A DNA stretch of 42,057 bases, taken from assembly GCF_029978005.1 (NCBI RefSeq), contig NZ_JARKOZ010000122.1, forward strand, positions 1-42,057. Reading direction: 5' to 3'. Positions 1-42,057 of this stretch are shown piece after piece; position 1 is the first letter of the stretch, and every line of letters begins with the position of its first letter. The position numbers and the translations under genes were made by a program. The notes under the pieces were generated by a model, which was not told the DNA's origin, did not search any database, and saw nothing but the letters and a program-made list of their open reading frames with translations. This stretch comes from Solidesulfovibrio sp. Its GTDB lineage: Bacteria > Desulfobacterota > Desulfovibrionia > Desulfovibrionales > Desulfovibrionaceae.

Positions 1-894
1 GGCGGCGCGGTCACGCGCCGGCTCATCGAACGCAAGGTCTGCAAGAAGGTCGTGCTGGTGGACCGCATCCCCACCAAGGCGGCCGGCATCGCCCTGGACA
101 TCCTGGAGGCCAGCCCCGTGGACCTCCTGGAGCCGGTGTGCCTGTCCGGCGAGGACCTGGAGGAGACCCGGGACTCGGACATCGTGATCGTAACGGCCGG
201 GACCACCCGCAAGGAGGGCATGAGCCGCGACGACCTGCTGCGCATCAACGCCGACATCGTGCGCGACTGCGTGACCAACGCGGCCAAGTACAGCCCCTAC
301 GCCTTCTACATCATCGTGAGCAATCCGCTCAACGTCATGTGCCACGTGGCCATGCGCGCCGGGCAGATTCCCCGCACCCGCATCACCGGCATGGCCGGCA
401 TCCTGGACGCCAGCCGCTTCCAGTACTTCCTGTCCAAGGAGCTCGGCGTGTCCGTGGAGAACGTCCAGGCCATGGTGCTCGGCGAGCACGGCGAGGACAT
501 GGTGCCCGTGCCCCGCTACTCCACCGTAGCCGGCATTCCGGTCACCGAACTCTTGCCCAGGGAGCGTCTGGCCGCGCTCATCGAGCGCACCCGCGACGGC
601 GGGGCCGAGATCATCCGGCTCATGCAGACCAGCGCCTTCTACGCCCCGGCCTCGGCCGTGATCCAGATGGTGGCGGCCGTGGTCATGGACAAGAAGAAGA
701 TTTTGCCCTGCGCCGCCTATCTCACCGGCGAGTACGGCCTGCGCGACGTGTTCGTGGGCATGCCGGTGAAGCTCGGGGCGAGCGGCGTGGAGGACATCCT
801 GGAACTGGAACTCACCGACGAGGAGGGCCAGGCCCTGCTCGCCAGCGCGCAGAAGATCAAGTCGCAGCTGGCCCTTCTCGGCGAAACCTGCTGA
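1..894 (+). CDS. mdh: Malate dehydrogenase (LDH-like), 5'-truncated by the window edge
   Basis: NAD-dependent interconversion of malate and oxaloacetate in the cytoplasm. The frame is open from base 1, and only the tail of the Rossmann glycine loop (GGAVTRRLIE) is present, so about a dozen N-terminal residues lie outside the window. Visible family motifs are SNPLNVM, the substrate loop TRKEGMSRDDLL with the Arg residues that favour malate over lactate, the Asp/Arg pair in GILDASRF, and the catalytic His in GEHGEDMVPV. It ends with TGA at 892-894. The tartrate dehydratase/fumarase pair starts 48 bases downstream on the same strand, suggesting one operon in which the hydro-lyase and this enzyme handle oxaloacetate, malate and fumarate. 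Lactate dehydrogenase is the main alternative, but the Arg-bearing loop argues against it. Confidence 0.93.
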   Translation, partial: GGAVTRRLIERKVCKKVVLVDRIPTKAAGIALDILEASPVDLLEPVCLSGEDLEETRDSDIVIVTAGTTRKEGMSRDDLLRINADIVRDCVTNAAKYSPYAFYIIVSNPLNVMCHVAMRAGQIPRTRITGMAGILDASRFQYFLSKELGVSVENVQAMVLGEHGEDMVPVPRYSTVAGIPVTELLPRERLAALIERTRDGGAEIIRLMQTSAFYAPASAVIQMVAAVVMDKKKILPCAAYLTGEYGLRDVFVGMPVKLGASGVEDILELELTDEEGQALLASAQKIKSQLALLGETC

Positions 895-942
895 CCCGGC
901 CGGCGCGTGCCGCCGACGGGGAGATGCCAAAGGAGCGTGCGC

Positions 943-1842
943 ATGGACAAGCACGAGGCGAAACGGTCGCTGACGGACATCATGGCCCGGTTCACGAGCT
1001 ACGCGGGCAAGCGTCTGCCCACGGACGTGCTCGGGAGGCTCGCCGCCCTGCGCCAGGGCGAGGAAAGCAAGCTGTCGCGCGTGGTTTTCGACTCCATGTT
1101 CGAAAACCTCGCCGCCGCCGACAACCTCGACCGGCCCTGCTGCCAGGACACCGGCGTCATCCAGTACTTCGTCAAGGCCGGGGCCGGCTTCCCCCTGCTC
1201 GGCGAACTGCGCGAGGTCCTTACCGAGGCCGTGCGCCGGGCCACCCGCGAGGCCCCGCTGCGCCACAACGCCGTGGAGACCTTCGTCGAGAAGAACACCG
1301 GCGACAACACCGGCCTGCGCGTGCCCTGGATCGACTGGGAGATCGTGCCCGGCGATGCCGTCGAGATCGAGGTCTACATGGCCGGCGGCGGCTGCAGCCT
1401 GCCCGGCGCGGCCAAGGTGCTCATGCCTTCGGCCGGGTACGAAGGCGTGGTCCAGTTCGTCTTCGACGTCGTCACCTCCTACGGCGTCAACGCCTGTCCG
1501 CCGCTTCTGGTGGGCGTGGGCGTGTCCACCTCGGTGGAGACGGCGGCCCGGCTCTCCAAGCTGGCCCTTTTTCGGCCCATCGGCAGCCGCAACCCCGATC
1601 CCCGGGCGGCGGAAATGGAAAAGCTGCTGGAGGACGGCCTCAACGAGGTGGGCATCGGCCCGCAAGGGCTCTCGGGCAACTGTTCGGTGATGGGCGTGCA
1701 CATCGAGAATTCGGCGCGGCATCCCTCCACCATCGGCGTGGGCGTGTCCACGGGCTGCTGGGCCCACCGCCGCGGCTCCATCCGCATCGCCCCGGACTGC
1801 GCCAGCTATGAAATCCTCTCCCACAAGGAGGCCGTGCTGTGA
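943..1842 (+). CDS. ttdA: L(+)-tartrate dehydratase / class I fumarase, alpha subunit
   Basis: Iron-sulfur hydro-lyase alpha subunit, 299 aa. The class dehydrates L-tartrate to oxaloacetate or interconverts malate and fumarate. Cluster cysteines are seen at about C67 (RPCCQDTG), C185 (NACPP) and C272 ([10 protein letters not shown]). Long stretches, such as [30 protein letters not shown] and [17 protein letters not shown], resemble E. coli TtdA as I recall it more closely than they resemble the other fumarase alpha at 24730. The ATG at 943 is chosen over an upstream GTG at 907 because AGGAG sits 7 bases before it. The stop overlaps the beta-subunit start (GTGA). Specificity for tartrate or for malate/fumarate cannot be settled from sequence; linkage to malate dehydrogenase fits either. 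Confidence 0.88.
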
Positions 1843-2444
1843 AAAAGGTGCTCTCCACCCCCATCAAGGACGAGGACATCGCCGCCATCCGGGTCGGCGA
1901 CGTGGTGTATCTCGACGGCTATCTCGTCACCTGCCGCGACGTGGGCCACCGCCGCCTCATCGAGCTCGGCCGGGAGCTGCCCGTGGACCTGGCCGGCCTG
2001 GCCATCTTCCACGCCGGCCCCATCGTGGCCAAGGACGGCGACGGCTGGAAGATGATCTCCATCGGCCCCACCACGAGCATGCGCATGGAGCGCTTCGAGG
2101 AGGAGTTCATCGAGCGCACCGGCGTCAAGCTCATCGTGGGCAAGGGCGGCATGGGCCCCAGGACCGCGGCGGCCTGCAGGAAGCACAAGGCCCTGCACGC
2201 GGTCTTTCCCGGCGGCTGCGCCGTGCTGGCCGCCACCGAGGTGGAGGAGATCGAGCGGGTGGAGTGGCAGGACCTGGGCATGCCCGAAGCCCTGTGGGTG
2301 AGCCGGGTCAAGGCCTTCGGACCGCTCATCATCTCCATCGACACCGAGGGCAACAACCTCTTCGAAACCAACAAGGCCGTCTTCAACGCCAAGAAAGGGC
2401 CGATCATCGACAGGATCTGCCAGCAGGTGCGCTTCATTAAATAG
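1839..2444 (+). CDS. ttdB: L(+)-tartrate dehydratase / class I fumarase, beta subunit
   Basis: Beta (swivelling) subunit of the hydro-lyase encoded just upstream, 201 aa. Recognised by its TtdB-like start (KKVLSTPIK), [30 protein letters not shown], the conserved VGKGGMGP loop and [10 protein letters not shown]. It starts with GTG at 1839, overlapping the alpha stop by four bases, which indicates translational coupling and a 1:1 complex. It is followed within about 45 bases by a strong intrinsic terminator, so the operon of malate dehydrogenase, alpha and beta ends here. The same specificity doubt applies as for the alpha subunit. Confidence 0.9.
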
Positions 2445-2487
2445 AACTACGTCCTGTCCCTGTCAGCCGCTACACCGTGCTGGCGAA

Positions 2488-2522
2488 GAAAAGGCCCGTG
2501 CCTGAAGCGCGGGCCTTTTTTC
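2488..2522 (+). terminator. Rho-independent terminator of the mdh-ttdAB operon
   Basis: Stem AAAAGGCCCG (2489-2498) pairs with CGGGCCTTTT (2510-2519), with an 11-base loop and a run of T after the stem. It lies 44 bases past the ttdB stop, in the right orientation. Confidence 0.9.
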
Positions 2523-2631
2523 GCGTTCGGATTTTCGTGCAGTGGCCCGTCGCGGCTCCTGGACCAGCCGGCCATGCCCAGGCATATCGTTGGCCGGTCC
2601 AGTGTCCCCGGTCGGAAGCAATAGATCGCGA

Positions 2632-2660
2632 TTGCATAAAAATTGACGTCAATCTATATC
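2632..2660 (+). promoter_or_regulatory. Possible promoter with a palindromic operator in the spacer
   Basis: TTGCAT (2632-2637) and TATATC (2655-2660) are 17 bases apart in a locally AT-rich stretch upstream of the outer-membrane protein gene. Both hexamers match sigma-70 consensus only partly. The spacer holds a perfect 12-base palindrome, ATTGACGTCAAT, at 2642-2653, a plausible repressor site. This is inference only. Confidence 0.4.
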
Positions 2661-2732
2661 GATCGCACACTTGCTGCCTTTCGGGTGTCCGAGGTCGGGA
2701 CCGCGCAACGAAGTTTCTCGGGGATGGGGGGA

Positions 2733-3599
2733 ATGATGCAGAAGACCGTACTGTCGCTGTTGTTTCTGGTGACCTTCTTGGGGGGCGCTTCCTCCGCTTG
2801 GGCGGAAGAGGTCGCGCCCAAGGAGAAGATGCAGGAGCTCATGCAGAAATCGAGCAACCCGGTGGGCGAGCTCTGGATGATCAACAACCAGTTCAACTTC
2901 AATCAGATAAGGAGCGACAAGCTCGAAGCCTTCAAGCATCCGAAGACGCAGTTCAACTGGAATTTTCAGCCCATCCTGCCTCTGGACCTGTCCAGCGACG
3001 TGCGCATGATCGTGCGCCCCGTCATCCCGCTGTACAACAGCCCGTACTTGGCCGGCCGCAACGAGGTCGACTACACCTCCGGCTTCGGCGACATCGGACT
3101 CATGACCATGTTCGCCCCGAACACCGACGCCGCATCGGGCTTCATGTGGGGCGTGGGGCCCACGGCCGTCTTCCCCACGGCGGCGAACAAGAATCTCGGC
3201 AAGGGCAAATGGCAGCTCGGCGGCGCCGTGGCCGCGGTCTATCTCGATCCGAAGTGGGTGGTCGGCGTCTTCCCGCAGCAATGGTGGTCCGTGGGCGGCG
3301 ACCCGGACAGGGAGAACGTGAGCTTTTCCAATATCCAGTATTTCCTTTGGTATTCGCCGTTCCCCACTTGGCAGGTGGGTATGGCCCCCAACATCTACAT
3401 CGACTGGGAGCAGAAAAAGGCCGAGGACCGGCTGACTCTGCCCGTGGGACTGGGCGTGGCCAAGCTCTTCATGCTCGGCAAGCTGCCGATCAAGATCGCC
3501 GTGGAGGCGGACTACTGCGTAGTGCGGCCGAGCAATCAGCCGAGCAACGAATGGACGTTTCGCATCAACTTCACGCCCATCATCAAGAAGCTCTTCTAG
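2733..3599 (+). CDS. Secreted outer-membrane beta-barrel-like protein (MetA-degradation/transporter-like family)
   Basis: About 288 aa. An N-terminal signal peptide (MMQKTVLSLLFLVTFLGG, cleavage likely after SAWA) is followed by a mature protein of alternating short aromatic and polar strands, ending in TPIIKKLF with the terminal Phe typical of outer-membrane barrels. Recognisable segments are RPVIPLYNSP, GFGDIGLMTMF, PKWVVGVFPQQWWS and IQYFLWYSPFPTWQVG. I associate these with a widespread family loosely annotated as transporter or phenol-degradation MetA-like; no substrate can be assigned. The start is uncertain among ATGs at 2724, 2733 and 2736. A GGGGGG run at 2726-2731 is the only ribosome-binding candidate, and it spaces best to 2736. 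The gene stands alone between a terminator upstream and strong hairpins downstream. Confidence 0.72.
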   Translation: MMQKTVLSLLFLVTFLGGASSAWAEEVAPKEKMQELMQKSSNPVGELWMINNQFNFNQIRSDKLEAFKHPKTQFNWNFQPILPLDLSSDVRMIVRPVIPLYNSPYLAGRNEVDYTSGFGDIGLMTMFAPNTDAASGFMWGVGPTAVFPTAANKNLGKGKWQLGGAVAAVYLDPKWVVGVFPQQWWSVGGDPDRENVSFSNIQYFLWYSPFPTWQVGMAPNIYIDWEQKKAEDRLTLPVGLGVAKLFMLGKLPIKIAVEADYCVVRPSNQPSNEWTFRINFTPIIKKLF

Positions 3600-3642
3600 C
3601 CGCGCGTCCGCTTTTCAGCGACGCCGCAGGCGTCCGGTCCGC

Positions 3643-3678
3643 CGCCCGGGAAACGCGCCTGCCCGCGTTTCCCGGGCG
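3643..3678. repeat. Perfect 15-bp stem inverted repeat (hairpin 1 of 2)
   Basis: CGCCCGGGAAACGCG (3643-3657) is mirrored by CGCGTTTCCCGGGCG (3664-3678) around a 6-base loop. It lies between two convergent genes and has no T-run on either side. It probably acts as a bidirectional transcript end or barrier, or is a REP-like unit. Confidence 0.75.
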
Positions 3679-3700
3679 TGACGCGCAAGACGCCCGCACC

Positions 3701-3744
3701 CTGCCGTCCCGGCGACGTCCTGGCAGACTTCGCCGGGACGGCAG
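3701..3744. repeat. Perfect 15-bp stem inverted repeat (hairpin 2 of 2)
   Basis: CTGCCGTCCCGGCGA (3701-3715) pairs perfectly with TCGCCGGGACGGCAG (3730-3744) across a 14-base loop. It sits 22 bases after hairpin 1 in the same convergent gap, again without a T-run. Confidence 0.75.
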
Positions 3745-3817
3745 ACTGTTCTGACGACCTTTCCCAGAAATTCCGAAGAGTTGTCGACGCCCTGCCGGGC
3801 GATTCCCGGCGGCCGCC

Positions 3818-5965
3818 TTATTGGTCGCCGTACCTGGACCGGTAGACCTCCAGGGCCTTGGCGTACTTGGCGTTGTCCGGGGCCAGGGAGGCGGCCCGGC
3901 GCAGGTGGCCCAGGCCCGCGGCCGGGTCGTCGCGCACGGTAAGCAAACCCAGGTTGTAGGCGGCCTCGGCCAGGCGCGGATCGCGGGTCAGGGCGTCGGC
4001 CAGGGCGGCCTTGGCCGCGTCGGTCCGGCCCAGTTCGGCCAGCACCAGCCCCAGGTTGAAGGCGGCCACGGCGCTTTGCGGGTCGGCTTCCCGGGCTTTG
4101 GCCAGGAGCGCGGCCGCGCCTTCCAGGTCGCCCTGCCGGGCCGTGGCCATGGCCGCGTTGATGCGCGGCGCGGCCGCGTCCGGGCGCAGGCGCGTGGCCT
4201 GGGCATAGGCCTCGATCGCGCCGGCCAGGTCCCCGCGCCGCAACCGGTCGTTGCCCAGGTTGTAGCGCCCGGCCCAGTCGTCGGGCCTTGCGTCGAAGGA
4301 CGCCTGCAACTCCATGGTAGCCCGTCCCACGGCCTCCAGGGCGTCCTCGGGCAGGGCCTCGCTCGGCGCGCCGGCCAGGGCTTCGGCCGCGCGCACGCGC
4401 ACCAGGCGCGACGGGTCGGCCGTGGTCCGGGCCAGGGCGGCGACCACGGCCGGGTCGCGGTCGTCGGCCAGTGTCTCGGCCGCGGTGGCCCGCACGTAGG
4501 GGGAGGGGGCGGCCAGGGCGGCCAGGAGCGCCGGCCGCTTGCGCGCGTCCGGACAGGCCCTGAGAAGCCGGGCCAAGCCGGCGGCGAACACCGGCTCGTG
4601 GCCCGGGTCCCGGAGATAGGCCAGCATGTCGGGGAGCGTCGTCCAGTCGCGGCGGCGGGCCGCCTCGATGAGCGCCGCCCGGGCCAGGACCGGGGCCTGG
4701 TAGTCCCGGGAGCGCCAGGAGCGGACCGTGGCGTCGGCCCAGGCCGCGTCCTTGTCCGGGTGGCAGCCCTGGCAGGCGTTGGGCGAGCCGAAGCGCAGGG
4801 TCGCCGCCGGGTTCGGCGGCAGCATGGAGTGGTCGGTGCGGACCATGCGGGCGAAGCGCGTCTGCGGCATGTGGCAGGACAGGCACCGGCCGCCGGGGCC
4901 GTCCGGCTTGTGCCGGGTGTGGGCCTCGGGGTTGGCGGCCTTGTCGGCGTGGCAGGACAGGCAAGCCTGGTCGGGATTCTGGCGCTGTTTGAACCGGCCG
5001 CTCGAGGTGTGGCAGAACACACAGGAGAGCTTGCCGTTTCTGGCGCAGGGCGAAAGCATCCAGGAGGTCTGGGTGAAGTTCTCGCCCAGGTCCCGGCCGT
5101 CGGGGTAATAATCCGGGTTTTCCAGACCGGCCAGGTCGAAGTGGTCGAAGAAGTCGTCGCCCGGTGCGAAGCCCGCCGTGATGGGGATGAGCTTGGCGTG
5201 GCAGGAGGCGCAGGCGTCGTTTTGCCTGGGGACCGGCAGCCCTTTCCCCCAGCTCAGGATGCGCAGGTCCTGGGGCACGGTCCCCTTGGGAGCCTGGGCG
5301 CAAACCTCGTTGTGGGCCTTGGACGGGCCGTGGCAGGTCTCGCAGTTGATGCCGGGCTCGGCCCAGGCCGTGTCGTAGGCGTCCGTGGCCGGGTCGTAGT
5401 TGATGGACAGCTGGCTGACGTGGCAGCCGTGGCAGGAGGTGTTGAAGGTGTAGGCCGGGTCGCGCCAGTCCACCGGGCCGGTGGCCTCGGCCTGTCCGTG
5501 GTGGCGTCGCCGGCCGCTCGCGGCCACGTCGAACCAGGTTTTCTCCACCGCGTCGTAGGCGATGGGCAGGGTCTGGAGCCGGCCCCGCTCGAGGGGCGTC
5601 AGGAAATAGTAGACGTTTTTTCCGCCGAGAACCTGGGCGATGGGGTAGCGCCGTTCGCCGTCCGGTCCCGTTTCGAGCACGTAGCCCTGGCCGGGGCCGA
5701 CGAGCGCCTTGTAGCGTCGCTCGCCCACGGCCGCGTCCAGGGCCTGGGCGGACAGCGCCCTGGCGGCGAAGGCGTCGTCGTAGGGCTGCATGGCCAGGCC
5801 GTGGCGCGAGGTGGACCACAGTTCGTAGAACCGGGCATGGCAGTCGCGGCAGCTGGCCGACCCGGCGTAGCCTTCCGGCGCGGCGGCCATGGCCGGGGCC
5901 GGACACAGGAAAAAAAGCAGCAGGGCGAGGGCGCCCTGCTGCTTGATCGCGGCGCGAAGGGACAT
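3818..5965 (-). CDS. Secreted octahaem cytochrome c with HEAT and TPR repeats
   Basis: 715 aa. Signal peptide at residues 1-27 (cleavage near PAMA/AAP), so periplasmic or exported. Eight CxxCH haem motifs are visible, starting near residues 39, 178, 208, 252, 315, 335, 361 and 398. They include SCRDCH, TSCHGCH, NCETCHGP, ACASCH, SCVFCH, ACLSCH, RCLSCHMP and ACQGCHPD. Residues about 430-545 look like HEAT repeats (for example YVRATAAETLADDRDPAVVAAL), and about 560-705 form TPR units with the NLG and A-F pattern. The role is presumably electron transfer combined with a protein-binding scaffold; partner and substrate are unknown. Only six bases separate it from the upstream sulfatase, so the two are almost certainly co-transcribed. 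Cytochrome maturation factors are not in the window. Confidence 0.87.
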   Translation of the reverse strand: MSLRAAIKQQGALALLLFFLCPAPAMAAAPEGYAGSASCRDCHARFYELWSTSRHGLAMQPYDDAFAARALSAQALDAAVGERRYKALVGPGQGYVLETGPDGERRYPIAQVLGGKNVYYFLTPLERGRLQTLPIAYDAVEKTWFDVAASGRRRHHGQAEATGPVDWRDPAYTFNTSCHGCHVSQLSINYDPATDAYDTAWAEPGINCETCHGPSKAHNEVCAQAPKGTVPQDLRILSWGKGLPVPRQNDACASCHAKLIPITAGFAPGDDFFDHFDLAGLENPDYYPDGRDLGENFTQTSWMLSPCARNGKLSCVFCHTSSGRFKQRQNPDQACLSCHADKAANPEAHTRHKPDGPGGRCLSCHMPQTRFARMVRTDHSMLPPNPAATLRFGSPNACQGCHPDKDAAWADATVRSWRSRDYQAPVLARAALIEAARRRDWTTLPDMLAYLRDPGHEPVFAAGLARLLRACPDARKRPALLAALAAPSPYVRATAAETLADDRDPAVVAALARTTADPSRLVRVRAAEALAGAPSEALPEDALEAVGRATMELQASFDARPDDWAGRYNLGNDRLRRGDLAGAIEAYAQATRLRPDAAAPRINAAMATARQGDLEGAAALLAKAREADPQSAVAAFNLGLVLAELGRTDAAKAALADALTRDPRLAEAAYNLGLLTVRDDPAAGLGHLRRAASLAPDNAKYAKALEVYRSRYGDQ

Positions 5966-5971
5966 GGACGA

Positions 5972-7642
5972 TCAGTGGGGGAGTTTGAAGTTCGGCGGGA
6001 ACTTGGCCAGGACCTGCCGTCTGTAGCGCCCGAATTCCGTCTGCAGGATGGACAGGACGGGATCGTGGCGCAGGCCGACGCTCGCGTCCTCCTGGGGGTT
6101 GGTGTACAGATTGAACATCAGCGTGCCGCCGGTCTTGTCCAGGACGCCGCCGGAGAAGCCGGCGTTCCAGCCCTTCTGGGTGATGAGGTCCGTGACCTGC
6201 ACGGCCTGGTGGTACTTGAACTCGTCGATGCGCACCGCGGCGAAGGTGGTGAGCATCCAGTACAGGACGCTGCGCCGGTTGGAGTCGCCCTTGTCGGCCA
6301 GCAGGAAGGAGGCCTGGTCGATGCCGTCCACGTAGCGGTCGGCCGGCAGCATCTTGCCGATTTCCGCGCCCGGCTTGCCGGCCAGGTTCAGGGCGGTGGG
6401 GAAGATGTCGGCCAGGTCGAACAGGCCCTCGGACTTGCGCGGCGCGATCATGCCCTTCCAGTAGACGAAGGTCGGCACGCGCACCCCGCCTTCCCAGGTC
6501 GTGCCCTTGTAGCCGCGGAAGGGGCTGCGGCCGTAGGGGTACACCTCGCCCTCGGGGCCGTTGTCCGAGGAGAAGAGCACCAGGGTGTTCTCGAGCTGCC
6601 CGGACGCCTCGAGCGCCTTCATGATGCGGCCGAAGTTGTCGTCCACCTCGACCATGCAGTCCGAATAGGTGGTGTGGGCCCGGGATTTGCCGGCGAACTT
6701 GTCGTTGGGGTAGTTGTCGAAATGGCAGCCCCGCGTGCCGAAGTAGAGGAAGAAGGGCTTCTTGCTCCCGGACTGGTCCTTGATGAACTTTTCGGCGTAG
6801 GCGGTCCAGTCCTGGTCGAGATTCTTGATCGTGTCCAGGTCGATGAGCTGCACGGCCTGGCAGGGCTGGCCTTTGACGCAGTGCACGTCGTTGTGGTTGA
6901 AGTCGAGCTTGTCCATGTAGGCGAAGCGCGCCGGATTGAGGGCGATCTCCGGGTTGTAGTAGACGTCGCGCCATTCGGTGTACATGTCGGACACGGACAG
7001 AAAGCCCCGGAAATCGTCGAAGCCGACGTTTTGCGGCTGGGAGCCCTCGTTTTCGCCCATGTGCCACTTGCCCACGCCCTGGGTGACGTAGCCCAGGTCG
7101 GACAGGAGCTTGGGCAGGGTGACGGCCCCTTCCAGGCCGCCGGGCTGGCCGTACATGGGCGGGTACTGCAGGCCGTGGTGCACGGGCAGCTGGCCGGTCA
7201 TGATGGTGGCCCGGGTGGGCGTGCAGCTCGGCTGGGAATAGGCCGAGGTGAGGATGAGCCCGTCGGCCGCGAACTTGTCGAGGACCGGCGTGTCGTTGCC
7301 CACGGCGATGCCGCCGCCGTTGAAGCCCACGTCCATCCAGCCCACGTCGTCGGTGAGGAACACCACGATGTTGGGCTTTTTGCCGAAGCGTTTCTCCAGG
7401 GCGGCCAGCTTGTCCTTGACCTGCTTCTCCTGGTCCGGGTGGGGGATGACCGGCTCCATGTTCTCGGCGATCTTCACGGCTTGGACCGTGAGGTACTGGT
7501 CGGACTGGGTGGAGCCCTTGGCCGTGGCGGGCCCGGTCATGGAGCCCCGTTCGTTGCCGGCCAGGGCGTCGGACAGGGACAGGGCGAGGCAGAGCAAAAG
7601 GGCCGGGACGAGGAAAAGCGGGAAAAAGGGGCGGTTCGCCAC
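5972..7642 (-). CDS. Secreted arylsulfatase (Cys-type, formylglycine-dependent)
   Basis: 556 aa sulfatase that hydrolyses sulfate esters outside the cytoplasm. The signature SQPSCTPTRATIMTG carries the Cys (about residue 140) that must be converted to formylglycine. Metal and catalytic residues are visible in FLTDDVGWMD, VGKWHMGE, and SSDNGPEGE followed by the Lys of GYKGTTWEGG. The start is set at GTG 7642, not the longer frame from ATG 7693. AGGAGG lies 6 bases upstream of the GTG, and the shorter protein opens directly with a good signal peptide (RPFFPLFLVPALLLCLALSL, cleavage near ALA/GN). It is the first gene of a two-gene minus-strand unit with the octahaem cytochrome. No sulfatase-maturating enzyme is visible in this window. 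The natural substrate is unknown. Confidence 0.9.
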   Translation of the reverse strand: MANRPFFPLFLVPALLLCLALSLSDALAGNERGSMTGPATAKGSTQSDQYLTVQAVKIAENMEPVIPHPDQEKQVKDKLAALEKRFGKKPNIVVFLTDDVGWMDVGFNGGGIAVGNDTPVLDKFAADGLILTSAYSQPSCTPTRATIMTGQLPVHHGLQYPPMYGQPGGLEGAVTLPKLLSDLGYVTQGVGKWHMGENEGSQPQNVGFDDFRGFLSVSDMYTEWRDVYYNPEIALNPARFAYMDKLDFNHNDVHCVKGQPCQAVQLIDLDTIKNLDQDWTAYAEKFIKDQSGSKKPFFLYFGTRGCHFDNYPNDKFAGKSRAHTTYSDCMVEVDDNFGRIMKALEASGQLENTLVLFSSDNGPEGEVYPYGRSPFRGYKGTTWEGGVRVPTFVYWKGMIAPRKSEGLFDLADIFPTALNLAGKPGAEIGKMLPADRYVDGIDQASFLLADKGDSNRRSVLYWMLTTFAAVRIDEFKYHQAVQVTDLITQKGWNAGFSGGVLDKTGGTLMFNLYTNPQEDASVGLRHDPVLSILQTEFGRYRRQVLAKFPPNFKLPH

Positions 7643-8102
7643 GGTTGACCTCCTGAGGCGCACGGTTTCGGAATGATGCGAAAGAAGGTTCATGGAGGCA
7701 GATGCCGGTAATCCATAACGGATTTTTCCGATATTGGGAAGCGATAACGGGCAGGGGAATGATTCTTAGGCGGACGCATCAGTCCGGCCGGCCGGGGAGG
7801 CCGGGGCGATGCTTCAAGGGGGGCGCCGCGTGGCGGGCCGTGGCCCGGGGCATCAGGGAAAGGGGTGTTTGCCGGATCGGTTCTTTCTGGAGTCCAGATC
7901 CTTTCGCCGTCGCCGGAAACGCGACGCCGGAGGCGAGTGCATGGGTGGACGTGTCCCGTTGCATTCGTCAAGCCCGGCCGGGCCGGACGGTTGGGACACG
8001 TTCCATGGGACAGGGCGCTTCGAACTGAGCCGCCGCAGTCCGAAACGATTTCGGGGGAGGCATGACGCATGTCTCCCCCTTTCCGTTTCGGGCCGTGACG
8101 GG
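7643..8102. other. 460-bp gene-free region upstream of the sulfatase
   Basis: No convincing gene was found on either strand. It must hold the promoter of the minus-strand sulfatase unit, but I could not identify -35/-10 or -24/-12 boxes with confidence. The end near mdlC carries a nested inverted repeat, listed separately. Confidence 0.6.
8040..8091. repeat. Nested inverted repeat downstream of the MdlC-like gene
   Basis: Outer arms CCGAAACG (8040-8047) and CGTTTCGG (8084-8091) enclose inner arms GGGGGAG (8053-8059) and CTCCCCC (8073-8079), with CATG repeated in the centre. It lies just past the stop of the minus-strand decarboxylase gene and may end its transcript, although no clear T-run follows on that strand. 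Confidence 0.55.
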
Positions 8103-9725
8103 CTAGTCGGACAGGAGTTTGTGTATCGTCTTGTCTATAGGAATCTCGATGACGCTTACGCCCTTTCGGGCCAGGGCCTCGGCGAAGCCTCGCCGCACCT
8201 CGTCCAGGCCGGCGGCGCGCCAGGACCTGGCCCCGTAGCCGTTGCCCAGGGCGACGATGTCCAGGCCAGGCAGGTCGAGGCCCGGCACGCCCGGCGTCTC
8301 CTCCAGCAGGGCGAAGGCCTTGAGGATGCCGTACTCCTCGTTGCGCAGCACCACGAAGACGAGGTGGACGCCGTGCTGCACGGCCGTCCACACGGACTGC
8401 GGCGCGTACTGGAACGAGCCGTCGCCGATGACGGCGACGACCGGCCGGCCGCGGCCGGTGCTCTGCTCGGCCAGGGCCAGCCCCACGGCCGCGGGCATGC
8501 CCCAGCCAAGCGCTCCCGAGGCCATCATATAGTAGCTGTCGGGCCTGGCGATCGTCCCGAGCCTGGTCTGGGCCATCTCGCCCATGTTGGAGGGGGATTC
8601 GTTGACCAGGACGTAGTCTTCGGGGAGGTGCTCGGACAGGGCCGCGAACACCTGCATGGCCGTAGGCGTCGCGCCGGCGTCCTGGAGGATGTCCTGCGCC
8701 TTTTCGTGGACGAAGGCCGGCCCGGGCTTTCCGGCGGGGCGCTGGCCCAGCCTGTCCAGGAGCGCCTGTATGGCCAGCAGGCTGTCGCCCACCAGGCTGT
8801 CGCCGGCCACGGACTTGGCCGCCTCGTAGGCGCTGTCCGTGATCTGCAGCAGTCCGGTCCCGGCCGGCAGGTAGTCGCCCGGCACCCAGGGATAGTAGCG
8901 AAAGACCGGCGCGCCGACGACCACCACCAGGTCGTGGCCGGCCACGGCCTGGCAAAGGGGCCCCACGGCCGCCGGCAGCATGCCGGCGTAGAGGGGATGG
9001 TTCTGGGGGAAGGGCACGTTTTCCGTGAACGGGCCGAAAAAGACCGGGGCCTCGAGCCGCTCGGCCAGGGCGATGCCCGCGTCCCAGGCCTGGCTTCGCG
9101 ACAGGTCGCCGCCGTAGACCAGGGCCGGGCGTCTGCTCGCCGCGATGCGCGCGGCGAAGTCGGCGAGGCGCGCCGGGTCCGGGGCGATGCGCGCGGCCAC
9201 GGTGCGGTGGACGTCCACGTCGTCCATCTCCTGGTCCCAGTCGTCCAGCGGCAGGGACAGGAACACCGGGCCGGTCGGCTGCTGCACGGCCATGGCGTAG
9301 GCGCGCATGAACGCGCCGGGCACGTCCTGGGGCCGGCTCGGCTCGTAGCTCCATTTCACGTAGGGGCGCGGCAGCTGGGTGGGCTCGAAATTGGTCAGGA
9401 AGGGCTCGGACAGGAGCATCTGCCGGGTCTGCTGGCCGGCGGTGACGATCAGGGGCGTCTTGTTGAGGCAGGCCGTGAGCATGGCCCCCATGGCGTTGCC
9501 GATGCCCGCGCCGGTGTGCACGTTGACGAGGACCGGCTTTTTGAGGCCCTGGGCCAGGCCGTCGGCGATGGCCACGACGTTGGTTTCCTGCAGGGCCAGC
9601 ACGTAGGTGAAGTCGGCGGGGAAGTTCTTGAGGAAGGTCTCCTCGGTGGAGCCCGGGTTGCCGACGACGGTGGTCAGGCCCAGGCGGCGCAGCAGGTTGA
9701 AGGTCACTTCGCGGACGAGGGGCAT
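8103..9725 (-). CDS. mdlC: ThDP-dependent decarboxylase, benzoylformate decarboxylase-like
   Basis: 540 aa. This ThDP-enzyme family decarboxylates 2-oxo acids, with benzoylformate to benzaldehyde as the type reaction. Co-linear similarity to Pseudomonas putida MdlC, recalled from memory, includes NPGSTEETFLKNFP, LALQE, VHTGAGIGNAMGAM, VTAGQQTRQM, LPRPYVKWSYEP and GAPVFRY. Ser26, Glu47 and His70 fall at the same numbers as in that enzyme. The ThDP/Mg motif is GDGSFQYAPQSVW to LRNEEYG. However, the position of catalytic His281 is Tyr here (FRYYPW, about residue 278), so substrate and activity may differ. The ATG at 9725 has GGAG 8 bases upstream. It lies 113 bases downstream of a decayed 2-hydroxyacid oxidase on the same strand, suggesting a former oxidise-then-decarboxylate pathway. 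Confidence 0.78.
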   Translation of the reverse strand: MPLVREVTFNLLRRLGLTTVVGNPGSTEETFLKNFPADFTYVLALQETNVVAIADGLAQGLKKPVLVNVHTGAGIGNAMGAMLTACLNKTPLIVTAGQQTRQMLLSEPFLTNFEPTQLPRPYVKWSYEPSRPQDVPGAFMRAYAMAVQQPTGPVFLSLPLDDWDQEMDDVDVHRTVAARIAPDPARLADFAARIAASRRPALVYGGDLSRSQAWDAGIALAERLEAPVFFGPFTENVPFPQNHPLYAGMLPAAVGPLCQAVAGHDLVVVVGAPVFRYYPWVPGDYLPAGTGLLQITDSAYEAAKSVAGDSLVGDSLLAIQALLDRLGQRPAGKPGPAFVHEKAQDILQDAGATPTAMQVFAALSEHLPEDYVLVNESPSNMGEMAQTRLGTIARPDSYYMMASGALGWGMPAAVGLALAEQSTGRGRPVVAVIGDGSFQYAPQSVWTAVQHGVHLVFVVLRNEEYGILKAFALLEETPGVPGLDLPGLDIVALGNGYGARSWRAAGLDEVRRGFAEALARKGVSVIEIPIDKTIHKLLSD

Positions 9726-9838
9726 GGGCAGGCTCCATGGGTTGAGGTTTTCCGCCGCGACCGTGCGCGCGCCTGGGCGGCGGCAGGGGGTGCGGCGAAC
9801 GTACCACGGCCGGCCGGGAAGGCAAGTCGCGGCCGGAT

Positions 9839-10364
9839 TCAATCCGCGTTGGCCACGGCCACGAACTGCGCCGTGTGCAGGACCCGCACGCTTCCCTGGC
9901 GGCGGCTCAAGCCGTCGTTGACATGCATGCGGCAGGCCGGGCAGCCGGTGACGAGGGTTGCGGCTCCGGTGGCTTCGATGCTGGCGACCTTGGCGTCGTT
10001 GATCCTGCGGGCCAGTTCGTAGCGCGTGAGGCTGAAGGTGCCGCCGCAACCGCAGCAGGTGTCGGCGGCGGCCATCTCGGCGAATTCCACCAGCGTCCCC
10101 TCGGAACCCACGAGGAGGTGGGGCAGGTCGTAGCCGGCCACGTTTTTGACGCACTTGCCGCCGGTGCGGATGATCTCTCCCGAAGGCAGCACCGCCTCGA
10201 CGCCGAGGACGTAGTGCTTGGTGGTGCCGTATTTGACGCATTGCAGCCCGCCCGCGTCGCAGGCCGCGTTGCCGCCGATGGAGGAGAATGCGTCGCTGGA
10301 CGGGGCCGGCGGATAGAAAAGCCCGTGGCGCGGCCTCGGCCTTGGCGATGTCCTTGCTGTCCAT
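9839..10364 (-). pseudogene. Decayed GlcD/GlcF-type 2-hydroxyacid (lactate/glycolate) oxidase: fused remnants
   Basis: Reading the minus strand from about 10330 gives part of a GlcD-like FAD-binding domain: GLFYPPAPSSDAFSSIGGN, then KYGTTKHYVLGVEAVLPSGE, then GGKCVKNVAGYDL and VGSEGTL. It runs in frame straight into the C-terminal CCG domain of a GlcF/LldE-like iron-sulfur protein (CCGCGGTFSLTRYELARRIN, then TGCPACRMH) and a stop at 9839. The N-terminal half of the FAD domain, the rest of that subunit and the first part of the Fe-S protein are missing. An ATG at 10364 with AGGAG 7 bases upstream encodes MDSKDIAKAEA but is in another frame, so a deletion with frameshift lies near 10330-10340. 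At least two deletions are needed to explain this. It is probably non-functional, although a short chimeric product could still be made. Confidence 0.8.
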
Positions 10365-11026
10365 GGTCCGCTCCTGGGAGGACGGTTCCGTCGCGTCGCA
10401 TGCCGCCTTGTTCGATCCAGTAAGGCAAAAAGGGCTCAGGCGCATCATAAACATCCAAACAATGGGGGTGGCGTATATTTCTGGGACAATGCCATGGAAT
10501 CGAAGTCCTGGTGAAAACATGCCCAGCGACAGACAAGGCGGGGAGTTCTCGGCGAGGGGCCAAGCGAACACCTTACAAAATCCATGCAGTCCGGCCTGGA
10601 CGGGCGCGCCAAACGTTGCGGCAGGCCGCCGCCGTGGTCCGGCAGGACTGGAAACGACGGGGAGGGGATGGCGCGTTGCAACAGGCGCGGCTCGTGTTGC
10701 GCGAGACGCCGCCATCGCCGGACGGAGCCCAAAGACAAGTCCGCGCGGGAAAGGCTGGGGCGTAGTGGAGCCGTCCGGATGCGGCGGTTCGTTGTATTTT
10801 TTGAGGCCACCGTTTTTTTGTCGCGAAGTCCTTGACAGGAAAGAGCAAAACAGAAACAAACACACAAAAGACAAATCGCCGCGGCCGAGACGGCCTGCGC
10901 CTGCGCAGCGTGCCGTGAGCACAGGGGCATGCGGCCTTTTTCTTGCGACGATTTGCGGTGCAAGTCTTTTCGGCGGAAGCGGCCAACCTTTCATCAACCT
11001 GCGTCCGGGCCACGGGATCGGTTTCC
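10365..11026. other. 660-bp region between the decayed oxidase and the efflux operon
   Basis: No protein-like frame was found. It contains two relatively AT-rich patches (about 10430-10510 and 10790-10880). The second has TTGACA at 10832-10837, a possible -35 box for the plus-strand efflux operon, but the -10 candidate 17 bases on (AACAAA) is poor. The promoter of the decayed minus-strand oxidase should also have been here. Confidence 0.45.
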
Positions 11027-12625
11027 ATGCGCGCGATCCGTTTCAGGTCGTCCCTTTGGGCGGCGCTTGCGCTGTCCTTGCTTGCCGCCGGCTGCATGAA
11101 GGTCGGCCCCGACTTCAAGCGCCCCGACGCCCCGGTCTACGGGGAATGGCAGGAGAGCGGGGACAAGACCCTGCGGCCCGGGGCCGCCGTGCAAAACGAG
11201 TGGTGGGAAGCCTTCGGCGACCCGACGCTGGCCAGGCTCGTGCGCGACTCCTTCGACCAGAACCTGCCCCTGCGCGAGGCGGGGCTGCGGGTCATCGCGG
11301 CCCGGGCCCAGCTCGGCATCGCCGTGGGCAACCTCTATCCCCAGACCCAGACGGCCTCGGGCGGCTACACCTTCGAGAAGATCAGCCACCTGAGCCCCTC
11401 CTGGCCCCAGCCGGGCACCTCGGCCAGCACCCCGGACGCGGTCTGGCAGAACACGCTGGCCGGCAACGCCTCCTGGGAGATCGATTTCTGGGGCAAGTAC
11501 CGCCGCAGCATCGAATCGGCCGACGCCTCCCTGCGGGCCAGCGCCGCGGACTACGACAATGCTCTGGTCAGCCTGGCCGGCGACGTGGCCACCGCCTACC
11601 TGGACCTGCGCATCAACCAGGAAGAGCTCAAGATCGCCCGGCAAAACGTGACGATCCAGACCGAGGGCCTCAAGATCGCCGAGGCGCGCTACCGCTTCGG
11701 GGCCACCAGCGAGCGCGACGTGCAGCAGGCGAGGACCATGCTGCTCTCGACCGAAGCCACCATTCCGGGCTTCGAGAGCGCCATCAAGAAGAACCGCCAC
11801 GCCCTGGCCGTGCTCCTGGGCCTGCCCCCGGATACGGCGCCGGAGGGCCTGGACGACGCTTCGGGCATCCCGGCCCCGCCCTGGGAGATCGGCGTGGGCG
11901 TGCCGGCCGAACTCCTGCGCCGCCGGCCCGACGTGCGCGCGGCCGAGTACGCGGCCATGGCGCAATGCGCCAAGATCGGCGTGGCCAAGGCCGACCTCTT
12001 CCCCTCGTTCTCCCTGGTCGGCAGCGTCGGCTTCCTGGCCAGCGACGTGGGCGCGTTCCGCCTGTCCGACCTCCTGTCGCAGCAGGGGTTCATGGCCCAG
12101 TTCATGCCGCAGTTCACCTGGAACCTCTTCAACTACGGCCGCATCATGAACAACGTGCGGGTCCAGGACGCCAAGCTCCAGGAACTGCTCGTGCGCTACC
12201 GCCAGGTGGTGCTCACGGCCCTCAAGGAAGTCGAGGACGCCCTGGCCGGCTACATCGGGGCCAGCGCCCAGGTGGTCTCCCTGGCCCAGGCGGCCGAGGC
12301 GGCCAAGCGTTCGGCCGAACTGGCCTTCATCCAGTACAGCGAAGGCAAGACCGACTACACCACCGTGCTCGTGGCCCAGCAGCAGCAGCTCAAGCAGCAG
12401 GACGACCTCGTGACCATGCAGGGCACGGTGGCCACCACCCTGGTCGGCCTCTACCGGGCTCTCGGCGGCGGCTGGCAGGTGCGCGAAGGCCTGCCCTACG
12501 TGCCCGAGGAAGTGCGACGCGAAATGGAGAAGCGCACCTGGTGGGGCCGGCAGATCAAGGAAGACCCGGCCAAGGTCGAGGACCCGGCCAGGAGCGGGGC
12601 GCGCCTGTATGTGCCCGACCTCTAG
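11027..12625 (+). CDS. RND efflux outer-membrane lipoprotein (TolC/OprM/NodT family)
   Basis: 532 aa outer-membrane channel of a tripartite efflux pump. The signal peptide ends in a lipobox, LLAAGC, then MKVGPDFKRPDAP, the usual NodT-family start. Two OEP repeats follow, with typical segments WWEAFGDPTL, SWEIDFWGKYRRSIE, the Ala-rich helices, ELLRRRPDVRAAEYA and PQFTWNLFNYGR. The start at ATG 11027 puts the signal peptide at the N-terminus; a longer frame to 10943 has no such feature. The ribosome-binding site is weak. Here the channel gene is first, before adaptor and pump, whereas it is usually last. The substrate cannot be predicted. Confidence 0.92.
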   Translation: MRAIRFRSSLWAALALSLLAAGCMKVGPDFKRPDAPVYGEWQESGDKTLRPGAAVQNEWWEAFGDPTLARLVRDSFDQNLPLREAGLRVIAARAQLGIAVGNLYPQTQTASGGYTFEKISHLSPSWPQPGTSASTPDAVWQNTLAGNASWEIDFWGKYRRSIESADASLRASAADYDNALVSLAGDVATAYLDLRINQEELKIARQNVTIQTEGLKIAEARYRFGATSERDVQQARTMLLSTEATIPGFESAIKKNRHALAVLLGLPPDTAPEGLDDASGIPAPPWEIGVGVPAELLRRRPDVRAAEYAAMAQCAKIGVAKADLFPSFSLVGSVGFLASDVGAFRLSDLLSQQGFMAQFMPQFTWNLFNYGRIMNNVRVQDAKLQELLVRYRQVVLTALKEVEDALAGYIGASAQVVSLAQAAEAAKRSAELAFIQYSEGKTDYTTVLVAQQQQLKQQDDLVTMQGTVATTLVGLYRALGGGWQVREGLPYVPEEVRREMEKRTWWGRQIKEDPAKVEDPARSGARLYVPDL

Positions 12626-12842
12626 CCGGGGCGGGATGTCGTCGGGAATTTTCGCGGCCGGCCGATCGTGAAGTCGGACGGCTTGATGCGATTGCGGGTG
12701 GAATGACGGGAACGCGCCACGGCGTCGGGGCGGGGGATTTTTCGCGGATGTGAACACGCAGCAAGGCAGGCCGAACGGCCCGCCGCCGGGCCGCCGCAAA
12801 GACCGGGCCGGCGCGGGCGGACGCCCTGCCGACGGACAGCCC

Positions 12843-14012
12843 ATGCACACGCAGCACCGAAGGATCGTCGCGGCCCTGGCCGCCCTGTGCCTCCTCGCGG
12901 GTACGCTTTTCGCCCTTGCCGGCTGCAAGGGCGGCAACGAATACGTGCCGCCGCCGCCCCCCAAGGTGAAGGTGGCCAAGCCCGAGCGGCGCGAGGCCAC
13001 GGACTACCTGCAGTTCACCGGCAACACCCAGGCCGTCAACAGCGTGGACCTGCGGGCCCGCATCGAGGGCTTCCTGGTCAAGCAGGCCTACGTGGACGGC
13101 GCGGAAGTGAAAAAAGGCCAGCTGCTCTTCGTCATCCAGCCCGAGCCCTACGAGGCCAAGCTCCAGGAAGCCAAGGCCCAGCTCATGAGCCAGCAGGCCG
13201 GGCTCCACCAGGCCGAGATCGAATACGTGCGCGCGAAAAACCTGCTCAAGGAAAAGGCCGGCCCGGACACGGACGTGGTCAAGTGGGACGCCCAGCGCGA
13301 GCAGTACAAGGCCGGGGTGGAAAGCGCCAAGGCGCAAATCGAGATCGCCCAGATCAACCTGAGCTACACCCGGGTCACCGCCCCCTTCGACGGCCGGGTC
13401 AGCCGGCGCAACGTGGACGTGGGCAACCTGGTCGGGGCCGGCGAGAAGACGCTGCTTGCCACCATCATCAGCTACGACCCCATGTACGTCTACTTCACCC
13501 TGGGCGAGCGCGACCTGCTGCGCCTGCAGGAAAGCCGCGGCGGCTCCGGGGCTCCGGCCGATCACGAGAAGATTCCGGTCGAGGTCGGCTTCAGCAACGG
13601 GACGGATTATCCGTACAAGGGCCTGCTCGACTATTACGGGCTCGGCATCGATCCCAAGACCGGCACCATCCTGCTGCGCGGCGAACTGGCCAACAGCGAC
13701 GACAAGATCGCGCCGGGCCTTTTCGCCCGGGTGCGCATACCGCTTAAAAAACGCGCCGCCCTGCTCGTGCCGGACACGGCCGTGGGCCAGAGCCAGATCG
13801 GGCATTACGTGCTGGTGCTCGGCGGCGACGGCGTGGTCGAGCAGCGGCCCGTGACGGTGGGCTTCTCGGTGGACGACATGGTGGTGGTGGAAAAAGGGCT
13901 CACGGGCGACGAGCAGGTCATCGTCTCGGATCTGCAACGGGTCCGGCCGGGCGGCAAGGCCGAGGCCGTCGCCGCCGCGCCCAAGGCCCCGGCCGCCGGG
14001 GCCAAGCCCTAG
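12843..14012 (+). CDS. RND efflux periplasmic adaptor (membrane fusion protein), lipoprotein
   Basis: 389 aa, HlyD/AcrA family. The signal peptide ends in lipobox LAGC followed by KGGNEYVPPPPPKVKV, so it is lipid-anchored in the periplasm. The order is typical: first lipoyl half (VDLRARIEGFLVKQAYVDGA), alpha-helical hairpin (about residues 100-175, rich in Ala/Gln/Glu), second lipoyl half (YTRVTAPFDGRVSRRNVDVG), then the beta-barrel and membrane-proximal domains. ATG 12843 is preferred because it begins the signal peptide; the frame is open back to a GTG at 12750 without a ribosome-binding site. Its stop TAG lies in the left CTAG copy flanking the inserted element that separates it from the pump gene. 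Confidence 0.9.
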   Translation: MHTQHRRIVAALAALCLLAGTLFALAGCKGGNEYVPPPPPKVKVAKPERREATDYLQFTGNTQAVNSVDLRARIEGFLVKQAYVDGAEVKKGQLLFVIQPEPYEAKLQEAKAQLMSQQAGLHQAEIEYVRAKNLLKEKAGPDTDVVKWDAQREQYKAGVESAKAQIEIAQINLSYTRVTAPFDGRVSRRNVDVGNLVGAGEKTLLATIISYDPMYVYFTLGERDLLRLQESRGGSGAPADHEKIPVEVGFSNGTDYPYKGLLDYYGLGIDPKTGTILLRGELANSDDKIAPGLFARVRIPLKKRAALLVPDTAVGQSQIGHYVLVLGGDGVVEQRPVTVGFSVDDMVVVEKGLTGDEQVIVSDLQRVRPGGKAEAVAAAPKAPAAGAKP

Positions 14013-14115
14013 TGTCGCGTCCTCTGAAAGAGCCTCTGCTTTCGAGGGGACGGCATATTAGGATAACTATTTTTCCTTAAAAATACGGACGTATTTTCAA
14101 GGGACGCAACACTAG
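14009..14115. mobile_element. MITE-like element (99 bp, CTAG target duplication) inside the efflux operon
   Basis: A 99-bp segment (14013-14111) is flanked by direct CTAG copies at 14009-14012 and 14112-14115. Its ends are imperfect terminal inverted repeats: left TGTCGCGTCCTCTGAAA and right (reverse complement) TGTTGCGTCCCTTGAAA, 14 of 17 identical. It is much more AT-rich than the flanks and contains a hairpin, AAAATACG-GA-CGTATTTT, at 14080-14097. It has no coding capacity, so it would move only with a transposase in trans. The 4-bp CTAG duplication fits the YTAR target of IS5-group elements (inference). Removing the element and one CTAG would leave the pump ATG only 12 bases after the adaptor stop, so it interrupts a once tightly spaced gene pair. 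Confidence 0.75.
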
Positions 14116-14127
14116 AGGCCACGACCC

Positions 14128-17100
14128 ATGTTCTCGAAATTCTTCATCGAACGGCCGGTCCTGGCCAACGTGATGGCGGTGCTGATCATGCTGCTCGGCG
14201 TGGTGACCCTGCTGGGCCTGCCCGTGGCCCAGTACCCCGACATCACCCCGCCCACGGTGCAGGTCACCACCAGCTTCCCGGGCGCGAGCCCCCAGGTCAT
14301 CATCGAATCCGTGGCCGCGCCCATCGAGCAGCAGGTCAACGGCGTCGAGCAGATGCTCTACATGAGCTCCAACAGCGCCTCGGACGGCTCCTACACCCTG
14401 ACCGTCACCTTCGAGGTCGGCACCAACGTGGACATGGCCACGGTGCTGGTCCAAAACCGCGTCAACCAGGCCCTGGCCCGCCTGCCCCAGCAGGTCCAGG
14501 CCCAAGGCATCACGGTCCAGAAGAAGTCCACGGCCATCCTGCTGTGCGTCTCCCTGGAGTCGCCGGACAGCACCTTCGACAGCCTGTTCCTCTCCAACTA
14601 CGGCTACCTGCGCGTGCGCGATGAGCTCTCCCGCATCCCCGGCGTGGGCTCGGTCACGGTCAACGGCAGCGACGAATACGGCATGCGCCTCTGGCTCGAC
14701 CCGGACAAGGTCAAGACCTACGGGCTCACGGCCCAGGACGTGGTCAACGCCGTGTCCCAGCAGAACGTCCAGGTGGCCGCCGGCCAGATCGGCCAGCAGC
14801 CGGCCCCGGACACCATGCACTTCCAGTACATGATCCAGACCCAGGGCCGCCTGGAGGAGGTCAGCCAGTTCGAGGACATCATCCTCAAGGCCGACTTCAA
14901 CCAGACGGGCCAGGTCGTGCGCGTGCGGGACGTGGCCCGGGTCGAGCTCGGCAGCAAGACCTACGACCTCTTCGCCCAGAAAAACGGCAAGCCGGCCAGC
15001 CTCGTCGCGGTCTACCTCCTGCCAGGGGCCAACGCCCTCCAGACCGCCGACCTCATCAAGGCGGCCATGAAGAAGATCGCCGCGGACTTCCCCCCGGGCC
15101 TGATCTACGAAATCCCCTTCGACACCACGACCTTCGTCAACCAGGCCATCCACGACGTCTACAAGACCCTCATCGAGGCCGGCATCCTGGTGCTTTTGGT
15201 CATCATGCTCTTCCTCCAGGACTTCAAGGCCATGCTCGTGCCCGCCACCACCGTGCCGGTCACCATCCTCGGGGCCTTCATCGCCATGGCCATGCTCGGC
15301 TTCTCCGTCAACCTGGTCACCCTTTTCGGCATCATCCTGGCCATCGGCATCGTGGTGGACGACGCCATCATCATCGTGGAGGGCACGGCCCACCACATCG
15401 AGCAGGGCAACTCCCCCCACGACGCGGCCATCCTCACCATGAAGGAGCTGTTCGGCCCCATCATCGGCATCACCTTGGTCCTCATCTCGGTCTTTCTGCC
15501 GGCCTCGTTCCTGCCCGGCATCACCGGCCAGCTCTACCGCCAGTTCTCCCTGGTCATCGCCGCCACGGCCGTGATCAGCGCCATAAACGCCGCCACCCTC
15601 AAGCCCACCCAGTGCGCCCTGTGGATGAAGCCCCACAAGGGGGAGCTCAACGCCTTCTTCCGGGGGTTCAACGCCGTCTACCAGCGTTGCGAGAACGTCT
15701 ACGCCAGGATGGTCGGCTTCATGGTCCGCCACGCCAAGATGGCCATGCTGGGCTACGTGGTTCTCATCGTGCTCACGGGACTGGGATTTTCCTCCCTGCC
15801 CACGGGCTTTTTGCCGGAAGAGGACCAGGGCTACGCCATCATCAGCGTCCAGCTGCCGCCGGCGGCGTCGCTCACGCGCACGGCCGCCGTCATCAAGGAG
15901 ATCGACGGCATCCTCAAGGACGCGCCGGGCGTGGCCGACTGGATCACCTTCGGCGGCATGTCCATCCTCGACTCCCTCAACCAGCCCAACATGGCCGCCA
16001 TCTTCATCACCTACCTCGACTGGGACAAGCGGCCCGAGGGCATGACCCAGGCGACCATCCTGCGCTACGTGCAGGCGCGCCTGGCCGGGCTGCAGGACGC
16101 CGTGGCCTTTGTGATGGTGCCCCCGGCCATCCAGGGACTGGGCCAGGCCGGCGGCTTCCAGATGATGGTGGAGGACCGCGGCAACCTCGGCCCCCTGGCC
16201 CTGCAGAACGCCTGCTACGGCCTCATCGACGCCGGCCGCACCCAGTCGGCGCTCACGCCGCTCAACGTCACCTACAACTCCTCCACGCCCCAGATCTACG
16301 CGGACATCGACCGCACCCAGGTGGAGTACAAGGGCGTGAGCTTAAACAGCGTCTTCAATACGCTCTCGACCTACATGGGCTCGACCTACATCAACGACTT
16401 CAACAAGTTCGGCCGCGTCTACCAGGTGCGGGCCCAGGCCGAGTCGCGTTTCCGCCTCAAGGCCGCGGACGTGCTCCAGCTCGAGGTCCGCAACAACAAG
16501 GGCGAGATGATGCCCCTGTCCGCGGTCACCTCCATCAAGGACATCCTCGGCCCCACGGTGCTCACCCGCTACAACCTCTACACCTCGGCCTCGGTCTACG
16601 GCTCGGCCGCCCCGGGCTTCAGCTCGGGCCAGGCCCTCACGCTCATGGAGCAGATGGGCCGGGACCGGCTGCCTTCGTCCATGGGCATCGAATGGACGAA
16701 CATGTCCTACCAGGAGAAGAAGGTCGGCAACGAGGCCTATATGATCTTCGCCCTGGCCGTCATCCTGGTCTACCTCGTGCTGGCCGCCCAGTACGAAAGC
16801 TGGTGCACGCCGACAGCCGTCATCCTGGTCGTGCCCCTGGCCCTGCTCGGCACCATGGTGGCGCTCATGATCCGGCACATGGACAACAACGTCTATACGC
16901 AGATCGGCGTGGTGCTGCTCATCGCCCTGGCCAGCAAGAACGCCATCCTCATCGTGGAATTCGCCCGCGAGCGGCGGGCCAAGGGCGAGGACATCGCCCA
17001 GGCCGCCGTGGAGGCGGCCCGGCTGCGTTTTCGGCCCATCCTCATGACATCCTTCGCCTTCATCCTCGGCGTGGTGCCTCTGCTCACCGCCTCGGGCGCG

Positions 17101-17274
17101 GGCGCGGCCAGCCAGCGGGCCGTGGGCACGGCGGTCTTCGGCGGCATGCTGGCCTCCACCATCCTGGCCGTGCTGGTGGTGCCGGTCTTCTACGTGCTCG
17201 TGCAGGGCTTCGCGGAAAAACGTCTCGGCGTGGACAAGCCCAAGGTCGAGTCCTCCGGCGGCGGGGCGCATTAG
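14128..17274 (+). CDS. RND (HAE1-type) inner-membrane efflux pump
   Basis: 1048 aa, full length for the AcrB/MexB-like family: a proton-driven exporter in the inner membrane. It begins with the family N-terminus (FIERPVLANVMAVLIMLLG, then LPVAQYPDITPPTV). The TM4 proton-relay Asp pair is in GIVVDDAIIIVEG and the TM10 Lys in ALASKNAILIVEFARE. Two large periplasmic loops and duplicated halves are evident. The ATG has AGG about 10 bases upstream, directly after the CTAG of the inserted element. It works with the two upstream genes as a tripartite pump. The substrate (drug, dye, bile salt or solvent) is not predictable, and no regulator gene is adjacent. Confidence 0.95.
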   Translation: MFSKFFIERPVLANVMAVLIMLLGVVTLLGLPVAQYPDITPPTVQVTTSFPGASPQVIIESVAAPIEQQVNGVEQMLYMSSNSASDGSYTLTVTFEVGTNVDMATVLVQNRVNQALARLPQQVQAQGITVQKKSTAILLCVSLESPDSTFDSLFLSNYGYLRVRDELSRIPGVGSVTVNGSDEYGMRLWLDPDKVKTYGLTAQDVVNAVSQQNVQVAAGQIGQQPAPDTMHFQYMIQTQGRLEEVSQFEDIILKADFNQTGQVVRVRDVARVELGSKTYDLFAQKNGKPASLVAVYLLPGANALQTADLIKAAMKKIAADFPPGLIYEIPFDTTTFVNQAIHDVYKTLIEAGILVLLVIMLFLQDFKAMLVPATTVPVTILGAFIAMAMLGFSVNLVTLFGIILAIGIVVDDAIIIVEGTAHHIEQGNSPHDAAILTMKELFGPIIGITLVLISVFLPASFLPGITGQLYRQFSLVIAATAVISAINAATLKPTQCALWMKPHKGELNAFFRGFNAVYQRCENVYARMVGFMVRHAKMAMLGYVVLIVLTGLGFSSLPTGFLPEEDQGYAIISVQLPPAASLTRTAAVIKEIDGILKDAPGVADWITFGGMSILDSLNQPNMAAIFITYLDWDKRPEGMTQATILRYVQARLAGLQDAVAFVMVPPAIQGLGQAGGFQMMVEDRGNLGPLALQNACYGLIDAGRTQSALTPLNVTYNSSTPQIYADIDRTQVEYKGVSLNSVFNTLSTYMGSTYINDFNKFGRVYQVRAQAESRFRLKAADVLQLEVRNNKGEMMPLSAVTSIKDILGPTVLTRYNLYTSASVYGSAAPGFSSGQALTLMEQMGRDRLPSSMGIEWTNMSYQEKKVGNEAYMIFALAVILVYLVLAAQYESWCTPTAVILVVPLALLGTMVALMIRHMDNNVYTQIGVVLLIALASKNAILIVEFARERRAKGEDIAQAAVEAARLRFRPILMTSFAFILGVVPLLTASGAGAASQRAVGTAVFGGMLASTILAVLVVPVFYVLVQGFAEKRLGVDKPKVESSGGGAH

Positions 17275-17314
17275 GACCGCCGGCCCGCGCCGCGTCAGGG
17301 GCGGGGGAGGGGAC

Positions 17315-19027
17315 ATGCCGTTTGACCGCCGCGCTGGGGGGACGGGGAGGACCGCCGCCGGGCCGCTTTGGCCGGACGTCCTGGCCGGCCTGACCTTGTG
17401 GGGCGTGCTCGTGCCCGAGGCCCTGGCCTACGCCGGCATGGCCGGCCTGCCCGTGGCCGCGGGCCTGTACACGCTTTTGGCGTCGCTGCCGCTCTATTTC
17501 CTCTTCGGCGGCAGCCCGGTCCTGGTCTGCGCCGCCACCTCCGCCGAATCCATCATGATGGCCGCCGTCGTCGCCCCCCTGGCCGGGGGCGACCCAGTCC
17601 GCTACGCCGCGCTCACGGCCCTGCTCGTACTGCTCACGGGCCTGGTCTTCCTGGTCTCCGGGCTCATGCGCCTGGGCCGCGTCACCTCTTTTTTGTCCAA
17701 GCCCGTCATGACCGGCTTCATCAGCGGCCTGGCCGTCTACATCGCGGCCAACCAGCTCCACAAGCTCCTGGGCCTGCCCCGGGGCCACGGCGACACCTTC
17801 ATGCAGGTTCTGCAACTGGCCGCCGACATCGGGCGCTGCAACCAGTCCGCCCTGGCCGTGGGCCTGTCGGCCCTGGCCCTGCTTTTCGCCCTGGAACGGT
17901 GGACGCCGCGCCTGCCGGCCGGGTTTTGCGTCATGGCGCTCGGCATCGCCGTCTCGCGCCTTCTGGATCTCGAGGCCCGGCACGGCGTGGAGGTGGTGCG
18001 CGGCGTCGCCACCGGCCTTCCCGGCCTGGTCGCGCCGGCCTGGGGCATCGCCGACGTGCGGGCCGTGTTCCCGGCGGCGGTGGGCCTGGCCCTGGTGGCC
18101 TTTTCCCAGGCTTTGGGCGCGGCGGAAAGCTACGCCCGGCGTTTCGGCAGCCGGGTCGACGCCGACCGGGAGCTGCGTGCCCTGGGCCTGGCCAACCTCG
18201 GCTCCGCGTTTCTGGGGGGACTGCTCGCCGGCGGCAGCATGTCCTCCACGGCGGTCAACGTCGCGGCCGGGGCGCGCAGCCGCGTCTCCTCCCTGGCCAC
18301 GGCGGTCCTGGTCGTCCTGACCCTGTGCTTCCTGACCCCGGTCTTCGCGGGCCTGCCCGAATCCGTGCTCGGGGCCGTGGTGATGCACGCCGTCATCAAG
18401 CTGTTCAAGCTCGGGGAGCTCAGGCGCTACCGGGCCATCAACCGCTACGAGTTCGTGCTCTCCCTGATCGCGCTTTTAGGCGTCGTGGTCCTCGACATCC
18501 TGCCCGGGCTGGTCCTGGCCGTGTCCGCCTCGCTTCTGCGCCTGATCGTCTTCGCCAGCGGCGTGGGCCTGTCCGTCCTGGGCCGGCTCGACGGCTGCGC
18601 CGTGGCCTGGGTGGACACGGCCCTGCACCCCGGAGCGCGGGAAATCCCGGGCCTCAAGGCCCTGCGCATGGAAGGGGCGCTTTTCTTCGCCAACGCCGAG
18701 AAGTTCCACGACGCGGTCCTGGCCCGGTGCGGGGCCGGCACGGGCGTGCGCGTCCTTGTCCTGCAACTCATGGCCAACCGCCGCCTCTGCGTCACCGGCG
18801 CGGACATGCTGCGCGAGCTGGCCGGGGAGCTGCGGGCCATGTCCGTGCGCCTGGTCCTGGTCGACCTGGCCCCGCAGGCCCTGCGCATGCTGCGCGACGA
18901 CGGCGTCATGGAGATCGTCGGCGAAGACAACGTCTACCCGAGCGTGGAACTGGCCGCGGCGGCCGTGGAGGGGAGCCTCGTCGCCGGGGCCGGGGGGGCC
19001 GGCGGGGAGGGGAGCGGCGAGGCCTAA
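17315..19027 (+). CDS. SulP-family anion permease with C-terminal STAS-like domain
   Basis: 570 aa inner-membrane transporter, sulfate permease/SLC26-like. The N-terminal Sulfate_transp region shows PDVLAGLTLWGVLVPEALAY, SKPVMTGFISGLAVYIAANQL, ALGAAESYARRFGSRVDADRE and the GGLLAGGSMSSTAVN motif, with about a dozen hydrophobic helices up to about residue 420. A STAS-like domain follows (about 430-555), but its usual DxSG-type motif is not clear (VLVLQLMANRRLCVTGADML). The C-terminus is a Gly/Ala/Glu-rich tail. ATG 17315 has a GGGGGAGGGG ribosome-binding tract. It starts 40 bases after the pump gene and could be co-transcribed with it. The anion could be sulfate, bicarbonate or a dicarboxylate. 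Its stop overlaps the convergent SIS gene by four bases. Confidence 0.88.
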   Translation: MPFDRRAGGTGRTAAGPLWPDVLAGLTLWGVLVPEALAYAGMAGLPVAAGLYTLLASLPLYFLFGGSPVLVCAATSAESIMMAAVVAPLAGGDPVRYAALTALLVLLTGLVFLVSGLMRLGRVTSFLSKPVMTGFISGLAVYIAANQLHKLLGLPRGHGDTFMQVLQLAADIGRCNQSALAVGLSALALLFALERWTPRLPAGFCVMALGIAVSRLLDLEARHGVEVVRGVATGLPGLVAPAWGIADVRAVFPAAVGLALVAFSQALGAAESYARRFGSRVDADRELRALGLANLGSAFLGGLLAGGSMSSTAVNVAAGARSRVSSLATAVLVVLTLCFLTPVFAGLPESVLGAVVMHAVIKLFKLGELRRYRAINRYEFVLSLIALLGVVVLDILPGLVLAVSASLLRLIVFASGVGLSVLGRLDGCAVAWVDTALHPGAREIPGLKALRMEGALFFANAEKFHDAVLARCGAGTGVRVLVLQLMANRRLCVTGADMLRELAGELRAMSVRLVLVDLAPQALRMLRDDGVMEIVGEDNVYPSVELAAAAVEGSLVAGAGGAGGEGSGEA

Positions 19028-19626
19028 TTGTCGCCGTAGAGCTCGAGGAAGATGTCCAGCCAGCAGTGGAGCAGGGCCTGGTGTCCGGCCTCGGCCAGGC
19101 CGTAGGTGGGGGCCGGAATCCAGAAATTGAGGTCCCCCATGCGCCGGGAGCGGTTGTCGGCCTTCATGCCGGACACGGTGATGACCTTGAGGTCCAGGCG
19201 ACGGGCCGTCTCGATGGCCCGCACGACGTTGGGCGAGTTGCCCGAGCTGCTCACCGTGACCAGCAGGTCGCCCGGGTTGGCGAACCGGGCCAGGGGCACG
19301 GCGAAGCATTCCTCGTAGCGGATGTCGTTGCTGATCGCGGTCATGAGCGCCACGTCGTTGAAGGCCATGGCCCGGCAGCCGCAGTTCTTGCTGAAGTCGG
19401 CGGCCATGTGGGAGGCCATGGCGGCGCTGGCCCCGTTGCCGATGAAGAACATGGTCTGGTCGGCCTGCTTGGCCTCGTGGCACATGGCGCACCATTCGAG
19501 CAGGCCCTGCTCCTGGGGCAGTTCGCGGCTTTCGCCGTCGGTGACGGCCATGGCCGCGAGGGCCTTGTGCAGGGCGTCCAGGTAGGACGCGTAGCGCGTG
19601 GGGCTGGGGATCTGGTCGTTGTGCAT
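19024..19626 (-). CDS. SIS-domain phosphosugar isomerase/binding protein (GmhA-like)
   Basis: 200 aa cytoplasmic protein with a single SIS domain. The sugar-phosphate loop FFIGNGASAAMASHMAADF and the SIS signature VSSSGNSPNVVRAIE are clear, with overall resemblance to sedoheptulose-7-phosphate isomerase GmhA (NDIRYEE matches its NDYGYEE). The GmhA C-terminal segment RIQEAH is GLAEAGH here, so the conserved Gln is absent and the exact reaction is uncertain. Start ATG 19626 has GGAGG about 6 bases upstream. It is transcribed alone, divergent from the histidine kinase and convergent with the SulP gene (4-bp overlap of stops). A role in heptose synthesis for LPS is possible but unproved. Confidence 0.75.
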   Translation of the reverse strand: MHNDQIPSPTRYASYLDALHKALAAMAVTDGESRELPQEQGLLEWCAMCHEAKQADQTMFFIGNGASAAMASHMAADFSKNCGCRAMAFNDVALMTAISNDIRYEECFAVPLARFANPGDLLVTVSSSGNSPNVVRAIETARRLDLKVITVSGMKADNRSRRMGDLNFWIPAPTYGLAEAGHQALLHCWLDIFLELYGDN

Positions 19627-19771
19627 GGGCGGCCTCCGTGGGGCGTTGCCTCGCCCCTTGCCGCTCTCGTTAAGCCACAACGGGGCCTTGGGCAAGCCGG
19701 CGGCGGCTCCGGCGGCGTCGCCCGCGCCCGGGGGAATTGACGCGCCCGGGGAAACGCGGCAGGGCATGGCC

Positions 19772-21520
19772 ATGAACGGTCGCGCCCCGCGCTTGTTCCT
19801 CCTGGCCTGCCTTTGCCTGCTGGCGCTTTCCGTCCTGGAGCCGGTCCCGGCCCGTGCCGCCGAGACCTGGGACGCCGCCCGGGACATTCCCGGAATCCTG
19901 CGCCCGGTCCGGGTCGGCGGCGACCGGGACTACCCGCCCTACGAATTCCTGGACAAGGACGGCCAGCCGGCCGGCTTCAACGTGGACCTCACCCGGGCCG
20001 TGGCCGAGGTCATGGGCATGCGGGTGGAATTTCGCCTCGGGGCCTGGGCCCGGGAGCTGCAAGCCCTCAAGGACGGCGAGGTGGACCTCCTCCAGGGCAT
20101 GACCTATTCCGACGAGCGCGACCAGTATATGGACTTCGCCCCCCACATCATCGTCAACCACGCCATCTTCGCCCGCCGCGACACCGCGCCCGTGTCCAAC
20201 CTGGACGAGCTGGCCGGCAGGAAGGTCATCGTGCACCGCGGCGGCTACATGCACGACACCCTGGCCGCCAAGGGCTTCGAAAAGGACCTCATCCTGTCCG
20301 ACACCCCGGCCGACGGCCTGCGCCTTTTGGCCTCGGGCCAGGGCGACTACGCCGTGGTGGCCATGCTGCCGGGCAGCTACATCATCCGCGAGAACAAGCT
20401 CGACAACATCCAGGCCGTGGCCCGGTCCGTGGCCACGGTGCGCTACGGTTACGCCGTGCCCCAGGGCCGCGAGGCCCTGCTCGCCCGCTTCAGCGAGGGC
20501 CTGGCCATCCTGCGCGAGACCGGGCGCTACCAGGCCATCCACGACAAGTGGCTGGGCGTGCTCGAGGACGGCAAGGTCCGCTGGGAGACCATCGGGCTCT
20601 ACGTCGGGGCCGTGGTGACCCCGCTTCTGACGCTCCTTGGCGGCTCCATGCTGTGGACCCATTTCCTGCGCAAGCAGGTGGCCCAGCGCACGCGCTCCCT
20701 GACCGAGGCCATGGAGGAGCTTTCCCGCAACCAGCGCCAGCTGGTTCAGGCCGACAAGATGGCGGCGCTCGGCATCCTGGTCTCGGGCGTGGCCCACGAG
20801 ATCAACAATCCCAACGGCTTGATCCTGCTCAACATCCCCATCCTGCGCAAGGTCCAGGCCGACGTCCTGCGCCTGCTCGACTCCTGGCGCGAACGGGAAG
20901 GGGAGTTCACCCTGGGCGGCATCGCCTACGGCCGCATGCGCCAGGAACTGCCCAAAATGCTCGAGGAGATGCAGGAGGGGGCGCTTCGCATCAAGCGCAT
21001 CGTCAACGACCTCAAGGATTTCGCCCGCAGGGAGGAGGGGGCCGGCAAGGCGCTCATCGACGTGGGCGACGCCTCGCGCAAGGCCGTGCGCCTGGTCGAG
21101 TCCACCATCCGCAAGCACACCGAACACTTCACCGTGGACTACGAAAAGGACCTGCCGCTGGTCTGGGGCAATTCCCAGCGCATCGAACAGGTGGTGGTCA
21201 ACCTCATCCTCAACGCCTGCCAGGCCCTGCCGGACAAAAGCCGCGGCATCGCCATCTCCACCCGCCACGACGCGGCGCGCGGCAAGGTGATCCTGTGCGT
21301 GCGCGACGAGGGCAGCGGCATCGCCCCGGAGCATCTGCCCCACCTGACCGACCCCTTCTTCACCACCAAGCGCGACGCGGGCGGCACGGGACTGGGCCTT
21401 TCCGTCTCCGCCGGCATCCTCAAGGAGCACGGCGGCGCGATCACCTTTGAATCCTGCTTCGGGGAGTGGACCATGGCCTGCATGGAGCTGCCCGCGGCCA
21501 GGGAGGAGTCCGGCGCGTGA
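19772..21520 (+). CDS. Sensor histidine kinase with periplasmic SBP3-type sensor domain
   Basis: 582 aa. Signal sequence at residues 6-30, then a solute-binding-protein family 3 domain (about 40-265, PVRVGGDRDYPPYEFLDKDG, VDLLQGMTYSDERDQYMDFA). One membrane helix follows (about 274-298), then a HisKA domain with phospho-accepting His342 in LVSGVAHEINNPNGL, and an HATPase domain (N box VVNLILNACQAL, G1 DEGSGIAP, G2 GGTGLGLSVSAGIL). It should sense a small periplasmic ligand, by family an amino acid or organic acid, and phosphorylate the regulator encoded next, whose start overlaps its stop (GTGA). The start is ambiguous between ATG 19766 and 19772; AGGG at 19761-19764 spaces better to 19772. 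Position next to the dicarboxylate cluster suggests a carboxylate-related signal. Confidence 0.88.
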   Translation: MNGRAPRLFLLACLCLLALSVLEPVPARAAETWDAARDIPGILRPVRVGGDRDYPPYEFLDKDGQPAGFNVDLTRAVAEVMGMRVEFRLGAWARELQALKDGEVDLLQGMTYSDERDQYMDFAPHIIVNHAIFARRDTAPVSNLDELAGRKVIVHRGGYMHDTLAAKGFEKDLILSDTPADGLRLLASGQGDYAVVAMLPGSYIIRENKLDNIQAVARSVATVRYGYAVPQGREALLARFSEGLAILRETGRYQAIHDKWLGVLEDGKVRWETIGLYVGAVVTPLLTLLGGSMLWTHFLRKQVAQRTRSLTEAMEELSRNQRQLVQADKMAALGILVSGVAHEINNPNGLILLNIPILRKVQADVLRLLDSWREREGEFTLGGIAYGRMRQELPKMLEEMQEGALRIKRIVNDLKDFARREEGAGKALIDVGDASRKAVRLVESTIRKHTEHFTVDYEKDLPLVWGNSQRIEQVVVNLILNACQALPDKSRGIAISTRHDAARGKVILCVRDEGSGIAPEHLPHLTDPFFTTKRDAGGTGLGLSVSAGILKEHGGAITFESCFGEWTMACMELPAAREESGA

Positions 21521-22926
21521 CCACCGTTCCCTATCCCGCCTTCGGCATCCTCATCGTGGACGACGAGCCGGCCTGGCTGCGCTCGCTGTCGCTGACCCTC
21601 GAATCCTCGGCCGGCATCACCAACACGTTCCTGTGCCAGGACAGCCGCGAGGTGCTCGCGCTCCTCGACAAGGGCGGCGTCGGCCTGGTGCTGCTCGACC
21701 TCACCATGCCGGGGCTCTCCGGCGAGGAGCTGCTCGCGGCCATCGCCGAGCGCCATCCCGACGTGACCGCGATCATCATAAGCGGCGTGAGCCAGCTCGA
21801 CACGGCCGTGCGCTGCATGAAGCTCGGGGCCTTCGACTACTACGTCAAGACCGACGAGGAGGACCGCATCGTCGGCGGCGTGCTGCGGGCCATCCGCATG
21901 CAGGAGCTGCGCGACGAGAACCTGGCCGTCAAAAGCCGGCTGGTGGCCGGCGGCCCGGCCCATCCCGAGGCCTTTTCCGGCATCGTCACCCGCTCCCGGG
22001 CCATGCACGCGGTGTTCGCCTACATCGAGGCCGTGGCGGCCAGCCCCCAGCCCCTGCTCGTCAGCGGCGAATCGGGCGTGGGCAAGGAGAACCTCGTGCG
22101 CGCCGCCCATGCCATAAGCGGCCGCGACGGGCCGCTCGTGGCCGTCAACGTGGCCGGCCTCGACGACGGCGTGTTCGCCGACACGCTCTTCGGCCACGTG
22201 CGCGGGGCCTACACCGGGGCCGACGCCCCGCGCCGGGGCATGATCGAGGAGGCGGCCGGAGGCACGCTTTTTCTCGACGAGATCGGCGACCTGTCCGTGG
22301 CCTCCCAGGTCAAGCTCCTGCGCCTGCTCCAGGAGGGCGAATACTTTCCGCTGGGCAGCGACCAGCCCAAGCGGCTGCGCGCCCGGGTGGTGGTGGCCAC
22401 CCACCGCGACCTAGCCGTGGACGAAACCGAGGGCCGATTCCGGCGCGACCTCTACTTCCGGCTGCGCACCCACCACGTCCACATCCCGGCCCTTCGCGAG
22501 CGCAAGGAGGACATCGAGCCGCTTCTGCGCCATTTCCTGGCCGAGGCCGCCGCAGCCATGGGCAAGCCCGTGCCCACCGCGCCGCCGGAGCTGGCCGGCT
22601 GCCTGGCCGCCTACCATTTCCCGGGCAACATCCGCGAGCTGCGGGCCATGGTCTTCGACGCCGTGAGCCTGCACGCCGGCCGCATGCTGTCCATGAAGAC
22701 CTTCCTGGCGGCCATGGACCGGGTCCAGCCCTGTCCCGCCCCCGCGCCGGCGCTCAACCCCTTCGCCCCCTTCGAGCAGCTGCCGACCTTCGCCGAGGCG
22801 GCCCGCTTCCTGGTGGACGAGGCTCTTTCCCGCTCGGGCGGCAATCAGACCCTGGCCGCGAGGCTGCTCGGCATTTCCCAGCCGGCGCTCAGCAAACGCC
22901 TCAAGCACGCCGCCAAACCCTCATAA
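21517..22926 (+). CDS. NtrC-type sigma-54-dependent response regulator
   Basis: 469 aa. Receiver domain with acidic pair VDDE, phosphorylated Asp61 (LLDLTMPG) and Lys111. AAA+ domain with Walker A GESGVGKE (184-191), the sigma-54 contact loop GAYTGA (about 230-235, variant of GAFTGA) and Walker B GTLFLDE. C-terminal Fis-type helix-turn-helix (GGNQTLAARLLGISQPALSK). The GTG start at 21517 overlaps the kinase stop and has GGAGG about 8 bases upstream; a longer frame to 21466 lacks support. It should activate sigma-54 promoters from upstream palindromes. Two such palindromes and a sigma-54-like promoter lie directly downstream, before the dicarboxylate cluster. Confidence 0.93.
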   Translation: MTTVPYPAFGILIVDDEPAWLRSLSLTLESSAGITNTFLCQDSREVLALLDKGGVGLVLLDLTMPGLSGEELLAAIAERHPDVTAIIISGVSQLDTAVRCMKLGAFDYYVKTDEEDRIVGGVLRAIRMQELRDENLAVKSRLVAGGPAHPEAFSGIVTRSRAMHAVFAYIEAVAASPQPLLVSGESGVGKENLVRAAHAISGRDGPLVAVNVAGLDDGVFADTLFGHVRGAYTGADAPRRGMIEEAAGGTLFLDEIGDLSVASQVKLLRLLQEGEYFPLGSDQPKRLRARVVVATHRDLAVDETEGRFRRDLYFRLRTHHVHIPALRERKEDIEPLLRHFLAEAAAAMGKPVPTAPPELAGCLAAYHFPGNIRELRAMVFDAVSLHAGRMLSMKTFLAAMDRVQPCPAPAPALNPFAPFEQLPTFAEAARFLVDEALSRSGGNQTLAARLLGISQPALSKRLKHAAKPS

Positions 22927-22936
22927 CACGGAGGAA

Positions 22937-22959
22937 GGCCATAACCCGGGGTTATGGCC
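22937..22959. promoter_or_regulatory. Palindromic activator site 1 (ATAACC-N3-GGTTAT)
   Basis: Ten-base arms GGCCATAACC and GGTTATGGCC are separated by CGG. The site shares the ATAACC/GGTTAT core with a second palindrome 68 bases away. It is centred about 180 bases upstream of the start predicted for the sigma-54 promoter at 23102, the usual range for NtrC-type enhancers. Binding by the adjacent regulator is inferred. Confidence 0.7.
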
Positions 22960-23004
22960 GGCAACCTCCCGGGAATACGTGTTTTCACGTGCTGCCGGCC
23001 GCGG

Positions 23005-23028
23005 CCCCCATAACCTGGGTTATGGGGG
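23005..23028. promoter_or_regulatory. Palindromic activator site 2 (ATAACC-N2-GGTTAT), possibly also a terminator
   Basis: Eleven-base arms CCCCCATAACC and GGTTATGGGGG are separated by TG, the same core as site 1. Its centre lies about 111 bases upstream of the predicted sigma-54 start. On the plus strand it is followed by TTTT, so it could also terminate the kinase-regulator transcript. The shared core with site 1 favours a protein-binding role. Confidence 0.65.
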
Positions 23029-23101
23029 TTTTCGCCGTTTTCAGCCCGGATTTGTGAAATTTCTCCTTATATTCTTGCCCTCTGCGCCGACGTCACGGGT
23101 C

Positions 23102-23117
23102 TGGCATCCATCCTGCT
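23102..23117 (+). promoter_or_regulatory. Sigma-54 (-24/-12) promoter for the dicarboxylate cluster
   Basis: TGGCAT-CCATC-CTGCT matches the TGGCAC-N5-TTGCW consensus. The invariant GG (23103-23104) and GC (23115-23116) have the required 10 bases between them. The predicted transcript start is near 23128, giving a leader of about 130 bases before the DASS gene. The adjacent sigma-54 activator gene and palindromes support it. Confidence 0.68.
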
Positions 23118-23259
23118 TTCTTTCGTCGCAAAGGCTGTTTCGCCATGCGGCCTCGCTTCGCCCGGGCACGACGGGACGGCCGTCGTGCCCGGCCTCGCGC
23201 GGACAGGCGCAGGCACGGCGAGCGGATCGAAACGACGCACCCAAAGGAGACCCCACCAC

Positions 23260-24690
23260 ATGCAACGCGCCCTCAAAGCTCTCGCTCCGGTGCTGCTCGG
23301 CCTGGTGATCTGGCTTCTGCCGGCTCCCCAAGGCCTGACGCCCGCCACCTGGACCTATTTCGCCCTGTTCGCCGCCGTGGTGCTGGCCCTCGTCCTCGAA
23401 CCCGTGCCCCCGGCCCTGGCCGGGCTCATCGGCGTGACCCTGGCCGGCATCCTGCGTCTGGTGCCCGTGACCCCGGGCAAGGTCCCGTCCCCGGGCGACG
23501 CCGTCAAATGGTGCCTGTCCGGCTTTTCCAACGGCACGGTCTGGCTCATCTTCGCCGCCTTCATGTTCGCCCTGGGCTACGAGAAGACCGGCCTCGGCAA
23601 GCGCCTGGGGCTCACGCTCATCCGGCGCATGGGCAAAAAGACCCTGGGCCTGGGCTACGCCGTGGCCCTGGCCGACCTGATCCTGGCCCCCTTCATGCCG
23701 TCCAACACCGCCCGAAGCGGCGGCACCATCTTCCCCATCATCAAGAACATCCCGCCGCTGTACGGCTCCACCCCCGAGGAGAATCCCCGGGGCATGGGCG
23801 CGTACCTCATGTGGACGGCGCTGGCCACCACCTGCGTCACTTCGTCCATGTTCCTGACGGGCCTGGCCCCCAACGTCCTGGCCCAGTCCCTGGTGGAGAA
23901 GACGGCCCACGTGTCCCTGGGCTGGAGCCAGTGGTTCGTCGGCGTGCTGCCCGTGGGCGTCATTTTGTTCCTGGCCACGCCCCTTTTGACCTACATCCTC
24001 TATCCGCCGACCCAGAAGACCTCGGAAAACGCCCCCACCTGGGCCGCCGAGGAGCTGCGCAAGCTCGGCCCCCTGACCGGCCGCGAGATCGCCATGGCCG
24101 TGCTGGCCCTGGGCGCGCTGCTCGGCTGGATCTTCCTCAAGGACTACGTGGACGCCACCATGGTCGCCCTGGCCGCCATCTGCATCATGGTCGTGGGCCG
24201 GGTGGTCACCTGGAACGACGTCATCGGCTACAAGCAGGCCTGGAACGTGCTGGCCTGGTTCGCGACACTGGTCACCCTGGCCGACGGCCTGGGCAAGACG
24301 GGCTTCCTCAAGTGGTTCGCCGAGGCCGCCGCCGTGCATTTGCAGGGCATGTCGCCCACGGCCACGCTGCTCGGCCTGACCCTGATCTTCTTCTTCAGCC
24401 ACTACATGTTCGCCAGCGTCACGGCCCACGTGGCCGCGCTTTTGCCCGTCATGCTGGCCACGGCCATGGCCGTGCCCGGGCTCGATATCGCCACGGCCTC
24501 CATGGTCCTTTGCGCCACGCTCGGCATCATGGGCATCATCACCCCCTACGGCACCGGCCCCTCGCCCATCTATTTCGGCTCCGGCTACGTCAAGAGCAAG
24601 GAATTCTGGGTGCTCGGAGGCATCTTCGGCGTCATCTACCTCGGCGTCTTCCTGCTCGTGGGCTTTCCCTGGATCGTGTCCCGGGGCTAG
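23260..24690 (+). CDS. DASS-family di/tricarboxylate transporter (CitT/TtdT-like)
   Basis: 476 aa, about 12 hydrophobic segments, inner membrane. The signature PSNTARSGGTIFPIIKNI closely resembles CitT/TtdT-type transporters, as do YPPTQKTSENAPTWAAEEL and the C-terminal GIMGIITPYGTGPSPIYFGS. Relatives exchange citrate, tartrate or C4-dicarboxylates for succinate, or co-import with sodium. Linkage to fumarase and fumarate reductase suggests malate or fumarate uptake with succinate exit (inference). ATG 23260 is used because AGGAGA lies about 10 bases upstream and the protein then begins with its first membrane helix. It is the first gene of a seven-gene unit behind the sigma-54 promoter candidate. 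Confidence 0.9.
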   Translation: MQRALKALAPVLLGLVIWLLPAPQGLTPATWTYFALFAAVVLALVLEPVPPALAGLIGVTLAGILRLVPVTPGKVPSPGDAVKWCLSGFSNGTVWLIFAAFMFALGYEKTGLGKRLGLTLIRRMGKKTLGLGYAVALADLILAPFMPSNTARSGGTIFPIIKNIPPLYGSTPEENPRGMGAYLMWTALATTCVTSSMFLTGLAPNVLAQSLVEKTAHVSLGWSQWFVGVLPVGVILFLATPLLTYILYPPTQKTSENAPTWAAEELRKLGPLTGREIAMAVLALGALLGWIFLKDYVDATMVALAAICIMVVGRVVTWNDVIGYKQAWNVLAWFATLVTLADGLGKTGFLKWFAEAAAVHLQGMSPTATLLGLTLIFFFSHYMFASVTAHVAALLPVMLATAMAVPGLDIATASMVLCATLGIMGIITPYGTGPSPIYFGSGYVKSKEFWVLGGIFGVIYLGVFLLVGFPWIVSRG

Positions 24691-24729
24691 CGAACGGGTC
24701 GTTTCACAAGACGAATGCAAGGAGCAAGC

Positions 24730-25569
24730 ATGCGCACCATTCCCAAAGAAACCGTGGTCGATGCCGTGGCCGCCATGTGCATCGAAGCCAACCGCTACCT
24801 GCCGGCCGACGTCCTGGGCTCCTTCGCCCGGGCCAAGGAGGCCGAAACCCTGCCGGCGGCCAGGGAGATCTTCGGCCAGCTCGAGGAAAACGCGGCGCTG
24901 GCCGCCAAGACCGGCCTGCCGCTGTGTCAGGACTGCGGCCTCGGCGTCTTCTTCGTCGAGGCGGGCGAGGGCGTGCGCCTGGAAGGCGCGACCCTGCGCG
25001 AAGCCATCAACGAGGGCATGGTCAAGGGCTACCAGGACGGCTACCTGCGCAAGTCCACCTGCGACCCCTTCACCCGGAAAAACGTGGGCGACAACTCCCC
25101 GGCAGTCATCCACTTCGACCTGGTGCCGGGCGAGAGCCTGAAAATCTGCATGATGGCCAAGGGCGGCGGCTCGGAGAACATGTCCCGGGTCATGATGCTC
25201 GCCCCGGCCCAGGGTTGGAAGGGCATCCGCGAGTGCGTCATCCGCCGCGTGGCCGAGTCCGGCTCCAACCCCTGTCCGCCCATCCTGGTCGGCGTGGGCA
25301 TCGGCGGCAACTTCGAGCTGGCCGCCATCAATTCCAAGAAGGCCCTCCTGCGCGAGGTGGACGACGTCCATCCCGATCCCGAGGTGGCGGCCATGGAAGC
25401 CGACCTGCTGGCCTCCATCAACCGCCTGGGCATCGGGCCCATGGGACTTGGCGGGGCCACCACCTGCCTCGGCGTCAAGGTCAAGGTCGCGCCCTGCCAC
25501 CTGGCCAGCCTGCCGCTGGCCGTCAACATCCAGTGCCACAGCGCCCGGCACAAGGAGGTCACCCTCTAA
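24730..25569 (+). CDS. Class I fumarate hydratase, alpha subunit
   Basis: 279 aa iron-sulfur hydro-lyase subunit. The cluster cysteines are expected at about C66 (PLCQDCG), C182 (NPCPPILVGVG) and C269 (IQCHSARH). KNVGDNSPAVIHFDLVPGE, MAKGGGSENMS and GLGGATTCLGVKV are typical of two-subunit fumarases and differ from the TtdA-like alpha at 943. The start has AGGAG 6 bases upstream. Its stop overlaps the beta-subunit ATG by one base (TAATG). Placed after a dicarboxylate transporter and before fumarate reductase, it most likely converts malate to fumarate for reduction. Class I fumarases are oxygen-sensitive, consistent with an anaerobe. Confidence 0.92.
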   Translation: MRTIPKETVVDAVAAMCIEANRYLPADVLGSFARAKEAETLPAAREIFGQLEENAALAAKTGLPLCQDCGLGVFFVEAGEGVRLEGATLREAINEGMVKGYQDGYLRKSTCDPFTRKNVGDNSPAVIHFDLVPGESLKICMMAKGGGSENMSRVMMLAPAQGWKGIRECVIRRVAESGSNPCPPILVGVGIGGNFELAAINSKKALLREVDDVHPDPEVAAMEADLLASINRLGIGPMGLGGATTCLGVKVKVAPCHLASLPLAVNIQCHSARHKEVTL

Positions 25570-26126
25570 TGGCCGAACATCACCTGACCACGCCCCTTTC
25601 CGATGCGGACGTGGAGAAGCTCTCCGCCGGCGACGTCGTGTTCCTCTCGGGCACCATCTACACCGGTCGCGACGCGGCCCACAAACGCCTGGTCGAGGCC
25701 CTGGACGCCGGGCAGGACCTGCCCTTCGACGTCAAGGGAGCGGTCATCTACTACGTCGGTCCCTCGCCGGCCCGGCCCGGCTATCCCATCGGCGCGGCCG
25801 GCCCCACCACCAGCTACCGCATGGACTCCTACGCCCCCAGGCTCATGGCCGAGGGCCTCAAGGGCATGATCGGCAAGGGCATGCGCGCCGCCGAGGTCAA
25901 GGCCGCCATGGCCGCGCGCAAGGCCGTGTACTTCGGGGCCACGGGCGGCGCGGGCGCGCTGCTTGGGCTTCGCATCAAGGAGGCCCGGGTCGTGGCCTAC
26001 GAGGACCTGGGCCCGGAAGCCGTGCGGGAACTGACGGTGATCGATTTCCCGGTCCTGGTCATCAACGACTGCCATGGCGGCGACCTCTACGCCGTGCCGG
26101 ACCTGGAAGCGGCCCTTGGCGCCTGA
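25569..26126 (+). CDS. Class I fumarate hydratase, beta subunit
   Basis: 185 aa partner of the preceding alpha subunit, overlapping it by one base. Family marks are LTTPLSDADVEKLSAGDVVF, GRDAAHKRLVEAL, YYVGPSPARPG, AAGPTTSYRMD, the IGKGMR loop and FGATGGAGALLGLRI, ending in INDCHGGDLY. It starts MAEHHLTTPL directly at the overlapping ATG. The fumarase and tartrate-dehydratase type pairs in this window are clearly distinct proteins, not a recent duplication. Confidence 0.93.
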   Translation: MAEHHLTTPLSDADVEKLSAGDVVFLSGTIYTGRDAAHKRLVEALDAGQDLPFDVKGAVIYYVGPSPARPGYPIGAAGPTTSYRMDSYAPRLMAEGLKGMIGKGMRAAEVKAAMAARKAVYFGATGGAGALLGLRIKEARVVAYEDLGPEAVRELTVIDFPVLVINDCHGGDLYAVPDLEAALGA

Positions 26127-26172
26127 GGCGCATGAAAAACAATCGCTCGAGCATGTTGCGCTTGGAGTTGCG

Positions 26173-27600
26173 ATGAAACGATTTCGCGAAAGCGGGACAG
26201 GGCTCACGGCCGCACCGGACAGGCCTGGACCCCCTTGTCCGGGCGGCCGCAGGCCGCTGTACAAGTCGCTCTACTTCTGGGTGCTTTGCGGCATCGCCGC
26301 CGGCATCGGCCTGGGGCTCGTGCCGGCGACCAAGGGCCTGGCCATGCAGATGCAGCCCCTGGGCGTGGCGTTCATTCGCATGGTGAAGATGCTGATCGCC
26401 CCGATCATCTTCTGCACCGTGGTCACGGGCATCGCCAAGATGGGCGACATGGGCCGGGTCGGCCGGGTGGGCGTCAAGTGCATGCTCTACTTCTGGGCCA
26501 TGACCCTGTGCGCCCTGGCCATCGGTCTCGTCGTCGTCAACCTGTACCAGCCGGGCGCGGGCATGGACGACTACGCCGCCCGCATGCAGGCCGACCAGGC
26601 CGAGCTGGCCAAGGTCCAGGAGTACGCCGGTGCGGCCCGGAAGATGTCGACCCAGGAGTTTCTCCTGAACATTGTGCCTTCGTCGGTGGTGGACGCCTTC
26701 GCCAAGGGCGACATCCTGCAGGTGCTCTTCTTCTCCGTGCTCTTCGGCGTCGCCCTGGCCAACCTGGGCGAGCGGGTCAGGCATTTCGTCGACATCCTCG
26801 ACGCCTTCTCCAAGGGGCTTTTCAAAGTCATCCACTACGTCATGTACTTCGCGCCGCTCGGCGCTTTCGGGGCCATCGCCTACGTGGTGGCCTCCCAGGG
26901 AGCCGACGCCCTGGCGCGGCTGGTCTACCTCATGCTCGGCGTCTACACGACCTGCCTGCTCTTCATCTTCGGCGTGCTCGCCGTGGTCTGCAAGCTGGCC
27001 GGCTTCTCCCTGTGGCGCTACCTGGTCTATATTAAAGAGGAAATCCTCCTCGTGCTCGGCACCTCCTCGTCCGAGGCGGCCCTTCCCCGCATGATGGCCA
27101 AACTGGAAAATGCCGGCGCGGACAAGTCCGTGGTCGGGCTGTGCCTGCCCATGGGCTACTCGTTCAACCTGGACGGCACTTGCATTTATCTCACCATGGC
27201 CGCCGTGTTCCTGGCCCAGGCCACGGCCACGCCCCTGGACCTGTCCCACCAGCTCTACCTCCTGGCCATCCTGCTTCTCACCTCCAAGGGCGCGGCCGCG
27301 GTCACCGGCGGCGGCTTCATCACGCTCGCCGCCACGCTCCAGACCGTGGGCACGATTCCGGTCGCCTCGCTGACCCTGCTGCTCGGCGTCGACCGCTTCA
27401 TGTCCGAGGCCCGGGCCATCACCAACATGATCGGCAACGGCATCGCCACCATCGTGGTGGCCAAATGGGAGAACGCCCTGGACGCGGGACGGCTGCGCGA
27501 CGTGCTCTCCGGGCGCTCCTGCGGCGATTCCGAAGACGGCGACGCCCTGGACCGCACGGCCGCCGAGGCCCTGGCCCTGGTGACCGTGGACGACAAATAA
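26173..27600 (+). CDS. dctA: DctA-like C4-dicarboxylate:cation symporter (DAACS family)
   Basis: 475 aa inner-membrane symporter. Substrate-site motifs are clear: GTSSSEAALPRMMAKLE, GYSFNLDGTCIYLTMAA and GVDRFMSEARAITNMIGN, all DctA/GltP hallmarks. The DctA-like wording (ALPRMMAKLE, CIYLTM) favours C4-dicarboxylates over glutamate. It has an unusual Pro/Gly-rich N-terminal extension of about 30 residues before the first helix. ATG 26173 has GGAG 6 bases upstream and lies 46 bases after the fumarase beta gene. It gives the cluster a second, unrelated dicarboxylate importer, perhaps for net uptake while the DASS protein exchanges substrates. Confidence 0.9.
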   Translation: MKRFRESGTGLTAAPDRPGPPCPGGRRPLYKSLYFWVLCGIAAGIGLGLVPATKGLAMQMQPLGVAFIRMVKMLIAPIIFCTVVTGIAKMGDMGRVGRVGVKCMLYFWAMTLCALAIGLVVVNLYQPGAGMDDYAARMQADQAELAKVQEYAGAARKMSTQEFLLNIVPSSVVDAFAKGDILQVLFFSVLFGVALANLGERVRHFVDILDAFSKGLFKVIHYVMYFAPLGAFGAIAYVVASQGADALARLVYLMLGVYTTCLLFIFGVLAVVCKLAGFSLWRYLVYIKEEILLVLGTSSSEAALPRMMAKLENAGADKSVVGLCLPMGYSFNLDGTCIYLTMAAVFLAQATATPLDLSHQLYLLAILLLTSKGAAAVTGGGFITLAATLQTVGTIPVASLTLLLGVDRFMSEARAITNMIGNGIATIVVAKWENALDAGRLRDVLSGRSCGDSEDGDALDRTAAEALALVTVDDK

Positions 27601-27656
27601 GGCGAAAACCCCTTTGCGGAGGCGGGGCGACCCGCCGACGCGGGAAAGAGGACAGC

Positions 27657-29369
27657 ATGGAATCCTATGACATCGTCATCGTAGGCTCGGGAGGGGCCGG
27701 GTTGCGGGCGGCCGTGGGCGCTTTGCAGACCAACCCCTACCTGGACATCATGGTCGTCACCAAGACCATGCCGACCCGCTCGGCCACCTGCATGGCCGAG
27801 GGCGGCATCAACGGCGTGCTGGATTTTCCCGGCCAGCAGGACTCGCTCGACGCCCACAGCTTCGACACCGTCAAGGGCAGCGACTACCTGGGCGACCAGG
27901 ACGCCATCGACTTCTTCGTGCAAAAGGCCTCCGAGGCCGTGCGCGAGACCGACTTCTGGGGCACGCCCTACAGCCGCGAGGCCGACGGCCGGGTGGCCTG
28001 CCGCCTGATGGGCGGCCACAAGCACGCCCGCACCAACTTCTCCGCCGACAAGACCGGCCACATTTTGCTCCACTCCAACTTCGACTACGCGCTCAAAAAC
28101 GGGGTGCGCTTCCGCGTCAACTCCCAGCTCCTGGACGTGGCCGTGAAGGACGGCGTGTGCCGGGGCGTGGTCGTGCGCGACACCGACACCGGCGAGGTGA
28201 CGGCCATCCGGGCCAAGGCCGTGGTGCTGGCCACCGGCGGCTACACCCGCATGTTCTGGGCCCGCACCAGCACGCCCTACATCGCCACGGGCGACGGCGT
28301 GGGCGTGGCCCTTCGCGCCGGTGTGGCCTTCAAGGACCCGGAGATGGTCCAATTCCACCCCACGGGCGTAGCCAACGGCGGCGTGCTGATTACCGAAGCC
28401 GCGCGCGGCGAGGGCGGCTACCTGGTCAACAACGCCGGCGAGCGCTTCATGGCCCGCTACGCCCCGGACCGCATGGAGCTGGCCCCGCGCGACATCACCG
28501 CCCGGGCCATCGAGACCGAGATCATCGAGGGCAGGGGCTACGGCGAGGGCCTGGGCGCGCACGTGCTCCTCGACCTGCGCCACCTCGGCCGCGAGCGCAT
28601 CCTGGAGCGCCTGCCCCAGATCCGCCATGTGGGCCTGCTGTTCGAGAACCTGGACCTGGTGGAAAAGCCCATTCCGGTGCGGCCCACGGCCCACTACTCC
28701 ATGGGCGGCATCGACGTGGTGGACTTCGAGCACATGAAGACTTCCGTGCCCGGGCTCTTCGCCGCCGGCGAATGCTCCTGCGTGTCCATCCACGGGGCCA
28801 ACCGCCTGGGCGGCAACTCCCTGGCCGACGCCATGGTGACCGGCAAGCAGGCCGGCATCGGCGCGGCCTGCCACGTGCCTGGCGCCTCCTTCGGCGGGGA
28901 CGCCGCCCTGGAGGCGCTCGTTTCCAGATGGCGCGAGCACTTCCGCGAGGCCACCTCGCGCAGGGGCGGCGCGTCCGTGCCCGAGCTGCGCGAGAAGCTG
29001 GCCGCCGTGCTCTGGGAGGGTATGGGCATCTTCCGCACCGAGGACAAGCTCTCCGGGGCGCTTAGCGCCGTTACCGGCCTGCAAAAGGAGTTCGAGACCG
29101 CCGTGGTCGGCAACGACAACCCGGTGTGCAACACGGCCTATGCCCACTTCCTGGAGGTCGGCAACCTCCTGTCCCTGGCCCGTTGTTCCCTGGTGGCGGC
29201 CAAGGCCCGCCACGAATCGCGCGGGGCGCACACCCGCGAGGACTACCCTACGCGCGACGACGCCGCCTTCCTCAAGCACAGCCTGGTCACCGTGCAGGAC
29301 GGCGACTACCGCCTCGACTACCGCCCGGTGACCGTCACCAGGCACCAACCCCAGGAGCGCAAGTACTGA
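27657..29369 (+). CDS. Fumarate reductase/succinate dehydrogenase flavoprotein (type E, TfrA/MfrA-like)
   Basis: 570 aa FAD subunit that reduces fumarate or oxidises succinate. FAD-binding start IVIVGSGGAGLRAAV; catalytic region QFHPTG, TEAARGEGGYLVNNAGERF with the key Arg, RPTAHYSMGGI with His, and GANRLGGNSLADAMV with Arg. The usual covalent-FAD motif R-S-H-T is R-S-A-T here (Ala43), so FAD should be bound non-covalently. There is no Tat or Sec signal, unlike periplasmic methylmenaquinol:fumarate reductases. It begins 56 bases after dctA with AGAGG upstream, and its stop overlaps the next start (TGATG). The gene set and lack of a cytochrome b gene mark it as a non-classical enzyme. Direction of reaction is inferred from context. 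Confidence 0.9.
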   Translation: MESYDIVIVGSGGAGLRAAVGALQTNPYLDIMVVTKTMPTRSATCMAEGGINGVLDFPGQQDSLDAHSFDTVKGSDYLGDQDAIDFFVQKASEAVRETDFWGTPYSREADGRVACRLMGGHKHARTNFSADKTGHILLHSNFDYALKNGVRFRVNSQLLDVAVKDGVCRGVVVRDTDTGEVTAIRAKAVVLATGGYTRMFWARTSTPYIATGDGVGVALRAGVAFKDPEMVQFHPTGVANGGVLITEAARGEGGYLVNNAGERFMARYAPDRMELAPRDITARAIETEIIEGRGYGEGLGAHVLLDLRHLGRERILERLPQIRHVGLLFENLDLVEKPIPVRPTAHYSMGGIDVVDFEHMKTSVPGLFAAGECSCVSIHGANRLGGNSLADAMVTGKQAGIGAACHVPGASFGGDAALEALVSRWREHFREATSRRGGASVPELREKLAAVLWEGMGIFRTEDKLSGALSAVTGLQKEFETAVVGNDNPVCNTAYAHFLEVGNLLSLARCSLVAAKARHESRGAHTREDYPTRDDAAFLKHSLVTVQDGDYRLDYRPVTVTRHQPQERKY

Positions 29370-30340
29370 TGGACACCCTGACCTTTCTCATCGACCGCTA
29401 CGACGGCGTGAATTCCTGGCGGCAACGCTACGAGTTCCCGTACCGCCCCGGCATGACGGTCCTGGCCAGCCTCATTCACATCAAGGAGCGCATCGACCCC
29501 ACGCTCAACTTCACGGCCTCCTGCCGCAGCGCCATCTGCGGAGCCTGCGCCGTGCGCGTCAACGGCAACGCCCTGCTCGCCTGCGACACCATGGTCGACG
29601 ACCTGCTTACGGTCTGGGGCGAGGGCGCGCTGGTCGTGAGCCCGCTTGGCAACGCCAAGGTGGTCAGCGACCTGGTGGTGGAGTGGAGCGAAAAGATCGA
29701 GCGGCTGCGCCTGGCCAGGCCCGGGCTGCACGCCAAGCCGGAATTCTCCGCCGAAAAGGGCTGCCGCCAGTCCCCCAAGGACATGCAGGCCGTCGCCAGG
29801 CAGTGGGACTGCATCCTGTGCGGCAGCTGCGCCTCGGAATGCAACAAGCTGACCGACTCCGAGAAGGACTTCCTGGAACCGTTCGTCTTCACCCACGCCG
29901 CCCGCTACGCCGGGGATTCGCGTTCGGCCGACCCCCTGCGCCACGTGGAGGGCATGCTGGAGAATGGCCTGTGGAAATGCGTCCATTGCATGGAATGCGT
30001 CTCCAAATGCCCCAAGCACATCCGCCCGGGCGAGGACATCGCCGCCATGCGCCACATGGCCGTGGAGGCCGGCCATACCGAGGGCCCCGGCCCGCGCCAC
30101 GCCGAGGCCTTCCGCACCGACCTGGAAAAGACCGGCCGGCTCAACGAGGTCAAGCTCGTGCCCCGCACCGAGGGCATGTTCAGCGCCGCCACCAAACGGC
30201 TGCCCTTCACCATGCGCATGTTCGCCAAGGGCAAGCTCGGCGTTCTGGAGGCGGCCCGCCTGTTCGTGGCCGACAACGCCCCCGTGGAAAACATCGACGG
30301 CCTGCGCAAGGTCATCGCCCCCGAGAGGAAGGAGTCATGA
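29369..30340 (+). CDS. Fumarate reductase/succinate dehydrogenase iron-sulfur subunit (type E)
   Basis: 323 aa. An N-terminal [2Fe-2S] ferredoxin domain has Cys 52, 57, 60 and 72 (SCRSAICGAC). The C-terminal ferredoxin domain has C148-x2-C-x2-C-x3-C158 (CILCGSCASEC) and C204-x2-C207-x2-C-x3-C214 (CVHCMECVSKCP). In classical subunits the second Cys of the last motif is Ile or another residue and the cluster is [3Fe-4S]. Here Cys207 should give a second [4Fe-4S], as described for archaeal type E enzymes. The protein passes electrons between the CCG subunit and the flavoprotein. A tail of about 100 residues after the ferredoxin domain is longer than in E. coli SdhB. Both ends overlap neighbouring genes. 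Confidence 0.92.
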   Translation: MDTLTFLIDRYDGVNSWRQRYEFPYRPGMTVLASLIHIKERIDPTLNFTASCRSAICGACAVRVNGNALLACDTMVDDLLTVWGEGALVVSPLGNAKVVSDLVVEWSEKIERLRLARPGLHAKPEFSAEKGCRQSPKDMQAVARQWDCILCGSCASECNKLTDSEKDFLEPFVFTHAARYAGDSRSADPLRHVEGMLENGLWKCVHCMECVSKCPKHIRPGEDIAAMRHMAVEAGHTEGPGPRHAEAFRTDLEKTGRLNEVKLVPRTEGMFSAATKRLPFTMRMFAKGKLGVLEAARLFVADNAPVENIDGLRKVIAPERKES

Positions 30341-31215
30341 AATACGCGTTTTTTCCCGGTTGCGTCCTCCATGCCGCCGCCAAGGAGGCCTGCGTCTCCA
30401 CCCTGGCCGTGGCCAAGCACCTGGGCCTGGAGCTGGTGGAAATCCCCGGCTGGTCCTGCTGCGGCGCGAGCCACGTGCAGGACGTCGATCCCGAGGCGGC
30501 CCTGCTGGCCAACGCCCGCAACCTGGCCCTGGCCGAGAAGATGGGCTTGCCGGTGCTGACCGCCTGCAGCACCTGCGCGCTCATGCTGCGCCAGTCCCGG
30601 GCCAGGCTCCTGGATGGGGCCATGGACGCGGCCAACGAGCGCCTGGCCGAGATCGGGCTGCGCTTCCAGGGAACCTCGGAAGTGACCCATCTGCTCTGGG
30701 TGCTGGCCGACACCGCCGACGCGTGGGCGTCCAGGGTCGTAAGGCCCCTGGAGCACCTGCGCGTGGCCCCGTTCTACGGCTGCCACACCGTGCGTCCGCC
30801 GGAGATCATGAACTACGAAAGCCACCTGAATCCCCAGAGCCTGGAGCGGATCGTGCGGGCCTGCGGGGCCGAGCCCGTAGCCATCCCGGAGCGGCTTCGC
30901 TGCTGCGGCTTCCACGCCGTGTTCCCGGCCGAGCAGACGGCCATGCGCATGACCGCCGCGGCCGTGGTCAGCGCGGCCAAGGCCGGGGCCCATTGCCTGC
31001 TCACGCCCTGTCCCCTGTGCCACATGCAGCTCGACATGTACCAGCCCGACGCCCTGTCCCCGGCCTGCGGCGACCGGCCCGTGCCCGTGCTGCACCTGGC
31101 CCAGCTCGTGGGCGAGGCCCTGGGCCTGGACAAACGGGACATGGCCCTTTCCCGGCATATCGTCGACGCCAGGCCCGTGCTCAAGGCGGCGACGAGCGGT
31201 TGCGGCCTTTCGTGA
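30337..31215 (+). CDS. HdrB/SdhE-like CCG-domain subunit of fumarate reductase
   Basis: 292 aa with two cysteine-rich CCG domains: C9...C41-C42...C77-x2-C80 ([19 protein letters not shown]) and C149...C189-C190...C225-x2-C228 ([21 protein letters not shown]). Such subunits hold special iron-sulfur clusters in heterodisulfide reductase HdrB, TfrB and SdhE/MfrE. They replace the haem b anchor of classical succinate:quinone reductases. It starts in an ATGA overlap with the iron-sulfur gene, behind GGAAGGAG. The electron donor (menaquinol, a thiol or another carrier) cannot be read from sequence. It is the last gene of the dicarboxylate cluster. Confidence 0.9.
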
Positions 31216-31293
31216 GCGGCGGATCCGGGCGGCCCTGACCCCGCCCAAGGCCCTGCCGCGAGTTCCCGTCACGGTCTCCTTGGCCTTTCGCGT

Positions 31294-31319
31294 GGGGCGG
31301 CGCGCCATGCCGCCGCCCC
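31294..31319 (+). terminator. Possible terminator after the fumarate reductase operon
   Basis: GGGGCGGCG (31294-31302) can pair with CGCCGCCCC (31311-31319) across an 8-base loop, followed by GCTTT. The T-run is short, so this is a weak call; it lies 78 bases after the last operon gene and before the chemoreceptor gene. Confidence 0.35.
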
Positions 31320-31408
31320 GCTTTCCCCGAAGTCCCGCGTCCGTCCCCAAGGATGGTTTTTTCGGCCCAAGGCCCCGAGCGATGTCCCCCCAACGGAGCG
31401 AGGCAATC

Positions 31409-33535
31409 ATGAGACGTTCCATCCGCATCCGGCTCATCTGCGGCGTCGTCGCCATCATCACCCTGCCTTTGCTGGGCATTTTCGGCATCATCGCGCTCAA
31501 TATCTTCGAGCTCTCGCGCGACGACTACGTCGCCGCCTCCCATGCCGAGCTGTTGCGCACGAGCCAGGCCGTGGCGCTTTTTCTGGGCGAGGCCAAGGCC
31601 AGCATGGACCATCTGGCCTCCTACCCCGAACTGCGCGCCATCGACGCCTCGCTCACGGACTTCCTGAACGTCCAGGGCAAGGTCCCGACCCTGCCCCGGC
31701 CGGACGACGTCCTGGGCCAGCGCCTGCGGGAGTGGTGCGTGCTGCTGCAGAAGTCCCATCCCGACTACCGCAAGGTCTACCTCGGCAGCCGCTTCGGCGG
31801 GTTCGTCAGCAATGCCGCCGCGCCGCGCGGTTCCTACGATCCCCGGGAGCGGGCCTGGTACAAGGACGCCGTGGCCGCGCCGGACCGGGCCGTGGTCTCC
31901 TCGCCGTTTCGCTCCACGGACGGCCAGGCCACCATCAGCGCCGCCCGGGCCTTCGCCGACGCCTCGGGCAAGGTGCTCGGCGTGGTTTCGGCCGACATCT
32001 CCCTTTCCGTCATCACCGACATGGTGGCGGCCATCCGGCCGGGCAAGACGGGCTTCGTGGCGGTGGCCGAAAAAGACGGGGTGGTGGTGGCCGACACGGC
32101 GCGGCCCGAGGCCAGCCTCAAGCCCCTGGCCGAGCTCGGCGACCCCGGCCTGGCGGCGCTTTTTTCCGGCCCGGCCGGCCCGGTCGAGGCCGAACTCGGC
32201 GGCCAGGCCTACCTGGCCAACGTCTTCGACGCCCCGGAAACCGGCTGGCGCTTCGTCAGCTGCATCGCCAAGGCCGAACTCATGGCCCCGGCCCGGCGCA
32301 CCGTGACCGCCATCGCCTGGGTGGCCCTGGGAAGCCTGATGCTGATCATCGGCGTGCTGTGGTTTTTCATGGACCGCTCGGTCATCCGCCCCCTGTCCCG
32401 GGTGGGCGGGTTCCTCCAGGCCCTTGGCGCGGGAAACTACGAGACGCGGCTGGAAAAGCCGCGCCGCCGCGACGAGATCGCGGCCATGTTCGCGGCGCTC
32501 AACGCCATGGCCGCGCGCCTTGGCGAGACCATGGCCGACGTCCGAACCAAGAGTCGCGAGGCCGAGGAAAAGGCCCTGGCCTGCCAGGCGGCCACGGACA
32601 AGGCCGAGGAGGCCTCGCGGGAGGCCCTGCGCGCCCGGGAGGAAGGCATGCTCCAGGCGGCCAACCGGCTGGAATCGGTCGTTGCCGTGGTGGCTTCGGC
32701 CACGACCTCCCTGGCCGCCCAGGCCGAGCAGGCGACCCGGGGCGCGGCTACCCAGGCCCGGCGCGCCGAGGAGACCGCCTCGGCCATGACGGAGATGAAC
32801 GCCACCGTGCTGGAAGTGGCCAGGAACGCCTCCGAGGCGGCCCGCACCTCGGCCCAGGCCAGGGGCCAGGCCGAGGAGGGGACGGCGCTCATGGGGCGCG
32901 TGGCCGAGGCCATGGAGCGGGTCCGGGCCGACGCGCGCCGGTCCCGGGAGCGCATGGGGGACCTCGGCCGGCAGGCCGAGGACGTGGGCCGCATCCTCGG
33001 CATCATCTCGGACATCGCCGACCAGACCAACCTCTTGGCGCTCAACGCCGCCATCGAGGCGGCAAGGGCCGGGGAGGCCGGCCGGGGGTTCGCCGTGGTC
33101 GCCGACGAGGTCAGAAAGCTCGCAGAAAAGACCATGCTCGCCACCAAGGAGGTGGGGGAGGCCGTCACCGGCATCCAGCACAGCGTCGGCGGCACCCTCG
33201 GCGGCATGGACCGCACCAGGCAGGTCATCGCCCAGGCCATGGACCAGACCGACGCGGCCGCCTCTGGCCTGGACGCCATCCTTGCCCTGGTCGGCGAATC
33301 CTCGGACCAGGCGCGCTCCATCGCCACGGCGGCCGAGCAGCAGTCCTCGGCCACCGAGGAGATCAACCGGCACATCGAGGAAATAAACGCCAGCTCCACC
33401 GAGACGGCCGAAGCCATGCGCCACGCCTCCGGGTCCGTGTCCGAGCTCGCCCGCCAGACCGAGGCCCTTGGCGAACTCATCGCCTCCCTGGAGGAGGAAA
33501 GCGGCGGCCGGGGCGTGCGGGCGCTGGGCGCGTAG
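31409..33535 (+). CDS. Methyl-accepting chemotaxis protein with Cache sensor domain
   Basis: 708 aa transmembrane receptor. TM1 is at about residues 12-32. A periplasmic double-Cache region follows (about 35-300, with the [20 protein letters not shown] motif and [13 protein letters not shown]). TM2 is at about 303-326, then a HAMP segment, then a long signalling coiled coil with the conserved hairpin tip [20 protein letters not shown] and [15 protein letters not shown] near 535-570. It should bind a small ligand outside and control CheA. ATG 31409 starts just before TM1 and has GGAG about 10 bases upstream. It follows the fumarate reductase operon on the same strand, so a carboxylate ligand is conceivable. 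No C-terminal CheR-binding pentapeptide is seen. Confidence 0.93.
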
Positions 33536-33559
33536 CGCACCGCCGCTGTTTCGCTTCGC

Positions 33560-33600
33560 AAAAAGACGGCCCCCTTTCCGCTCTCGGGAAGGGGGCCGTC
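33560..33600 (-). terminator. Rho-independent terminator of the double-Cache gene
   Basis: On the minus strand, GACGGCCCCCTT pairs with AAGGGGGCCGTC (12-bp stem, 33565-33576 with 33589-33600) and is followed by TTTTT at 33564-33560. It is 25 bases past the minus-strand stop. On the plus strand it could also block the convergent chemoreceptor transcript. Confidence 0.88.
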
Positions 33601-33625
33601 GACCGTTCGGGGGAGGGGAGTCTGT

Positions 33626-35674
33626 CTAGATCCGGACCTTGATGACCGAGAGCAGGTCGTTGACGTAGCCGCCGTCGCGTTTGTACTCGCGGTAGCCGGC
33701 GCTGTGGGAGCAGCCCACGGCGTAGAGCCTGTCGCCGTCGGACACCAGGTGGGAAGTGGACTGGCCGCAGGCCAGCTGACAGAAGACGCCGGCCAGGTCC
33801 ACCGTGTCCCCGGGCTCGTGCTCGGGGTTGGTCGAGGCGACGATCCTGCCCCCGGCCTCCACGAACATGCCTTCCGAGCCGTCCAGGATGTTGCCGGCCC
33901 CGTCCCGGGGCAGGGCGTCGTTGAGCATGGACAGGAACTGGGGCTCGGAGTCGAAGACGATGCCGATGCCGCCGAGGACCGCGTCCTGGCGGGCCAGGGA
34001 CGTGATGGCCGCGTTGTAGATGTAGGTGTGGCGGGAGCGTCCCTTGTCCTCGTAGAGGTCCGTGGCCTCGAAGTCCGAGACGCGGTAGAGTTGGGAGTCG
34101 GTCAGCGTCAGGGTCTCGGCCACGAAGCGCTCGGCGAGCACGCGGCCTTCCCGGCGGTGTTCGTCGGGATTGGAGCAGGCCAGGATGCGGCCGTCGCGGT
34201 CGTAGACGAAGAGGTTGGTGTACACCGTGTAGAGGCTGTTGATGTAGGCCAGGATCTCGCGCATGCGGCCCCGGTCGGCGTCGCCGAGGGGAGACTCGAG
34301 CATGCGCCGAAAGTCCGAGGTCAGCGCCCACCAGCGGCAGTCGTTGGCCCGCTCGTAGAGGTTGCGGTCCATGATGTCGATGGCCAGGGCGGCCAGGAAC
34401 TGGACGTCGTGCAGGCGCGAGGAGGTGACGAGCTTTAAAAGGCCCCCGGTGGAGGTCTGGAAGACCTGCTGCACCTGGTCGCCGATCTTTTTGACCTCGT
34501 TGAGCACGTGGGGCAGGGCTTGCGCCTCCACCCGCTCCGATGCGTCGGACTGGATGGATTTCTTGGCGGCCATGATCTCGCCGTTTTGCACCACGAGCTC
34601 CAGGTCCGAGAGCACGTTCTCCGAGGCTTCCTCGACCTTGATGAGGCGGGCGGAAAAGATGGCGTTGCGCCGGATGGCGGCCTCGTCCAGGCCGTGGCCG
34701 TTGGCGCCGTTTTTAAAGGCCGTGGCCACGCGCTTGAGCACCTGACCGTACCAGGGCAGGCCGAAAAACCCCTGGTAGCCCTTGGTGGCCAGGGTCTTGG
34801 ACAGGTAGGCCTCGCCGGCGAGCTGGGCCATGGCGAAATCGTCGCGCAGCGCCATGTTGTACACGCGGCCGCGCGGGGCGCGGGCCGGGTCGCTGGTGGC
34901 GATGGCCCGGCCGTTCTCGTCCAGGATGAGGATGACGATGTCTTCCGAGGACTTCTTGAGGTTCTCGAAGATGCCCTCCATCTCCCCGTCGAAATCGAAG
35001 ACCAGGCACAGGACGCCGAGGGCCTCGCCGGTGTCGGGATGCTTGATGGCCTGGGAGTAGACGAGCGCCTCGCCCCGGCCCGGGAGCAGATCGGTTTCGC
35101 GGCAGGTCTCGACGTAGGAGGCCGCTTCCAGGGTTTCGGCGAGCAGCGGATCGGCGCTTTGCCCGATGGGGTTGTCCTGGTCGAGGTGGGCGCGCACGAC
35201 CCCGGTCGTGTCCAGGACGATGATTTCGTTGTAGACGGTATATTTTTCCCGGTACTCGCGCAGCCGATCGACGATGCGTTCCACGTCGTCGCCGTCGGCA
35301 TCCTCGTCGAGGAGGAAGCGGACGAGGTCGTCGTCCGTGGCCAGAAAGCCCACGTCGGCCGTGCGCTCGAAAAGATTGCGCTTGAGGATGTCGATGGCGA
35401 CTTGCGCCACGGCCGTGATTTCCAGCACCACCTTCTGGGTGTTTTCCAGGACCAGGGTGTCGACGAGGTTTTTTTGCAGGGAGGTGAAGTTGTCCTGGGT
35501 GGTGATGATGAAGTCGATGAGCGTCTGGGCGATGCGGCTGCAATTGATCTTCCCGGTCAGCGTCGCCCGGGTCCATTGCCGGTCCAGGCGGCTGAGGACG
35601 CCCTGGCAGTTCTCCACGCCGCTCATGGCCCGAAGAAGGGATTGTTCGTGTTTCTTGATGAGTTCTTTGTTCAT
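33626..35674 (-). CDS. Soluble protein with two tandem Cache-like modules, no output domain
   Basis: 682 aa with no signal peptide or membrane helix. It is built from two similar halves. ILKRNLFERTADVGFLATD and the following YREKYTVYNEIIVLDTTGVV (first half) match IMDRNLYERANDCRWWALTS and INSLYTVYTNLFVYDRDGRI (second half). Both continue to an Ala-Ile strand and a V-L-x-x-x-V-F-D motif. These resemble Cache/PAS-like ligand sensors, normally extracytoplasmic and joined to signalling domains; none is present here. A helical N-terminal region (1-90) and linker (about 320-430) could mediate dimers. The start ATG has GGAGG 8 bases upstream. It is convergent with the chemoreceptor. It might bind a ligand and act on a partner such as a chemotaxis protein; this is speculation. 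Confidence 0.8.
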   Translation of the reverse strand: MNKELIKKHEQSLLRAMSGVENCQGVLSRLDRQWTRATLTGKINCSRIAQTLIDFIITTQDNFTSLQKNLVDTLVLENTQKVVLEITAVAQVAIDILKRNLFERTADVGFLATDDDLVRFLLDEDADGDDVERIVDRLREYREKYTVYNEIIVLDTTGVVRAHLDQDNPIGQSADPLLAETLEAASYVETCRETDLLPGRGEALVYSQAIKHPDTGEALGVLCLVFDFDGEMEGIFENLKKSSEDIVILILDENGRAIATSDPARAPRGRVYNMALRDDFAMAQLAGEAYLSKTLATKGYQGFFGLPWYGQVLKRVATAFKNGANGHGLDEAAIRRNAIFSARLIKVEEASENVLSDLELVVQNGEIMAAKKSIQSDASERVEAQALPHVLNEVKKIGDQVQQVFQTSTGGLLKLVTSSRLHDVQFLAALAIDIMDRNLYERANDCRWWALTSDFRRMLESPLGDADRGRMREILAYINSLYTVYTNLFVYDRDGRILACSNPDEHRREGRVLAERFVAETLTLTDSQLYRVSDFEATDLYEDKGRSRHTYIYNAAITSLARQDAVLGGIGIVFDSEPQFLSMLNDALPRDGAGNILDGSEGMFVEAGGRIVASTNPEHEPGDTVDLAGVFCQLACGQSTSHLVSDGDRLYAVGCSHSAGYREYKRDGGYVNDLLSVIKVRI

Positions 35675-36368
35675 GACGGCAGCCTCCGATAGGCACGTCT
35701 ACGGGTGTTGTCTTTCGGCGCGGGCGCTCCGCGATGCGGCGGAGACGCGAGCGGCCGGCCGGGCGGCGCGGCCCGGGCTCCCGCGGCGGCGGCGGAAGCT
35801 CCGGCGGCCCCGGTGATTCATTCAGATCTTACATATTTGCTGATTCGCTGGACCCTTTGGAAAGGCGATACCTCCCGTACGGATTGGCGGCATTGCAGGA
35901 GCACGCCGATTGCATGGCGATTTGTTGCGCGGCCGCCCTCTAGTGAGATCACGAAAATATCAATGCCAAAGCATGTTGCTTCATAGGCACGCTCTCTTTT
36001 TCCGCAAGTCGGCGCATATCCGACGCAATACCTGGTCGGCGGAGCGGGCGTTGCGGCAAGCTGAAGCCAGCTCTGGCCCAAACAAAACATAGGTAGACAC
36101 TTTTGTCAAAGGAATCGCGAGGGACACTGGCGCGGGATTTTTCGTGATCTGGAAAAGGCCTTCAGATCGTGCGCGTTCCAGAGGTCGCGTCGCCAGCTCC
36201 AGGGACGGGCCGCCCGCAAGGGGGGCGGGACGGCCGAACCGCGCCCGCGCCCGGAGCGCCGCGTAGAGCGGCGACGACATGCTCATGCCCGTGCCTGGCG
36301 GCCGGACCGCGTCGCGGGCGGAGCATCGCGCGCGTCCCGGCCCGAGGAAGCCGGCCCGCCGGCGGGCG
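35675..36368. other. About 690-bp gene-free region with an AT-rich core
   Basis: Bases about 35690-35815 are extremely GC-rich, whereas about 35815-36150 are far richer in A+T than anything nearby. No frame in it looks like a real protein. It should contain the promoter of the minus-strand double-Cache gene. An imperfect palindrome lies at 36146-36168 (GATCTG ... AAGGCCTT ... CAGATC). No promoter boxes could be assigned with confidence. Confidence 0.5.
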
Positions 36369-36397
36369 AAAAAAAGGGCGCGGCCGAAGCCGCGCCC
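36369..36397 (-). terminator. Rho-independent terminator of the aconitase-PpiD unit
   Basis: Read on the minus strand: GGGCGCGGC-TTCG-GCCGCGCCC followed by seven T. The stem is perfect with a stable UUCG tetraloop, 24 bases past the PpiD stop. Confidence 0.95.
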
Positions 36398-36421
36398 GTG
36401 TCGGCGTGGGGTGCGCCCGGC

Positions 36422-38371
36422 CTAGTTGCCGGCCCCGGCGGGAGCCTGGCCGGGAACGGTGCGCGGGCCGAGGATCTGGTCGTTGACGATCTCGACCTTG
36501 GCCGCTTCCTGCACCGTCTTGAGATAGGCGTTGAAGAGCTCCGTGCGCTTGGTCTGGGAAAGGGTCTGGAGCCAGCGGTCCTTTTCCTTGTCCCACAGGG
36601 CGGCTTCGGCCGGCACCCGCTTGTCCAGGCCGGCCAGCACGTAGCCGTCGCTCACGGCGTAAGCCGCCTTGAACCAGCCCGGGTCCTTGGCCTCGAAGGC
36701 CGTCTGGGCCAGCACCGGGGCCATGCCCAGGCCCGGGATGAAGCCCTGGCGGGTGAAGGGCTGGGACACGGCGACCTTGCCCTTGTACTCGTCGAGCACC
36801 TTCTGCCGGCCCTCGGGGGTCTCCATGGCCTTGGCCAGTTCGTCGGCCTTGGCCCGGGCCCGCTTCTGGCCTTCCTCGGCGATCAGGCGGTCCTTGATGA
36901 CGTCGGACACGGCCTCCAGGGGCTCGAAGCCGGCCGGCTTGACGTCGGCCACCCGGGCCATGAGAAAGCCGTCCTGGGTGGACAGGGGCGTGTCGGAGAC
37001 CTCGCCCTTTTGCATCTTGAACAGGGCGGCCATGGCCTGGTCGGTCAGGCCCAGGTCCGCCGGGGGATTTTGCTGGGCGAAGAAGTCCGAGGCCTTGAGC
37101 TCGAGCTTCTCCTCGGTCGCGGCCTTGGCCAGGTCCTCGCCCGAGGCGATCTTTTCCTGGACCGCGTCCATGGCCTTGGCCAGCCGGTCGGCGGCCTTCT
37201 GTTCGGCCAGTTCGGCGCGGATGTCGTCCTTGACCTCGGCCAGGGTCCGTTCGCCGGCGGCCTGGTGGTCGCCGGCCTGGATGAGGTGCAGGCCCAGGCT
37301 CGTGCGCACCGGGGCGCTGATCTCGTCTTTCTTGAGGCCGAAGGCCGTTTCCTCGAACGCCCCGAATTCCTTGGGCAGGCTGCCCTTGGGCAGCCAGGCC
37401 CAGTCCTCGCCGATGAGTCCGTCGGGGTTGTTGGGATTTTTGGGCAAAAGCGTGGCGAAGTCCGCGCCGGCCTTGAGCTTGGCGGCCAGGTCCTTGAGCT
37501 TGGCCTCGGCCGCGTCCGCGGCCTCCTTGGGCGCATCCGGCGGCAGCATGATGAGGAAGTGGCGCACCCGCACCTGCTCGGGCTTGGCGTATTTCTTCTT
37601 GTTGGCCTCGTAGGAGGCGGCGATGTCGGCGTCGGGCACCTCGGCCGGCTTGGCCAGGGCCTTGGGCGTGAACTCCACGAACTCGATCTTGACCTGGGCG
37701 GGGGTCGCGAACTGGTCCTTGCGCGCCTCGTAGTAGGCCTTGATCTGGTCGGCCGTGGGCGCGTAGCCCTTGGTGAAGTCCTCGGACCGGAAGGGGATGT
37801 AGCTGATGACGGCCTGCTCGCGCATGAAGTCGAAGATGGACCGGGCTTCGGCCTCGGTCACCGTGGCCGGCAGGCTCACGTAGGCGGCGAGCTTCTCCAG
37901 CAGCAGGTTCTGGCGGAAGTCGTCCTCGAACTCGCCCGGGGTCACGCCGTTGGACTTGAGCAGGTTCTCGTAGCGCTTGGCGTCGAACTGCTTGGACTCG
38001 TCCTGGAAGGCCGGAATCTTGGCGATTTCCGCCCGCAGTTCGTCGGCGGTGACGGTGATGCCGAGTTTTTTGCCCTGGTCCTCCAGCAGCCGGGTGGTCA
38101 CCAGGTTGCTGAAGACCTGCCAGCGGAAGCCCCCTTCCTGGAGGTCCTTGTCCGTGACGTCGGGGTTCTTGCTTTTCACCAGCCGCAGGCTTTCCTGATA
38201 GGCTTTCTCGTAGTCCTTGATCAGCACGGGCTGGCCGTCGATGGTGGCCAGCACCGTGGCCTTGTCGCCCCGGAAGTTGCCCACGCCCCAGAAGACGAAG
38301 ACGATGATGATCAGTCCGAAGACGATCTTGACGCCCCAGGACTGGGCGTGCTTGCGCATGGGATCGAGCAT
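36422..38371 (-). CDS. ppiD: PpiD-like membrane-anchored peptidyl-prolyl isomerase/chaperone
   Basis: 649 aa. A short cytoplasmic start (MLDPMRKHAQSWG) and one membrane helix (about residues 13-33, VKIVFGLIIIVFVFWGVGNF) lead into a periplasmic SurA/PpiD-type helical chaperone region (RGDKATVLATIDGQPV and FQDESKQFDAKRYENLLKSN). A parvulin-like PPIC domain follows around 260-360 (VRVRHFLIMLP, GLHLIQAGDH), then a second helical part. It should assist folding of exported proteins at the inner membrane. The ATG at 38371 has AAGGAGA 6 bases upstream; the frame is open further back, but without the membrane-helix logic. It lies 29 bases after aconitase and is probably co-transcribed with it. Confidence 0.92.
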   Translation of the reverse strand: MLDPMRKHAQSWGVKIVFGLIIIVFVFWGVGNFRGDKATVLATIDGQPVLIKDYEKAYQESLRLVKSKNPDVTDKDLQEGGFRWQVFSNLVTTRLLEDQGKKLGITVTADELRAEIAKIPAFQDESKQFDAKRYENLLKSNGVTPGEFEDDFRQNLLLEKLAAYVSLPATVTEAEARSIFDFMREQAVISYIPFRSEDFTKGYAPTADQIKAYYEARKDQFATPAQVKIEFVEFTPKALAKPAEVPDADIAASYEANKKKYAKPEQVRVRHFLIMLPPDAPKEAADAAEAKLKDLAAKLKAGADFATLLPKNPNNPDGLIGEDWAWLPKGSLPKEFGAFEETAFGLKKDEISAPVRTSLGLHLIQAGDHQAAGERTLAEVKDDIRAELAEQKAADRLAKAMDAVQEKIASGEDLAKAATEEKLELKASDFFAQQNPPADLGLTDQAMAALFKMQKGEVSDTPLSTQDGFLMARVADVKPAGFEPLEAVSDVIKDRLIAEEGQKRARAKADELAKAMETPEGRQKVLDEYKGKVAVSQPFTRQGFIPGLGMAPVLAQTAFEAKDPGWFKAAYAVSDGYVLAGLDKRVPAEAALWDKEKDRWLQTLSQTKRTELFNAYLKTVQEAAKVEIVNDQILGPRTVPGQAPAGAGN

Positions 38372-38400
38372 GTTTTCTCCTTGGTGGCGGGCGTGGCCGG

Positions 38401-40323
38401 TTAGGCCCGCGCGCCCCGGACCCGGTTGAGCAGGCCGCCGGCCCGGATGATCTCCAGTTCCTGGGCGGTCAGGTCGTTTTTGACGGCCACGTCGCCGACT
38501 CCGGCCACGGCCATCGTGGCCGTGCCGCCGGCGGTGAGGGTCCCGGTGGCCAGGGTTATGGCGGCGCCGGCCGGAATGCGGTCGTAGTCCGCCGGGTCGG
38601 CGAGCAGCAGCGGCAGGATGCCGAAGTTGACGAGGTTGGCCCGGTGGATGCGGGCCAGGGACTTGGCCACCACGGCGGCCACGCCCAGGTAGCGGGGACC
38701 GAGCGCCGCGTGCTCGCGGCTCGAGCCCTGGCCGTAGTTCTCGCCGCCGAGGATCACGCCCTTGCCGAGCTTTTTGATGCGCGGCACGAACTCGGCGTCC
38801 ACCCGGCTGAAGATGTATTCGCTGATGGCCGGGATGTTGGAGCGAAGGGCCGTGATCTGCGCCCCGGCCGGCAGGATGTGGTCGGTGGTGATGTCGTCGC
38901 CGACCTTGAGCGCCACCTGCGCCTCGATGACCGCGGGCAGGGGGGTGAACGGCGGCAGCGGGGCGATGTTGGGCCCGCGGCGGATGTCCACGCCCGCGCC
39001 GTCGGCCGGCGGGTAGACGAAGAGGCTGCGGATGTCCGGGGCGTCGGCCGGCAGCTCGGCTTTGGCCGGGGCCTCGCCCCAGCCGGCCGGGTCGGTGAAC
39101 GCGCCGTGAAGCGCCGCCATGGCCGCGGTCTGCGGGCTGACCAGGTACACCTTGGCGTCCTGGGTGCCGGAGCGGCCCTCGAAATTGCGGTTGAAGGTGC
39201 GCGCGCTCACGCCCCCGGAGACCGGCGAGCCGCCCATGCCGATGCACGGGCCGCAGGCGCACTCCAGGATGCGCGCCCCGGCGTCGAGGAGCGCGTCGAT
39301 GCGGCCCCTGGCCGCCAGCATCTTGAGCACCTGCTTGGAGCCCGGCGCGATGAGCAGGTCCGTGGAAGGCTCGATGCGTTTGCCCTCCAGGATGTCGGCC
39401 ACGGCCATGAGGTCGGCGTAGGAGGAGTTGGTGCACGAGCCGATGCAGGACTGGTCCACCTTCATGCCGGCCAGTTCGGCGATGGTCACGGCCCGGTCCG
39501 GCATGTGCGGCGCGGCGGCCATGGGAACCAGGGAAGACAGGTCGATCTCCATCACCTCGTCGTACGTGGCGTCGGGGTCGGCGGCGAGCTCCGTGAAGTC
39601 GCCCGGCCGGCCCATGGCGGTCAGGAAGGCCTTGGTGGCGGCGTCGCTGGGGAAGATCGAGGTGGTGGCCCCGAGCTCCGCGCCCATGTTGGTGATGACG
39701 GCGCGTTCGGGCACGGACAGCGTGGCCACGCCCGGGCCGGCGTACTCGATGACCTTGCCCACGCCGCCCTTGACCGTGAGCATGCCGAGGAGCTTCAAAA
39801 TCACGTCTTTGGCCGTGGCCCAGCCCGTGAGGCTGCCGGTCAGGTTGACCTTGACCACCTTGGGCATGGCGATGACGTAGGCCTCGCCGGCCATGGCCAG
39901 GGCCACCGACAGGCCGCCCGCGCCCATGGCCATGGCCCCCACGCCGCCGGCCGTGGGCGTGTGGGAGTCGGAGCCGACCAGGGTCTTGCCGGGCTTGGCG
40001 AAGTTCTCCAGGTGCAGCTGGTGGCAGATGCCCGTGCCGGGGGGCGAGAAGATGATGCCGTACTTGGCCGCCACGGTGCGCAGGTAGGCGTGGTCGTCGG
40101 GATTGCGGAAACCCATCTGCAGGGTGTTATGGTCCACATAGCTCACGGACAGCTCGGTGCGCACGCGGGGCAGGCCGATGGCCTCGAACTGGAGGTAGGC
40201 CATGGTGCCGGTGGCGTCCTGGGTGAGCGTCTGGTCGATGCGCAGGGCGATTTCGGACCCGGGCGTCATTTCGCCGGCGACAAGATGGTCCTTGATGATC
40301 TTTTGCGTCAAATTAAGCGGCAT
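38401..40323 (-). CDS. Aconitate hydratase (aconitase)
   Basis: 640 aa [4Fe-4S] enzyme converting citrate to isocitrate. The cluster cysteines are C297 (IGSCTNSS) and C357/C360 (ACGPCIGMGG). Other marks are HQLHLENFAKPGKTLVGSDS, HTPTAGGVGAMAMGAGG, and in the C-terminal swivelling domain GDDITTDHILPAG and GSSREHAALGPRYLG. At 640 residues it belongs to the compact, mitochondrial/LeuC-like branch, not the roughly 890-residue AcnA/IRP type. The ATG has AGAGGA about 7 bases upstream. It is first in a unit with ppiD and divergent from the nitroreductase gene. With the malate dehydrogenase and fumarases it supplies part of the citric-acid-cycle reactions. Confidence 0.95.
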   Translation of the reverse strand: MPLNLTQKIIKDHLVAGEMTPGSEIALRIDQTLTQDATGTMAYLQFEAIGLPRVRTELSVSYVDHNTLQMGFRNPDDHAYLRTVAAKYGIIFSPPGTGICHQLHLENFAKPGKTLVGSDSHTPTAGGVGAMAMGAGGLSVALAMAGEAYVIAMPKVVKVNLTGSLTGWATAKDVILKLLGMLTVKGGVGKVIEYAGPGVATLSVPERAVITNMGAELGATTSIFPSDAATKAFLTAMGRPGDFTELAADPDATYDEVMEIDLSSLVPMAAAPHMPDRAVTIAELAGMKVDQSCIGSCTNSSYADLMAVADILEGKRIEPSTDLLIAPGSKQVLKMLAARGRIDALLDAGARILECACGPCIGMGGSPVSGGVSARTFNRNFEGRSGTQDAKVYLVSPQTAAMAALHGAFTDPAGWGEAPAKAELPADAPDIRSLFVYPPADGAGVDIRRGPNIAPLPPFTPLPAVIEAQVALKVGDDITTDHILPAGAQITALRSNIPAISEYIFSRVDAEFVPRIKKLGKGVILGGENYGQGSSREHAALGPRYLGVAAVVAKSLARIHRANLVNFGILPLLLADPADYDRIPAGAAITLATGTLTAGGTATMAVAGVGDVAVKNDLTAQELEIIRAGGLLNRVRGARA

Positions 40324-40485
40324 GGGGGGTCCTCTTGCTTGGTCGGGAAAGGGGAAAATGTCCGGCCTGCATGCCTTTCCCCGCCAGCGAAGTCAAGGGG
40401 CCGCCCGGAGCCGCCGGGCGGGCGTCTTGACAGTCACGGCGAGGCGGGCGCACACGGGTAGGGTCAGGAAAAAAAGGAGCGTCCC

Positions 40486-41121
40486 ATGGACTTCAAGGAT
40501 GTCATGGCGGCCCGCCGGGCCGTCAATTTCTTCGACCCCGACCGCGACGTGCCGCAGGCCGACCTGGAAGCGTTGCTCGAAACCGCGACGCGCGCGCCGT
40601 CGAGCTTCAACCTCCAGCCCTGGAAGGTGGCCGTGCTGCGCAACCCGGCCCAAAAAGCCAGGCTGCGCGCCCTGGCCTGGGACCAGCCCAAGATCACCGA
40701 GGCCCCGGTCGTGCTCATGTACCTGGCCGACACCCAGGCCTGGAACATGTACGAACCCTCCTTCGAGCGCCAGTTCTCCTACCTGATGGAAACCGGCCGC
40801 TACAAACCGGAACAGCGAGAGGCCTTCGCCGCCTCGGTCAAAAGCCTCTACGGCGAAACCCCGGAAAAATCCCTGGCCTTCGGGGCCAAGAACACGGCCT
40901 TTTTCGCCATGACCTTCATGTACGCCGCCGCCGCCGCCGGCTATGTCACCCACCCCATGGACGGGTTCGACCACGACGGCGTGCGCGAGGCCTTCGGCAT
41001 CCCCGACCGGTTCTGGATTCCCCTGCTCATGGCCGTGGGACATCTCAAACCCGGCGTCACGGTCGCACCGCCCAAATGGCGCTTCGGCCTGGATGACTTC
41101 CTCTATAACCTGCCCGAATAG
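40486..41121 (+). CDS. Nitroreductase-family flavoprotein
   Basis: 211 aa cytoplasmic FMN oxidoreductase. N-terminal FMN motif ARRAVNFFDPDRDVPQADLE and the substrate-loop motif TRAPSSFNLQPWKVAVL are typical of the family, as are the mid-helix AKNTAFFAMTFMYAAAAAGY and the C-terminal GIPDRFWIPLLMAVGHLKPG. Such enzymes use NAD(P)H to reduce nitroaromatics, quinones or enals; the natural substrate is unknown. The ATG has AAAAAGGAG 7 bases upstream. TTGACA lies at 40428-40433 in the divergent gap to aconitase, without a good -10 partner. It is followed after 17 bases by the YceI-family gene. Confidence 0.9.
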   Translation: MDFKDVMAARRAVNFFDPDRDVPQADLEALLETATRAPSSFNLQPWKVAVLRNPAQKARLRALAWDQPKITEAPVVLMYLADTQAWNMYEPSFERQFSYLMETGRYKPEQREAFAASVKSLYGETPEKSLAFGAKNTAFFAMTFMYAAAAAGYVTHPMDGFDHDGVREAFGIPDRFWIPLLMAVGHLKPGVTVAPPKWRFGLDDFLYNLPE

Positions 41122-41138
41122 GGCGAAGGAACATCGCC

Positions 41139-41882
41139 ATGCGTCGTCATATCCTTTGTCTCCTGTGCGCCGCCGTCCTGGGCATCGCCCCGGCGACGGC
41201 CCTGGCTGAGGCCGCCAATTCCCTGCTGCTGGCCCAGGCGGCCCCGGCCGGCCAGGCCCAACCCGCCGAGCCGGCCAAGCCCGAGGCCGCCAAGCCGGCC
41301 GAAGCGGCCAAACCCGCCGAGGAAGCCGGCCCGGTCGTGGACGGCGTGACCCTCGACCCGCCCCATACCTCCGCGACGTTTCGCATCCGCCACATCGTCG
41401 CGCCCGTGGCCGGACGCTTCGACGTCGTGGCCGGAACCATCGACATCCCGGCCAAAAATCCCGCCAAAGGCCGCGTGACCTTCACCGTGCAGACCAAAAG
41501 CGTGGACACCGGCGTCGCTGCCCGTGACAAGCACCTCAACACGCCGGACTTCTTCGATACCGCCAATTACCCGGAAATGAAGTTCGTCAGCGATCGTATC
41601 GTCCCGGCCGGCAAGGGCGTCTACAACGTCACCGGCAAGCTCACCATCAAGGACGTGACCAAGACCGTCACCATCCCCGTCAAATTCCTCGGGACCAAGC
41701 CCAACCCCATGATGCCCTGCGTGGACGTCGCGGGCTACGAGGCGACCCTCACGCTCAACCGGCTGGAATACCACGTCGGCACGGGCAAGTTCTTCAAGAT
41801 GGGCGTGGTCGGCGATGCCGTCGACATCCATCTGGCGGGCGAAACCCTGGCCAAGCGCCCCGGCTGCGTGAAGGGAGAGTAG
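41139..41882 (+). CDS. YceI-family periplasmic lipid-binding-like protein
   Basis: 247 aa. Signal peptide (residues 1-23, cleavage near ALA/EA), then a low-complexity Ala/Pro/Lys/Glu linker with repeated PAxxAKP (about 33-65), then one YceI domain. The domain shows DPPHTSATFRIRHIVAPVAG, the charged pair around DKHLNTPDFFDTANYPEM and GKLTIKDVTKTVTIPVKFLG. YceI folds as a lipocalin-like beta barrel binding isoprenoid or amide-like lipids; no specific job can be assigned. AAGGA lies about 9 bases before the start. It lies 17 bases after the nitroreductase gene, so probably in one transcript. Confidence 0.92.
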   Translation: MRRHILCLLCAAVLGIAPATALAEAANSLLLAQAAPAGQAQPAEPAKPEAAKPAEAAKPAEEAGPVVDGVTLDPPHTSATFRIRHIVAPVAGRFDVVAGTIDIPAKNPAKGRVTFTVQTKSVDTGVAARDKHLNTPDFFDTANYPEMKFVSDRIVPAGKGVYNVTGKLTIKDVTKTVTIPVKFLGTKPNPMMPCVDVAGYEATLTLNRLEYHVGTGKFFKMGVVGDAVDIHLAGETLAKRPGCVKGE

Positions 41883-41926
41883 AGGAGGGTAGAGAAGAGG
41901 GGAGGGAGGGAAGATGCCTGCGGCGG

Positions 41927-41980
41927 CCAGGAGGGGGTGACCCCCTCCTGGACCTCCCCGACGGGTGTGGGCGGGGAGGT
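41927..41980. repeat. Two tandem hairpins (REP-like) after the YceI gene
   Basis: First a perfect 11-bp stem CCAGGAGGGGG / CCCCCTCCTGG (41927-41937 with 41941-41951, loop TGA). Then ACCTCCCCG / CGGGGAGGT (41952-41960 with 41972-41980). They lie just past the YceI gene, after a 35-base purine-rich tract (41876-41914). No T-run follows, so they may be repetitive extragenic palindromes that also act as transcript ends. Confidence 0.65.
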
Positions 41981-42057
41981 GGTCGGGAACGGCAAGCGGC
42001 GTTGCGTCGGCCGTTGTGGTCGGGGAATTGGCCCGGACCCGCAGGCCGCAAAGCCGG

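Follow-up and report, generated by a model that had tools for sequence, protein, structure and literature searches.

The closest characterized systems to the locus described here are the 8-methylmenaquinol:fumarate reductases (MFR; MfrABE/SdhABE) of Wolinella and Campylobacter, which carry a Tat signal and work outside the inner membrane. In Wolinella SdhA, an alanine (Ala86) occupies the FAD-link site, and no succinate oxidation by this Ala-type enzyme was observed in the cited part of that work (PMC2680327). An HdrB-type domain is also the electron entry of TfrAB, the CoM/CoB thiol:fumarate reductase, in which TfrB is an iron-sulfur domain fused to an HdrB domain in a single protein (model of 488 positions). 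For class E, the cited portion of a 2023 review describes the structure as unreported (PMC10238741). In the open-licence literature, which leaves subscription journals aside, we found no description of a cytoplasmic MFR-type enzyme or of an MFR in Desulfovibrionaceae. We analyzed a stretch of 42,057 nucleotides from Solidesulfovibrio sp. (the window; GCF_029978005.1, contig NZ_JARKOZ010000122.1), and we consider it rather probable that the product of three of its genes, here called ABE, is a one-way menaquinol:fumarate reductase that belongs to the MFR lineage, lies in the cytoplasm at the periphery of the membrane, and is fed by import and a fumarase.

Results

All genes of the locus lie on the forward strand. 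The SdhA/MfrA-like flavoprotein A (27657..29369, 570 amino acids, without a signal peptide) overlaps the SdhB-like iron-sulfur subunit B (29369..30340, 323 amino acids counted from its ATG) by 1 base, and B overlaps the SdhE/HdrB-like subunit E (30337..31215, 292 amino acids, two CCG domains and a 10-Cys motif) by 4 bases. Upstream of A are, in this order, a DASS-family carrier that is presumed to carry dicarboxylates (23185..24690), the alpha (24715..25569) and beta (25566..26126) subunits of a class I fumarase, and a DctA-type dicarboxylate carrier (26173..27600, start inferred from the translation) that ends 56 bases before A. The sequence-only reading had placed a fumarase and two dicarboxylate importers beside ABE, and profile matches bear this out, with fumarase alpha scoring 387 bits against the fumarate hydratase model (cut-off 276) and 183 bits against the tartrate dehydratase model (cut-off 365). 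Still further upstream are a histidine kinase with a periplasmic SBP_bac_3 sensor (19598..21520, start uncertain) and a sigma-54 response regulator (21466..22926), and E is followed by a dCache chemoreceptor (31409..33535, start inferred). Copies of the regulator that are 86-89% identical lie upstream of DASS in four related loci (L048, L049, L058 and L059), all of which also have the chemoreceptor in the same place, and the first two have copies of the kinase that are 78% identical. L058 belongs to Solidesulfovibrio alcoholivorans DSM 5433, a sulfate reducer available in laboratory culture.

The subunits have the type E architecture that had been proposed, that is, the A and B subunits of complex II with a two-CCG, HdrB-like E, and no heme b anchor. 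In Pfam, A matched FAD_binding_2 (1.9e-94) and Succ_DH_flav_C, B matched Fer2_3 and Fer4_8, and E has two CCG stretches. The fumarate-site motifs of A are complete (FHPTG, EAARGEGG, APRDI, HYSMGG and GANRLGGNS), B has the ligands of a 2Fe-2S cluster (C52, C57, C60 and C72) and two 4Fe-4S motifs (C148/151/154/158 and C204/207/210/214), and E has ten cluster cysteines (C9, 41, 42, 77 and 80; C149, 189, 190, 225 and 228) and no transmembrane helix. The adjacent A-B-E genes, the second 4Fe-4S motif in B, the 10-Cys SdhE and the alanine at the FAD site are all shared with the Wolinella and Campylobacter enzymes, whereas the Tat signal on A that marks those enzymes as periplasmic is absent, and the fumarase and importers of the operon are a further difference from them. 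The best NCBIfam match of all three subunits was the MFR trio, with E-values of 3e-261 (A), 5e-113 (B) and 5e-110 (E), so the matches are not due to chance, but the scores of 868, 377 and 368 bits all miss the equivalog cut-offs of 1100, 600 and 500. The cut-off for A is strict, since Sulfurospirillum (1068 bits) and a Tat-bearing Desulfovibrio-type MFR (group g3, locus L052, 1084 bits) also fall narrowly below it; Campylobacter majalis passes with 1149 bits.

Other assignments were rejected. TfrAB was set aside because A scored 426 bits with the TfrA model (cut-off 718), B scored 139 bits with the TfrB model (cut-off 385), and B and E are separate frames. A is not an L-aspartate oxidase (361 bits with nadB, cut-off 452.75), and E is not the HdrB of a heterodisulfide reductase (181 bits with CoB_CoM_SS_B against 345), its partners here being the A and B subunits of complex II.

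The claim that ABE has no cytochrome b anchor of its own, and thus does not follow the FrdCAB plan, holds for these genes. The overlaps and the 56-base gap before A leave no room for an anchor gene between them, and the two Sdh_cyt (PF01127) matches of the genome are confined to two other contigs, C50 and C152. The same contigs, however, each carry a classical FrdCAB operon, so the genome has the classical plan twice and ABE is an addition to it rather than a replacement. The classical operons resemble the window in having an adjoining fumarase AB (73-77% identical to that of the window) and, in one case, an adjoining DctA (79% identical), but they have the anchor, and their FrdA proteins have a histidine at the FAD site (RSHSSAAQGG) and are only 33% identical to A.

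The N-terminus of A (MESYDIVIVGSGGAG) has no export signal, as judged by pattern and by eye rather than with a signal predictor, and in L048 and L050 the frame upstream of the A start runs into a stop after 21 and 17 codons. As had been expected from the missing signal, the enzyme should therefore be located in the cytoplasm.

In A, the motif RSATCMAEGG (residues 41-50; 27777..27806) places Ala43 where complex II has its FAD-linking histidine. Every one of the 67 sampled rows of MFR type or Firmicute type has alanine at this position, while histidine was present in 17/17 type E rows of the Chloroflexi type and from Woesearchaeota and in 16 of 18 further Desulfobacterota loci with an A match. 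A coupling between the 10-Cys SdhE and the Ala flavoprotein was also considered. An earlier set had all ten cysteines in 28/28 Ala-type rows and threonine in place of C42 in 8/8 Chloroflexi His-type rows (a 37th row, without A, retains Cys at 42). The coupling was rejected, since the full set of cysteines also occurs in 18 of 20 further E rows from Desulfobacterota, 15 of which adjoin a His flavoprotein.

Relatives were collected by a named-genome scan that was seeded by two SdhE peptide patterns and retained the best 80 of 194; the sample consequently lacks distant or unusual members. Nine of 93 loci were dropped for want of a full-length A; 33 of the remaining 84 rows (redundancy or long branches) were left out of the SdhA tree, to which three flavoproteins of the same genome were added (54 rows), and 38 of 84 were left out of the joint A+B+E tree for the same reasons (46 rows). 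Both are quick trees with SH-aLRT support only, in which MFR is represented by C. concisus, C. majalis and Sulfurospirillum, and Wolinella and C. jejuni are absent. In the SdhA tree, eight Tat-less Desulfovibrionaceae rows form one group (97) whose sister is Telmatospirillum (98), and the resulting group of ten rows is sister to the Tat-bearing MFR of Campylobacterota and Desulfovibrio (100); the joint tree agrees. A branches apart from both classical FrdA proteins of its own genome. Neither of the placements that would have counted against the first reading, within classical Frd or aspartate oxidase, was seen, and the trees and models support placing ABE beside the periplasmic MFR of Campylobacterota rather than beside classical FrdA, TfrA or aspartate oxidase. 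MfrABE is thus the nearest of the plans listed in that reading (SdhABE, MfrABE and TfrAB), though without its Tat signal and with no methylmenaquinone gene detected. One flavoprotein frame in the sample, that of L014, was probably mis-cut and yielded no family.

The g3 MFR have the same gene order as ABE and are 59-62% identical to it in A and 56-57% in E, but they differ in having a Tat signal (read in six of them, RRKFLQSA...) and E scores of 548-587 bits, above the cut-off of 500, and their flanks, as far as fetched, matched neither fumarase nor DASS. The loci of Sporomusa malonica, Anaerospora and Desulfosporosinus nitroreducens are Ala-type and Tat-less like the window and have the order DASS-FumA-FumB-A-B-E, as in L048 and L049; their A proteins are 49-51% identical to that of the window and form a separate branch.

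A gene-neighborhood survey had been proposed as a check. Among Ala-type loci whose upstream sequence reached 2.5 kb or more, from the sample with the best 80 of 194 relatives, fumarase-like genes adjoined 11 of 26 Tat-less loci and none of 27 Tat-bearing ones, and the other 15 Tat-less loci belong to Veillonella and one Negativicutes MAG. The count left out 4 duplicates and, for shorter upstream sequence, 8 Tat-bearing and 2 Tat-less loci, and it holds two independent contrasts (sign-test pairs), too few for significance. When 30 neighbor frames of unlinked loci (27 next to Tat-bearing loci, 3 next to those of Veillonella) were scanned with Pfam, neither a fumarase nor a dicarboxylate carrier turned up; 6 of these frames gave no match and may be wrong, since the genes were called mechanically. 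In L051 and L060, the fumarase at this spot belongs to a different branch, so the linkage either survived a replacement or arose twice.

Discussion

Fumarate reduction, as first suggested, is supported by the branch within the MFR lineage, the FAD-site alanine, the fumarate-site motifs and the fumarase/importer operon, and the alanine that A shares with MFR leads us to expect that the reduction is one-way. The sequence itself shows the gene content, the motifs, the FAD-site alanine, the missing signal, the phylogeny and the linkage; the direction of the reaction, the donor and the contact with the membrane are our inferences. External C4-dicarboxylates would be imported via DASS or DctA, malate would be dehydrated to fumarate by the fumarase of the operon, and A would reduce fumarate to succinate. 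Electrons would enter at the two non-cubane cluster sites in the HdrB-like fold of SdhE and move along the 4Fe-4S and 2Fe-2S clusters in SdhB to a non-covalent FAD in A. The donor would most likely be ordinary menaquinol, taken at the inner membrane face, although a simple moment scan revealed no clearly amphipathic helix for contact with the membrane.

Two MqnA/MqnD-family genes (PF02621) in the genome point to menaquinone made by the futalosine route. No methylmenaquinone methyltransferase (MqnK/MenK-type) was found in the genome, which is 96.3% complete. The best match to NF006385, a model named for the coproporphyrinogen III oxidase family whose use for MqnK is our own assumption, was HemW (114 bits against 355, with HNxxYW and 1 of 6 motifs); the C. 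concisus control reached 678 bits with 6 of 6 motifs. These methyltransferase genes are called unreliable to detect in the cited part of PMC13386864. Plain menaquinol is not an obvious donor, given that Wolinella MFR had 0.1 U/mg with the menaquinol analogue DMN versus 0.9 with the 8-methyl analogue in the cited data (PMC2680327). We nevertheless favor menaquinol over 8-methylmenaquinol.

The sequence-only reading had left the donor between menaquinol and a thiol/disulfide couple, and the likeness of SdhE to MFR over HdrB favors the former. The HdrB fold of SdhE (TM-score of 0.90 to 5odc_B) with all ten cluster cysteines, an enzyme that should face the cytoplasm, where dithiols such as DsrC are located, and the missing methylmenaquinone gene would also suit a reductase whose SdhE is fed by a dithiol, as TfrB is by CoM-SH/CoB-SH, with no quinone. 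This is unlikely in our view, since SdhE is 56-57% identical to five Tat-bearing g3 MFR against 32-37% to 13 HdrB of the order, and since six positions (V10, L11, Q48, W121, F192 and H193) agree with 67/67 Ala-type SdhE and 0/13 HdrB, a comparison set drawn mostly from one genus group. In the alignment, the six also differ from 5odc_B; they are those relied on among 22 listed, others of which (F5, F6, H150 and H253, for example) are not distinct from 5odc_B. The low TfrA score and the unfused B and E argue in the same direction, as does the lack of CoM-SH/CoB-SH activity in Wolinella MFR reported in the cited part of PMC2680327. A type E succinate dehydrogenase working chiefly in the oxidative direction would have the same ABE plan, which is common to type E enzymes, and A does pass the sdhA_frdA subfamily model (685 bits, cut-off 567). 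The alanine in place of the histidine of most other type E rows, the neighboring fumarase and importers, and the failure of the Wolinella enzyme to oxidize succinate make this very improbable. To a reductase chiefly for another alkenoate, such as mesaconate, crotonate or an acrylate-type acceptor, we give the least weight; C. jejuni MFR is thought to permit mesaconate and crotonate use (cited part of PMC4148689), but the linked fumarase and two C4-dicarboxylate-family carriers, the different fumarase at this spot in relatives, and the complete site motifs all speak for fumarate.

The MFR lineage is represented in sulfate reducers by an exported and a non-exported form, and ABE would give an anaerobe that already has two classical FrdCAB operons a third, probably one-way, route. 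On the Ala-type rows alone, two changes suffice to explain the Tat distribution (likewise on the subset with flank), which would favor two losses; with a His outgroup, three changes are required, and three gains tie with one gain plus two losses by our own count. Constraining the 16 Tat-less Ala-type rows to a single group is rejected by a test that was picked after the tree had been seen (p-AU 2e-63). We tentatively suggest, as a possibility that we hold to be somewhat less than even, that the lineage switched membrane side more than once, with a cytoplasmic enzyme in Desulfovibrionaceae and again, on a separate branch, in Firmicutes of the Sporomusa/Desulfosporosinus type, each time linked to a fumarase and a dicarboxylate carrier that the exported forms examined are without. 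If true, the lineage would offer a natural experiment on the reason for exporting a fumarate reductase, and since importers and fumarase were seen only beside non-exported forms, the question can be tested by comparison. At a guess, the cytoplasmic version may also be easier to purify than the exported one.

The neighboring two-component system may regulate the locus, the sigma-54 response regulator being the probable regulator of the operon. No -24/-12 site matching the consensus used was found upstream of DASS, and the single match of this consensus in the window (18762) does not exceed chance expectation. Counts of sigma-70-type promoters (0 versus a mean of 0.8 in shuffles) and of terminators (5 versus 4.7) gave no evidence for either. 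A hairpin followed by a T run lies at 31341-31356, between E and the inferred start of the chemoreceptor.

Results and discussion

For the enzyme encoded at 27657-31215, the best description is that of a cytoplasmic variant within the lineage of the methylmenaquinol:fumarate reductase (MFR; MfrABE/SdhABE) of Wolinella and Campylobacter. Its genes, A, B and E, are real, complete and mutually overlapping. The flavoprotein A shows the domain make-up of its complex II counterparts (FAD and C-terminal domains), and its fumarate-site motifs are intact; B carries one 2Fe-2S motif and two complete 4Fe-4S motifs, as PMC2680327 describes for type E. E has ten of ten cysteines, spread over two CCG domains, and its AlphaFold2 model (mean pLDDT 90) shows the HdrB fold, with a TM-score of 0.90 against the HdrB structure chain 5odc_B. 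No transmembrane-helix-like stretch was found in A, B or E, and no cytochrome anchor gene lies within the operon. The sequence-only reading had described an overlapping three-gene type E set and interpreted it as an enzyme without cytochrome anchor or export signal in a fumarase/importer operon, and both description and interpretation hold.

The draft genome (4.82 Mb in 224 contigs, the window being contig 224) is 96.3% complete with 4.1% contamination; among the best 80 of 194 relatives, the nearest named ones are Solidesulfovibrio alcoholivorans and a S. magneticus MAG, with 92-93% identity in A, which makes Solidesulfovibrio the most likely genus. The genes preceding A on the same strand encode a histidine kinase whose sensor is a periplasmic solute-binding domain, then a sigma-54 response regulator, a DASS carrier, the two fumarase subunits (alpha, then beta) and DctA, and a dCache chemoreceptor gene lies 3' of A-B-E. 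We call the hydro-lyase a fumarase because its alpha subunit passes the fumarate hydratase model (387 bits, cut-off 276) and not that of tartrate dehydratase alpha (183 bits, cut-off 365). The window has another pair of dicarboxylate hydro-lyase genes at 907-2444, for the alpha and beta subunits of L(+)-tartrate dehydratase (499 and 358 bits, above cut-offs of 365 and 264), and a SulP-family carrier at 17315-19027, 5' of the histidine kinase (322 bits against a subfamily cut-off of 380).

The best model matches of A, B and E are all MFR models, each below its cut-off. Matches to the SdhE model in 199 genomes of the order fell into three groups: 12 above the cut-off, every one in genome group g3; seven of 346-395 bits in seven genomes (our own, two congeneric, one g9, one g7 and two g3, there as second copies); and, among the remaining matches listed, HdrB-like proteins of at most 231 bits. 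Within the genus, 3 of 10 genomes have an MFR-type SdhE. Twin-arginine (Tat) signals were present in 8/8 g3 N-termini read (one each from 6 of the 12 genomes and two second copies) and in none of the window-clade N-termini read. In quick trees of A alone (54 rows) and of A, B and E jointly (46 rows), the window clade adjoins Tat-bearing Telmatospirillum, and this pair adjoins the Tat-bearing MFR of Campylobacterota and Desulfovibrio, with high SH-aLRT support. The Telmatospirillum loci, from alphaproteobacterial MAGs, are the closest exported relatives among the best 80 of 194; one (L062) has LysR- and LrgB-type neighbours. Two g3 genomes each have two different Tat-bearing MFR-type operons (L046/L052 and L047/L053), and beside the second-type operon in L046 lie genes for a solute-binding protein and for a sigma-54 regulator resembling PrpR. 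We do not class the window enzyme as an MFR, since it scores below the model cut-offs and lacks the export signal, and no methylmenaquinone gene was found in its genome.

At the FAD-link position, 67 of 84 rows, MFR-type and Firmicute-type, have Ala, and the 17 Chloroflexi-type and Woesearchaeota rows have His. In the Wolinella MFR, the Ala accompanies non-covalent FAD and absent succinate oxidation, and introducing His did not bring succinate oxidation about (PMC2680327). By homology, the window enzyme would act one way, as a fumarate reductase. Among 20 type E loci of other Desulfobacterota families, 18 had a match to A, 15 of them with RSH[ST].AAQGG at this site; L231 keeps His in RSHTITAHAG, L236 reads RTNSAVAAGG and L247 is unlike the others. 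In the Chloroflexi loci (L116-L132), which have His at the FAD site, C42 of the first SdhE CCG motif is Thr in 8/8 aligned rows; most other His-type loci retain the Cys.

Two MqnA/MqnD-family genes (PF02621) in the genome point to menaquinone synthesis by the futalosine route. For the Campylobacterota methylmenaquinone methyltransferase we searched 25 genomes with NF006385, a model named for the coproporphyrinogen III oxidase family, which we took for an MqnK model because the C. concisus match (678 bits) has all six methyltransferase motifs published in PMC10320005. The only other genome to pass was Sulfurospirillum (539 bits, 3/6 motifs), also of the Campylobacterota. None of the 12 g3 genomes with Tat-MFR exceeded the cut-off, and our own genome gave just HemW (114 bits, cut-off 355) and traces below 30 bits; according to a 2026 survey (PMC13386864), finding methylmenaquinone genes in genomes is unreliable, so a missing match is no proof of absence. 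Residues V10, L11, Q48, W121, F192 and H193 of the window SdhE are common to 67/67 Ala-type SdhE, occur in 0/13 HdrB and differ from 5odc_B. We therefore read the donor as of the MFR kind, which would make it menaquinol; a dithiol is a possible alternative.

Among Ala-type loci in which the flank upstream of A measures 2.5 kb or more, class I fumarase-like genes adjoin 0/27 Tat-bearing and 11/26 Tat-less ones, a comparison with only two independent contrasts and weak statistics. The 11 comprise every window-clade locus with sufficient flank (7/7) and four from Firmicutes. DASS is also present in three of the latter; the pair in the fourth (L084) shares only 30-38% identity with fumarases and 44% with the window tartrate dehydratase beta. 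The 15 Tat-less loci without fumarase, 14 Veillonella and one Negativicutes MAG, are mutually close kin. The queries were the window's own fumarase and carriers, which unlike carriers could escape; a Pfam scan of 30 neighbours of the unlinked loci found none. The order DASS-FumA-FumB-A-B-E is common to two relatives (L048/L049), Sporomusa malonica, Anaerospora and Desulfosporosinus. At Solidesulfovibrio-type loci, the fumarase is closest to those of the FrdCAB operons in our own genome (71-77%), and at the Tat-less relatives L051/L060 to the Firmicute form (59-67%). These different branches at corresponding loci suggest that the fumarase was exchanged at least once with the linkage kept, or that the linkage was gained twice, and either history would speak for fumarase and reductase as a working unit.

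The components of this system were already known; their combination (MFR lineage, no export, import plus fumarase) did not turn up in the literature searched. A non-exported form with importers and fumarase makes the reason for MFR export a testable question.

The same genome has two classical FrdCAB sets, on contigs C50 and C152, both with His at the FAD site and accompanied by fumarase AB; C152 has DctA upstream as well. The window fumarase and DctA share 73-79% identity with these copies, so the genome holds paralogous dicarboxylate modules, of which two centre on a membrane FrdCAB and the third on the type E enzyme. Duplicates are known in the group, with two fumarate reductase copies in D. 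gigas (PMC4287179). By eye, both FrdCAB operons include a gene resembling an NAD/FAD-binding NfnA-type subunit, and a sigma-54 regulator also lies 5' of that on C152. A further set on the reverse strand of C176 (10000-19000) encodes a TfrA-like flavoprotein that scores 506 bits against a cut-off of 718. Its other members, with domains read by eye, are a small membrane anchor, a 437-aa SdhB-like protein that appears to carry a fused Rieske domain, and a cytochrome b joined to a c-type haem domain; the whole resembles a complex II and a bc-type assembly combined.
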